A stretch of DNA of 64,000 bases from Cliona cf. orientalis (lineage: Eukaryota > Porifera > Demospongiae > Clionaida > Clionaidae): NCBI GenBank assembly GCA_963930775.1, contig OZ005694.1, positions 4,829,054 through 4,893,053 of the forward strand. The letters are read 5' to 3'. Position 1 is the first letter of the stretch; every line of letters starts with the position of its first letter. Below are positions 1 through 64,000 of the stretch, piece after piece. Made by a program: the position numbers and the translations under genes. Under the pieces are notes generated by a model. That model was not told the DNA's origin and made no database searches. It saw only the letters and a program-made list of their open reading frames with translations.

Positions 1-37
1 TTTTTATCACACACATTCGTGCAGCTAGGGACAGAAT

Positions 38-101
38 ATGAACGCCACTACAATTTTTGCTAGTACAGAGCCAACTTCTGATGGAAGCAATCTGTCAACA
101 G
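38..101 (+). CDS. Exon 1: start codon and short polar N-terminus
   Basis: ATG at 38 opens 21 codons rich in Asn, Thr and Ser, with two N-x-S/T sites (N2 and N18), and ends in phase 1 at the donor ggtaact. An in-frame TAG at 26-28 lies upstream, so the frame cannot run further left unless an acceptor lies between 29 and 37; an acceptor-like gcag at 21-24 suggests a 5' UTR exon from 25. There is no cleavable signal peptide. Start choice is moderate because the window begins just upstream. Confidence 0.5.
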
Positions 102-3100
102 GTAACTACTATAACGTAACTGCCATGCCACAGTAACGGTAATAATAATATAGGACCTGTAGGCATATTATGTAGTGATGTATTATAGTGTGTGACACAT
201 TGTGTCATGCCAGCTATGAATTACAGTATACAACTTTTGTATGTGGTATGGATTCAACGATATTATTATAGGACCTGTAGGCATATGTAATGATGTAGTA
301 TAGTGTGTGACACATTGTGGCAATAATACAGTAACGTGTAACAATTTTGCCTATGCATTTTTCACTTTAGGTGACATCATCGGCATAGTTTTTGGATTGT
401 TTACAGCTTTTGGTACTATAATTGCTGTCGTGCCTTTTGTGATATGTTGTTGTCGAGGTAAGACACAAGAACTATTAATTTTAGCAGTTGATACACATGT
501 ATGATCCTGATAATCATTCAGGCTTGAGCAAGTCCCACACTAGTTAATTAATTAATTACTACTACGATGTATATATGTATATGTGTCCACAGGTTTGCTC
601 AATGTACATACGTATCCTTTGGCACATGTTAATTAAGCTCCCCCAAACAAAAACAAAGCACTGGCAACTAATGTGCAGCAAGAGTCAAAATCCCCAGTGA
701 AGGGCATGCAGGATTTCTTGTTATGGAAGATGTATTAGTGTAATATTATTGCTTGCGTAAGCACACCCATACTAGTGGGGGAGGGGGGGGGGAGGGTCTG
801 GCGCATCCCCCAGGATTCTTGACTACTTGCATACACACTCAGTACATAATATTTATCACACTTTCCTGTGAAGTTTGTAAAATTTGTGGACAAAGCCACC
901 TACTGCCATGGTATATGATTGACACTGAAGCTATATACATGTACATGTATCTGTGTAGCTCAATTATATAGTTTGCCAACTGTCCCAAAATATCCAGGAT
1001 CAGGGCTCGAAGTAACATTTGACAACCGGACAATTTCCGCTGAAATATTAAATTTGACAGTTCAAAAATTACTTTCTCCAGACATAGTGGCAGTACAAAC
1101 GATAGACTAAGTAAGCTAGTGGTGGCAGTTTACACAGGTGTGGTCACAGTTTGTATAGTAAACCTGTTTAGTGGTGATGTAGCTTCACCCAAACCACATA
1201 ATTACTGGCAGACTTGGGTAATCTTAGGCACTTAAAAATGCTTGTGAGTTCTGAATTTGTCTGCATGGATATTTTTAGTCTCTTGCTTAGATTTTGAGCA
1301 CTGTTATAGGTAAAATATTATGGAGAGCACTGTAAATGTTGGTAATCCTTTGTTTATCATCAGCAGGAAAGCATGAGTCTACAGGATAAAATTTGTATGT
1401 GTCTGGAAAAAGTTAGATTTATATTGGCTATTGAGAGCCCTGCAGGATGCTCCCGAACGTTGTCCTACATGTATGTCCCAGTATACTGTACATAGGACAA
1501 ATTGACAATGTATAGTGATCAGTAACACTCCATTTCATAACAGGATACTGTTTTACGTTTGTACGCTATCATTTTAGTACTGTTTGCAGCATTTATTTCA
1601 GGGGGACCAGGCTACGAATGGTACCTCACACACATGTGTAAGGGGTAAAGCAATCAATTTATCTATTTGTTGTCGTAATTGGCACGAAAATCACCAGATC
1701 TCGAGTTCTAGGTGTTTATGCATGCTATATGCACAACAAATCAGTGAAAAACTGGTTTCTACATGTTTCAAATTGCTGAAATGGCTTACTCGTGCTACAA
1801 ATCGTGCATTTCCTTTTTAGCATGACTATGGTTTATTGATCACACCCACCCCACTGGCATGTGCTGATGTAGCTGCGCATACTCAAGCTCAGTATAGGAA
1901 AGGGTCATCAAATTACATCAGCTCTGGAGTAGAGTGTTGCAATACTATATGCTACTGTAACAGTGGTTACAGAGCGTGCGGGGCATGTGGTCTAGAGAGC
2001 TCTAGTATTATTAACCCTTGGCGCATGCGCGAGGGTTACGGTAGTCGTTCTGTGTGTGTGTGTGTGTGTGTCTGTTTGTTTGTCTGTTTGTCTGTCTGTC
2101 TGTCTGTTACCACACTAACTGCTACATACCTCGTTTGCGAGTCCAAACTGCGGTGTCATTAGGTTCCTTATGGTGTTCTAAATGCATGTCTGATTTGTGT
2201 GGATTTTGCACAGAATGCTTTGTTCGTTAGTTTTGGCGTCATTTGCTGATTCTAAGCTTCTTGATTTCTCCGATCACAGCCAGCTAACTTTATGTATCAA
2301 TAGAATGCTAATTTAGGTGCCCTTTGACCTGCTCGCAAATTTTATGGTTCTAATTGAAAGTGCCTGCGAGATCTGTAATTATGTTTCAGCGGTATAAATC
2401 TGGTGCAGAGAGAGAATCAGTGTTTTTTTGGCTAATATCACTGGGACCACTATAACTATATGCCTGAACATTTCTGCTATTACCGTACTTAACCTAATAC
2501 TACGCATGGAAAAAAATAATTTCATTTTTGAAAAATGCGCGTTTTTCTGGTAAAGGTCGTCAATCGCTCCATATATAAACGTTATGAGAATTCGTAAATT
2601 ATTGTTTTAAATTGGATCATGCGTTGTATTCGATTAACTATGGTATTTTTTTCTTGAATTCACAAAATTGTAACTATGCTAGCACAAAAAGTAGATCTAT
2701 AGATTGCGTATTGTGCGCACGGGGTACCGTATACTCTGGTTAATAAGTACATCCGCTTATAGCGGTAAACGGAATGACAATATGCGCTTAATAAAAGATA
2801 TGCACTTATATAGCACATAACCACGCCCACAAACGTTTGGGCACATGATGGATGCGAAGCCCACTCGTGCTAGCGCTAGCTGGCTTGATCGATCGAGCGC
2901 TTTAGCGTTTACAGCTGCCGCTCAAGACGACGAGTGCTGGCGATCTGTCTGAAATTTCGTCTTCTTGCATGATATGGCCATCATTTCTCCAAAGATATCT
3001 GGACTCCACATACTTTCCAGCCGGTCAAGGTCAGGTTCATAGAACGCCACACCTATTAACCGCATGCGCTTAATAAACAATAGCTTATGACGAGAAAAGA

Positions 3101-6100
3101 GCATGCGCTTAATAAATAATGTACGCTTAATAGCGAGGTGCGCTTACTGATACCAGAGTTTACGGTATATGCTCTCCAGAGCTCTAGTTAGTAAAGTATA
3201 AATGATTATGCACCTATTAAGATGAAGTTTATTTTGAGTAGCTTCATTTATATCCATATTTCAATAATCTGCAGTTCACATTCCAAACAATATTTTGCAT
3301 AAAAGACATGTGGATCGTCGTGAGACACTGATTATAGAGGCAAGAACACTTGGAAAACTTGAATATAAGTGGAATAATGATTCACAATATGCAAAAAAAT
3401 CCTATACAATTCCGGATACTCCAAGTCAGACTGAAGTTGAGTACACTTGCAAGATCACACCAAGGAATTGTTTTCGTAAATGGAGGTCTAGAGAAGTAAA
3501 ATTTATTTGTCGACCTAATGGTAAGTGAAACAAAATGTTGCAATAATCTGTACTTTACTGCACAAAACTGTACCCTGCCATCAAATCAATTTTATATCAT
3601 ATCGTGTAGCAGAGTTAGGATGGAGAGTGCCACTCTCGGGTGAAAATCTACACTTGAATATCCTTACTGTCATGGATGGTTAGCATCCAAGCAAAATCTG
3701 TGCAGTACTTGTATCGATGGACAGATTTTACCTAAGCATACATGCAGTTGCATCAATAATATTATTGTCAATTGGCTCAATTGTACTTCGACCCTATTTC
3801 CCACTCATGGCCGTATGTTTACAAATTAAATAATTACCATAATATTTTCAATTTTGCTAAAAATATATATCCTGGAATGTAAGATGTAATAACAATAATA
3901 GCCTCCGTAGATGACGGCAAAGGTTTATGTAATAGAAAAGTGAACTTTGACATTAATTTTTTGGCCTGACGTACTAAAGCCACGCACTGCATGAATAGCA
4001 TAGCATGTGGATTCCATACCCTGGGTTTTCCCGTAGATAATCACTTATAATAGGGTGTTCATGTGGAGAGCATAGTTTATTGTTATAAGTCCATGTACAT
4101 TATATTGCCTGATCGGATTTGGGAAATTATTTATAGATGTATGATTTAACGACCAGTAGCCGTTAAAAATAAGGTGTCATTTCTGTTCCCGTCTAGACAG
4201 TGTTACACCGTTCATACTAGCGGTACCGTTTCCGTTTCGTACGTAGAACAGTAGAATGGAATAGTGGAATCTCAGTGCAGTTAAGGCATGTCTGATTATC
4301 ATTGGCGCGCGCCCGACTGCGAGCCAATTAGTGGTTTGTATTGTGACGTCACTATCATATCAGCCTTGAACAAGCCACGGCAAAAAGCCGCATAGCCGCA
4401 GTTTTGAGCTCACTTCATCGAACAAATGCCGTCCGGAATTGTAGCGCTCATGTTTTCGCAGTACTAACGATCGAAAACCAAAGCTTATGATCGATGTTGA
4501 CGATCTATCGGACGGATTGTCGATGGCTGCTTTCAGTTCGGAGCTACATGCGAAACATCGTACCGTGGACCCCCCAAAATCTAGTTTTTTTGCGACTAAA
4601 ATCGTAGCAGAGGGGTTTTTCGACAATCCGTCCGATGATATGTTAGATCATCATAGTAAGCCTCCGTTTGTGTAGCTAAGGTTCGGTAGAAGTGGCCGCT
4701 TAAATTCCGGATAGCTCAATTTAGCGTTTTAGAGGGCGTGGCTGAATGGCGCTGCCACGCCTAATTAGTTAATTGGTTGCGGTTAATAATTAAATATTCG
4801 GAAGGTGCTTGGATTGGTCTTTCATATGGTACCCTGATCAGCCTCTGATACTTTCACTAGGTGCTTAAAAAGAGTCCTTGAATGTGACTGAAAATTGTAG
4901 CTTCTTCAATTCCAGACAGTCCTTAAGTGCACTGAGATGGGGAATACTGGAATGATTAACAACCCTGGACATGAGGCTATCTATTACTGGAGAACTATCG
5001 ACATCTCTGAAAGTTGAAAGAGAGTTTTATAGCTGTGTGAAAAGAATGTATTGTTTTACTGTGCATATCTATAGTTATCTGATTGATTGCTCAGCAGTGG
5101 AGTACTTACCAAGCCCTGGCACACACGTCACCCAGGGAGCTAGTGTTCCTGATACGCTTATGTAATGTAATGGGTACCGTGACCAAGAAGTTTAATTGCC
5201 CGGGCCTTGGTCCCAGGCAGTGCCAGGGATATTGCGTTCAAAATAGGCTGAGCAACAAGTAGGCACCATACTACAATAGATATTCTGTCTGTGCTGGAAG
5301 CATGTTCTCTCTCTGTGGCTTTTGCCTCTCTGTCTTTCTCCAAGTCTACATCCCCGACCTATTCTTTTCTCTCACCTTTCTGATGCTCAAGCTGAGCTGC
5401 ATAGTGCACACGCTCGAGTAAGTACATGTGGTACAGGGTCATTAGTCATAGTTGCCCATTCCACTATTCCACTGTTCCACAATTTTACTATTCCACATTC
5501 CATTGAATCTAGACTCCCCATCACATCAGCCTCTGCTCATCCCGTTTTCATTCTTTTGTATGGGGAACAGCCGTTTTACTTTCATCTCGATGGTGCTTAA
5601 TAGAACAAAAACGTCACCATTTTATTGATTCCTACTATACCTATCTACCCAGGACTGCCACTTATAAAGTGCTATAATTTTTAAATCTCAAAGATTGCCA
5701 CGTGGCTTATCGCAATGAATACTTCTCTCACAATCCAATGTGGCATACTCGTAGAAAAGTGTTGATAACAATGTGTATTTTACAATGTACATGCACTCTC
5801 AATATTCAAAATAAATTGCATGTACATCGCTGCCCATAAGTAGTGGCAGCATTGATAATGAGATTTTGAGGGTTCAATTTTAGTTGTCCTTTCTTCCTCC
5901 ATACTCTATAGTTCCGTCAGCTCCTCCTAGTGATGTTCTTGTCATTACAAAAGATTCAAGGTCGGTGAGCCTCTCTTGGAATGCTCCTCCTGCAGCAGAT
6001 CACAATGGCGAACTTACTGGCTATACAATAAAGGTCAAAGATCAAAATGGGAATGAAGCTCGACCTCCCTTAACAACAGACAATACATGTACCTCTAAAG

Positions 6101-9100
6101 AGGTTGATGGCTTAAAGCCAAACACTGACTACATATTCCAAGTTAGTGCCATGACAGCTGCCGGTAGTGGAACTCCCACATCCAAAAAGGGACACACTGC
6201 TGAAGGAGGTAAGATAGCTTATTAAATTTCATTAATTTTTTCCGGTACACAGAACATAAATATTAAATTTTTTGCATATTATTGTTGTGTTATCAAAAAG
6301 TGGTGTGTACGTGTTTGGGATTCTTTCTCAGCTTCGAATTAGCGTAGGCTGCTAGTTAAAGACCCCATTAATTTACATGCACATGTATTTCCCTGGTTTG
6401 TAACTCCTGCCAGGAGTGACGTATGAAGCTGGCTCTTTAACTGAAGAAGAGATCTTCAGCTTAGCTAGAATCATATGGACTGGCTAGAGGTAGCCCCTGA
6501 TAAGCGAGCTATGTGCTCAACGAAATTGTTTTCAAAATATCAATTATCAGCACCTCATAAACTGTCTCTGGATGTCCCCTTGCTTCATATCTTCTCAGCA
6601 AACTACATATAGCTCACATGTTTTTTGAGCAATGCATTTAATTGTATCCGATATTGAGTGCCTAATACATGTATGTCTGATTTCGATTTTACTTGGCATA
6701 GGCCTTCTTCACCATATCTTAACTGGCTTGTTTCTTGCATGATTCCTTCCTGTTTACTTTCTTTTCCCCAAAAGAAGGCTGGTAGTACGCTGCAGGTCCA
6801 TGATACTCTTCAGTAAGATCCAGACACAATAATCCCTATTCCTGATCCTGTAATTTGTGTGAACTACAGTAACTATGTTGATAATTGGTACAGATAATAT
6901 AGGTAAGGTCAGTGAGTGGATTACAATGTCATAATACTTTAGTGATGACTAAAACCAAGCACATGATACACTGATATCTTCTTTTTTTTACCAACTAGTT
7001 TCTAGCCTGTGTAGATGATATGTATATGCCAAGCATACCTTGGCTCCCCAGTACTTTGATTTCCAGCAGGTTCAATGAAATATTGTACATGTGGAAATTT
7101 AGCTCTGTTTATGCAAATATGTGGTGCCACCCATTAAGTCAATGGCCACCATAAAGGTTGAGTGAGAGTGCACGAAATATTTTTGTGTGCAGCTACTACA
7201 TATCTAACCGCAGGAGCTCCATATCATGAATGCTCTCCATGTAGGTAGCTACTTGCCTGATTTGTTAGAGCTATAGCTCAAGGTGAGTCAATGTTCAATA
7301 CTTCGACAATTCTAGCTCTCTCATTTAAGCTCCCCGTGCATACAATCCACATATTGACACCTCAATTATTGGATATGGCAACAGCAGTGCGAGCCGAGCC
7401 AGGAAAGTATAGTGATAGACATCAAAGTGTATAGAGCACTAATACACAAAGAAATAATAAGCCTAACAGTAACTAGGATGGACTGTGAGTATTGCACTTT
7501 CAATTTTGGCTGTGCTAGCCAACATAGCCACGCTTGGAAAAAAATTAAACCTCTCCAAAAAACCTCGTTTATTAAGGAAAAATAAGAGAGGAAAAAACCG
7601 GAAAAGTAAAACATCCCAGGCTAAAAATTCAATAGTAACAGCGGCAAAACTATAAGCAGTCACTCCTGTGACAGTCCATGTATACATACAGAGCTTGTAA
7701 ATGGTCACTGATCTCTTGTGCATCACTACAGATAGTCTCTCCAGGAATGTTGATGCTTCACGTCCATGTCTTCTGCATTTCACCCAAGAACAATGTGAAT
7801 TAAATGCCACCCCCATAAACGAATAAATAATAATATTATTGTTATTATTGTTACCTTTGAAAAGTTTGCTGGGCAACAATGGAACTGTTGAGAGAGTGGC
7901 TATTTCCAGCCCTGCAGACCCATTTTATGCCAACACTCTGGCTCTGCCAGCCTAAACTGGATTCAATGAGCCCTTACTTGTCTCCAAGAATGCAAGTACA
8001 AGTGCTAGCTAGCTGCCAGGCGCCACCTCTCACTGTGTACGCATGCGCACTATATACATGCAGCTATAGTGCAACAATAAGAGCTTATTTTCTGTCTAAT
8101 TCGCTACACTCAAACGTCAGAAAATATACCTCTCATTTAAGTCCCCCGTGCATGCAATATACATATTGATACCTCAAATATTGGGTATGGCAATAGCAGT
8201 GCGAGAATCAAAGAAAGTGGCTGGAGGTAGTTTAACTTATAGGCCTAACTTCTTAGAGATAGATAGTCTTTCTTCATTCCTATCCTGAACATAGCCATCT
8301 TTGGTGGACTCCCTTCGCCACCGTCCAATGTCTATCTGGCACACCTGCATTAGCAGCAGCAGATGCACCACCAGAGCGAAGATTGTGTAGGCTGAATTGC
8401 TTTTGATCCAGCCCTATAGACTCCAACATCGTGAGAACAAGCTCCCGCGCACGGGTATAAGCGGAGTCGCATAGCTTTTTGTTATAATGAGGCATCTAAA
8501 ATTTTAATAGATAATAATTGTCCAATAAGTTTGCAACGGATGTATTCGCCAGGCACATATAGCGCTCAAGCATTGCTACTGGACAATAATCGGTGCCTGT
8601 ACGAGCAATGACAACTATGGCTCCATCTCGGTATTGGTCAGTTTTGCTGCTCTCGACAAAAATTTCCTGATGGTCCTCAAAAAACTGCAAAACACACTCT
8701 TTAATCTTAGCAAGCTCACTGTACCGAAAACATCCAACAAATCCCAATAAGCAGATCGTCAGTGTGCAAATATTTGCCAGTGTTGCTTGCTCAGTTGCAT
8801 ATTTATCAACCAGGGATCTTAATAATATTTATTTCAGGGGCGATGGGTTCTTTCTTATTCACCCTGTGGGCGAGCAGACACTTTGCCCCTTCCAGCACTT
8901 GCTTTACCATGGGATGCTCAGTTGGGTCTTCTACACAAGCCAGATTGTGTAGCCCTTTTAATTCTGGGTCAGTAATGCTTTCCAGTTCAGGCCAAATACC
9001 ATACCTAAAAACGTCTGTAAAGGGAGGGTAGTTTGGGTGGGTGGGGTTAATGGAGCAATGAATTATCAGTTATTAAGGATGCATTCCAATCATTTATGCA

Positions 9101-12100
9101 TGCCGTAACTTTACCATCAGGGCCCCATGCCATTACACAGCAAGCATCCGGATCACCCAGATCCTACAGACCGTAACTTCAAGCCTGAATACGGCCGAGT
9201 ACAATACAATACCTATCCAAAGTTAAATTTATTGACTAGCTACAGAAATAGTCCATCAGTTTACTCCTCTAATGCTTGTAATCAGTAGTTATATAAACCT
9301 AGTCAAGTGGCCAAACCAAGCTACAGCCTGAGCAGTAGCCAGCACCAAAAAAGTCTATTGTACAGAAACCATGCCTGACACTTCTAGGAGGGGCTGAAAA
9401 ATCGAACCAAACGAACATAAATGCAGAGTCTACTGTCAATGCATCTCCTCGTGAGCGTAAAGATAGTCAACATTGACTGGGTATTAAGTCTAAATGTAAT
9501 GCATCGACACACTGCCAGCTTCGAGAGACCACTAGAAAACCAGAATAAAGTAAGGCATCAGTACACATACACGAGAGTAATATCTACAACAAGTAGGCTA
9601 TGGTCTGGGTGCCAGGGCTACATTGTGATATAATTTATAGTATATGTAGAAATTTTTGCAAGGAGAAAAGTTTTTGCCAATTTTGCCACCTGCTATCTTT
9701 GGCGAAATTTTATCATGCTAATTTGTTGTCCTTGTGTTTAAGATTGTGTAGAGGATACGGTGACCTTTGCCGCATTGGCGAACATTTTTCCGCAAACTTT
9801 TTCTGCAGTTTTAAGGTAGCTGGCTTGTGCTTGGAAAAATTTTATCCAGTGAAACTTTCACATGTACAGTGGATGCCCTAAATTAAGTCCTAGTTGCCCT
9901 GGGTACAACTGAGTCTATATAGTTGACAATATATATTCTGTACAAGGAATGAACCAGTCTAGAGGGAGGCCTTTAACAATAGTCTTGAAAGTTGATAAGC
10001 AAGCATCGCGTATAACTTTGTTCAAAAGTTTGGTGACATTTGCTGACCACCACTGGCTTCTTTCTTCTTGAAGAGCTCTCGATCTGTGAAAGAGACGGCA
10101 ACAACTTCATTTCAAGAAGTTTAGTGTGTAGATTTAGCGATAGTTCTCATTACTCAACTGACTCATCAATGGTCACAGTAGGCTATCAACTACACTTCCT
10201 GGTTTTACTTTCTTTGTGTGCACTATAATATATCTGCTGATCTGGTATGCACTTGGTACTACTATGTATAACTATGTGTAAATGGTATTAGTGCATTCTT
10301 GTGGTTACTAGTACTCTCTACTATTATTTTTCAGCCTTTAGAGTATGATAGTACTTACATAGCGTTGAGGGTTTGGCACCAATGGTGTTCATTGTTATTT
10401 GATTGATCATATTAATGCTTACAATGTATACATTACTCATCTCTTCTCCCTCCATTCTGTAGTTCCGTCAGCTCCTCCTAGTAACCTTCATGTTACTGAT
10501 CATGACTCACGCTCGGTGCATCTCTCTTGGAATCCTCCTCCTGCAGAACAACACAATGGCCAACTTACTGGCTATACAATCGAGGTCAAATATCAAAATT
10601 GTGGTGAATCTCGACCTTCCTTAACAACAGATAATACATGTACCTCTACAAATGTTGATAGCTTAAAGCCAAACACTGACTACATATTCGAAGTGAGTGC
10701 CATGACGGCTGCCGGTAGTGGAGCTTCCACGTCCACAACACATCGCACTACTGAAGAAGGTAAGATGGCTCATTATGATTATGAATCAATGTTGAGAAAG
10801 CTGTGTATGGGACCAGCAATGCACATGTTTAGCAGCTTCGTCCTCAGGCCACTTCCATGAATTCAATGTTATAATATTATACACGTAGAAAATGGAGTGG
10901 TCTAGGGACGAGTACCTCAGCTTGATTGTATTAATATCAATAAACCTTTCTTCCCCCTCTTAGTTAGCAAAATTGAGTTTGCCTCCCCTTACATTGGTAG
11001 ATGGAAACCCATATGTGAACCTCCAAACTAAGTGTAATGCGTTTGACATCAAGGTTTATAGACCCCTTGACAATGTGTACTATAGGCTCTTGATCCTTTG
11101 CTTGCTAGTATTACTTTTTTTATCTATCATCTATAGCCAAAGATTTGATTTACTGTCCCAAAGAAGTTTGCATCATGTTCAATTTCCTCGTACTTCCGTG
11201 GACTATACAGCGATATTAGGTGTGCCCATACTTCCCTTATCAAAAATGGGTGTGCCTTATATTATGGTAACACAATTCCTTTAAATTTCACTTTTCATTC
11301 AATTCAAGAGCTTGTGGAGACAGTTTGAATTCATAAACAAAGTTGTTAATTATGCTAACTGGAAATTTTGTTCCAAATTTCTCAGGTTGTCTAAGGACTG
11401 GGACACCCATTCAGACTCATGATTTTAGCTGTATCTTTGCTAGTTTAGTGTCTAGAAGATAATATGATATGGACAAGAAAGTTGCACCGTAATATAGACC
11501 AACCATTATTTTCTCTAACCGCAAACTAATTTATAGCCACGCCCACTAATTAGTCGCCTCCTGGTGACGTCATGAGTAATGGCTATTCTGAAGATAAAAT
11601 CGCCAAAGGCGGCGGTGAAGATCAGCCTGGACGACTATTTCTCCAGGCCTTAAATAATATTCATATGCCTAACTAATAAATATCACGGGGCAAGTCGATC
11701 TATCGTACTACTAAGCTAGAATACCACGAAGTGTGATAAATGTACCGATCATGGAGGGCTATTTACCTGAATATCTCCCGTCCCGTTGAACAGCTCTTCT
11801 TGCCCCTGGGTAGTATGGCTTAAAATCGACGTTATTCGCTTTGTGCAATGGAGGTATCTTCGTAGCTAAGCGTCTTCATCGCCACCTCAGCGACCCTCAG
11901 CCTTTGTACTGCTACTATATGGCCATGATTGTGATCATGTGACTAAATGTAGTGCTATGTATATCGCGCACGTGATCCCGCTCGCGCGTGCGCATACCCA
12001 GTCCTTAGACTACCTGAGTTACCACAAGTTTCCAGTGAAAACAGAAAATCATTGGCTCTAATTTTTACAGTGTATGCCATCTTTAATGTCACCTTTCAGC

Positions 12101-15100
12101 TCCTTCTGCTGCTCCTCGTGATTTCACTATCAAGCTGACACTCCAAGATCACTCCAGAAGTGCGCACCTCTCCTGGATTTCTCTTCCAGCTGAAGATTGT
12201 AACGGAGACATCATTGGCTACGAAGTTGTTGAGGAAGGACCATACTCGACTCAAACCCATTTAGTGAAAACCAGTACCTCTTTAGAGATTCCTAACTTGA
12301 CATTCATGGACTACAAATTTAAAATCTGTGCAATGACAAGTGCTGGTAGGGGACCTTTTTCTGAAGAAATCGTGGAGTGTAAGATTCCTAATAGCATTGT
12401 ATGTAAGAACTATTATACTTTCTCCCTTACTACACCGTACTTCAGGATTGTAATCCATAATTCATAATTTTCACTCTGCAAGTGCAAACACTGGTGTGCC
12501 TGCAGAACCATCAGATTCGCTGTCCATTTGATTAGATCACAAGCATGCAATTGAATATGCATTCAATAATGCATTTACACATATCGTAGCATCCTCAATG
12601 AAAAAGCATCTAGTTGTTTTGACCTACCACATAAAAACTAGCTACAGTACTTTGTGGATGACCCACTGCAGAAATAAACATGTATCATGATTCATGAACA
12701 TGTAGCTTAGGTATAATGCAATTAAAACATGCACATTTCTGATTAAGATTCTCAATCGTTCCATATTATATACACGTTATGAATGCTAATTTCTTACATT
12801 AAATTGGATCATTAAATTTTTGTTGTACCGTAGATCGGGATATTTTCGCTGGTAGAATATTTCGCGTAGTCTAAATTTCGTCACGAGACTTTAGCGACTA
12901 AAATAGTTATAGGTCGACGTACATTACACAAAATATTTTGCGTTTAGTTTTATCAGAAAAGGTTGTTGATGAAAATTTTTTAACAGTGAAAATTTTGTGA
13001 TCCACGGTATTCGATTAACTACGGTATACAGTGAAAATAATAATAGTACTGTAGAATCCTGCAATTACGCACTAATTAAGGTATCAAATTCGCATGTTTT
13101 GAGAGGCCTGCTTAGCAGGCCACCGAGCCTCGAGCGAAACGAGAGGCAAGGTCTGTTCTTTGTCATGCCTATCGATAGTCTGGTAGTAGATTCGACATTT
13201 GAGCAGAGCGAAAACATTGCCATTGCAGTGGTGAGTTCGAGTAGCTGCTTGACCTGCATCGATGGGGGGATCTGAGCATGAATGTACTTGATATTGCCCT
13301 ACAGTTTTAACGCTGCAACCATAAGCATGATGGTGTGCTTAGCCGGGTGTCATGCTACATACACTTCACCCTTCTCCGGCTAGGGGAGCTGCTACCAGCA
13401 TCGCAGACAGCCCTCCACCCAGCGAAGAGCCAAGCATGGGGGAGATATGGCAGTAGATAACCATGTGGATCCAACAATGGTCCAGGTTCACCCAAAAGTG
13501 TCAAAATGTGACCAATACGGCTCTGGGTCGGACGTAGTGTTAGGCCGAATAAAGAACTCACTTTGCCCAGTGTCCGCCCTGATGCAGTACATCATCCTTA
13601 GAGGAAGCCAGACAGGCCCCTTCTTCATAGACTCCTCCCAAGCAGTCATCACCAAGACTCGGTTGGCCACCATATCAGCCTCCCTCACTAGCACCTGCAA
13701 TCCTAAGAGTTAGGAACTTCATCTGAACATATTAGAACTCATTGTACATTATCTGTAGCACAGTGGTATATATCTCCCACCCTCCCCGTTATTTTGCTAT
13801 TATAATCTCCCCCCTCCACCCCTCTAAGCAAACAGGCACACTTCACTACCCACACTTCTACCACGAATAGAGACCCTCGAGGTAACCCACCAACACTGAT
13901 AGGTATGCATACTACTACTACCTGCCTGCGTGTATACCGTACTCGCTCTAATTATCCGAACGGCCAAAAATAATTATTAATATCGCCGTTCAGTGTTAAA
14001 TAGAAAGTAAATAAATTCGGGCAATGGTTTGTTCGAGTGTAAATAGAACAGATCTGGTGCAAATGGAGAAAACACTATTATAGTGATGAAGAAACAGCAG
14101 TCGATGTCCAACTATAGGTTTATCGTTGTCAGCTCTAGAGTTCTGAGTATCGCTGTGCTCTCAGGAGTGATCGCAAAGTGATCATCATCTGTGTCTGTGT
14201 TATTTTCCGCTCTTATATGTTGTCCAAGATGTGGTAGCCACACTCTTCGATGAACGTGGAGGAGTTGTCTCGAGCTCCTGCCATGCCATACCGCGTGGCC
14301 GTTCAGTTGATTTAGAGCGGATGAGAAAACTTGAAATTTAAGATGTTCGACGAATTAGGAAGGAAATAAATTACTTAAACTTGCCGTTCGGGCTATTAGA
14401 ATGTTCGAATAATTAGAGCGAGTACGGTACATGAAGTTCACCTAGTTTTGGGGAAAAATTAGGGAGGCACTCTCGCACGCTGCACAGGCCGTGAGAAGGT
14501 GCCTCTCCACCTTTGGGCTGGCATTCGGCTCCCAGACTAGGGCCCCTCATTCGTACTTCCCCCAAAATCGCACCGGTCACGTGACATAGTCACGCCTTGC
14601 TCCCAGAAACAAGCCCAAGCTTCTCGACACAAAGGGGCATAAGGTGGAGCAGCATGTACGTGACCTGAGGTCACCAGCCTGGCTCCCGCCAAACTAGTCA
14701 GTAGTTACCGGAAGCAACCAGAGTTAAACGTAGTTAAACGTAGTTATTGGCGGGAGCCAGCAGCCGGCTGCACCCAGGGTGGCGCCGCAGCGCAAGGCAA
14801 CTGCATTGGCTGCGCATGCACATATTGGCATGCAGAAAATTACTATGACAACCATCGAGCAATTCTAACGCAGGAACAAAGTGTTTTTTAGCAGCTTTCA
14901 TGTTCATCCCATCTCAATCTTCTAGCCGTCAGTGTAGTACTGTGGTACTATGACAGAGCTGACCAACAGCCCAGTGGACATGCCCCCCTTCATCCCCGCA
15001 CAGTTAGCCTGGCTCCAGGGAACTTTCGCCGCTAATGGAGCACCAGCATCTGGGGCTGGAGCTGGAGCTGGCTCAACTCCCATCACCCAAGCCAGAGCAC

Positions 15101-18100
15101 CAACACCGATCTCCATACCAGTGCTACCTGGCTCAGGTGAGACTCGCTTACATAGTTTCTGTGAACATTTCTCTTCCACTGCAAAAGTTAGCTACCCCGC
15201 TGGGTACCTTGGCTACAGTAATTTCTTTCAAACAGGCTGCACAGGCATCAACCCGATACCTAGCCCGCCTAGGTGTGCCGCGTGCACTGACGCCAACCTT
15301 ACATGCACCATGTAATAACATGTTCAATGGTTCAATTACAATACTTGCAAGTACAAGCTTTCCTGCTTTGCCGTGAATAGGCCCCCCACTCACTTTGCAA
15401 TGCGCCGATGAGCGACAAGGCTGCCTGTGCACGAAAGGATCTAGAATCCTGGATAGGACTGCTAAACCACACATGCAAAGTGGTCCGTTCAGGGAGATCC
15501 TTCCTACGGAGGATATTGGACCTGCTCCATGCAGTAAACACATCTCAGCCCATCATTCGCCTCAACCATAGCTTCCTTGCCGACCTTGCTTGATGGCGCA
15601 CGTTCCTGACTCGATGGAACGGAGTATCATTCTTACCCCCACCATCCCTCCTACCAGAGACCTATGGAGTGTGGCATGGGGACCACTGGCCGCAAAAGAA
15701 CTCGTCCCTATCATTCTGGCCAGCGCAGCCTGGAGCAGAGCATGGCAGGGGGAGAGCATGGCAGGGACGCCAAGTCTTTTGCCGATGCAATAATCAAGTG
15801 GAAGTGGCCTACCTAATATCAGAACAAGTGAGGATAAAGGAATCATGTACCTACTGAGGTGCCTAGTTTTTATCGAGACAACCCACCAATGTTTTCTCCA
15901 CCCTACTTACATAGACACCAAGTCCAACCATTTAGCCGATGACTTATCCAGCAATAATGTCTCCTCTTTTCTCCTCAAGGTTCCCACGGCCAAGCCTCAC
16001 TCAACCCAGGTGTCGCAAACACGGTATTCGATTAACTATGGTATACAGTGAAATTAATAATTCACATAACAGTACCGTAGAATCCTGCAATTACGCACTA
16101 ATTAAGGTATCAAATTTGCGTGTTTGAGAGGTCTATTCTTTGTCATGCCTATCCATAGTCTAGAAATTACAGAGATTGCGTGCCCATGTGGCATTCATCG
16201 GTAAGCAGTCATTTGTGTCATATTATGCCTTACTTTGTCGTTTCTCTCGAGTTTTGCCCATCAAACAGCCAGAGAAATTACAGAGATTGCGTGCCCACGT
16301 GGCATTCATCGGTCAGCAATGATCATCATGCGGGAATGTAAGGATCCTGAATATATATAAGCTCCCTCACCACTTTTGCCCAAATCTTGTTTGTGTACTT
16401 TTTGATCCTGCCATTCCTACTTCATCCTTCAATTTTATTCAATTATGCCCCCCTTACATAAGCCCCCCTGCACTTTTAGCTCAAGTTCCTGCATAGGTAG
16501 TTTTAATTTTGCTTTGTGTATAAGCTCCCCCCCTCCCTGACTGTACAAGGTGGCTATTAGTATCCAAAAGCCAAGTTAACACACTAAGTAGAAGAAAAGG
16601 AATAGGGAAGAAGAAAAGTCTTAGGGGTCTATAAAGCGTATTATGCCACAATTTTTATATGAACGCGCAGAATGGGTCGAAACTAAGGATTTGACCTTGG
16701 GCAATTTTGATTCACATCTTAGAATTAAAGTTACGGCCCTTTGAAGTTATCCCATATGTTTGTATAGGAAGCCATGCATTTGCAACGTTTTCCGCCCACG
16801 CGCGCGCGCTTATCGACGTGACGACCATTACCCACTTAGGTCAAATAGATGTGTAGGCTGCCTGCTTGCATTATATGGCTATACTGTGCATCCAGCTCAA
16901 CTATGTGATTGTTTTTGGACAATTTAGTGTGTGGTCTCCTTGAAAAAAAAAGTAGCTAAGGCTAGCGAACCAGTCATTTGTGTCATATTATGCCTTACTT
17001 TTGTCATTTTTCTCGAGTTTTGCCCATCAAACAGCCAGAGAAATTATAGAGATTGCATGCCCACGCGGCATTAATGGCACAATGGTCGTCATGCGGGAAT
17101 GTAAGGATCCTGAATATAAGCCCCCTCCCCACTTTTGCCCAATGCTAGCGGGGGGGGGGGGGGGGGGGCACAATCACGCGGTTCTACACTTGCCACAGGT
17201 AAAATAATATTATAAAGAGTCAAAATGGACTTCTTCACAGTATAGGATTAAGTTAAACATGAGATCAATTTTACAATAATTATGGAGCATACGCAGAAGA
17301 TTTTAAAAAAATTGGTGTTTTTCTGTTCATCGATTATTCATGCTTTCAATTTTTAGTCTGTTGCTTGACAATGCCTTTTATAGGTATAGGATACGCCAAA
17401 GACCAAAGTAAGGCAAAGGAAGGCAAACAAAGCCTATACTAAGCAAATATGAACGTGGAATGCAACAACTATTCAGTAAATTACAAGACTTACAGTGTGT
17501 ATTATAACCTTTTGTTGATGATCTAACAAATGTCAGACCACCCCAGTTTGGTCGGACATCACCAATATTCCTATCTGTGCTGAATAGCCTCCTGCTTAAC
17601 CTGTTCTGTAATAATACACTCACATTGTCGAAATGTTCTGCTATAGTGCTTCACTGGCTGCTAGCCATCTAGATCAGCTAACTGAAATCTGAAGTGAAGC
17701 TCTATGGAACAAAATCAGAATATAATATAAGATAGCTATAATAATATTACCGTAAACTCTGGTTATTAAGCGCACCTCGCTATTAAGTGCACATTATTTA
17801 TTAAGCGCATGCCCTCTTCTAGTCATAAGCTATTGTTTATTAAGCGCATGCGCTTAATAGGCGTGGCGTTCTATGAACCTGACCTTGACCGGCTGGAAAG
17901 TATTTGGAGTCAGGTATCTTTGGAGAAATGATGGCCACGAATAACGTTATCATGCAAGAAGATCGACAAATCGCCAGCACTCGTCATCTTGAGCGGCAAC
18001 TGTAAACGCTAAAGTGCTCGATCGAGCGAGCGCTAGTGCTAGCTGGCCTCGCATCCATCACGTGCCCAAACGTTTGTGGGCGTGGTTATGTGCCATATAA

Positions 18101-21100
18101 GTGCATATCCTTTATTAAGCGCATACTGTCATTCCGCTTACCGCTATAGGCGCATGCGCTTATTAACCAGAGTCTACGGTATTACAACAAAAATTTAATG
18201 TAGATAATAGAAGTTAATATCTTCCTAGTCTAGTTGCAGAGAGTGCTTTTTTTGCGACTGACATCACTGGGATTAAACAAAATTTTAATATAATCATGAA
18301 CACAAAAGTAGATCTACAGATTGCTCAATGCATGTGTGCACTGGGTGTGCTCTACATACTCCAGCCAACAACTGCCCATGCACATGATGTAGCTTTCTCT
18401 TAGACTAGTTAATCGATAGCTATGTGATATTAGTAGTCCACTCTACCGTTCCATTCCAAAAATCCAGTCCACTGAGTTTATATACCCAGGCTTGATGGAC
18501 TTTTAGCTGCCTCGTCAGATAGTTATGTGGTTTGCCCAGCCTATCAGCCAATGGAGTGTGGCCAAACCATAGTTAATATTATGACAATATGGAGTTTTTT
18601 CCAGCACAGCACTTGATTGTACAATACTTAGCTGACTCATGTATCGGCCCCCTATCTTTGCAAATCCCAGCCAACAGAAGAATGAGCACTGATAGTTTTG
18701 TGAAATCTAGGATGCCTGTACACTGGGTCATATTTCCTCAATCAGATGACACCTTTGAACACTTAAATTGTGGGTACATTTTCTAATAAGCTATACCACG
18801 TTTATGAGTGCATGTGCTACATGTGTGATGTTTAATTGTAATGTCTTCTTATAATATATTGTTATAGAGAGAAATACAAAATACTTTCCACCAATTTTAG
18901 GTAATTAATTTCAGTTTACCTCTATTTTTATGCAGTGGATTACTACTCAATCCTTGCTGAGAGATATGAGGAACTTACTGAAGAAAAAACTGACAGAGTC
19001 TTACCAGATGTCAAGTTTGTCCGTCCGGTAATAGTTCAACCAACTCAGCGTAACACACGCAGAAAATATACAACCCCCCAAACTGATATAGACGAAATAC
19101 CTGGAGAAAAGGTTGACTTCAATTATGATCATCTTCTGGAGGAACAAGAAGAAGGCACAAGAATCCTGTTGCAAGGTAGACCAGGATGTGGAAAATCAAG
19201 ATTGATGAAGCAGATCTCTCGTGAATTAGCAAAAAAACACCTCAGTAGTACAGATCGTAAGTTTGTCATATTTGTCAAGCTGCGTGAACTGTCTGAACAA
19301 GAATTTGATGAAAATAATGGATTGAAATGCCTTCTGTGCACTGCTGGAGTTAATCTTCCTGATGTTGCCAAGGAAACCCTATTGTCATCAAAGTTTGATC
19401 ACCAAGGAAGCAATGTTATCTTCCTTTTTGATGGCTTGGATGAGTGTATTCCAAAAGATAAAAGTACCACTCTCATTCGCAACATTTTCATGAACAGGGA
19501 GACTGCATTCAAAAATTCCATTGTTATTATGTCATCCCGCCCAAGTGCTACCTGTGATTTCCAAGAGGAAAACCGTATTGAAATTGTCGAAATTTTTGGT
19601 TTTAAGACAGATGAAGTCTTTAAATATCTGCAATATGTGGAAAATCTTACGGATGCGAAAAAGGAGAATCTTACAAAGCACTTGAAAGACAATCCAACGA
19701 TAATGAATATGTGCTATCTCCCCCTTTATTGCGCTATGCTTGTGCAATTATCTAAGAGTGTGGATGATGTGAGGGAACTACCGAAAACTGAAAGTGGATT
19801 TTACGAGCATTTTACTCTTTCTACCTGGAATCGTTACATTAGAAATCGAAGTGACAACCGGTCACATGCAGGTGGACAACTGCCGACATTTATCAGTCTT
19901 AAACAGAAAGATGATTTCAAGGAGATATGTAAAGTTGCTTATGATAGAACGAAAGACTCCAAGCAGGAACTCACAGCTGATAATTTCTCTGAAAAACAAG
20001 ATTTTGACTTACTTGTTAGTGAACAAGTTGTTGTACCTGTAGGTGGTGCAGAAGTGATGAGTTACTCCTTTGTCCACTTAACCTTCCAGGAATATCTCAC
20101 TGCCATCTACATAGCTTGGTATCTGGAAGAGTCCCAGCAAGACGCTATTGTAACAGAGCACTGTAGTAATGAAAATTTTCTTGTCATATGGCAGTTTCTT
20201 TTTGGCATCTTGGAGTCTTACTCAGATGAATTATTTAGTAAAATCCAAGGTGCTACCCCAAATGACCATATGCTTCATGTCAAGTGTGCCTACGAATCTC
20301 AGGATCGCAAAGCGTGTGATAAAGTTCTTGTCTTTCATGACCATAGCCTAACGTTAACCAACATTCGCCCTTCTGACCTGCCCTGTCTCACTTACGTTTT
20401 GGAGAGTATCGATACTCCTACAGCTGAGTGCAAGTTGAAGTTCAGGTCTTGTAATTTTGGTGAAAAAGATGCCCACACTTTCTTGGAGGGAGTTGGTCAC
20501 CGTCAACTTTCATTAGCAGTCGAGTATGTTGATGCTTTGTATTGGTGTATTATAATACCACATCATTTCATAATTCTCTAATTATCCACCATAGTGGGGG
20601 TGAGGCTGCACAATCGATGCTCAATGATATCTGTGATGTGAAAGTACCTGGCTTGAAAGAATTAAAGTAAGTTATTTCTTCATATTGTTGCATGGAAGTA
20701 TAATAGTACAAAGGATATGTGTGCCTTTTATTAGCATCTTTCCTGAGTCCTGAGACTCCCATTTGCCCCGTGCACATAATATTATGTAAAGGGTGTATAA
20801 TAATTCTCTATTTTTAGTTGTTGGTAATAATTAGCTATAGAATGGCTAAAGGGACAGTGGATTATATTCTCAAGATCAAGCAGCGTGTTGATGGTGACGA
20901 TGATTCTCTCTCTATGGGGAGTGTGACTATGATCATCAGATCAGCCTATCATGGAGGCAACCAATCACAAATCTTGTGATTTGCAAGAAACATGCATTGA
21001 CATCACTGAAGATGATCTCGATACCACACAATCCAGCACAGTGCAGGTGGCTCTTTCTCTTTTGGGGATGAGTCAACATGGAGCACCACCATCAAGTAGC

Positions 21101-24100
21101 TAAACATCCATATAACTATTCACCTCACCAATAGACCCTACTCGTGACTTCATTCTCATCATCACTTGGCCTGTTTTTCTCACAGTTACACACCTGATGG
21201 AAAAGATTATGAAGTGGCCAGGATGATAGTCGATGGATTGTGAGCATTCTTGTTACTCAGTGTGTTGCTGGGTATAAACTGTCTACCATCCAACTGTTGC
21301 TGGTCTCGAGCGAGATCCGTATCGTAGGTATTCCATGAGATGTTTTGGTTTATACTTTGTTGACGATACCCCCACTTGGAGAAGAATTGCAGGCATGATA
21401 GTCTCAGATAAACTCATTCATGTTTGGCTAAGCCTATGAGCACCCCCCCCCCCCCACCCCATCTTGACCTTGATGTTGATGAAACAAGAATCAAGTTTCC
21501 GCATGATACATCATTTTTATATAACAATTCTGCTTTTGCAAGGATACATTTAGCATACTGGAACAGTACATGTTGCTAATGCAAGTATGGGTTGCTGCAG
21601 GGAGCGCATTAGCTATTTCTAGAGTTTAGAGGGTTTTACACACTGAAGCCCGTTTTTCGCCAAATGCGACTGATTCATTGTGCTTACTAGTCGCTCAGGT
21701 ACCTAGATCTCGAGATATGGCAAATTTTCTGCTAACGACAACAACGACAACTACAACAACGACAATGATGACACGACCGATTACTTTACCCCTTGCGCAT
21801 GTGCGCGGGGTAATAACATGATCTTGTCTCATAGCTATCAATATTACACGATAATTAGCAAGAGAATGGCTAAAGGGACAGTGGATTATATGCTCAAGCA
21901 GTGTGTTGATGACTCTCTCTCTATATATATGGGGAGTGTGACTATCATCCAGATCAGCCTATCACGGTAGCAACCAATGACAAATCTTGTAATTTGCAAC
22001 GAACAGTTACATCACTGAAGATGATCTCAATACCACACAATCCAACGCAGTGCAGGTGGCTCCTCCTTTTCTGGGGATCATGAGCCAACATGGAGCACCA
22101 CCATCGAGTAGCTAAACATCCATGTACTAACTATTCACATCACTAATAAACCCTACTAATGACTTCATTCTCATCATCACCAACTAACTTGGAGATTTGG
22201 GCTATTCTTCTGGCAAACTGCATGCATGCATGCACTGTAAAAACTCAAGGGTTGTTTCAATCCATTTGGGTTACCTCAGTTGCAAAAGAAATGTCTCAGT
22301 AACTCACATAGTCCATTGTAAACTCACATTCAGTCGTATAGCCCATTGACTACTATATAATAGTTAAGTAATGCCACGGTAAGGTATTTTAGTTTCTACT
22401 ACATTAGTAATGAATTAATCAATTGAGATATTGCTACAACAATTCAATTGATTAACTCATTACTGGTTCAATAACTCAACTGATTAACTTGTTACTAATG
22501 TAGTAGAAATAAAATACTTTACATTACTTAACCATTAGTAGTCAATGGGCTATACGACTGAATATGAGCTATTCTGTTTACAATGGGCTACATTCCTTTT
22601 GCAACTGAGGTAACCCAAATGGATTGAAACAACCCTTGAGTTTTTACAGTGGCGCATGCAGATATGAATTTTGTAGCAGATATTCCAAGATTTTTCCAAG
22701 TTAAAGTTTTTTTAAAAAGCACATGCATGTAGATGATGTGATTTCCCTTTCTACTGTAGCTATATCAGTAGTCTGTCAAAAACGGTGAGCATTAGATCTA
22801 CTAAAACAATTGGAATAGCTATAAGCCTTAAAATTCAAGGGAAAAGGAGACTGAATTTGTAATTATGGTCATGTATGCACACTGTTCTTCTCTATGAGCC
22901 ACATAGATGGGTAGGGAGAGTATTTTTTAACTACTATAATTCCTAATCTTAAAGCGGCTAGGCTCCTAAGTGGCTCTGAAGTTAGGCTTTCCTGAGCAAA
23001 TTAACTACAGGCAATGGCAGGGATTTATGTGCCTAGAGCCAAGCAAGATGTATTGGATGGGAAGATTACTTCTTAGGTTTAGGATTGCTTAACTTAGTAG
23101 AGGTGAAGCTACTGAATTTTCATGTATATTTGGGATATCCACTTAAACATTTTGTATCTTTTTTATTGCAGGATTTGTGGGTACTTTGATCAAGTCAAAG
23201 CTAAAGGAAGTGTCCATAAGAACTGCAGTAATCTTAAGTCACTGACGTAAGTCACAATTATTCAACGGTGAGGCCAGGTAGTATTGAGCATAGTTGTGTC
23301 ATAAATGGTACTAATAGATATTATAATATATTCTCCCAATACTTAAACCAAGAAAGTGCAGTGTCAGAACACTTGGCCTGGGGATTGATAAGAAAGCTAT
23401 TAATTTATAGGTTGAGCAGTTTATTTTCTTCACTCTCGTACTAGTCAGACTCCATACCGGGGCAGGGGCTGGAGGGGCTACATTTCCAACTCCTTCCAGG
23501 AAGGAGGGTAAATCCCAATCACTTTTCCAGAACCATTGTTGTAAACCACTCTGTATAGATCAGAGATACCGTATTGATGGTGGACTGTCAGGCAGTGCAA
23601 GCTTGAAATGTGTCTAAGATACATGTACTATATCCAGGCGAAGATCTCATCTTTGTTGACTAGTATCACAAATCTGCTTCTTTATAGTACATGCAACAGT
23701 GAAGTGGGCACGCAAGCCCGACCACTTACATTGTCATTGCGCCGCCCCTGCCAAAAGCGGGGAGCTTGTACCATGATAGTGTCCCTAGAGAAGCGCCCAT
23801 GTACCACATTTCAAGGGGTCAATGTAGCAGCTTCTATTATATGCAGTTTATGTCTTGGGTGAGCGCCCATGTGGGCCAAAATCGCTAGTGATGTTTAAGT
23901 ACCCATGGGTGCTTACCCAGGAACCTACAGTATTTGGATTAAACTTATTATAAGTGCTGCATGAAAGCAGAAGAGGATTGCTATAACTATGCTATTAGTT
24001 ATTACACAGGCGCCGGCTCAAGTGCCACACAACAAATAATATATTGGCACGTAGCTCCATAAAGCACAAGGGCTGCAACTGATATTATTGCATGAATAAC

Positions 24101-27100
24101 TACCAAAGGGCCTTTTTCTAGGCTGTGTGCCCCAGAGGGACGCAAGACTTTTCAAAAAAAAAAAACTATTTCTTGATGAATTTATTCAAAGGTGCTCTAA
24201 AAAGAACAGGCTGGCTGATCAATTTCAACACTTACTTGGACCGAAGGTAGAAGTCCTGAGCTAGCTAGAAGACCAAGTTACTGCCGTGCACTCTATGAAC
24301 AGATATCTGGTGAGGTACAGCAGCTTGGATAGGTCTTGCTTATCAATAATCATATGCCAATATCTAAACTTTATGCTATGGTATATCAGCGCCTTTGATG
24401 TTGTGGGGCTTCATGCAATAAGGACTTGATCATGATCACCACTCAGTATGGTTTACAAGTCATTATCCGACTATAATCAAATGGCTCTATTGTTGTAGGT
24501 CAAAGTTAATAAATTACAGTATGGAGGCAGAAACTTGATTTATCGAGGCTTACCAATGAATGTACCATGTGGCACTGCGTGTGCTATGCGGCCAAAAATC
24601 AGCACAGTACTACATAAATAATACCGGTCTCATTTTGAAGTGGAGTCTTGAGAGCCAGCCCAAGCTTGTATTCGAGCATGATTGGCAAAATATGTGTCTT
24701 ATAGGTGACCATATAACAGATGTAGTACCCAAATTAGATAATGTGATATATGCATCCGACCGATCTCGATGTTTGCTAATGAGCCAGCCATGACCCTCGA
24801 ATATTAATGCTCTATCTATAGCCTTTACCTTACAGAAATTTCTTTCGTTTCTGGGCCATTGGGTTGACAATATTTACAGCTGCAGAAGGTCTGTACTCTT
24901 TCGTGCATGCGATCGTGAGTGTGATTACTAAGACCACACCCCCAGCTAATCGCCTAGTGTGATACGTGCCATGCCCCCTTGGAGAACCCAGCCTCTATTC
25001 GAGATCCGGCGTTAATTTGGGGGAAGCTTCTATTCAAGCATATATTATGGTAGGCATATTAGGGCCATAATGGTTGCTTTGTGTGTGTTTAATTTCTATG
25101 CTGGCTGCTGCATATGTGTAATATTTTGTAACTGAAAATACTTCCTCCTACCTAAGATGCGCATGCCCCGCATGCAACATTATCACCACATATTGGTGTT
25201 GGGCAACTGTGCGAGCACATGCTGCCATATTATGTTGTAATAGTATACAATAGAAAAGGGAAAAACAAGAAAGAAAAGTACATAAATCAGGTCAGTGCGA
25301 ACAACATCGGATTTTTTAAACAGCTGGGATGGGCCAAATGAAATTGTAATTTAATTTAGAATATGCGGCCAACATATTCAAGGAAAAAAATCCCTCTAAA
25401 AAACCTCAGTGAGGAAAAATTGAGAGGAAAAAACCAACTGAAAAGCATCCCAGGTCCTATATATTGGTAGATGTTATGCCAATATTAATAATAATTGTTC
25501 CGGATTTTCCAGTCCCAGTTGCATCCTATATAGGCCGATCGTCGACGGGGTGATAGATCTACCTGGGCTAAATATACAATGCATGAAGTACCATTCTTAA
25601 ATGTACAACTTATGCCAGGTTAGCTGCTTGGGTCCAGGGTCTCTAGAACTTCTGAGGTCCTCTGAGGCTCCATGACTATACCGGCCCTGTGGAACTCTCG
25701 ATGGCAGCAACGAGAGGAAAAATTTTTCTTGACCAATGGCAGCGGGAGCAGTTGCCAGAGAGAATGTCACAGTCCTCTAGGCTCTGGCCTTAAATCCTGC
25801 GTCCTATGGCGCCAAAACCTTCAAATCAGCCAGTACAAACCCCATCTCATAGACGCATACCATGCCTGCAGCAATCACCAGCCCCACCCCCATGCGCATG
25901 CACAATATCAACAGTAGGAGCCTAATTTCCGTCTAATTCATTGCATTCAACCGACAGAAAATATACATTTGAAGTTGTGGCTACACTAGTGCAGGGTGCC
26001 AATCACCACTGCTTTCTCACTTTTTGATATGCCCCAAGGACAGATGACTTCTTTTCAATGAAAGCATAAGTATACCTAGTGATTGCTGCACATGCAACAT
26101 CACTAATTTGCCACTGCATGATCACACTAAAATTGTGACTGTTACTACCGTAGATTGGGAAATTTTTATCGTTAAAAATTTTTCGCCAGTTGCTTAGGTG
26201 GCGAAAATTAAACGCGTGAAATATTTGGGTAATGTATGACGACCTATACCAAGTTCAGCCTGGCGGCGAAAATTAGACTACACGAAAAATTTACAAGTGA
26301 AATATTTTACTGACGAAAATATCCCGATCTACGGTATATCATTATTAGAATGCCTTCTGTGTATGAATGTTTGCTGCATCTTTTCCATAGAGCTAACCTA
26401 TCTCCAAGCCTCTGACCAATCCTTTACTTCACTTTGGAGCTAGAGCACTTTATTCACAATCGTACCTCAATCACCAAAGAAGTGTGAATTACAGCCCGAA
26501 GGCATTACTATGCATGTGCTGCAAATCAGTTAAGGTCGACTTGGGCGGGGAAATTTGAAATGAACTAGTCTCAAACTTTATTACCGATAATGAAAGAACT
26601 GCTTCTTCTTTAGTGTATAAGGTACTAAGAAAGAACTGCTTATTCTTCAGTTTATAAGGTGCTAAGAAAGTGAATCAGTGTTCACTAGTTCGACGATTGT
26701 ACAATATCATGTAGCTATATCTAGAATAGCCCGGTTGCAAAAATTCCATTAGCAACGGGATCCATGCACGGATGCTGTGCAGGACAGTTAGATTGAGGTG
26801 CGTATATATATAAGTATGAACATAATATTATTTGAACTTACTTTTAGCTAGGCGATAGTAAATGTTAGTGGAAAATAGTTGTTTGGCAATCATTTTGACA
26901 TGAAGTACTAAGAGCGTGCATTAATGCACTATGTACATGTTATTCTTTACAGCAGCCATCCTCATGAGCTTCTTTGTGCTAAACTGGCACTAGTATACTA
27001 TGCAAGTGTATATGACACTGATATCTGATGCATAACTGGTGTCATTTTCATTCTTGTGGGTTAGAGGTTGTTGTGACCGTATGGCATGATTGTTCAAGCT

Positions 27101-30100
27101 TAGGAACCCTGTTTATTATTAGCTAGTGAGCAGGATATCATGCCAAGGGTTGACAAAAGTGCTTTCACTAGATATGCAGTGTTTACTCTAGCTGTTTCTA
27201 ATCAAGAAGGTCTCAGGGAAATAACTACACTCAAGATTCTACTTAATGCTTGTATAGAATTAGAACCGTCTGAAACAAGTCTAATTCTGTGACCTATAAT
27301 TCGATTGATATTTTGTCATTTATACAGACTTGATAATGTTGATATCAGCAATCTTGAACTTAAGGAAGGACTCGAGCACTGGTCTACCTCATTGGAGATC
27401 CTAAAGTAATTGTAATTATGGAAATACACATTATCATATGGCGGGTATTTTTGTGGACACTAATATTGTAATTTCCAGGATTGACTTACCTGTCACAAAA
27501 TTTCCATCTATAAAAAGTAATGCCTCTAGAGTAACACTAGTAGCGTGCACGTGTGGAAGGTATTGTGGGAGCAAAGCCAAGCATAGTAGAGGCCATGCAT
27601 CTGTGATACCGGTAGCAAACAGCAATCGCTACAGTCATCTAGCTTATGATCGTAAATTAACCACACTGTCACTGACCTTTGTATCCTTTATGGAGAGGTG
27701 GTGTTCTGGGTTGAACTGCGTGGTCGATGGGCAGGTTGGTTCAGGGTTTTATACAGGATTTTTTCCCAGGGGGGGAATACAATCAATGGTAATACTATCA
27801 TTGCGTGCATAGCACGCCCAGACTAGGGGATCTGGGGGCATCCCCCCCCCCAGGAAATTTTTTTAATTTTATAACCTCTGAGACTGCTTCTGGTGGCTTC
27901 TGAGACAACATCTCAGTTTGGTTTGTTACCGCACGTTTTCACCTTTTTCATGACACATCTTATGGGCATAGCCACCCATTGATCAAAATTTGCACTTGGT
28001 TTGAGGGATGTATCTGTGACATAATCAGCACATGCTCTGTCATCAACATACCCATGCAAGCTTGCAAAAGTCCAGTTGATCAGTAAGGCGATAGTTGATT
28101 TTAGTCAGTTGGTAGAGAATTTTCAATGTGTTGTGCATTAAGCTATCAATGGCTGTTATTAACAAATATTATTACTATAATATATGGCAGTTTTCATGGG
28201 GGGAGCAAGTCAGGGGGGAAATCCCATGGTTCCCCCCCCCCCCCCCCCCCCCCCCCCAAATAAAACACTGACTCATGTAGAATCCATGAAATGCCAGGGT
28301 GAATACAGACTAAAGTAGACTTTTGTTGAGACTATGATGAACCTGTAGACTGCCAGTATGGACACGGTGACTGGGTGAGAACATGGAGTTAGACTACACT
28401 GCAACGTATGAACATATAATACTAGTGGTGATGAAAATCATCTGTGCGGGGCGAGCCTTCGCAAAAGTCACGAGATTTCTTTGAAAGCACACAGGCATGC
28501 ATGCGCACATGGGGTTGGTACCCCAATAGCTAGGCCTGAGAAGCTACCACGACAGTAAAGGTATCACAGATTGCTAGTACAATAGCTATAGTCCAATAAT
28601 GTTGATCACCTTTAGTAGTCTACATGCCATGACCACGAATCCAAGTACCTGTAGCCAGGCCCTGAGGGGATAAGCCTCCATGCAGTCATCTTAATGCTCA
28701 GGAAATCGGAGTCTACCAGTGATGTTAATCGTGGACCTGAGCTTGCCAGAGTGGTACAGCACTCACCTTTCCATTTTTATGCCTTTGTCTCTCAGATCGA
28801 TGGTGCAGTGCGGGCGTATGCGCATGCGCATGACGACCATTACCTTACACGTTCAAATATTAACTCTCTCCTCAATGAAATGATCACCCCACAAACATAC
28901 ATACAAGTATATATATAATTATATAAAACCGCTTCCTGTCTCTCGTGTATTTTGGGCTCGCTCAGGCTCACCCCGAATTATTTGAGCAGGATCACCCTGT
29001 TTGAGAGGATCTCCATGGCCATGTTCCAGATAAAACAGTCTGATCACTGCCAGATAGACTCCAGTGGTTTATGCAGACAACCTTTTCACTGAGGTATGCA
29101 ATAAATAACACAATGTGAGTTCAGATGCCAGCAGGATAGGGTGGATGTTATACTGGGAGGAAATGTTTTAAAGACCCGAATTTCACTTCTGTATGTTAAT
29201 CTTGTGGAAGAGGAAACTTTGGTTGCTTATAAAGTGAAGGTTAGAGTGGCAGGGATGGGGGTTTGTTATAGCCGGTCGTCTGAATTTTTTAACATATATA
29301 GACAAGAAAGTGTATCTGCGATAATTATCAACTCCCGCAACATTAATGTGTCTAGTAAGTACATGAAAGTTTCCTTTAGCAGCAATAAAGAAAAGGCATG
29401 AACCAAGAGCATCAGTTGTGTGGAGCAAGGAAGACACGACTTACACACATCAATCACCGCCTTGTGTTATCGCAATGGAATAAGATACGCTTGCATGCCA
29501 GCCCAATGCTTGCCCCATGCTTTGTATGCCATGACATTGGCATAATATAGTTCTATTGGCTTGCTGACTAGGTCTTGTGGCCATTCTTGGTTGAATCATA
29601 ATCCAGCCCAATATGCTAAAATACCAGAGGCAAATGTGATGTATGCCTGATCCTCCAATTAAGAGTTGCAAAGATGTACTGTGTAGGCCACATAGCAACC
29701 GATTATTGGCCTGTTAATGATAGTAGGTTTCTTTTAGAGCTGATTAATTTATTAATTTTGGTCATGGCTATTATGATCTTAAATTCTGGTAATTCGGATA
29801 ACAGAGCTGTAAGCTTGTCATCTGTGAATTTAGCCTCTTGATCAATTGTGTCCATCCAGTAGTGATAGACTGGAAGTTGGCCCTATAAATTTATGTAATA
29901 TGCCTAGATGGCTGTAGAGCTGCACCATGTCCATGAGGGCCACTATGCAAACATCCGTTTGGTGTGACTCTGCAAAGAAAAATCATCAAAGTTGTAAAAA
30001 TAGTACTTTTGGTGGAAATGATATCGCAGGATCCACTCAAGTCAGCAACCATATTGTAGTTAGTAGTGATAACCACACCAAATGAGTGGAGAATAGAATA

Positions 30101-33100
30101 TGCAGTTGTGCAAGATATATATTATATATAGGATGTAGCTATTATGATGTAGGATATAGTTATTAGTGTGGGGTCTCAGGGATGCTACTGGTTTGTCTGA
30201 ACAAAAAGAATATCCTGCGATAAATATACTCGTACGTGCACTATTGCCATGCAGCATGGTGTGTGAAATGTCATAATTGATATGTATTTTGAAATTAGTT
30301 TAGATTGTTGTTTATCTATACATACACACAGTCTTTCATTTAGCCCTATTGGTTCTGGCGTAAATGCTCTGTCTGAAGGTATCAGGAACTGCAAAAAGCT
30401 CAAGACACTCAGGTAAGTCACATTGATGTATGTCACTTGATTTGATTGTCAGAGTATTTGCAGATAGTAAGTTATGTTCATCTACTGAACTGACCACCCG
30501 TATTATATCCACATATCAACGTTAATTTTATGGTTCCATACATGACGTGTACTGCGGGCTGAGTACACAGCCCTAGGCATTTGATTGGAAATCTCACTTG
30601 AATACGAATATTATTGAGTGCATTTACTCAGTGTACTTAGGCCAGGTTCTGAACTCTTAGCGCGCGCCCGACTAACGGCCTCTTATTGCTAATATTTGTG
30701 GTCAATTAGCGCTTGTACTGTGACGTCGTATCATATCGAGCATGCACAAGCCACAGCGTTGGGGCCGCATAGCTGCAGATTAGAGCTCAATATCTCGAGC
30801 AAAAGCCGGCCAGGGTTATTCCACTCAACATTTCACAGGTCTGATAGCAAGAAGGTGATCGTTGGGGTGGATTTCGAGGATCTGTCGGAGGGATTACGAA
30901 TAAGTTTGTTCGTTTTGAACTTACATGCAGAAGATTAGGCCATCAGCACTCCAAAAATAGTGTCTACGTGGAATAATACTTGACCAGAATGCTATTTTCA
31001 CAATCCCTCTGTTGAAAGTTTAGATCACGGTCTTAGGCTTCTTACTTCATAGTTAAGGTCAGCTAAAAGTTGCTGCTTTAAGGTTAGAACTCGCAATTTA
31101 GCAATCTAGAGGGCGTGGCTAAACACTGTGCATAGCGCTTAATTAGTTAATTGTTTGTGGTTGATTAATTATTAACATCAAAGTACTTGAGTTAGTCTTT
31201 CATTCAAACACCATGATGAGGCCTCTATCCTTTTATTTAGAGGCAGCACCAGCCTTTGAAGTATATGCCTATTTCAGCAGTTGCTTCCAGTTGGTACCTG
31301 ACCTTAAGTACACTGAGTATTTACCTATATATGCTTGTTGAGTAATCCCTGACATGCATGGATGTGAAAGTACACAATATTCTTAACTGTTGATCAACCC
31401 AGTTGAGTACTGTGCAGTGTATGCATGCTTATAAGCACAATTAGGAGCAATTGTCTCATGCAGGGACATGCAAAGTTGGTACCAACTTGCCTTCTAAGCG
31501 CCTGGTACACACTGCACATGCATGCTCTGGAATCTCCATAGTGACCAATTACGTTACCATAATCATTTGTGGGAGTTTGCATGATATACAATTGTATGGA
31601 TAATATACAGAGAGTATCAGGGGCAGATCCGTGATTTCCTGGGGGAGGCTCACTGTTTGGGTACGCATGGACATGAATATTGGACCATGCCCATTTTCAG
31701 AAAACTATGCCCACAAACAGGCAGCGAGTAGGAGTGCATGGTGACAAACTCATGCAAACTGTTAGAGAATTCAACTTTTTTAGATTATTTTAGTCTGATT
31801 TTGTATATACTCAAAATATCAGGTATGTAATAATTGATTTGAAGCCTCCATGGGTTTAAATCCAACAAGTCACTGCCATTCTAAATCAGTGAAGGGCTGG
31901 AGGAGGTGAGGCACCCTGAGAACTACCCTAGATCCTCCCTTGAGTATACGATGGTATCCCATTGCCTTCTAGGGTCCCCCGGCACATGCGCATGCGGTGT
32001 GTACCACGTACGAGGATAGTACCAACAGTGCCAACCTATCAAGGCTGCGTTTAGGATTTTGACCAAGTGCTTCTTCTCTTGTGCATAAGTACTCTTCCAT
32101 TTAAAGCACTAATGGCTTCATTGACTGCACTGAAGTTGTTGATGACACCATTAAAATTAAAATTAAGTCAGCAGAAAATGAAAGCTTTATTTAAAGTTCC
32201 CAAGCAACAGCAGGATACAGATGCAGTGCAAGAGGTATATATGCTTTAGAGAGATCTAGTTTCTTTCCAGCAGTCCAAAGGCCATGCTTGGTAATGGTCA
32301 TTTCATTTGTAATAATATTATTTTGATCTTCAAGTCTCAAATAAAAAGCTAGATACCACATTCATTCTTATGTAGAACATTGAATGCTTTGAATTCCCTC
32401 ACTGAAAATATAGGATAATTTTATCAAGGGGGGGGGGGGTTATCAAGCTATAAACTGGTATAGAATGTGTACGAAACTGGAATGTTGAATATTTGTTTCT
32501 AATAATTAGTTGAAATTAAAGGGCGAGCCTGAGTGACAGTGAGCGTATTTATGTTGCCAACTAACTATAGGGCTGCAGGAGGCACATTCGTAGGCTGGCC
32601 TCTGCCGACTATATGGCTAGTCTCGCATTGACGCGCACTCATTTCCAGTAGTCTAGACTCTCTCTCTTGTGCTGACTCAGCATTGAGTACATCACGCCTT
32701 CGCACAAAATTGCAACCTATATTGGTCATGGACGTGGCAAGAAGACACAGCACAATGTGTGTACACATGTAGCCGTGCAGGATTGTGAATGTTCCAATAC
32801 ATTAATTGTTTATCAAGCTGTCAGTGAAATATTTTTGACAGATTATTATCTCCATTATAGCCTTGTAAGTTGTGATTTTGGTGTTGAAGAAGCTGAGATG
32901 CTGAGTGAAATTCTATCACAGGCCTCATGGATTCAACTCATTGAGTAAGTTGTGTGTGTAATATTGTTCCCCATAAACATGTTGTGGTCTAGATCATGTT
33001 GGCTATAGCTACTAGACTAAGCATGAAGTTGAGCACTATTCTAGTACTTGCATTGGGCGATGTATTGCATGCCGGTAACCATGGATCATTGTCAAAGCAC

Positions 33101-36100
33101 TCACGCAATGGAGCACTGTTATCACAACTCTAGACTAGACCACCATTCTAGTGTAAATACACTGAGAAATATGTTGACTATTACACACACTATACATCCC
33201 TATATGCTTGCTTTTCTCGATTATTATGCATGCATGCACTTATTGATGTTGACTTGTTCGTGCTACCCCCTAGCTTCAGTGAGTGTTCTCAACTTGCATG
33301 TGGGAGAAAACACCCCCTATGGCTATGGATAATCAGCTTTGATTGCACCCCATGCATATAGATACTCAAAAAGCAAACGTAGGGGTGTATAGTGAATATG
33401 ATTATCCCTACAAATCTTGTTTGTTTACTTTTTGACCCTGCCATCCCTACTTCATCCTTCAATTTTATTCAATTGTTTTTATACACTTTTCTGTTCTTTT
33501 TCTTAATTGCTCTCAGTGTAATTTATCAATGCCATGGTTTGCTCATTCAACTCCATCAATAGAAGATTACGTTCGCGTGTGTGTGTGTGCAAAATTCGTA
33601 GCCATGCCCCTCACGTTCCTGTGCCTGACAAAGTAGCTGTCATGAGACTCTTCGGTTTAGGGAGAAACTTCTAAGCTTTGTTGGTAGTCTTAACTACAAT
33701 TTTCCCGACTATCTTTGTCACTGAGGTACTGAGCTGGCTGAGTGCTGAGAGGCCACGCCCGAGAGGGCCGCTCCTTTGAGTAGCCATGATTGATTCAACA
33801 CAGAACTAGTGCTGTGCGCGCTAGCCTAGCCACCAGCGCTATAGCTAGCTAGCGCTATCGCTCGTACTGGCCTAGGAGGCTAGCGTCTGGCCGGCCTGTA
33901 GTACACAACGCTAACTACAGTGCTTAGCTAGCTAGCTGGCGCGTGCATGTGCATCTGCTATGCTGTGGCACGCGCCGCTGACTACAGTCACATGCCTTCA
34001 CCATGGCAACACATTTTGAGCATGCGCATAATATCACAAAATGGCGTATTGGACACACCCAATTGTTAATGCGCTGTACCACACCCACGATTACGTAAAT
34101 GTCAAGATAATGCAAAATAGCCACTGCACTGTGTGCTACAAAATGGAGTGGATTTATACTCAAACTAAGATGAGGGGTCAAAGCAGTCTTGAGTTAGCCC
34201 TGGAAATGAGAAAGAAAGAAAGAAAGAAAGAATGATAAATAGCTATATTTTTGAACATATGGTTCTGGCATATACTATTGTTTTGATGAACGATCTTGGT
34301 CTTACTAGATAGGTAATTTACTATAGATTCTGATTTTGACACTTAGAAATTTCATAAACCTACCTGTTTTGAGATATTTGGGTATTTGTAATGTATCATA
34401 GAGTCGGTAGACTCTATAAGCAGGGATGGCCCGGATACTCCATATATGTAATACATTACAAAAATCCAAATATCTCAAAACAGGTAACTTTGTGAAATTT
34501 CTAAGTGTCAAAATCATAATCTACAGTGAAGTATCTATCTAACAAGACCAAGATCATCCATCAATTCAATTGTATATGCCAGAAGCAAATAGCCATTTGT
34601 CAAGGTTTCTTTCTTCTTTCTTTCTCATTTCCACGTCTAACTCAAGACTGTCTGGACCTCTCACCTTAGTTCTCACTAGTAGTATAAATCCACTCTATTT
34701 CATAGCGTGCAGTGCAGTGGCACGCTAGTTTGGCATTAAAATAACTTACTTAATTCTCATCCACCTTTTTCCAAAAAAATAGGGGCGGGAGGAGGCATTT
34801 TATTTTTATTTTTTACTCATCAGGACACTAGAAAGAGCAGTATCTGGAGCATATTTTCGAGATATTTGGTAAAGGGTCGCTACTGCGCACGCGCGATAGC
34901 AACAAAATTTATAGAGGCAGCCTGTAAAAATTGGGACGGGCGGGGATGAGAATCAAGTAAGTTATTTTATATGGCCTTATCTCGACGGTTACGTAATAGT
35001 GGGAGTGTACGGCGCATTTGGGTGTGCCTGATACGCCATTTTGTGATATAACGCGCATGCTCGGAATGTGTTGCCATGGTGAAGTCATGTGACAGCGCCT
35101 GGCCGCGCCCTAGGCGCAAGGCGATCGCGAGTTAGCTACTAGCGCTATAGCGCGTGCAGTGGTGAGCTGGATTGATCATGGATATGAAAGTGCAAGGCTC
35201 GAGGAGCGGTAAGGCGCTAGGCATAGGCGAGCTACTCGCTAGCGCGTACTGCGCTAGTGCTCCGCTGGATCGATCATAGCATAGATATCATAGCTACGAA
35301 GCCTGGCTCAGACACCGTCCGTCACGTGTGCCACGGGTTCGAGGAGCGGTGATTAAACGTATAGATCATAAAATTATGTCGGGTACTGAGCTAGCTGCTG
35401 CCAGCAATAAAACTTATAATTCGGTTTCCTCCCTTAGAGGAGTCTCATGGGCCGCCTAAATAATACTATTACTATCATAGATAATTATCTATGCTATTAT
35501 ATTATAGGCATATGAATGCAAGTTAATGAGGGGCGTGGCTACAAATTTAGACACCTCCCATCTTGTGATAAGATGGAATTGATAAATTATACTAAGTACA
35601 GAACGGAAACAAGTATAAAAACAATTGATAAAATTGATAAATGAAGTAGGGATGGCAGGATAAAAAGTACACAAACAAGATAATCGTATCTACTATACAT
35701 CCCTATGCTTGCTTTTTGAGGGGTACAAAAATAACCAGTAATAACGCGATTGAATCAAAACTGATAAACTCGAACCATTATGACAACTAAGGAACAACCT
35801 GAATATCTCCCACATACCACACTCAACAAACACGTCGCGTGACAATGACATTAATAGGTGCATAATAGTCGAGAAAAGCAAGCGTAGGGATGTATAGTAG
35901 ATACGATTATCTCTTGTTTGTGTACTTTTTTATCCTGGCATCCCTACTTCATTTATCAATTTATTTGTTATATATATGGAGTGTCCGGGCCATCCCTACT
36001 TATAGAGTCTACCGACTCTATGATTATTATTATAGTTGCTCCTTTGCCTTTCTGCATTCTTCGTCTTTTGTAAAATTAGACCTGAGGAATCTGCTGAACT

Positions 36101-39100
36101 GCCACTACAGTAGTAGTTATTATCAGACTGATTACATATCTTCTAGATCAATCAATTTAATTATGCAATGAATATGAACTTGAGAGATCTTTCAACCTTC
36201 AAAGGCTGCATGGCATATTAACTACTTTATCATATTATGTTCCAGTGGATATTTATAAAAAATCTCCATAAATCTGTACAATAATTGACAGCTATGTATA
36301 TCAAGAGCTGTTTACACCCTTTCTTAATGAAGCACTATTGTGTAAAGCCTAGGATTATGATGTAGGGTATAGTATAGGATCCCAGGGATGCTACTGGTTT
36401 GTCTGGAGAAGATGAATACGTTCTTGCATGCACTATTGCCATGTGGCATGGTACATGAAATGTCGTAACTAATTAATGTGTATTTTCAGATTACTGTTTA
36501 TCTTCCATTCACAGTCTTTCAGGAAACCCTATTGGTTCTGGTGTAAAGGCTCTATCTGAAGGTATCTGGAACTGCAAAGAGCTCAAAACACTCCGGTAAG
36601 TCATACTGATGTGTGTCACTTGATTTTACTGGCCGAGTATTTGCGGAACTCAATTACAGCCTATCTACTGAACTAACCATCCCATGGCATGTACTGTCAT
36701 AATAATTAACCCTCGGCGCATGCGCGCAGGTTACGGTAGTTGTTTTGTGTGTCTGTTTGTCTGATATCATGCTAGCTGCTACATTCCTCGTTTGTGAGTC
36801 CAATTTGCGGTGTTGTAAGGTTCCTTATGGCGTTCCAAATGCATGATTTGGGTGGATTTCTCCGAAAACGCTTTGTTCGCCAGTTTTGACGTCATTTGCC
36901 GATTCCAAGAATCTTGACTTTGCCCGAGCTAGCGATAGCATGACTTAACGTATAAATATGGTAGGTTACGCGCTATATACGGTATGTATGCCTATTAACC
37001 CTCAGCGCATGCGTAGTTGCATCAATCCCTCCACTGCCAAGCTTTTGACAATCGCAGGAGGACAGTGGCTTCTTTTCAACTCTAAAGCTTAGCAGCTAAG
37101 CCTTAGAGTTGAAAAGAAGCCGCTGTCATCCCATGCTAAGCTGCCTGTATTCTTATGGTACCCTAGCTTTGACTCTCTGGCTTGTATGCATGCATGGCAT
37201 TACAGTGCTTGAACCCAAGTGAGTTGCGATAATATTGGACATGCAATATTGCTCAGTGTGTTTCAGTCTTGTGCCAAGGCTTTGCATCATAGTCCTAGCT
37301 AGCTAAGTTCCCAAGAATTGGAGGTTAGGCTACAGTTAGGGAAGTTGAGTTGATATCGACACCACAGTGTGGAGTTCGATACAACACACTAGCTAAGGGT
37401 TGTTGCTGCTATGAGCCGTTGCACCTTGAATAACACTGCTGTGCAAATATAACATTAGCCTCATCCCTGTCTCGCCCCGGCCCCAGCCCTTTAGCTCAGC
37501 CTACCTCCTTTTCTGCATGCAACTATTGAAACATTTAGCTAATGCCATGCAGCGCGCCGAGGGTTTTGTGCTCGAGAGAGCTCTAGTTATTGTGGAGGCA
37601 AAACATGAATGTCCACATTATCGAAATTATAGTTCCGTACATGTGGACTGAGGGCTGAGTACACAGCCCTAGGAAAGATAGGAAGTTGATTGGGAGTCTC
37701 CCTTGAGTATTATAGAGTATATTTTATTTCAGCTGTAATAATCATGTGCTTGTGGGGCAATCCCTGACATGCATACTTGTGTACACATTGTTCATAAAAT
37801 TAATGTCAATCATCCCAAGGGCAGGGGTTCCCTATGCACTAGCTAAGTTAGTCATATGCTACTCTATCTTTTAGTCCCTCGATATGTACAGAGTAACCAT
37901 TTTTATCATTGTTTCCTTTTTGAAATCAAAATTCAATTTGATGGGAAATATTTATGGGAAATGGCTGCAGGATTTTGTAAGCTTCAGGAACCCCTGGTTG
38001 AGTATTGTGTAGTGTATGCATTTATTAGAAAAATAATGATTATGAGCAGATATTAGTAGGCATACTGTATTGTAGGTGTTCCCTCAGAAGTTTTTTTAGC
38101 TTCTGACATCACCTATTTCTTGTACAAAAAGGACTTCATGATAGTTGTAGAATCTTGCTTATGGAGCCAAACATGGTAGAGAGTAGCTAAGCTAATATAT
38201 CAAAGCATGCCCCTCTCTGCCACCCCTACCACCCCACAATGCTCTCCGGCAAACTTGGCTATTAATAGACTAGGTATCATGCTTCACTAGCTGAGCATGA
38301 TGTCACTGGAGGCTTGTCCCCTGGCTGGGTGATGATCGATCACGATATGCCAGTACACTAATAAGGCTGTCAGGCAATCATAATATTATCTTCATTTTCA
38401 TGTTAGCTTCTTAGACAGGTGTGCTCAAATCAAGTAATTAGACTGAAATGCATGGATTCCTGCTGGTATAATGCCATGAGCATAATCTTTCATGATGTAT
38501 TTCCTGCAAAGGCTTCTCCCATACGGATGATTTACGCACATGCGCAAGGGGGGAAGTGATTGGTCATGTTGTTGTCATTGACGTTAGCACAAAAATCGCC
38601 ACAATATGTCAAGATTAGGCATCATAAGCACAAGTCAATCAAATTTTGGGCGAAAAACTGGCTTCAGTGTGCTTCAAATTGAGTGTCATGGTCAACTTGA
38701 TATTGACTTTGATGTTCTGGATATGTCATGATCAGCCACAAAAAATGTTTTTAGCATGAAATTTCAATCTATGAACTTTCAGTGGCCATTGATTTGGCAA
38801 AAAGACACAGCGTAATGTGCATACACATGAGCCATATGGCATGCATGATTGTTGTTGGTTGTTGTATGTATTAGTTGATGGTATTGGTCATTTCATTTGG
38901 TTGTATCTCACCCCCTTATTTTTCTGTGTGAATTGGTCAGGGCTAAATCTATTGCAATCGAGACAGGGCTGATACAATTATGAATGTTCTTAGTTGTTTA
39001 TCAAGTTGTCAGTGAAATACTTTGACAGTGTGTTTCTTCAATACAGCCTTCGAGACTGTGGTTTTGGTGTCAAGGAAGCTGAGATGCTGAGTAAAATTCT

Positions 39101-42100
39101 TTCACAGGCCTCATGGATTCAATCCATTGAGTAAGTTGTGCAATATTGCTCCCCATAAACACATTTCTGTGCTAATTAATTATTGTCGTTTATATTGTGG
39201 CCTAGATCATGCTGGCTATAATTACTAGACCAAGCATGAAATTGAGCACTATTCTAGTGCAAAATCATTTGGCAATGCATTGGGCAATGTATTGCATGCA
39301 AGTAACTATGGATCATTAGCCCTTGGTGCATGCAATGTAGGGTTACAGTAGTCGTTCTGTGTATCTGTCCGTCCATCTGTCTGTCTGTCTGTCAGTCTGT
39401 CTGTTAATTAACTCTCTAACTGCTACATACTTCCTTTGCTAGTCTCAAGTATGGTGTTATATGATTCTTTATGCCATGGCGTTTGAAACACATGTATTGT
39501 GTGGATTTCGGTGAAAACGCTTTCTTCTCCAGTTCTGGTGACATTTACTCTGGACCGCTACCTTCCATCATAGATCCATCCTTCCGCGCACCCTGGCAGC
39601 TTTTCGATGGACAGAATGAACAATAGTAGACTTCTTTCAAGATACAAACTAAGTAGTTCCAGCTACAACTCCTGTAAAGCTACTGTCTGCCTGCCAATAG
39701 TCAGCGAAGTAACTGCTTAGCTTCTTGACTTTCCTGCAAGCCACACCCAATGCACTAGTTATCTATATTTACAAGCAAGTCATGCTCCCATATACATTAT
39801 ACTGCACTCTATAAAACCTCTGGCCAGCTGATTTTCATTTTAAAGGCTGCCCAGCAGCTGGTAAGGACGTTTAATACTAATATGAATGTGCTTGTAGCCT
39901 TGTACCCAGGCCCTTTGAGGGTACGAGTGGCTAACACCTTTGGTTCTCTACCACCTGGTTTACATGCAACACTTTCAGTGATTTCAAGTAAGAGTAATCA
40001 TGTCTCCAGTCCACAAGCAGTGTCCAAAATAATATTATTCCATGGTAGAAATCTGTGTGTGTATGTGTGTGTGTGCATGACTTCCAGGTTTATTCCACTA
40101 TAGGAAAGCAAGAGAATAGCAATAGCAGTGCAGCAACAGAGAACATCAGAATCAGTAGATGATATTGCGTTGAGGCTAGTGAAAGATAACACCAGAAAAG
40201 CACAAAAGCGAGCCTACACAGAATACAGCTTAGTCTAGTCACCAGACTAGAGATGAGATAAGGAGTTGATGCCTTACTCCACGCCCAAATTCGCACGACA
40301 CCCCTCAAATTCATCAAGAAGCATGTGGGCACTCAGGAAATCAATATAGTTATTGTTGCCATGCAGCCTGTCAACTAATGGCCATGCAACGCGCTGAGGG
40401 TTTAGAGCTCTAGTTTGTCAAAGCACTCACGCAATGGAGCACTGTTGTCACAACTCTAGAGTAGACCACCATTCTAGTGTAAATACACTGAGAAATATGT
40501 TGTCTATTACAGTAAGTTACTTGATGTATACAACTTTTGCAAGCATAGCCTGCGAAAGCAGAGAATTGGTGGAGTAACAATAATGCACATTGCATGCGAG
40601 TGTACAATGTGCACGAATATACCATTTTTATCAGTAGTGCCATGTTAGCAGTTAGCAAAGAGAAATCTGGCTGTATTTTATGTTAATAAAATGCAAGCTA
40701 AAAAGTTATAACTTTTGCGTAATTTTCTGGTAAGGTCATCATACTCTACATAAAGATACAATATGAAAATTCTTAGAACACGAATTTTCTTGCACTAATT
40801 AGATCTTGCGTTTTATTAACATAAACACGGTATTTAGTTATGAGTCTATTGTTCCATACAAATATCTCCTTTGTAGAACCCAATACAGAGCTTTTTGTTT
40901 GGTGACTTATTCTCACTCGTTTAAACTTATTTCAAAGCTAGCTACATTCAAACTGTGCAATATCTATTTCAGTGTGCAATATGCGATTTAATTAATGCAC
41001 ACTTTTCAACGCATCTGATTGATTGAAAGTCACGTGACCAGAATAAACTGCATGGCTTAAGGCCCTACATGTAAATACGATTAAAACACATTCCATAGTT
41101 GTTTGGTCTAAGCCAGCTTATAGCTACATGAAAACGGGGCGTATGGCTGGATGTTTTGTTGTTCCACTGGCTTATTAGAACATAATAATAAATTATAATA
41201 TTATCATTATAGTTGCTCCTTGCCTTTTGCATTCTTTATCTTTTAATAATTCCAAACATTAGACCTGAGGAACCTGCTGAACTGCCACTATAGCAGTATA
41301 GTCATTAATTATTGTTAGACTGGCTATCTTCTAGATCAATAAATGAATTATGAGAGATCTTTCAACCTTCAAAGGCTGCATGGCATATTAACTACTCTAT
41401 CGTATGTTCCGGTGGACATTTACTGTACAATAATTGACAGCTTTGTATAAAGGATCCTCAAGAGCTGTTTACACCCTTCCTTAATGAAACACTATCGTGC
41501 AAAAGCCGTCAGCGCATTGCAGTGCAAATTCTCAAACTAGGCCAGTGCAGCATCACTACCACCATTAGCAGGCCTAGAATATATACTAAGTTGTTATGAT
41601 GTAGGGTACAGGCTCATAGGGCAAAGTGATTATTAGTATGGGATCCCATGCAGGGATGCTACTGGTTTATCTGGAGAAGATGAACAAAAGATTAATACAT
41701 TTATGCATGCACTATTGTCATGTGGCATGGTATATGAAATATCGTGTAATTATCATTGTTTATCTTCCGTTCACACAGTCTTTCATATAACCCTATTGGT
41801 TCTGGCATAAAGGCTCTGTCTGAAGGTATCAGGAACTGCAAAGAACTGAAAGCACTCGGGTAAGTCACTTGATTTGACTGGCAGAGTATTTACAGAAAGC
41901 AATTAAAGCCTTATAATAATATTATTATATAGTTTTCTTTCTGGGCGTCACTGGACTTGGGACGATATAGTAGACAGCCAACTAACGGCGGATGGCTATG
42001 GCCTGGCAGCCACTAAAGTGAGCTGCTTCAAATAAAAACGGCAGGGCAGAATTAGACTGAACTGTACACTCACATATGGCGGCCTGGAGAATGCGAATGG

Positions 42101-45100
42101 GTGACATTCTGGAGTCGACGTTGCCCATAGGTGCTTTCCAGAGGGAGGCGATTCTATTCTAAGCGTCTTCTCTTGGGACCCCTTGCGAGCGAAGCTGCAA
42201 GACAAGTAACGAATTCTTTAGCTACGTGATTGACAAAATCACATGATTAGGCAGGATGTGCACGTGCGCTAGCTTGCTCTCTGCGCATGCGCACAAACAT
42301 TTAGGTAAAGGTCGTCAGCCACCCATGCACTATAATAGCACATGCAGGGATAAAGGAGTGAGCGAGCGAAGCGAGCTCACTCCTTGTAATAATTATTGTG
42401 GTAGCAAATGACGAATGTCCACATTATCAATTCTGAAGGGACATAGTGTCACGATAGAACTATAAGTAGAGCTAGACTTTATTGGACTGTCACACGACAA
42501 TAAAACTTTAATATGACAACGTTTCGACCATAATAGCTAATGAAGACCTAGCTATTATGGTCGAAACGTTGTCATATTAAAGTTTTATTGTCGTGTGACA
42601 GTCCAATAAAGTCTAGCTCTACTTATCAAAATTATAATTCCGTATAATTACGTGTACTGAGGGCTGAGTAGCTACACAGCCCTATTGAGTATAATAATAT
42701 TATTATATTTCAGCTGTAATAATTGTGTGCTTGTGGGGCAATCCCCAACATGCATACATGTATACACATAGTTCATCAAGGTTATAATCACCCCAGGGTC
42801 AGGGGTTCCCTACACACTAGCTAAATTAGCCATTTGCTACTCTATCTTTTAGTCCCTGGACAGAGTAGCCGTTTTTGTCATCATTTCCTTTTTGATATTC
42901 AATTTGATGGGAAATATTTATGGGAAATGGCTGCAGGATTTTGTAAGCTTTAGGAACCCCTGATTGAGTATTGCGTAGTGTATGCGTACTTATTAGAAAA
43001 ATAATGATTATTAACTGATATTAGTAGGCATACTGTATCGTAGGTGTTCCCTCTGGATTTTTTTAGCTTCTGACATCACCTATTTCTTATACAAAAAGGA
43101 CTTCATGACAGTTATAGAATCTTGCTTGTGGAGCCAAACATGGTAGAGAGTAGCTAAGCTAATTTCAAAAGGTGTCCCTCTCTGCCTCCCCTACCACCCC
43201 ACAATATATGCTCTCCCATACTGGCAAACTTGGCTATATCAAAATTAATAGACTACTGTAATTCATGTTAATTTCATTCGCAAAACATTGTGTTAGAATT
43301 TTAGCGTAACAATGTTTTGATCTACTTCAAGCGCACCATACTATTTTATTCGCTGTATAAGTTAGTACCGGTAAACTATTTTCCCGTAAAAAATTTTCAT
43401 CACTTTGCCCAAAACAAAACAACAAAAATTTCGCGAATTAGCTACAATAAATATCCTGCTTAACTACCTGAGCATGGTATCACTGGAGTCTTGTCCCCTG
43501 GCTGGATGATGATCATGACATGTACACTAATAAAGCTGCCAAGACCAACATTTCTAGACTACTAACAGGCTATCATAATTATCTTCATTTTCATGTTAGC
43601 TTCTAAGGCCAGACTCAAATCAAATGATTGGACTGACATGAATGGATTTCTATTGGCATAATAATATGTATGCCATGAGCATAATCTTACATCATAATAT
43701 TATATTCATCCCCCATACCGATAATTTCATTACCCCATTTATATGCACGAAACTTGAGATATTGGCATCAAAGCAACTCATAAGCATAAGTCGATCACCT
43801 TTTTGCAAAAAACTGGCTTTTAATTAGTAAGGGTCACGGTCAACTTGGTATTAATTTTGATGTTCTGGATTACCGTAGATCAGAATATGTCATGATCAGC
43901 CGCAAAATATGTTTTTGGCATAAAAATTAATTTTAATCTACTGAACTTATAGTGATCATTGACTTGGTAAAAGACATAGCATAATGTGTGTACACATGTA
44001 GCCATGCATGATTTCATTACATTCCGTGAATTTTTTTTTATTTTTCCAATACAGCCTTGCAGAGTGTGGTTTTGGTGTCAAGGAAGCTGAGATGCTCGGT
44101 GATTTCCTTTCACACGCCTCATGGATTCAAACCATTGAGTAAGTTGTGTAATATTGCTCCCTGTAAACACAATTCTGTGTTAGGTATTAATTATAGTCGT
44201 ATATGTTATGGCCTAGATCATGCTGGCTATAGTTATTAGACCAAGCACTATTAATTTTAGTGCAAAATTACGGAAGCCGAGAGGGGCAATCCGATACCAT
44301 CGCCGATACCATCGCCGACACCGTCGCCGATGCCTTCGCCGACATCTTCGCCAACGTTGGCGCCAATAGTTATTATTACGATAGCGGCTAGGACTCGCTT
44401 TAGACTGAAGCATCCTAACATATAATTTACTATTAACTATAATACTGCTGCACCTATTGTGGTGTGTTTTTGCAAATAATAAATAAATAAATTATTATTG
44501 ATAAGACACATCACAACAGGTGCAGCAGGATATAGTGTTGCCGACATCGTCGCCGTCATCGTCGCCGATAACATCGTCGACGCTTTCCCTTCCTGATACC
44601 ATCGCCGACACCATATGCCGAACACCTTCGCCGATATCATCACCGACAGTATCGCTGACACCATCGCCGACATCTTCGCTGATACCATCGCCGACACCTT
44701 CCTTGGGCTTGTCATACTGGGATATTACATCAAGTAGCGGGATGCACAGCATTTATAACGTGGTTATTATCAGATCCAGCAAGCTTTAGATGTCAGCTTT
44801 AAAGTACTAAGTTGCCTGTGCTATTTGATGCAAAGCTCTACCCTGAGTTTAGGTTACAACAAGCTGTACAGTCACTGTCATTTGAAATGTTAGTCTGACC
44901 ATGCAAAAATCTCTTAAAGTTTGCGCCGGGTGTATCCGTGATGTCAAGCTTGACCCAGTTTTAAATGATCAGTTATTGGACGATGTGCACTTGCTAGCAA
45001 AACTTATTAATATTATACAACTTTAGCTTATTTACTAACTATTTTATACTAATTGTATTGCACCTATTGTGGTGTGTTTTACCAATTCAATAATAGTAAT

Positions 45101-48100
45101 ACACAGATCAAGAGAATATTCCTTGGGCAAATTTTCCCCATTCGAAGCCATCATCACTATCCGTGGCTGTCCAAAAATTGAACGTCTGCGCATGCTCAGC
45201 CCCACCCACAATGACTAGTGTACAAAAAGTACGCATGCTCAGCCCCGCCCACCGTATTAAGAGCCTCGAGATCGCAGCACATAAACTCGCCCTCGTGTTT
45301 GTTTAGTATCATAAAGAGAAGCTTTTATGTAACTCATATGGTTGGCGTATAATCTTCCCTTTATAATTTTATAATAATATTCAAACACAAGGGCAGATAT
45401 GCGCCAAAATACCTTGTGTAAAGTGTCCCCGTTATGTACAAAACAGCGAGCGTGGCCTTAAATCTCCCCTTTATGTCTAAAGGAAATACTGGTGTAAAAT
45501 GTTCCTAAAATATACGCCATTTTCTATATAACAGTAGGCGATGGTGTGGGCGACAGTGTCTGCGACGACGTCGGCGATGATATCGGATTACGGCTGATTG
45601 CCCCTCTCGGCTTCCGTACAAAATTATTTCCATTGGGCAATGTATTGCATGCAAGTAACTATGGATCATTGTCAAAGCACTCACGCAATGGAGCACTGTT
45701 GTCATAATTCTAGAGTAGACCACTATTCTTGTGTAAATACACTGAGAATTATATTGTCCATTACACAGTAACTTACTCAGTGTATACAACTTCTGCAAGC
45801 ATAGCCTGTGAAAGATTAGAATCTGTGGTATAACAACAATATTACATGCAAGTTTACAATGCATAGGATAGGGGCAGATCTGGGGGAGGGGGGCTACATG
45901 CTTCAACAGTTGCATGCAGAAAAGGGCCAGGGTAGCTAAAGGGCTGGGGCCAGGGCGAGACAGGGATGAGGCTAATGTTATACTTGCACAGCAGTGTTAT
46001 TCAAGACAATTCAACAGCTGATAGCAGCAACAACCCTAGCGTGTTGTATCGAACTCCACACTGTGGTGTCGACGTCAGGTCAACCTTCCTCACTGTAGCC
46101 TAACCTCCAATTCTTGGGGACTTAGCTAGCTACATCTTAGCTTGAAGGACTAGCTATGATGCAAAGCCTTGGCACAAGAGTGAAGTACACTGAGCATTAT
46201 TGCATGTCCCATATTATCGCAACTCACTTGATTTCAAGCACTGTAATTCCATGCATGCATACAAGCCAGAGAGTCAAAGGGACATTGGCATAAAAAAGGA
46301 ATTTTTTTCTTGCTTCATAAAGAGAAAATTTTATGCCACTTTTAGCTTGCTGCATAAAGAGAAATTTTTATGCCAAACCTGCCTTGCTGTACAGATAGGC
46401 AGACTTTTATGCAAACGAATGTGGCATAAAATGTCCTCATGAAGTTGAATATCACTAAAGGAAAATTTTTATGCCAAACATCACACTTAATCTCAGTGGC
46501 CAAGTTGACCAACTAATCCAAATACAAAGTCGAATATTATTGTTCTCGCAATCGGATGTTGTTTTATGATGTTATAATGCTTATTTCCTGTTCCTGTTGA
46601 AGTTCCCTGCACCAGTTGGCCATGGATCTGTTGTTCTAAGCGGCCCTGTGCAACCAGTACGGTCCCTTTCTTGCCTCACCCATAATAATATTATAACTAT
46701 AGCTATTGATCATAAAATTAATGACCAGTGTATATGCATTACCGGTACTATTGAGTCTCATAAAAATCAAGTGCATTGTATAATAATAATAATTATAGTG
46801 GTGAGTTCACAGGAGAGAATATATACAACAAAAAAAGTCATGATCAGGGATAAGTATCATAAGCACTGCATGAATCAATAAGTAGGGATGGCCCGGATAT
46901 GCCATATATGTAATACATTACAAAAACATTAGTAACTCAGAGCAACTTAAACTTGAAGATTTTTAACTTTCATATTCATAATCTACGTCAGAATATCTAT
47001 CTAGCAAGCCCCAAAACATCCATGGAAACAATCAAGTACGCCTGAACCATCTGTTTTTAACTTTGTAAAAAAATGCAATTCCTCAATCTTTTATTTTCCA
47101 GGGCTAACTCAAGACTCCCTGGACCGCTCACCTTGATTCGAGCATACGTAAATCCGCTCCATTTTGTAGTGCGCACGTCTGTGGCACGCTAGTTTAGTGT
47201 TATCAGAACAGCAATTTAATCGTGGGTGTGTTCAGCGCATTTTGCGAATGGGTGCGTCTGAATCGCCATTTTGTCATATAATGCGCATGCTCATATTGCG
47301 TTGGTAACCATGGTGAAGTCATGTGACACTGGCATGGCACCGCGCGCGACCGCATTGATCGTGTGTGCGCGCGCAAGCGTATTTATATCATAGCTGATAC
47401 CGTGAAAAACTTCCATTTAGGGAGCAAATCTTAGAAGCCAGTAAGTTCATTGTTGGTAGTAGCTACTCTGGGCCTGGAAGCTGAGTTGAATATTCTAGAG
47501 CTGAGGGGCCGCGTGCGAGTGGAGCTGACAGAAGGCACTCACGCTAGGCCGTAAAAAAACTTCTGTTCAGGGAGCAATTCTTAGAAGCCAGTAAGTTTAT
47601 TGTTGGTAGTAACTTCACTGGGCCTGGGGACAAGGACAGTCACTGAGCGAACTGTTCTAGAGCTGAGGGGCTGCGGTAAGGCTACTAGTAGTTAAACGAC
47701 GAACTAATGAGGGGCGTGGCTAAGACTGTTACCTCATCCTGGAACCAAGATAGAGTGGAGTTGGCATATTTGGAACAGCTAAGGAATGATAGCGCTATAT
47801 CACCAACAAAATGAGCAGCACTAGATCGTGAATATGCAGCAAGTAGGCTACCTACATGTGGCTCCACCCACCTCAGATTGTGCAGGGTGCAAGTATTACT
47901 GGTTCTGGAGGTAGAGAGCAGACAATGGTGCATGTCATTACCAGATGCGGGTGAAAAAAATTGCTGCTGCTATCATGAATACATGAAACGTAAATGGCAT
48001 CAAATGCAATAAATTAAATACAGAAGGCATTTTTCTTGCATCCTGCTTTTAGATTTGAAGATCAAACTAAAAATTGTGAAACAGAATAGCTAATTAAAGT

Positions 48101-51100
48101 AATGCATTGTTCAGAAACTACCTCCAAAAGCTCTTTCCTAAAAAAATACTCCATGCATTCTTGTATAATGAGAAAATATTGATGGCTTGGTGTGGCCTGA
48201 GAATTCTTAGCCAATATTGGAAAACAGCTTTTGGACTACAATGAAACAAAAGTGGCAACTGTTGAGAGTGGTGCAGATTCTGTGTGGTTGCACCCCACCA
48301 AAAATGAGATGCAGATGGCCCCGGACCCTGCATCGTGACAAGTGATGAAAGATTACAATACTATTGATCATATGAATGCAATTATGTGTGGGGCGTCCGT
48401 CAACATCCTCTGTCAGGAAATTCCCTACCCTATCAGTCTCTAACTGATTTAGAATATTAATAATATTATAGCAACTGTAACCGTGGTAGTTGACCTGAAG
48501 ACTAGGCTACTGTTGCAATGCCAGTGCATCTTTCTTTGCCCTTGGCTATACTTGTAGGTCTCTATGAAACTTGTAGACCTCTATGAGAACTTGTAGGTCT
48601 CTATGAAAACTTGTAGGTCTCTGTGAGAAATAGAGACCTCTGAGTGTCCAATCAGATCACAGTATTAATTTTGTTACAAATATATTCTAAATAGCTATAT
48701 GAGTTAATGGGAAAATCATGTCAGATGGCATTGATGAATTATCCTAAAAAAAGGAACAGAAACAAGTATAAAAAACAATGAAATTGAAGGATGAAGTAGG
48801 GATGGCAGGATCAAAAAGTACACAAACAAGATTTGTAGTGATAATCACATTCACTATACATCCCTACGCTTGCTTTTTGAGTAGGTGCAGAAATTAACTA
48901 ACCATGCAGGCAGTAATGCAACGCAACGATCGAAGCTGATTAACCCCCACCCCCTCTATGAGCATAGTGGATAAGATGAATTTCTCCCACATGCATAGGA
49001 TACAAACTAAGGATATAGCTTATACTTGTTATATAATTAATTAATGTGATTTAACACTGTTAACAGATTAAGCATGATTCTATAATAGCTAATTATGTGT
49101 ATGAACTCGAAGATTATTAGATGAGGCACACATCCTCATCAGGAAACTTATAATAGTAGTTTCCTCATCATCACTATAGGTAGCTAATAATAATATAGAA
49201 CAAGCTATTACTGAGCGATACACGGCAAGTGAGACTAGTAGCGGGGTGTTGGGTTTAGGTAATCAGTTGTTGACGAGGGATTTGGGTTTCGGTGATTGGT
49301 TGTTGACGAGCTCAAGGGGTTTGGGTTTCGGTGATTGGTTGTTGACAAGCTCAAGGAGTTTGGGTTTCAATGATTGCCATGGTTGTTGATGAGCTCAAGG
49401 GGTTTGGGTTTCGGTAATCGGTTGTTGACAAGGGTTATAGTATTATGGGTTTAAGGTGTAAAAATTTTTTTGCGGTGTGCATGCAGAGATACGTAGCCCC
49501 GCCCCATTTGCACTTCAGCATAAGGGTTTGTCTACTCGAGCATTTATTATGGACAAATTTTATGCCAGATACACAATATAAACATCTATGATATGAGAAA
49601 CCCCTTTAATTATTGCATTTTCCAAGCTTGGCATAAAAATTAATTATCTCTTTAAGATACATAATAATATAATTATTATACAAAAGGAGATTTTATGCCA
49701 TACTCATTTGCATAAAAGTCTGCCTATCTGTACAGCAAGGCAGGTTTGGCATAAAATTTTCTCTTTACGTAGCAAGCCACACTTGGCATAAAAATTTCCC
49801 TTTATGCAGCAAGAAAATTTTTATAATTTTATGCTATACTATGCACGACCCTTAGAATTGAAAAGAAGCCACGATCGTCAAAAGTTTACTGGTGGACTGA
49901 GGGGCAGGATTGATGCAACCGCGCATGCACTGAGGGTTATAGACGTACATACCGTATATAGCGCACAACCTATTTACACGTTAGATCATGCTATCGCTAG
50001 CACGGGCAAAGTCAAGAAGCTTAGAATCGGCAAATGACGCCAAAACTGGCGAACAAAGCGTTTTCAGAGAAATCCATATAAATCATGAATTAGGAACGCC
50101 ATAAGGAACCTTGCAACACTGCAAATTGGACTCGCAAACGAGGTATATAGCAGCTAGCGTGGTAACAGACAGATAGACAGACAGACAAACCAACTACCAT
50201 AACCCTCGCGCATGCACCGAGGGTTAAATATTATCATATCACTGATACAGTGTGTCCAGTGCACACTTAATAAGAGGGGGTGTGTAGTTATGAATATTGA
50301 TTATTACATTAATAATTAGTGCCACTTGTTTCATAATATATTCCATACACACAGTCTTTCAGGGAACTCTCTTGGTGATGGTGGTCCTGCTCTGTTAGAA
50401 GGTATCAGAAAGTGTGAACAGCTCAATGAACTGGGGTATGTTACACCAGGAGTACTCCTGGTTACACCGATGAATCTAATCACTTGAAGCAAGTAGTGTA
50501 TACACAATTATCCCTAGCGGGAAACTTTGATGTGGTTTTAATTGTACCAATGGTGTTCATTCATTTGTGGAGTTTAACTTTTGCACTTGACTGTGTTCAA
50601 AGATGCTTTACATGTGATACTAAGTTGGTATTGAATTTTAATCTTCTGGATTACCGTAGATTGGGATAATAATAATATGACATTATTAGTCACAAGAAAA
50701 AGGATTTAGCAAGATATTGTTTCAAACTACTGAACTTACTGTGGCTATGAACTTGGCAGACAACACAGCATAATGTGTGTACACATGTAGCCATGCGTGA
50801 TTGTGAATACATTAATTGTCAAGGGTGTAGACACAATTTTCAAAGAGGTAGGGAGCGGCTTTATGACAACTGTGCGCAAAACATTTGACCCTATTATGTC
50901 CAAACGCATTAAAATTAGGTAGTTCCAGCTATATTTGTTACACATTTTTGGCTATCCAACTATCATTAGAGTGAAGACAACTAGAATTTCATCTAATTTT
51001 AACAAAGTATATAAATCATTGCTCCAAGGTGGGCATCTATAGCACCCCCCCCTACACCCTTGATTGTTTACTAAGTTGTCAGTGAAATGTTTTTGACGGT

Positions 51101-54100
51101 TTATTTCTCCTATACAGCCTTGTGAAGTGTGGTTTGGGCGTCAAAGAAGCTGAGACGCTGGGTGAAATTCTTTCACATGCCTCGTGGATTCAGTCAATTA
51201 AGTAGGTTGTGTAGTATTGTTCCACATGTATACATTTCGAATAATAATAATAAGTCATTCTCAATGTGTAAACTAGATATAATATGGCAGTAGCTAGCTT
51301 GATAACAGAACCACAGAACGACTACCATACCCCCTCGCACATGCACAAAGGATTATTAATACCGTATTTCTTCCAAAGATTTGGCATGAAAATAATAATA
51401 TTGCTTTAGCTTCGCCGAATTTTAGAGGTTAATATTCAATATTCTGTCTGCATGCGCATTCTATTCCCGTTTATAGCATATATGCATGACGACCTTTGCC
51501 GAAAACTAGAGACTATTTTTAATCATTCGGCAAGGGGTGCCGAATAATTAGAAGGGCCGAATTTTTAGAAGAAATATGGTAATACAGTCGAGCCTCTGAT
51601 AACGGACCCTCCGAGAAGCGGACAACCTCTCTACAACGGACAAGTGCCGTGTTATCGATTGAATTTAGCATAGTTATAGTACATTAGCAACCTCTGAGAA
51701 GCGGACGCTTCTTGATTCCGGACAGTGGACAAGATCCAAGCTCCCAACGTGACTTTTCAATGCAAAATTGCCTCTAAATAGCGGACATCCGGAAACCACG
51801 CCCACCTTTGCCACATGGCGATCGCGATATTATGCCGCATGCGCGATACTAATATTAGCCTTGAATCCAGATAATGATTTTGGAGTAGCCAGCACTTCAG
51901 AAACAAAAAAAATTCAGCCTGTGCTATGTTGATACTGAAAATAGAACATACCAACCACTTGATTATCATCTCTGTGCTCTTATCATGCATTTCAGTACAT
52001 TTACTAACTTGTTAAGGATAATACAATCAAAATGGGTTGAAAAATCATGAACCTCCGAGATAGGGACAACCTCCGAGCAAAGGATAAGAGGCCCGTTCCC
52101 AAAGTGCCCTTTGTTTGGAGGCTCGACTGTACATATAATACCGTATAGCATATAAGTATACATAGAATTTATAGGTCGCTTGGGGGAAAGTCAAAAAGCT
52201 TAATATAAGCAAAATTTAATGATGCCAAAACTGACAAACAAAGCGGTTTCAGTGAAACCCACACAATACGTGCATTGGAACGCCAAAAGGAACTTATAAT
52301 ACCACACTTTGGACTCACAAACAAGGTATGTAACAATAATATTAGAGAGGTAACAAACAGACAGACAGACACAGAATGACTACCGTAACCCTTGTACAGT
52401 GTATATGTGCCGATGATTAATTAGGTGATAATATACCGTAAAGTCTGGTTAATAAGCGCACATGCTTATTAAGCGCATATTTTTTAAATAAGCACATGCT
52501 TCCTTCCTGTTATTAAGTATTATCTAATAAGCGCATGCGCCCAATAAAGACGACACCGTTCTATTAAGAGTGTTCCATGTCTAAAAGTATTTTACCAACC
52601 TATTTTCGGATAGCCAGCTGCACGAGATCGGCTATACTCAACACTGCGATGTCCCACTGAGACGAGTTCAGACTCTTGACCTCGATTTCAAAGCAAGTCT
52701 CGCCAAAAAAAGTCGGCTATTTTTCCACGATTTTCTTCCAGCGATGGCTTCCGATCATACTCCCATGAACTATTACAGAGCTTATTCCAAGAATCGCTGT
52801 GTTCATAACTTGACTTGCTTTGTGATTGAGAGCTCGAACGTGCTAGCAGTGGGCGGGGCCATATACTACCTATGGCGGGGCCAAAACTTCACTCTCTATT
52901 AAGCGCACATCGTCTAATAGGCGTATGTTTTCTTACCACCGAGAGTGATAAGTGCATGCGTTTATTAACCAGACTTTATGGTATTATTATCTTCCAAGCA
53001 CACCATGCATTGGTTCCCATAATACAGTAGAGGCAGAGAAGTACACGAGTGAAATAATACTTTATGTCATGGTTAATATTTTGGCCAGGAAACCTTTGTA
53101 GCATTATCATTGCTGATGACACTCACTGCTACAGTAACTGTCATGTCCACTCAAGCCTCGATTATGCTCATGTTGATCAGAAAATGAAACTTGTCTCATT
53201 TCTCCTTAAACGGAAATCTTAAAATCAAAGCGTCAACACTGCTAAGTTTAATTAAGGCTTGTGCATAAACTTAGTTGCTGATGGTTAGGTTAGCATTTGA
53301 GGTATTTTGTTGGATTTACTTTCTCCTCATACTGTAACTAGAAAGTAGTGTACTGACTATGAATTTCATGGTAAGCCTTTGAAATAGTGCTGGACTCACG
53401 GCCTTCATGCTCACATCATGCCACTGATGAGTATGCATTTGCGTTCTATCATGAACATGCATGGTGCCAATGCCAGTAATCGAGGCTGAGGTTAACCTTC
53501 GCGATGTAGGTATGATTTTGCAGGCCTAGTAGACTGTACCATACCCAATGCAAATATATTATTATTATAGATGTAGGTAGAAACGGGAGTTTTCCCTTAC
53601 GGCAATGCCATAATTATAATAATTTACTCAAATATGCAGAGGGGTAGGAAGCAATAAAAAAAGTGGGAGGGCATACAAACCTACGCAGAATAGGTTGTGG
53701 CCGAAGGCCCCTGCTGCTTGCAGCTCTCCTAGGGGGATCTTGGGGGCATGCTCCCCCAGAAAAGTTTGAGATTTTAGGTATTACCAGATGCTTTCTGAGG
53801 CATTTTTGGGACTAAAATTTGAATCAGTTATTCCTGTGTAATTAGGCTTGTTCAGGCAGTAAGAAAATTTACTTCAATAATGCATGGTATAAAATACACA
53901 ATTCAGAAATTGCAGAAATTGTTATATTATTATGGGGTGGTTCCTGTTATACACGTGACATTGTATGCATTGTGCATTGACCTCAGGGGATCAGCGCCGG
54001 CACTATACTCATGACCCTGACTTTTGACTAATGTACCAGTAGAGGTACATGAGTTTTCCTAAAATATAATGATTCGATCATGACATGCATGGTGCCAATG

Positions 54101-57100
54101 CCAGTAATTAATCGAGGCTGAGGTTAACCTTCGCGATGTAAGGGGAAGCCCTAAACAAATCACAGGTATGATTTTGCAGGCCTAGTAGACTGTACCATAC
54201 CCAATGCAAATATATTATTATTATAGATGTAGGTAGAAACGGGAGTTTTCCCTTGCGGCAATGCCATAATTATAATAATTAGGTGCATGAGTTTTCCTAA
54301 AATGTAATGATTCGATCTGTGCTTCAACAGTCTCTTTCCAAACACTACATTGGTTAGTTGTTTCATATTCAATTTGAGTTCAGCCATGATAGTTCAGTGT
54401 ACTCTCCGTTCAAGGACTGTCACTCATTTGTTGCTGGGCTAATGCTCGTTGCTATGACCCGTACCTACGATCTGATTAGTCCATCACCTGCTGCCCTCAG
54501 TGTGGGTGCAATTAAGTCCAGAATTCATTCATGTGCAAATTCTTTTTCCTAATTTATTTATGTTGTATACCTGTTCTATTTACTGTAATAATATCACTAG
54601 CTGATACAGGGTGTCCAGTGCACACTTAATAAGAGAGGCTGTGTAGTTATGAATATTGTACATAATAATTATTACAGTGCCACTTGTTTCATACATTCCA
54701 TACACACAGTCTTTCACGGAATCGTCTCTCTGATGGTGGTCCTGCTCTGTTAGAAGGTATTAGGAAGTGTGAACAGCTCAAAGAACTGGGGTAGGTTACA
54801 CTAATAATTATAATGAATCAAAATTAATGACTTGGAGTAATTGAAGCAAGTCATGTACACAAGTATCGCAAGGGCTTATCGACCCCAAAGGGGAAGAGGG
54901 CATGTAACGGCCACACTGTCCTGTGTATTTAGCAGAATTCAAATCAAACAGTGGTTTTATAGTAATAGCTGGCGTCTGGACTTCATGAATTCACCATGCA
55001 TACTGAGGATTTTTACTATTTTTAGCTTGCATATGCATAAATGCCTTTATATCCCTAGGTACGCCTACATTATGATATTGCCATTCCTACTTCACTCTTC
55101 TAATCAGCAACACTTGTTATACTTACTGCCATGCCTTTTCAACACAGTAGGCAGAATATTGGGTGTGCATATGAACACTAATGGCTGTGTAGCTACATAG
55201 CCCTTGAGAAGATAGGCAGTTTCTTGGGAAACTCCATTGAAGCATTTCAGCCAAAATTTGATGTTTGTGGGGCAATCCCTGACATCAGGATCAGATCAGA
55301 TATCGTTCGTTTTTGAATTACTATACAAACAGGCTACAGCATTCACAGTGTAGGTAGGATGATGTAGACGAAGCAGCAGTCAATCAGTGAGGTAGCTATT
55401 AGGTGTAATGTAAACACAGACAGGCCACAGCTGCAGCTGCATAGAGTGCTGCATGGCAGGGGAATCTCTCAGTTTACATCACTACTGTATTGAACTAGAG
55501 CTCTCTAGAGCCCAAAACCCTCGGTGCATTGCATGGCATTTGTTGCACGTACAAGCTGGCAATGATAACTACTTTGATCTGAGTACCCACATGCATGCTT
55601 CTTAAGCTCAAGTTGAGGGGTGTCATACCAGTTTGGAGGTGGAGTAAGGCCTTATCTCATCTCTGGTCTAGTGACTATATACTAAGCTGTATTCTGTGTA
55701 GGCTCACTTTTGTGCTTTTCTGGTGCTATTCGTGACTAGCCTCAATGCAATCTCATCTGCTAATGCTATTGCTCATTCTCTTGCTTTCCTTAGGCTAGTG
55801 GAATAAACTGGAAGTCACACACACACACACACACACACCGTGACACAGATTTCTGCCATGGAACAATATTTAGGACGCTGCTTGCAGCCTGACTGGAGGC
55901 ATGATTACTCTTACTTAAAATCAAATCACAAAATACAATAACTCTGCATAAAAAGTGTTGCATGTGAACCGGGTGGTAGAGAACCAAAGGTGTTGCCTTG
56001 TATCCTCCAAGGGCCTGGTCAAGGCTACAAGCACATTCAAATTAGTACTATTAAACGTCCTTACCAGCTGCTGGGCAGCCTTTCAAGTGAAAACAGCTGG
56101 CTAGAATGCAGTACAATGCGGTAGCATGACTTGCATGTATATATAGAGACAAGTGCATTGGGTGTGGCTTGAAGTCAAGAAGCTAAGCAGTTTATACTTC
56201 GCTGACTATTGGCAGGCAGGCAGTAGCTTTACAGGAGTTGTAGCTGGAACTACTTAGTTTGTACCTTGAAAGAAGTCTACTGTTGTTCATTCTGTCCATC
56301 GAAAAGCTGCCAGGGTGCGTGGAAGGATGGATCTATGGTGGAAGGTAGCGGTCCTGAGTAAATGTCGCCAGAACTGGAGAACAAAGCGTTTTCAGCGAAA
56401 TCCACGCAATACATGGCTTTGAAACGCCATAAGGAATCATATAACACCGAGCTTAAGACTCGCAAACGAAGTATGTAGCAGTTACAGAGTTAACAGATAG
56501 ACAGACAGACAGACAAACAGACACACAGAACGACTACCGTAACCCTACGGCGCATGCGCCGAGGGTTAATGAGACCACTATTCATTTGTACGCACTTTGC
56601 AACCGAATTCAATACAGTAACTCCTTCCTCCTGCTGACACATAATTATTATACAATGTCATGCATACTTGTGCACATACACTTCATAACTGTTGATCACC
56701 AGTTTTTGAGCAGATCACCTTCTGATAAACCAGTGCCAACTAAGAGATAGCACCATGTACGTAGAAATTTTCACCAGGAGAAAAAATTTATCACATATTA
56801 ATGATGGCATAGAGGATAAGGCGACCTTTATAATAATTCTGCACTGGCGAAAACTTATTCCACTAAATTTTTTCTGCAACACTAACTAAGGTAGCTTGGC
56901 TTAACGAAACTTTTATCCAATGAAAATCAGCAAACAGTACTTGGCAAGCCCACTTGGTCCACTACCTCGGTTGAGTGTGTGCATTATGAGCAGTTATACC
57001 TGATGCAAGAACATGTAGCCTAGGTATGAAATGTTGATAAATATCATCTGTCGATCCTTCCCTAAACTCTTTTATCTTGACCTGAACCTGATGCAGTGTC

Positions 57101-57552
57101 TAATTGTCTAGTCGGAATCACAATTTCATAATCAGTGTGACTGTGTAGATACGGCATAGTTTTGTGCTGTGGATAATAATTTTATTAAAGTCGATGACTT
57201 TCTGTGACCTTAGGCTATATGATTGTGGTCTCTGCGATGATGCTGGGATAACAAAGTTGATTGAATCTACCAAGTCACTTGAAGAGTTGAATGTACAGTA
57301 AGTCACATTAATTCTATTACTATATACTGAGTGCATGCAGTGCCATCTTGTGTGTGTATTATCCCGTATACAAATGTATCTGATATTACTCCTCACTCAA
57401 TGCATCCCTTGCAACTGTCATTATGTAAATGTCACCATATTATTGTATGCAGGCGCAACAAGTTTACTCGTGATCAAAAAGAGCGACTGAAGAAGGCAGT
57501 GACAGAAAGAAACTCAAAAGAAGGTATGACTGAACTGGAGTTATTTATTTAA
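38..57552 (+). CDS. Membrane-anchored NLR-type gene: TM - Ig-like - 3x FN3 - NACHT - 13 LRR exons (21 exons, spliced)
   Basis: Proposed join: 38-101, 371-457, 3275-3520, 5912-6208, 10463-10759, 12100-12378, 18936-20523, 20595-20666, 23172-23246, 27328-27405, 30332-30412, 32861-32944, 36515-36595, 39047-39130, 41779-41859, 44055-44138, 50355-50435, 51118-51201, 54710-54790, 57214-57297, 57453-57552. Total 4008 nt, 1335 residues plus TAA. Every junction has GT and AG and keeps phase. Domains: residues 1-21 polar, 22-50 membrane helix, 51-132 Ig-like, 133-423 three FN3, 424-952 NACHT, about 953-1300 LRRs, then a basic tail. By family knowledge, NACHT-LRR proteins are cytosolic nucleotide-dependent immune sensors: LRRs sense or restrain and NACHT oligomerises. 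The helix and the Ig/FN3 set are not the usual N-terminus, which is normally CARD, DEATH or PYD. No death-fold domain was seen. The link between exon 457 and the FN3 block rests on phase only, so two genes or alternative 5' ends remain possible. No canonical AATAAA follows within about 250 nt. Confidence 0.72.
371..457 (+). CDS. Exon 2: single transmembrane helix with Cys-Cys-Cys-Arg end
   Basis: An 87-nt phase 1-1 exon coding about 28 residues: Asp, then an unbroken run of Ile/Val/Phe/Gly/Ala, then CCCR. This is a textbook membrane helix. The Cys cluster followed by Arg fits a cytosolic, possibly palmitoylated, membrane edge, and by the positive-inside rule the N-terminus would face out. Acceptor at 369-370 (ttcactttag), donor at 458 (gtaaga). 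Confidence 0.65.
458..2008 (+). other. Intron 2, left part: no gene recognised
   Basis: Apart from the candidate exon 998-1110, this stretch holds low-complexity DNA, a short G run near 781-792 and no open frame with recognisable protein features. Confidence 0.5.
998..1110 (+). CDS. Possible alternative terminal exon of the 5' end
   Basis: From an acceptor-like ccag at 994-997 the phase-1 frame is open for about 36 codons with three N-x-S/T sites and then reaches TAA at 1108-1110, directly followed by a good donor, gtaagc. If used after exon 2 it would give a membrane protein of about 88 residues lacking all downstream domains. If the donor is used the stop still ends the frame. No domain recognised; it may be chance. 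Confidence 0.2.
2011..2275 (+). repeat. Family M repeat fragment (CCCTYGGCGCATGCG head with TG/TCTG tract)
   Basis: Starts with ttaacccttggcgcatgcg, then a TG and TGTC microsatellite, then a conserved block with tgctacatacctcgtttg and ttccttatggtgttc. The same order recurs at 36706, 39316, and reversed at 50228, 52420 and 56570. Confidence 0.75.
2541..2645 (+). repeat. Family L repeat, uninterrupted copy
   Basis: Shares tctggtaaaggtcgtca, a gttatgagaat block and aaattggatcatgcgttgta with copies at 12738-13031 and 40715-40835. Position 2637-2638 (TA) is the empty site for the insertion seen at 12838-13007. Confidence 0.7.
2727..3165 (+). mobile_element. Family B MITE, copy 1 (TIR accgtawactctggttaataa)
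   Basis: Inverted ends: accgtatactctggttaata at the left and taccagagtttacggt at the right, flanked by TA. Internal blocks of aataagcgcatgcgcttaata and a core shared with 17750-18179 (opposite orientation) and 52436-52981. No transposase, so non-autonomous; TA target points to a Tc1/mariner-like mover (inference). Confidence 0.8.
3275..3520 (+). CDS. Exon 3: Ig-like module
   Basis: A 246-nt phase 1-1 exon, 82 residues, acceptor aatctgcag and donor gtaagt. It contains an LEYKW segment, then a Y-T-I strand and VEYTCKIT, which resembles the W and Y-x-C strands of an Ig-like fold; further Cys residues follow. The B-strand Cys normally paired with Y-x-C is not seen at its usual place, so the disulfide would have to be different. 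The Ig assignment is tentative. Confidence 0.6.
3521..4302 (+). other. Intron 3, left part: nothing recognised
   Basis: AT-rich intron sequence without open frames of interest. The motif aatggaatagtggaat near 4255-4270 pairs with attccactattccac near 5458-5475, a short inverted relation around the D repeat. Confidence 0.4.
4303..4870 (+). repeat. Family D repeat, copy 1
   Basis: Begins with a gcgcgcgcccgact block, then tgtgacgtc, then agccgcatagc, and later agagggcgtggct and taattagttaattg. The same order is found at 30659-31230. A short open frame at 4487-4675 is partly shared by both copies but shows no domain. Confidence 0.75.
4871..5911 (+). other. Intron 3, right part: nothing recognised
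   Basis: Unique-looking intron sequence; short open frames here show no domain. Ends in a pyrimidine tract and acceptor for the first FN3 exon. Confidence 0.4.
5912..6208 (+). CDS. Exon 4: fibronectin type III domain 1
   Basis: A 297-nt phase 1-1 exon, 99 residues. Hallmarks: PSAPP start, LSWNAPP (B-strand Trp), GYTI (C strand), GLKPNTDYIF (E-F tyrosine corner) and AGSG before the G strand. Acceptor ctctatag, donor gtaaga. One complete domain per exon with symmetric phase is the classic shuffling unit. Very close copy of the exon at 10463. Confidence 0.92.
6209..7317 (+). other. Intron 4, left part: nothing recognised
   Basis: No gene, RNA or clear repeat could be supported here. Confidence 0.4.
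7318..8204. repeat. Direct-repeat-bounded segment (about 75-bp repeats)
   Basis: The block ctctcatttaag...gcagtgcgag occurs at 7318-7394 and again at 8132-8204 in the same orientation, enclosing about 740 bp. Part of the interior (ggaaaaaa...cctctaaaaaacctc and the tgtctaattc...cagaaaatatac end) also recurs near 25380-25445 and 25930-25970. A 138-codon minus-strand open frame inside has no recognisable domain. Confidence 0.6.
8270..8747 (-). pseudogene. Tyrosine recombinase relic (DIRS/Crypton-like YR)
   Basis: On the minus strand: GCFRYSEL (first catalytic Arg box), VESSKTDQYRDG, PVAMLERY, an in-frame TAG at about 8498, then SYTRARE-like sequence, HNLRSGGASAAANAG (H-x-x-R box), and after a frameshift GRWRRESTKDGYVQD, which carries the final box and the catalytic Tyr. 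The order and spacing are those of the tyrosine recombinase of DIRS-like or Crypton elements. One stop and one frameshift make it non-functional. Neighbouring reverse transcriptase was not found here. Confidence 0.85.
9640..9880. repeat. Family N repeat, copy 1
   Basis: Shares a gtagaaattttt...gaggataCGGtgacctttg...ggtagctggctt order with 56760-56925. Ends are gaaattttt-like and imperfectly inverted, as in an old MITE. Confidence 0.5.
9881..10462 (+). other. Intron 4, right part: nothing recognised
   Basis: No supported gene. The final 30 bases resemble the acceptor region in front of the first FN3 exon, as expected from exon duplication. Confidence 0.4.
10463..10759 (+). CDS. Exon 5: fibronectin type III domain 2
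   Basis: A 297-nt phase 1-1 exon, 99 residues, same length as exon 4 and close to it along its whole length: PSAPPSN start, LSWNPPP, GYTIEV, LKPNTDYIFEVSAMT and AGSG. Acceptor ttctgtag, donor gtaaga. Produced by tandem duplication of the FN3 exon with its acceptor region. Confidence 0.92.
10760..11383 (+). other. Intron 5, left part: no gene supported
   Basis: A good pyrimidine-rich acceptor at 10961-10963 opens a phase-1 frame of about 21 codons ending in TAA, so it is not a productive internal exon. A 103-codon frame at 10973-11284 has a hydrophobic stretch but no other support. Confidence 0.4.
11384..12016. mobile_element. Family K MITE-like element
   Basis: Inverted ends aggttgtctaaggactggg and cccagtccttagactacct enclose about 630 bp without coding capacity. 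Confidence 0.7.
12100..12378 (+). CDS. Exon 6: fibronectin type III domain 3 (diverged)
   Basis: A 279-nt phase 1-1 exon, 93 residues: PSAAPRDF start, HLSWISLP, IIGYEVV, IPNLTFMDYKFKICAMTSAG. Shorter and much more diverged than the first two FN3 copies. The donor at 12379 (gtaaga) keeps phase 1; a second donor-like gtatgt at 12399 would give phase 0 and break the frame into the NACHT exon. Confidence 0.85.
12738..13031 (+). repeat. Family L repeat interrupted by family C insertion
   Basis: Left half ttctcaatcgttcca...aaattggatcatt and right half ttcgattaactacggta are those of the intact copy at 2541-2645, split by 12838-13007. Confidence 0.7.
12838..13007. mobile_element. Family C MITE, copy 1, with TA target duplication
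   Basis: Ends ccgtagatcgggatatttt and, inverted, tgatccacgg, with TA on each side. The uninterrupted site gcgttgTAttcgattaac at 2637 shows the state before insertion. Confidence 0.8.
13002..13190 (+). repeat. Left direct repeat bounding the DIRS relic
   Basis: The block cacggtattcgattaact...gtagaatcctgcaattacg...ttctttgtcatgcctat recurs at 16014-16165 in the same orientation. Confidence 0.7.
13380..13715 (+). pseudogene. Tyrosine recombinase fragment of a DIRS-like element
   Basis: The frame at 13447-13713 contains VSKCDQYGSGSDVVLG, NSLCPVSALMQYI and GPFFIDSSQAVITKT, which match the middle of a DIRS-type recombinase. The N-terminal Arg box and the C-terminal H-x-x-R and Tyr boxes are missing, so it is truncated at both ends. 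It lies upstream of the gag-like and RT/RNase H pieces, the reverse of the order in intact DIRS elements. Confidence 0.7.
13937..14427. mobile_element. Family I MITE nested inside the DIRS relic
   Basis: Inverted ends ccgtactcgctctaattat and ataattagagcgagtacgg, flanked by TA. About 490 bp, no transposase. It separates the recombinase fragment from the gag-like region. Confidence 0.8.
14428..14921 (+). other. Region between MITE and gag-like frame; short inverted repeat
   Basis: Contains the inverted pair ggctcccgcca (about 14683) and tggcgggagcc (about 14748) with a tandem cgtagttaaa motif between. No coding capacity. Probably the element's leader. Confidence 0.4.
14950..15320 (+). pseudogene. 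Gag-like region of a DIRS-like retroelement
   Basis: ATG at 14950 opens 121 codons rich in Ala, Pro, Gly and Ser, with PPFIPAQLAWLQG and an Ala-Gly repeat. The composition and its position just before RT/RNase H sequence suggest a gag-like N-terminal region. No zinc knuckle is visible and the frame is short, so the assignment is by context. Confidence 0.45.
15408..16012 (+). pseudogene. Reverse transcriptase end and RNase H of a DIRS-like retroelement
   Basis: Frame 15408-15593 reads RKDLESWIGLLNHTCKVVRSG and FLRRILDLLH, then TGA in place of Trp (about 15593), then WRTFLTRWNGVSFLP: the RT thumb and connection of DIRS elements. In a shifted frame AAKELVPIILASAAW, then CNNQVEVA, and near 15846-16000 LLRCLVFIET and DTKSNHLADDLS follow, the RNase H C-terminus. 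Palm motifs including the YxDD box are absent. At least one stop and two frameshifts are present; it is dead. Confidence 0.85.
16014..16165 (+). repeat. Right direct repeat bounding the DIRS relic
   Basis: Same block and orientation as 13002-13190, including the cacggta end left by the family C insertion, so this block was copied after that insertion. Confidence 0.7.
16155..17130. repeat. Threefold direct repeat with acagagattgcgtgccca core
   Basis: The motif agaaattacagagattgcgtgccc occurs near 16163, 16273 and 17036, with a longer shared stretch (cagtcatttgtgtcatatta through gggaatgtaaggatcctg) between 16208-16355 and 16972-17115. No coding capacity seen. Confidence 0.65.
17150..17168 (+). 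repeat. Poly-G tract (19 nt)
   Basis: Uninterrupted G run; able to form a G-quadruplex in principle and a likely sequencing-length uncertainty. Confidence 0.9.
17750..18179. mobile_element. Family B MITE, copy 2 (inverted relative to copy 1)
   Basis: Ends ccgtaaactctggttatta and taaccagagtctacgg, TA on each side. The core aligns in reverse with 2727-3165, including the caaacgtttgtgggcgtgg block. Confidence 0.85.
18936..20523 (+). CDS. Exon 7: NACHT NTPase with winged-helix region and first LRR start
   Basis: A 1588-nt exon entering in phase 1 and leaving in phase 2. About 75 residues precede Walker A GRPGCGKS (nt 19175-19198; residues 504-511). Walker B is FLFDGLDE with the acidic pair typical of NACHT (nt about 19421; residues 586-593). 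SSRP (623-626) is the sensor 1 Arg region, CYLPLYCAM the GxP-like motif, and FVHLTFQEYLTA (802-813) the conserved winged-helix end. It ends in the first LRR-like strand. The NACHT module hydrolyses or binds ATP and drives oligomerisation in this family. The whole domain in one exon with all motifs intact argues for a functional gene. The donor gtatgt at 20524 is chosen because reading on gives a stop and loses the LRR phase. Confidence 0.93.
20524..20594 (+). other. 71-nt mini-intron
   Basis: Starts gtatgt and ends ccaccatag. Removing it restores the LRR frame (LSLAVDGGEAAQS across the junction) and the phase 2-2 pattern of all later exons. It is at least twofold shorter than any other intron here. 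Confidence 0.75.
20595..20666 (+). CDS. LRR exon 1 (72 nt)
   Basis: Phase 2-2, 24 residues, GGEAAQSML... and VPGLKELK, the helix and next strand of a ribonuclease-inhibitor-like LRR. Donor gtaagt. Confidence 0.8.
20820..22125 (+). repeat. Direct duplication of about 285 bp (20820-21105 and 21850-22125)
   Basis: Both copies carry aatggctaaagggacagtgg, tctctctctatgggga and caccaccatcragtagct. In the first copy an ATG at 20842 opens about 45 codons (MAKGTVDYILKIKQRV), interrupted in the second; no domain recognised. Between them lies an AT/AC-rich stretch with a C run near 21442. Confidence 0.7.
22233..22652. mobile_element. Foldback MITE, 420 bp, ends cactgtaaaaac
   Basis: Left end cactgtaaaaactcaaggg and its inverse at the right end; the arms stay complementary with mismatches almost to the centre near 22440 (cctcagttgcaaaag, gtcgtatagcccattga, ctactacattagtaa on both sides). 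No coding capacity. CACTG ends hint at a CACTA/Chapaev-like mover, which is inference. Confidence 0.85.
23172..23246 (+). CDS. LRR exon 2 (75 nt)
   Basis: Phase 2-2, 25 residues, ICGYFDQVKA... ending CSNLKSLT. Acceptor tattgcag, donor gtaagt. Diverged from the later regular repeats. Confidence 0.75.
23247..26155 (+). other. Intron after LRR exon 2: no gene supported
   Basis: About 2.9 kb of intron. Open frames of 77-86 codons near 24560-24870 overlap on both strands and show no domain. Part of 25380-25970 is related to 7540-8130. Confidence 0.45.
26158..26334. mobile_element. Family C MITE, copy 2
   Basis: Ends ccgtagattgggaaatttt and aaaatatcccgatctacgg, TA on each side, 177 bp. Related in ends and length to 12838-13007. 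Confidence 0.85.
27328..27405 (+). CDS. LRR exon 3 (78 nt)
   Basis: Phase 2-2, 26 residues, LDNVDISNLELKEGL... ending SLEILK, donor gtaatt. Acceptor tatacag. Confidence 0.75.
27406..30130 (+). other. Intron after LRR exon 3: no gene supported
   Basis: Contains C runs near 27841-27852 and 28232-28257 and several 60-124 codon frames without domain content. A 124-codon frame at 27438-27812 begins just after the exon and is not conserved in pattern. Confidence 0.45.
28232..28257 (+). repeat. Poly-C tract (26 nt)
   Basis: Uninterrupted C run; the minus strand is a 26-nt G run. Confidence 0.9.
30332..30412 (+). CDS. LRR exon 4, 81-nt type A
   Basis: Phase 2-2, 27 residues: LSFSPIGSGVNALSEG, then NCKKLKTL. 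Type A repeats carry IGSG or GDGG and end in a C-K/E-x-L-K strand. Acceptor acacacag, donor gtaagt. Confidence 0.92.
30659..31230 (+). repeat. Family D repeat, copy 2
   Basis: Same block order as 4303-4870: gcgcgcgcccgacta, tgtgacgtc, agccgcatagctgcag-like, agagggcgtggct and taattagttaattg. Confidence 0.75.
31231..32860 (+). other. Intron after LRR exon 4, right part: nothing recognised
   Basis: No gene supported. A G run lies at about 32429-32440. The end matches introns upstream of the other 84-nt exons. Confidence 0.4.
32861..32944 (+). CDS. LRR exon 5, 84-nt type B
   Basis: Phase 2-2, 28 residues: LVSCDFGVEEAEMLSEIL then ASWIQLI. Type B repeats share F/LGVxEAExL and a conserved ASWIQ. 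Acceptor attatag, donor gtaagt. Confidence 0.92.
33366..34440 (-). mobile_element. Composite family E element, copy 1 (inverted)
   Basis: Starts with tcaaaaagcaaacgtaggg, the inverse of the right end of copy 2, and runs to cagggatggcccgg at about 34424. Inside: the gaaagaaagaaag run, the caccatggcaacaca block and a cgctagct-rich stretch, all present in reverse in copy 2. No coding capacity. Confidence 0.7.
34424..35727 (+). mobile_element. Composite family E element, copy 2, head-to-head with copy 1
   Basis: Begins agggatggcccggatac, continues with arms complementary to copy 1 (tatctcaaaacaggta, gaaatttctaagtgtcaaaa, tttctttcttctttctttc) and ends ctatacatccctatgcttg near 35710. A further fragment with the same end in inverse lies at 35885-36025. 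Confidence 0.7.
36515..36595 (+). CDS. LRR exon 6, 81-nt type A
   Basis: Phase 2-2, 27 residues: LSGNPIGSGVKALSEG and NCKELKTL. Acceptor attcacag, donor gtaagt. Confidence 0.93.
36706..37605 (+). mobile_element. Family M element, copy 1 (about 0.9 kb)
   Basis: Left end ttaaccctcggcgcatgcg, right end gcgcgccgagggtttt: inverted. A small perfect-looking hairpin sits at about 37067-37125 (gcttcttttcaactctaa and its inverse). The stretch 37140-37545 recurs inverted at 45890-46290. Confidence 0.65.
39047..39130 (+). CDS. LRR exon 7, 84-nt type B
   Basis: Phase 2-2, 28 residues: LRDCGFGVKEAEMLSKIL then ASWIQSI. Acceptor aatacag, donor gtaagt. Confidence 0.93.
39316..40416 (+). mobile_element. Family M element, copy 2 (about 1.1 kb)
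   Basis: Left end agcccttggtgcatgc, right end gcaacgcgctgagggttt. The site without insertion is seen in U3 at about 45660-45675 (ggatcattgtcaaagc). An inverted copy lies at 55500-56570. Confidence 0.75.
40715..40835 (+). repeat. Family L repeat, copy 3
   Basis: Shares attttctggtaaggtcatca, gaaaattctta and agatcttgcgttttatta with 2541-2645. Confidence 0.55.
41779..41859 (+). CDS. LRR exon 8, 81-nt type A
   Basis: Phase 2-2, 27 residues: LSYNPIGSGIKALSEG and NCKELKAL. Acceptor cacacag, donor gtaagt. Confidence 0.93.
42462..42626. mobile_element. Foldback element with perfect 77-bp arms
   Basis: Arms 42462-42538 and 42550-42626 are exact inverse complements around an 11-nt loop. They include caacgtttcgaccataat. 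No coding capacity. Confidence 0.9.
44055..44138 (+). CDS. LRR exon 9, 84-nt type B
   Basis: Phase 2-2, 28 residues: LAECGFGVKEAEMLGDFL then ASWIQTI. Acceptor aatacag, donor gtaagt. Confidence 0.93.
44271..45616. mobile_element. Element F: TIR transposon with internal ATCGCCGACACC minisatellite
   Basis: Ends cggaagccgagaggggcaat and its inverse, TA on each side, 1346 bp. The uninterrupted site is visible in U2 at about 39262-39270. Inside are accatcgccgac-type 12-nt repeats at 44293-44355 and 44575-44705, an inverse set near 45535-45580, and a nested inverted pair gcacctattgtggtgtg / cacatcacaacaggtgc at 44448-44525. Frames across the repeats encode only Ser/Pro/Thr-rich sequence. Confidence 0.8.
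45890..46290 (-). repeat. Inverted copy of 37140-37545 (family M interior)
   Basis: gcatgcagaaaa, ggctggggccagggcgagac, gtatcgaactccacactgtgg and gcctaacctccaattctt occur here and, inverted, in 37140-37545. Confidence 0.8.
46295..46450. repeat. Tttatgcc-rich repeat, inverted partner of 49690-49830
   Basis: Repeated tttatgcca motifs and tgctgtacagataggcagac; the inverse gtctgcctatctgtacagca lies at about 49720. Confidence 0.7.
46883..48880 (+). mobile_element. Composite family E element, copy 3
   Basis: Begins agggatggcccggatatg and ends ctatacatccctacgcttgc. It contains tccattttgtagtgcgcac, the gcgcatgctcatattgcgttg block, and a tandem duplication at 47402-47680 of a unit containing ggagcaa...cttagaagccagtaag. 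Confidence 0.7.
48553..48645 (+). repeat. Minisatellite of about 20 nt (cttgtaggtctctatgaaaa)
   Basis: Four imperfect tandem copies. Confidence 0.8.
49245..49440 (+). repeat. Minisatellite of about 39 nt, five copies
   Basis: Unit contains gggtttcggtgattggttg and ttgacgagctcaagg, with small changes between copies. Confidence 0.85.
49690..49830. repeat. Tttatgcc-rich repeat, inverted partner of 46295-46450
   Basis: See the partner; aaaagtctgcctatctgtac and ggcaggtttggcataaaa are the inverse of sequence at 46360-46420. Confidence 0.7.
49860..50228 (-). repeat. Family M fragment (minus orientation)
   Basis: Ends with catgcaccgagggttaa at 50228 and carries agacagacagacaaac, ttggactcgcaaacgagg and gccataaggaacctt, inverse of 2011-2275. 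Confidence 0.75.
50355..50435 (+). CDS. LRR exon 10, 81-nt type A
   Basis: Phase 2-2, 27 residues: LSGNSLGDGGPALLEG and KCEQLNEL. Acceptor acacacag, donor gtatgt. The A-type repeats of U4 and U5 form a GDGG/SDGG subgroup distinct from the IGSG type of U1-U3. Confidence 0.92.
51118..51201 (+). CDS. LRR exon 11, 84-nt type B
   Basis: Phase 2-2, 28 residues: LVKCGLGVKEAETLGEIL then ASWIQSI. Acceptor tatacag, donor gtaggt. Confidence 0.92.
51362..51589. mobile_element. Family H MITE
   Basis: Ends ccgtatttcttccaaa and its near inverse tttagaagaaatatgg, TA on each side, 228 bp. Directly abuts element G. Confidence 0.75.
51595..52129. mobile_element. Pogo-like MITE (element G)
   Basis: Ends cagtcgagcctc and gaggctcgactg, TA target duplication on both sides, 535 bp, with repeated agcggac motifs. 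CAGTCGA-type ends with TA targets are typical of the pogo/Tigger branch. No transposase inside. Confidence 0.85.
52178..52420 (-). repeat. Family M fragment (minus orientation)
   Basis: Contains gacagacagacac, ttggactcacaaacaagg and gccaaaaggaactta, inverse of 2011-2275; diverged. Confidence 0.7.
52436..52981. mobile_element. Family B MITE, copy 3
   Basis: Ends ccgtaaagtctggttaataa and ttattaaccagactttatgg, TA on each side. The interior differs from copies 1 and 2 except for aataagcgcatgcgc blocks. Confidence 0.8.
53445..54283 (+). repeat. Direct duplication of about 190 bp (53445-53632 and 54078-54283)
   Basis: Both carry gcatggtgccaatgccagta, ggttaaccttcgcgatgta and agaaacgggagttttccct. 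The second copy has an extra 28 nt after gatgta. Confidence 0.85.
54710..54790 (+). CDS. LRR exon 12, 81-nt type A
   Basis: Phase 2-2, 27 residues: LSRNRLSDGGPALLEG and KCEQLKEL; nearly the same as LRR exon 10. Acceptor acacacag, donor gtaggt. Confidence 0.92.
55500..56570 (-). mobile_element. Family M element, copy 3 (inverse of 39316-40416)
   Basis: Right end gcatgcgccgagggttaa, left end aaaccctcggtgcattgc: inverted. The interior matches 39316-40416 in reverse (ggtagaaatctgtg / ttctgccatggaac region, ctactgtctgcctgcc, aagctgccagggtgcg). A CA run lies at 55818-55838. Confidence 0.85.
56760..56925. repeat. Family N repeat, copy 2
   Basis: Same order as 9640-9880: gtagaaattttcacc, gaggataaggcgaccttt, ggtagcttggctt, ttttatccaatgaaa. 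Confidence 0.5.
57214..57297 (+). CDS. LRR exon 13 (84 nt, C-terminal type)
   Basis: Phase 2-2, 28 residues: LYDCGLCDDAGITKL, then KSLEELNV. It lacks the ASWIQ motif of type B and resembles a last, capping repeat. Acceptor gaccttag, donor gtaagt. Confidence 0.88.
57453..57552 (+). CDS. Terminal exon: short basic tail and stop
   Basis: Enters in phase 2 and reads RNKFTRDQKERLKKAV, then about 15 more residues to TAA at 57550-57552. A donor-like gaaggtatga at about 57520 would allow an alternative end. Acceptor gtatgcag. Confidence 0.82.
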
Positions 57553-57845
57553 CAATGAAAAGAAGTATTACCATTTCTGGTATAGCTTATTATGATTGTG
57601 TACATAATACTTTTATGATAACTACTGCATATAGCTATACATGATTGTAGATGTACACTCTAGCGTGGACTATTTTTTGTATGATATACACCTAATATGC
57701 GATAAACAATAATAATAATATTATTATAATTATTTCTATCACCATAATTATTATAGCAAAGAACATTAAAATTTCCTTGGATGATCTGAGGGTGTATGTA
57801 TGATGGGAGGAATGAGATGGTGGTATCTTAGTGACTTAATCAATG
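57553..57845 (+). other. Likely 3' UTR and downstream flank
   Basis: AT-rich, no open frame. No AATAAA; GATAAA at about 57702 is the nearest variant. Confidence 0.35.
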
Positions 57846-58290
57846 AGAGGGAGAGGGAGCATGGTTCATAGCTTGTAGCTTTTATGAATAATATTTTTTA
57901 TGCAGCACCATGGTTTGCAATAATTATGCATTCACAGTAGAATTTATATCCAGGCTAAAATAGTATAAAAATGTAATCCCTAATGCAGTTGATTGCACGG
58001 ACCTTTCAAATTCCTGTAATTGCAAACTTAATTGCCGCTAATATTTTAATTAGTGAGACCACAATCATATATCATCATGAGGGGGAGAGGGAACATGGTT
58101 CATAGCTTGTAGCGTTTATGAATATGCAGCACCATGGTTTGTAATAATTATGCATTCACAGTAGAATTTGTATCTAGGCTAAAATAGTATAAAAATGTAA
58201 TCCTTAATGCAGTTGATTGCACGGACCTTTCAAATTCCTGTAATTGTACTTAACTGCCACTAATATTTTAATTAGTGAGACCACAATTAC
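57846..58290 (+). repeat. Tandem duplication of about 230 bp
   Basis: 57846-58070 and 58082-58290 share gagggagcatggttcatagc, gcattcacagtagaattt, gattgcacggacctttc and attttaattagtgagacc. Confidence 0.9.
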
Positions 58291-60659
58291 AAACTAGCAA
58301 TGTGTGTAACCAGATGCAGTATACAAACATAAGCAGACAAAATTGATTAGCTCTATCTACACAGACATCGATCTGATTTACCATGCAAAACACAGTCATG
58401 AAAGCCTCATTCTATAACTATAATAATATAATACCTGCTTTTTATCATGGCCTCCTTTGAGCCATAGCTATACAAAGGTCACTCATCCTTTGTCGTATGT
58501 CTACCAGTTGTTGTGTGACTGTTAACGTTACTTCTGCGTTTCTGACATCTAAATTATGTCATTATTATGTTATATGTTTGTTGTGCCTCATGTCTTGTAT
58601 GAAGATAATTATCTCTTGTCGACAATGAAACTTTTCTGTCTAAATCGGCCAAGTCGTGACAGTATGCAACGAATCCATGAAGACATCATAGCACTGTAGA
58701 ATACAAATGAACACCAAAATTAATGTGCATGTACATGTAGGCTAGTAAATGAAGCAGAATTGGAGTTTCAGTGTTGAATCTATGCTGAACTGCTGTGACA
58801 TGGGGGGGGGGGGGGGGGAAGTTAATAATAATATTATTATAACAATGTTAATTTTCTCACAAGGAGTTTGGACGAGCCCCCTAATAGCTAGCAAGGGTAT
58901 TGTAATGTTGGATATAATGTGCATTGTAGTCAAGCATGTATTGAAAATTCACATAACAATAATTATTATAGCATCCAATTTGTGTCTAGGCTCACTGACT
59001 CACTCTAATTGATGATGCTTAGTCAACAGAATAGCTACTTGTGTGTGTCACGTTTAATGTCCCTGTGAGGGCTGCTACAATTCTAAAATTAGTGCCTGTT
59101 GGCCCTCGATACACTAAGTAGCACTTTCATATCTGGTAGGCATGCTCATGTTATTACGAACATGCACACACAAACACATACACGTCATGTGGAGAACTGA
59201 ATTTGTGAATGGATTTCCTAAGTCCGGGTGGAGTATTTATTAATAAATAATGCCTCAAGTAGAGAAATTTCATAGCTAATGAGGTAATTAATGCCACAGT
59301 TACTGTAAATTAAATGTTCAAGTTTGCTTATGCCTGTATATATGTAACAATAACAAATATTTGTGCAATATCATTGCTACAATATTATATCATTATTTGG
59401 TAGTCGCAAGCACAATAATAATATTATCTTGACTCCAATGTACATATTATTATGATAATTCCCATAGAGCTCTTTAAGTAAGTCGCAATAGTTCAGCATT
59501 AATACTTATTATGTTACTGTCACATAACACAGTTCAATAAGTGAATCATGTACGTAGCTCAATTATTGCTACATTTGAATTTGGAATTATCACTATTACT
59601 GATAAGATTACTTAGCGATGTATGTTTTCTCATGTGAGGGTGGAATCTGGACTATAATAGTTTAGATACTATTAATTTTAATAAATTTGGCAAAATGGCT
59701 CTCCATTGGTACGTATTGGCAAAGTTTAAATTGGTGATCTGAATCCTTATATCGTCATAGATTCACATGCGTTAAATTCAATTGGCAAGTGTTTAATTTG
59801 GCAATCTATAAACCGAATTTAATATTCCCGCTCTACAGTTATGTGTACTTCCTTGCTATAGTATCGAATTCATCAAATCACCAAATAATCTCGCTCTACG
59901 GTACTTCCTGGATACAGTATTTTAAAGGTGAAGTGTGAAGATTGTGCTAAAAAATAATTAGAAAGGAAGAAGTGATTATGAATATTACTGCTAATAGATT
60001 CCTAAAGGAGTAGCTAGGCATCCACTACTGTCTGAATTTTGCTAGGTGTACAGGACAGTAGCTAATAGCAACAGTAGCAGTCATGAGCTCTAGCATGACA
60101 TATTGATCTGTTCAATTACTTTCAGCCTACTTGTGGAGGGGCAGTTTGTATATAAATATCTTGTCAAGTTTCCTGCTTTGTTCAAAGTGATGACCGCACA
60201 TTCCTGGTGGTATAACATACCAGGACAGGAAATAACAATCTAATAATGAAAGTATACTGAGCACATACTATTAGGTAGAAACCCTACACAGAATAATACC
60301 GGTAACAGAAGCTATGCGCATTTTTCCTAATTAATTTATACTATCAAAGTTGTCAGTCAGTTATTGTGGGCCAATCATTTAGCCACTGTGTGTAGCAATA
60401 TAACATAATCATAGCCACGGAGCAATTAGCAGCATGACCTTCTGCCTTCAAGTAGTACTACTGTAACAGTTATTGTCAACATTTGGACTGCTACTTCATG
60501 CATGGTACATAACACGTAGCGGCACATGCCATGGACCATGAAGCCTGATAAGGGTATGCAATACACTACTTCATTAATTTTAATAGGCTAAGTATATTAT
60601 TATGTGGCTTGATGAGGCCTGAAGACATGTGCATGTCACTGACTGATGCTGCTCACATG
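58291..60659 (+). other. Intergenic region, no gene supported
   Basis: AT-rich with many aataata runs and a 17-nt G tract at 58802-58818. Two facing frames over that tract (63 and 87 codons) are accidental. Near 59690-59900 there are diverged MITE-end-like motifs (cgctctacggtac). Confidence 0.45.
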
Positions 60660-60863
60660 CTGCAGTATAAAATAATATTTAACATCTTTCCAAGCTGCGC
60701 CACCATCTTAAGATAGAGTTATTTGCACGTTTTGGGTGTTAATGCTTTTGTGTATACAATTAAGTGTATAGACAACAACGGTGATAACAACGGTGGGAAA
60801 TACGAATGGCCAGGTTGCCACATCAGTCTCTTCCAACCAGGGCAGGAGATAAAGATCTTTCAT
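60660..60863 (-). pseudogene. 5' fragment of a TLC-domain gene
   Basis: On the minus strand ATG at 60863 reads MKDLYLLPWLEETDVATWPF, then a hydrophobic stretch ending VVVYTL, homologous to the start of the copies at 63221 (-) and 63741 (+). Homology stops at about 60765; the frame then runs into unrelated sequence and stops near 60708. The flank 60660-60760 is itself a direct repeat of 63555-63640. It preserves the ancestral start of the family. Confidence 0.75.
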
Positions 60864-61494
60864 TTTGATGTCAACGGCACAGTAACTTGAGTTGCTTATA
60901 ATATTAGCTATTATATCTTCAGAATCTATACTTTGGTATGAAAATCAAGTGATAGCTGGGGTCTTATATATCAAGTGATATATCACCCTTGTACTATGCA
61001 TTCTTTATCTTGTATTACGGCCGAAAGATCAAAGGCACTGCCAGGGTTTCATCCAGCAAAATGGGATGGAAATGGGTGTGGCCCCCCGGCCCAAATTACA
61101 TGATAATTTGTTTTTGGGTGTCACTAAGGTATTTGTTATATACTTGTACTCTTAAATAAGTGGTCAGCTAGCCCTAAGGGCCGGAATACTGATCACTTGT
61201 ACGGCAACACCACATGCTCTCCTCTCCTCTGCCTCCTATTCTCTCTAACCTTGCCCCATCGATCAAAGTCAATTATAGGCTAGGGTTAAATCAAAGGGCA
61301 TAAGAATTTCTCAAGTGTCTAGGTGGATCCTAGCCCGGCAATGATGATTGAACCTACACAAGCAATGTTGTAGCTATAGATCACACGATCAGCAACAAAT
61401 GGCTAAGTTAATAATAATCTCAAAGTAGATCTGAAGGCCAGTCAATTTCTGTTAAGTTTAGCTGTGTATTATACAATATGAAATTGTAACAAGT

Positions 61495-61605
61495 TAAAAA
61501 TTTATTTGCTCTGAGTTATTAATCTTTTTTGTAATGTATTACATAGCTATATGGCATATCCGGGCCATCCCTACTTATGGAGTCGGTAGACTCTATGATA
61601 ATGTT
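61495..61605 (-). repeat. Family E fragment
   Basis: tttttgtaatgtattacat, ggcatatccgggccatccct and gagtcggtagactctatga match the left end of family E copies in inverse. Confidence 0.75.
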
Positions 61606-62252
61606 TTTTTAGCATAATGAGCACATGCACACCCTAGCTACCTGTATTATAAATAATGCAGCGACAATACATGATAATAATTATTATGTTCTTTTAGCAT
61701 AATGAGCACTGTATGCATGCACACCAGGCCCTAGCTAGTCAGTACCTGATAATAATATGAATCTCTTCAAGCTGTGTCTACAAACTTCCATTATGCCAAA
61801 CATGATGTAAAATCATGCAAGGCTACTGATTGCTAGCTAATTAAATGACACCTGGATATCCATCTAGCTACATATCACGGAATACTGTCACGTAAAGTTA
61901 GCTACGGAAAACGTGATAAAGATGGTGCTCTAGTAGCTACACTGAGTTTGGCTAAGGCTTCTTAGATTCACACAGACATGAATGAATATGAATGATTCCA
62001 TCTCTAAGGGTAATTAAAAGCCTGAACTATCACAGTGTAAGGCTATGACACTTGAATTAGTCACCTGGCTTATTCGATGCCCCACATCATGGAATTTGTC
62101 AATGACCCAAGTGTCATAATTAATGTTAGATATTGGCCCAACTGAAAATTGCTTTTTGAGTTGCTCAACCGCTGCCAAATGCTAGCTTGCTTAATTCCAC
62201 CCTACGAAGAAAGCTCAGGCCTGCACCATCGTATCATAATAGTAAACATATA
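61606..62252 (+). other. Intergenic, nothing recognised
   Basis: Contains a short direct repeat (ttttagcataatgagcac at about 61608 and 61695) and no supported gene. Confidence 0.4.
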
Positions 62253-63221
62253 TTAAGTTAACAGTTTTATCCCTAATGGACTTCCATACATATATGCTTG
62301 GAGAAATTGGTAAGTACACAAGTGCATAATAATATAATAATTATGCTCCATGAAATCACGCAGATTATTGAGTCTTGTTCTTTTCCTGAGGCTTGGCATA
62401 TCGTAGAATGAGATCTTTCGACTATACTGTCTGTACAGCCTCTTGGCTTCCACCTTTGTCCAGTGAGGAGTTAGCCCAATAGTCACCAGTAAAGCGGAAA
62501 GGCAGGTAGTAATCAGTGGTAGTACTGGCATCTCATTCCATACATAGCTCCAATTCTTAATGATTGTGTAGAAGAAGTACAACTCCAGCAATGTTCGAAA
62601 ATAGTACAGATAGATAATAATTTGCTGATTCACCTTCATGATGGAGAGATGAGTAAGCTTTGCTTTAGCGAGCATCCATGCAATTGCTATAAGAAAGTGG
62701 ACCTATCATCTCCTCCATGAATGCAATCATAGTAAGGTATTGTCCTTTGTCGTTGTAGTACATTACAACACTGTATACACTGAGGGTAATCAAGTGATGA
62801 AATAGTAATTAAGGCTCAGCTGTACTGAATCGGTTGCCATAAAGAAGCTTTCCCACTATCATCAGAACAGTGTCAAAGAGATACAAACCAACAAGTGTGT
62901 ACACAGCAACAGGGGCAGTCTTTGTCGTTCCATTGACTACATCGTGTTTGAGAGTATCGTCCACTAGCAGGTACCACATTCCAGTGAAAATAGGAATAGG
63001 AAATTTGAATAACTTGGTGCCTTTAATGCACCAGAGAAAACTTGTCAGCATCATCAAGAGCCCTAAATCTCTCCTAGAAGAACGAGGCTGTGCACACAGT
63101 GAGGAATACAAGTGTATAGACAACAACTGTGATATATAGCAATGGTGGAAAATATGAATGGCCAGGTTGTCACGTCGGTATCCTCTAACTAGGGCAGGAG
63201 ATACAAATAAAGATCTTTCAT
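62253..63221 (-). pseudogene. TLC-domain (TRAM/LAG1/CLN8) membrane protein, decayed copy
   Basis: Read on the minus strand from ATG at 63221. Pieces in order: MKDLYLYLLP, TAG, LEDTDVTTWPF, frameshift, VVVYTLVFLTV, TAG, ERFRAL, frameshift, SFLWCIKGTKLF, IFTGMWYLLVDDTLKHDV, VGLYLFDTVLMIVGKLLYGN, TAA at 62809, LLFHHLITLSVYS, FMEEMIGPLSYSN, frameshift, WMLAKAKL, then two further helices (YYFRTLLELYFFYTII and PVLPLITTCLSALLVTIGL) and a basic tail to 62253. The F-H-H motif, the E-x(3)-P segment after it and about seven helices are the TLC signature; family members act in ER lipid metabolism or lipid sensing. At least three stops and three frameshifts make it non-functional. The TLCD4-like subfamily is a guess. 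Confidence 0.85.
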
Positions 63222-63554
63222 TTTGATATCAATAGTACTTGAGTGAATCACTTTCTCACTATAGTTATTATTATAGCTAGCTATAGCTGTTGAAGAGCAA
63301 GCGACAGCTACGGACTGTTATAGTTAGTACGGTATCTACAATAATAGCAACACTGGATGATGTGAAGCAGTATAGCTACATGCACACACAAAATCACACC
63401 AATCTACCCCACATATTTATATGCTGTGGCTCAGCCTTACACATCAGCCATGCTATTAAGTATTATGCACACATGAGGTCATTATAATAACTATAAGGCT
63501 TCACATTATTGTCAGTTTGGATGACCTCTGCACCCTTTTCCCTATGATTGATCA

Positions 63555-63640
63555 ATGCTGCAGTATCAACTTTCCAATCTGCACCACTATCTTAAGATAG
63601 AGCTGTTTGCATGTTTTGGGTATTAATGCTTTTGCGCGTA
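63555..63640 (+). repeat. Direct repeat of 60660-60760
   Basis: ctgcagtat, caccactatcttaagataga and gttttgggtattaatgctttt also lie at about 60660-60750 in the same orientation. Confidence 0.75.
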
Positions 63641-63733
63641 TAGTCTACAGCTATATTATATCACTTGATTCTCATACAAGAGTATAGATTCTGAACATAT
63701 ATGAGCAACTCAATTAAGTTACTGTGCCATTGA

Positions 63734-64000
63734 TATCAAAATGGAAGATCATCAATTTATCTCCTGCCCTGGTTGAAGGATACTGATGTGACAACCTGGC
63801 CATTCGTATTTTTCACCATTGCTATCATAGTTGTTGTCTATACACTTGTATTCCTCACTGTGTGCATACCCTCGTTTTTCTTGGAGAGATTTAGGGCTCT
63901 TAGTGATGTGGATAAGTTTACCTGGTGTGCCAAAGGTACAAAGTTATTCTATTTTCCTGTCCCTAGGCCTATTTTCACTGGATTGTGGTACTTGCTAGTG
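63734..64000 (+). CDS. TLC-domain gene copy, partial at the right edge, start disturbed
   Basis: The frame 63734-64000 is open to the edge and reads LLPWLKDTDVTTWPF, two hydrophobic stretches (FFTIAIIVVVYTLVFLTV), FLERFRALSDVDKFTW, CAKGTKLFYF and IFTGLWYLLV. This is the N-terminal part of the same TLC protein as the decayed minus copy, without its stops. The ATG expected by homology (63741) is out of frame: about five extra nt (atcaa) follow it, so from that ATG translation ends after 11 codons. Either the gene starts in an unseen exon or elsewhere, or this copy is also damaged. It faces the decayed copy in inverted orientation. Confidence 0.65.

Follow-up and report, generated by a model that had tools for sequence, protein, structure and literature searches.

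Exon organization and domain content of gene copy A

The analyzed window, a stretch of 64,000 nucleotides, carries on its plus strand a series of exons that we describe as gene copy A, one of three neighboring copies (A, B, and C) that make up a family. The start exon, e1 (38..101), begins at an ATG that is kept in paralogues B and C and is preceded by an in-frame TAG ending 9 bases 5′ of it; its 21 codons plus one base encode the short N-terminal tip. Exon e2 (371..457) encodes a single membrane helix (DIIGIVFGLFTAFGTIIAVVPFVICCCR), e3 (3275..3520) a putative Ig-like beta module, and e4 (5912..6208), e5 (10463..10759), and e6 (12100..12378) one FN3 domain each, all five exons being phase 1-1. 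The e6 donor at 12378 is common to A and C, and an additional phase-1 donor at 12402 exists in A only. Across an intron of 6.5 kb follows e7 (18936..20523; phase 1 in, phase 2 out), which encodes the NLR core, i.e., NACHT, WHD, HD2, and a first LRR-like stretch, and then three LRR-like phase 2-2 exons, e8 (20595..20666), e9 (23172..23246), and e10 (27328..27405). Exons 1 to 7 (38-20523) had been proposed with phase-1 junctions throughout in a first-pass annotation, and re-reading them from the sequence bore this out: AG precedes e2 to e7, GT follows e1 to e7, and every one of the six junctions from e1/e2 to e6/e7 is phase 1. We infer that a single mRNA contains all of these exons.

The HMM search of the joined protein recovered both fn3, in three stretches (Pfam, whole-protein E value of 1.2e-42), and NACHT (E value of 1.6e-18); in the protein used for the Pfam and relatives searches, e6 ended at 12402, 8 residues beyond the preferred boundary. 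The NACHT of exon 7, annotated earlier as complete, is indeed so, with Walker A/B motifs, and is followed by WHD and HD2, as in NLRs; e7 then runs into the first LRR-like stretch. The e7 sequence profile matched NLRP3 (E value of about 1e-34), and the e7 structure model resembles NLRC4, NLRP3, and NOD2, with 14-20% identity in the rows compared. At its C-terminal end this model forms strand-helix units, and the end part of e7 matched NLRX1 weakly (E value of 0.0015). Exons e8 to e10 were read as LRR-like by eye and had no Pfam match, and a pattern search for LRR exons found none; e8 is matched in both B (87%) and C (68%) and e9 in B (70% over 20 residues), and the DNA examined for these two copies yielded no e10 counterpart. 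Another LRR-like piece lies at 41807. CARD, DEATH, and PYD were absent from the 25 of 30 families listed for the joined protein (Pfam, E up to 1), which does not carry the canonical N-terminus of NLRC, NLRD, or NLRP proteins (CARD, DEATH, or PYD). A genome search for Death scored the best 150 of 1292 candidates.

Exons 3 to 6 had been read as an Ig-like module followed by three FN3 modules. The FN3 part holds by Pfam, whereas the Ig-like identity of e3 is plausible: this exon carries a W...YxC pattern, but neither e3 alone nor its B counterpart matched a Pfam Ig family at E up to 1. Its profile match to NLR Ig domains was weak (hhalign probability of 18.7), a PDB sequence search returned one match (E value of 0.65) and no solved relative, and the low-confidence structure model (pLDDT of 43.8) has four strands. 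Searched against the genome, e3 gave three clear matches, all at the three paralogues.

Membrane helix and predicted topology

The e2 helix reaches a Kyte-Doolittle mean of 2.54 over 19 residues, against 1.25 for the runner-up, and no other part of the joined protein is strongly hydrophobic. Phase 1-1 exons with an e2-like hydrophobic stretch number three on the plus strand and one on the minus strand of the 64 kb, e2 included, and e2 alone is therefore little proof, since the chance rate of such exons is about equal. The C counterpart is identical. The B counterpart (C6:4918479-4918559), likewise phase 1-1 and at the same place in the gene, spans 81 rather than 87 bases (two codons shorter) and differs in sequence at equal hydrophobicity (2.65), which supports e2 as a real helix exon and agrees with its earlier description as a clean membrane helix.

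In A, a 22-residue acidic tip precedes the helix and the modules come after it. The charges around the A helix favor an N-out orientation, pointing to an N-out/C-in topology; those flanking the B helix (0 basic and 3 acidic residues before, 2 basic and 5 acidic after) lend it no clear support. Ig/FN3 strings are usually extracellular, in adhesion receptors mostly behind a cleaved signal peptide, and their cytosolic placement next to NACHT had been flagged as paradoxical. The helix does precede the modules; however, the paradox is weakened by related proteins in the databases that combine Ig with NACHT within one ORF. In proteins such as P0053, P0056, and P0081, the NACHT is 28-30% identical over 86-90% of e7, and in P0081 the Ig lies directly before NACHT. 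Among the 120 NACHT-exon relatives listed, 29 had an Ig family in their precomputed Pfam lists (counted by eye) and none had fn3. NACHT thus occurs beside Ig in proteins that lack a membrane helix, as no stretch as hydrophobic as e2 was present in any of the eight Ig-NACHT proteins checked (best values of 1.55 to 1.93 versus 2.54).

Recurrence of the arrangement in paralogues B and C

The sequence shows the exons, phases, and domains described above and the recurrence of the arrangement in three paralogues. B and C lie on the chromosome and strand of A and repeat the order leader, helix, exon 3, FN3, and NACHT, with one to three FN3 modules per copy. The sole FN3 exon found in B has e5 as its nearest relative in A and ends with a phase-1 donor (CTGAAG/GTAAAG). 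FN3 modules and NACHT are linked in all copies (3/3), and between A and B the N-terminal exons have diverged as much as NACHT (equal synonymous change). Comparison of synonymous with nonsynonymous change gave a P value of 5e-8 for e7, 0.09 for A-B e1+e3+e5, and 0.012 for A-C e3-e6, which suggests that the N-terminal exons, unlike e7, are under weak purifying selection only.

Genome searches scored the best 150 of 489, 82 of 440, and 103 of 490 candidates, so that counts are lower bounds (the first of these gave at least 162 matches, of which 150 were used), and the place lists omit two NACHT places on C14, each at a distance of 2 kb from a place that is included. Among the matches listed, the only contig combining FN3 or e3 with NACHT was the one holding the window's own NACHT. 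An FN3 cluster on C11 was considered as a source of the arm and rejected, its exons being about 41-69% identical and not near a listed NACHT. The C11 FN3 exons adjoin large ORFs, one of which has a sub-threshold Roc match.

One gene or two

The one-gene reading is the best available, since two paralogues repeat the arrangement of A, and it is on this paralogue evidence that the membrane helix and NACHT would belong to the same polypeptide. A single gene might nevertheless give two products, namely, a short isoform that stops after e6 and a long one with the NLR core, the choice being made within the e6-e7 intron by splicing or by polyadenylation; this is possible, if doubtful, and compatible with the main explanation. 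In addition to the phase-1 donor shared by A and C, read-through of e6 leads in both copies to a common in-frame TAA (ending near 12467 in A), followed about 200 bases downstream by a shared AATAAA, so that a shorter protein could terminate in e6; the A/C read-through region contains two indels summing to three bases. However, the common stop may only reflect the high A/C DNA identity there, and no e6 counterpart was found in the B DNA examined.

The same stop and AATAAA, together with the long e6-e7 intron, would also suit two neighboring genes duplicating together, one for a small membrane Ig-like/FN3 protein ending after e6 and the other a NACHT-LRR gene of the NLRX type whose first exon is short and unrecognized, an explanation that we consider unlikely. 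The A-C 5′ cassette is far more alike than the A-C NACHT part (P value of 8e-14), so the 5′ block is able to move on its own; by its sequence it has moved separately from the NACHT part, which two genes also allow, and the weak selection on the N-terminal exons likewise counts against one gene. Two genes are harder to reconcile with the 3/3 linkage, the equal A-B synonymous change, and copy B, which has no e6 counterpart in the DNA examined and whose FN3 exon ends with a phase-1 donor. Neither do the FN3-NACHT intervals favor them. That of B is only 2.9 kb long; none of its ORFs of ≥18 residues had a match at E up to 1 in the corresponding A or C interval, and Pfam at E up to 0.5 returned no family, and hence no CARD, DEATH, or PYD, in two frames over their full length and in 742 of the 979 residues of the third. 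A point against one gene is that two short DNA matches connect the A and B intervals (29 bases, E value of 3e-5; 22 bases, E value of 4e-4); neither is a match as protein. No coding sequence common to the intervals and no separate NACHT start exon were found, and e7 has no in-frame ATG 5′ of the P-loop. An effector exon hidden in these intervals was also considered and rejected, as none appeared in the interval scans of A/B/C ORFs or in the B Pfam scan.

It is highly improbable that Ig and FN3, in keeping with their usual extracellular location, lie outside and NACHT inside by way of a second membrane exon in 12379-18935, as once suspected, since the one weak membrane-like candidate region in A (17265-17408) is not conserved, the B interval has no phase 1-1 membrane-like exon in our scan, no ORF is common to the intervals, and a single N-out helix already puts the later parts inside.

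Copy A is thus probably one gene of a three-member family, encoding an N-out/C-in protein whose Ig-like, FN3, NACHT, and LRR parts are cytosolic. The membrane-tethered NLR with an Ig-like/FN3 arm put forward in the first-pass annotation is the best reading in this form, without its second membrane exon. Outside the cell, such a protein would expose only its tip of some 22 residues, followed by one helix; all remaining parts would be cytosolic, first the Ig-like module, then one to three FN3 modules, and after these the NACHT-WHD-HD2 switch and the LRR-like repeats. The helix would hold the sensor at the membrane, and the Ig-like/FN3 string, in the position that DEATH or CARD occupies in other NLRs, would serve in the cytosol as a spacer and a docking arm. 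A ligand at the LRR end would trigger nucleotide exchange at NACHT and oligomerization as in NLRC4 or NLRP3, which would cluster helices and arms at the membrane and pass the signal on. A more specific, rather improbable version is a receptor-like NLR in which NACHT oligomerization would gather a ring of helices in the membrane, as in the plant resistosome or in bacterial STAND proteins that carry a membrane effector, with the FN3 arm as a spacer and the N-terminal cassette swapped between paralogues via the long phase-1 intron. If true, cassette swapping would reassort sensing cores and membrane arms.

Comparison with known NLRs and significance

NLRC4, NLRP3, and NOD2 share with e7 the NACHT-WHD-HD2 core, by profile and model, but differ from A in being soluble and having CARD or PYD N-termini. 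Closer in membrane association are sponge NLRs: bona fide NLRs of Dysidea avara have predicted transmembrane segments (PMC12909245), as do Amphimedon queenslandica NLRs cited in the same paper. As proposed for A, the sponge NLRs described there combine NACHT and LRR with a predicted membrane segment and have close paralogues nearby on the chromosome. However, the main text of PMC12909245 contains neither "fibronectin" nor "fn3," its Figure 2 legend has neither FN3 nor Ig, and in copy A helix, Ig-like, and FN3 modules all precede NACHT. Actiniarian NLRs have 3-5 N-terminal transmembrane domains (PMC5094078) and resemble the protein proposed for A in that an N-terminal membrane part precedes NACHT-LRR; they differ in having several helices instead of one, and in the part of that paper covered here no FN3 or Ig was found on NLRs. 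The portion of the literature searched yielded no account of FN3 joined to NACHT. Membrane helices in sponge NLRs are therefore already known (PMC12909245), whereas FN3 plus a helix preceding NACHT was not encountered within that portion.

NLRs have mostly been regarded as sensors of the cytosol whose arms are death folds. A helix plus FN3 string that replaces the death fold in three copies would give membrane-based NLR sensing a concrete example in an early-branching animal; how sensors can exchange such arms is shown by the A/C mosaic.

Exon organization and domain content

Gene A was read as ten exons (e1 to e10, window positions 38 to 27405) on the + strand of the window (C6:4829054-4893053), which belongs to a genome of 217 Mb. 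e1 to e7 are all joined in phase 1, as the first-pass annotation had proposed for the junctions from e2 to e7, and Pfam recovered the claimed FN3 and NACHT modules, with fn3 in three stretches; the e7 to e10 junctions are in phase 2. A sequence profile of e7 and 24 relatives matched PDB chains of NLRP3, the NOD2-like 5irm, NLRP5, NLRP1, and NLRC4, and NLRC4, NLRP3, and NOD2 align to the predicted e7 model (pLDDT 83.0, pTM 0.83) along its length. On these profile matches and model alignments, e7 codes for NACHT, WHD, and HD2 parts and the beginning of an LRR-like part. Farther downstream, positions 41807-41857 (+) encode an LRR-like piece, IKALSEGIRNCKELKAL, followed by GTAAG, which is possibly a further LRR exon of A or part of another gene.

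The N-terminal exons recur in two paralogues

Four phase 1-1 exons with a hydrophobic stretch occur on both strands of the 64 kb, and a single one, such as the helix exon e2, is no more than chance; the paralogues raise it above chance. A genome search with e7 (82 of 440 candidates scored) identified two close relatives that share the chromosome and strand of A: B (C6:4924493, exon listed at 4924490; 73% identity) and C (C6:5029722, exon listed at 5029719; 70%), the next-best match among the candidates scored being 41% (C4:9815524). Both carry N-terminal exons upstream of NACHT in the same order as A: in B, e1 (C6:4915129), a helix exon in phase 1-1 whose length falls two codons short of e2 (C6:4918479-4918559), e3 (C6:4919646), and one FN3 exon (C6:4921263); in C, e1 to e6 (C6:5008302 to 5020118). 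A genome search with e3 found the A, B, and C loci plus a single match at E 0.6, and among the matches listed, 3 of 147 NACHT places have an FN3 place within 40 kb upstream. The NACHT at C4:9815524, the nearest in sequence after the trio, is instead preceded, ~1.5 kb upstream, by a Death-like piece (L047, C4:9816500-9821500), sub-threshold in Pfam (Death, E 0.15).

A single gene is favored

Synonymous changes between A and B amount to 35.8 of 119.6 sites in e3 plus e5 and 90.2 of 321.5 in e7; by this measure, both parts have diverged equally. A has 6.5 kb between its last FN3 and NACHT, B has 2.9 kb, and C has 9.6 kb. Compared with the A and C intervals, the B interval yielded no matching ORF of at least 18 residues (E up to 1). 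The A and B intervals share two short DNA matches (29 and 22 bases), similarity resuming 23 bases before the e7 acceptor; no DNA matches were found between B and C, and those between A and C are several, mostly directly 3′ of e6 or in repeats. No in-frame ATG precedes the P-loop in e7. A separate NACHT gene would need a start exon, and none is conserved in the interval, whereas e1, e2, e3, and FN3 are, which favors assignment of e1 to e7 to one gene. Counting against this, read-through of e6 reaches an in-frame TAA, followed by AATAAA at 12673 (+), both common to A and C; this stretch (12379-12680, +) might represent a short isoform. The e6 boundary annotated initially, 12378, is the better one, because this donor is found in A and C and that at 12402 in A alone.

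C is a mosaic of A-like and B-like parts

Between a point 4.5 kb before the window start and position 12476, colinear pieces of A and C are mostly 85-97% identical, introns included, and the last one, up to 12813, is 74% identical. The block (C6:5003342-5020447, L031-L032, versus window -4469 to 12813) covers A's N-terminal exons together with the sequence upstream of them. The NACHT parts of A and C are 80% identical, and synonymous changes are 15.5 of 254.7 sites in e3-e6 versus 96.8 of 322.7 in e7 (p 8e-14). Moreover, the C NACHT is nearer B (dS 0.26) than A (0.38). These contrasts show recent copying, recombination, or conversion of the N-terminal cassette between A and C; C is thus a mosaic, with an A-like cassette before a more B-like NACHT and a breakpoint in the e6-e7 intron.

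Purifying selection on e7 is clear between A and B (p 5e-8); on the N-terminal exons it is weak (A-B p 0.09, A-C p 0.012), with A-B dN/dS of 0.84 in e3 and 0.73 in e5. Such fast evolution would fit either a binding surface or slack constraint.

Membrane-associated NLRs and FN3 modules elsewhere

Passages of published work describe D. avara NLRs with transmembrane domains, citing A. queenslandica as the first case (PMC12909245), the up-regulation, upon microbial signals, of a D. avara NLR predicted to have a transmembrane domain (PMC6208332), and actiniarian NLRs with 3-5 N-terminal helices (PMC5094078). FN3 joined to NACHT is not described in the passages of PMC11797021, PMC8242945, PMC5041008, PMC8260672, and PMC12723187. 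Membrane NLRs are therefore already known, and a helix, Ig-like, and FN3 arm before NACHT is new within the literature searched. FN3 exons ~41-69% identical to e4/e5 also lie on the minus strand of C11:8347834-8412543 (L036-L041), in the vicinity of large ORFs of 772 and 792 aa. A scan of the 772-aa ORF gave a sub-threshold Roc match (E 5.9e-4), and this FN3 type may serve another NTPase family too.

Topology and proposed mechanism

In both A and B, the 23 residues preceding the helix include three acidic residues and lack basic ones. Basic residues outnumber acidic ones by five to two in the 23 positions after the A helix; in the 25 after the B helix, two are basic and five acidic. The charges argue for an N-out/C-in orientation of A and give no clear answer for B. 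CCCR after the helix is a candidate palmitoylation site. No other stretch of the joined A protein comes close to e2 in hydrophobicity. In the N-out/C-in orientation, the Ig-like and FN3 modules would be cytosolic. The topology had been called paradoxical, and cytosolic FN3 is indeed unusual; the paradox is weakened by Ig beside NACHT, an adjacency that occurs in relatives. An Ig family is carried by 29 of the 120 listed e7 relatives, and the database proteins P0053, P0056, P0057, P0081, and others combine Ig and NACHT in a single ORF, many with LRR families; in P0081, I-set (residues 261-346) lies ahead of NACHT (426-576). A stretch as hydrophobic as e2 was absent from all eight Ig-NACHT proteins checked for one.

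In NLRC4 and NLRP3, the core switches by nucleotide exchange and oligomerizes. Unlike such NLRs, A would have an arm of membrane helix, Ig-like, and FN3 modules, with no recognized death fold. Most simply, A would be a membrane-held sensor whose arm recruits partners; at the boldest, oligomerization would gather the helices, which might then act on the membrane.
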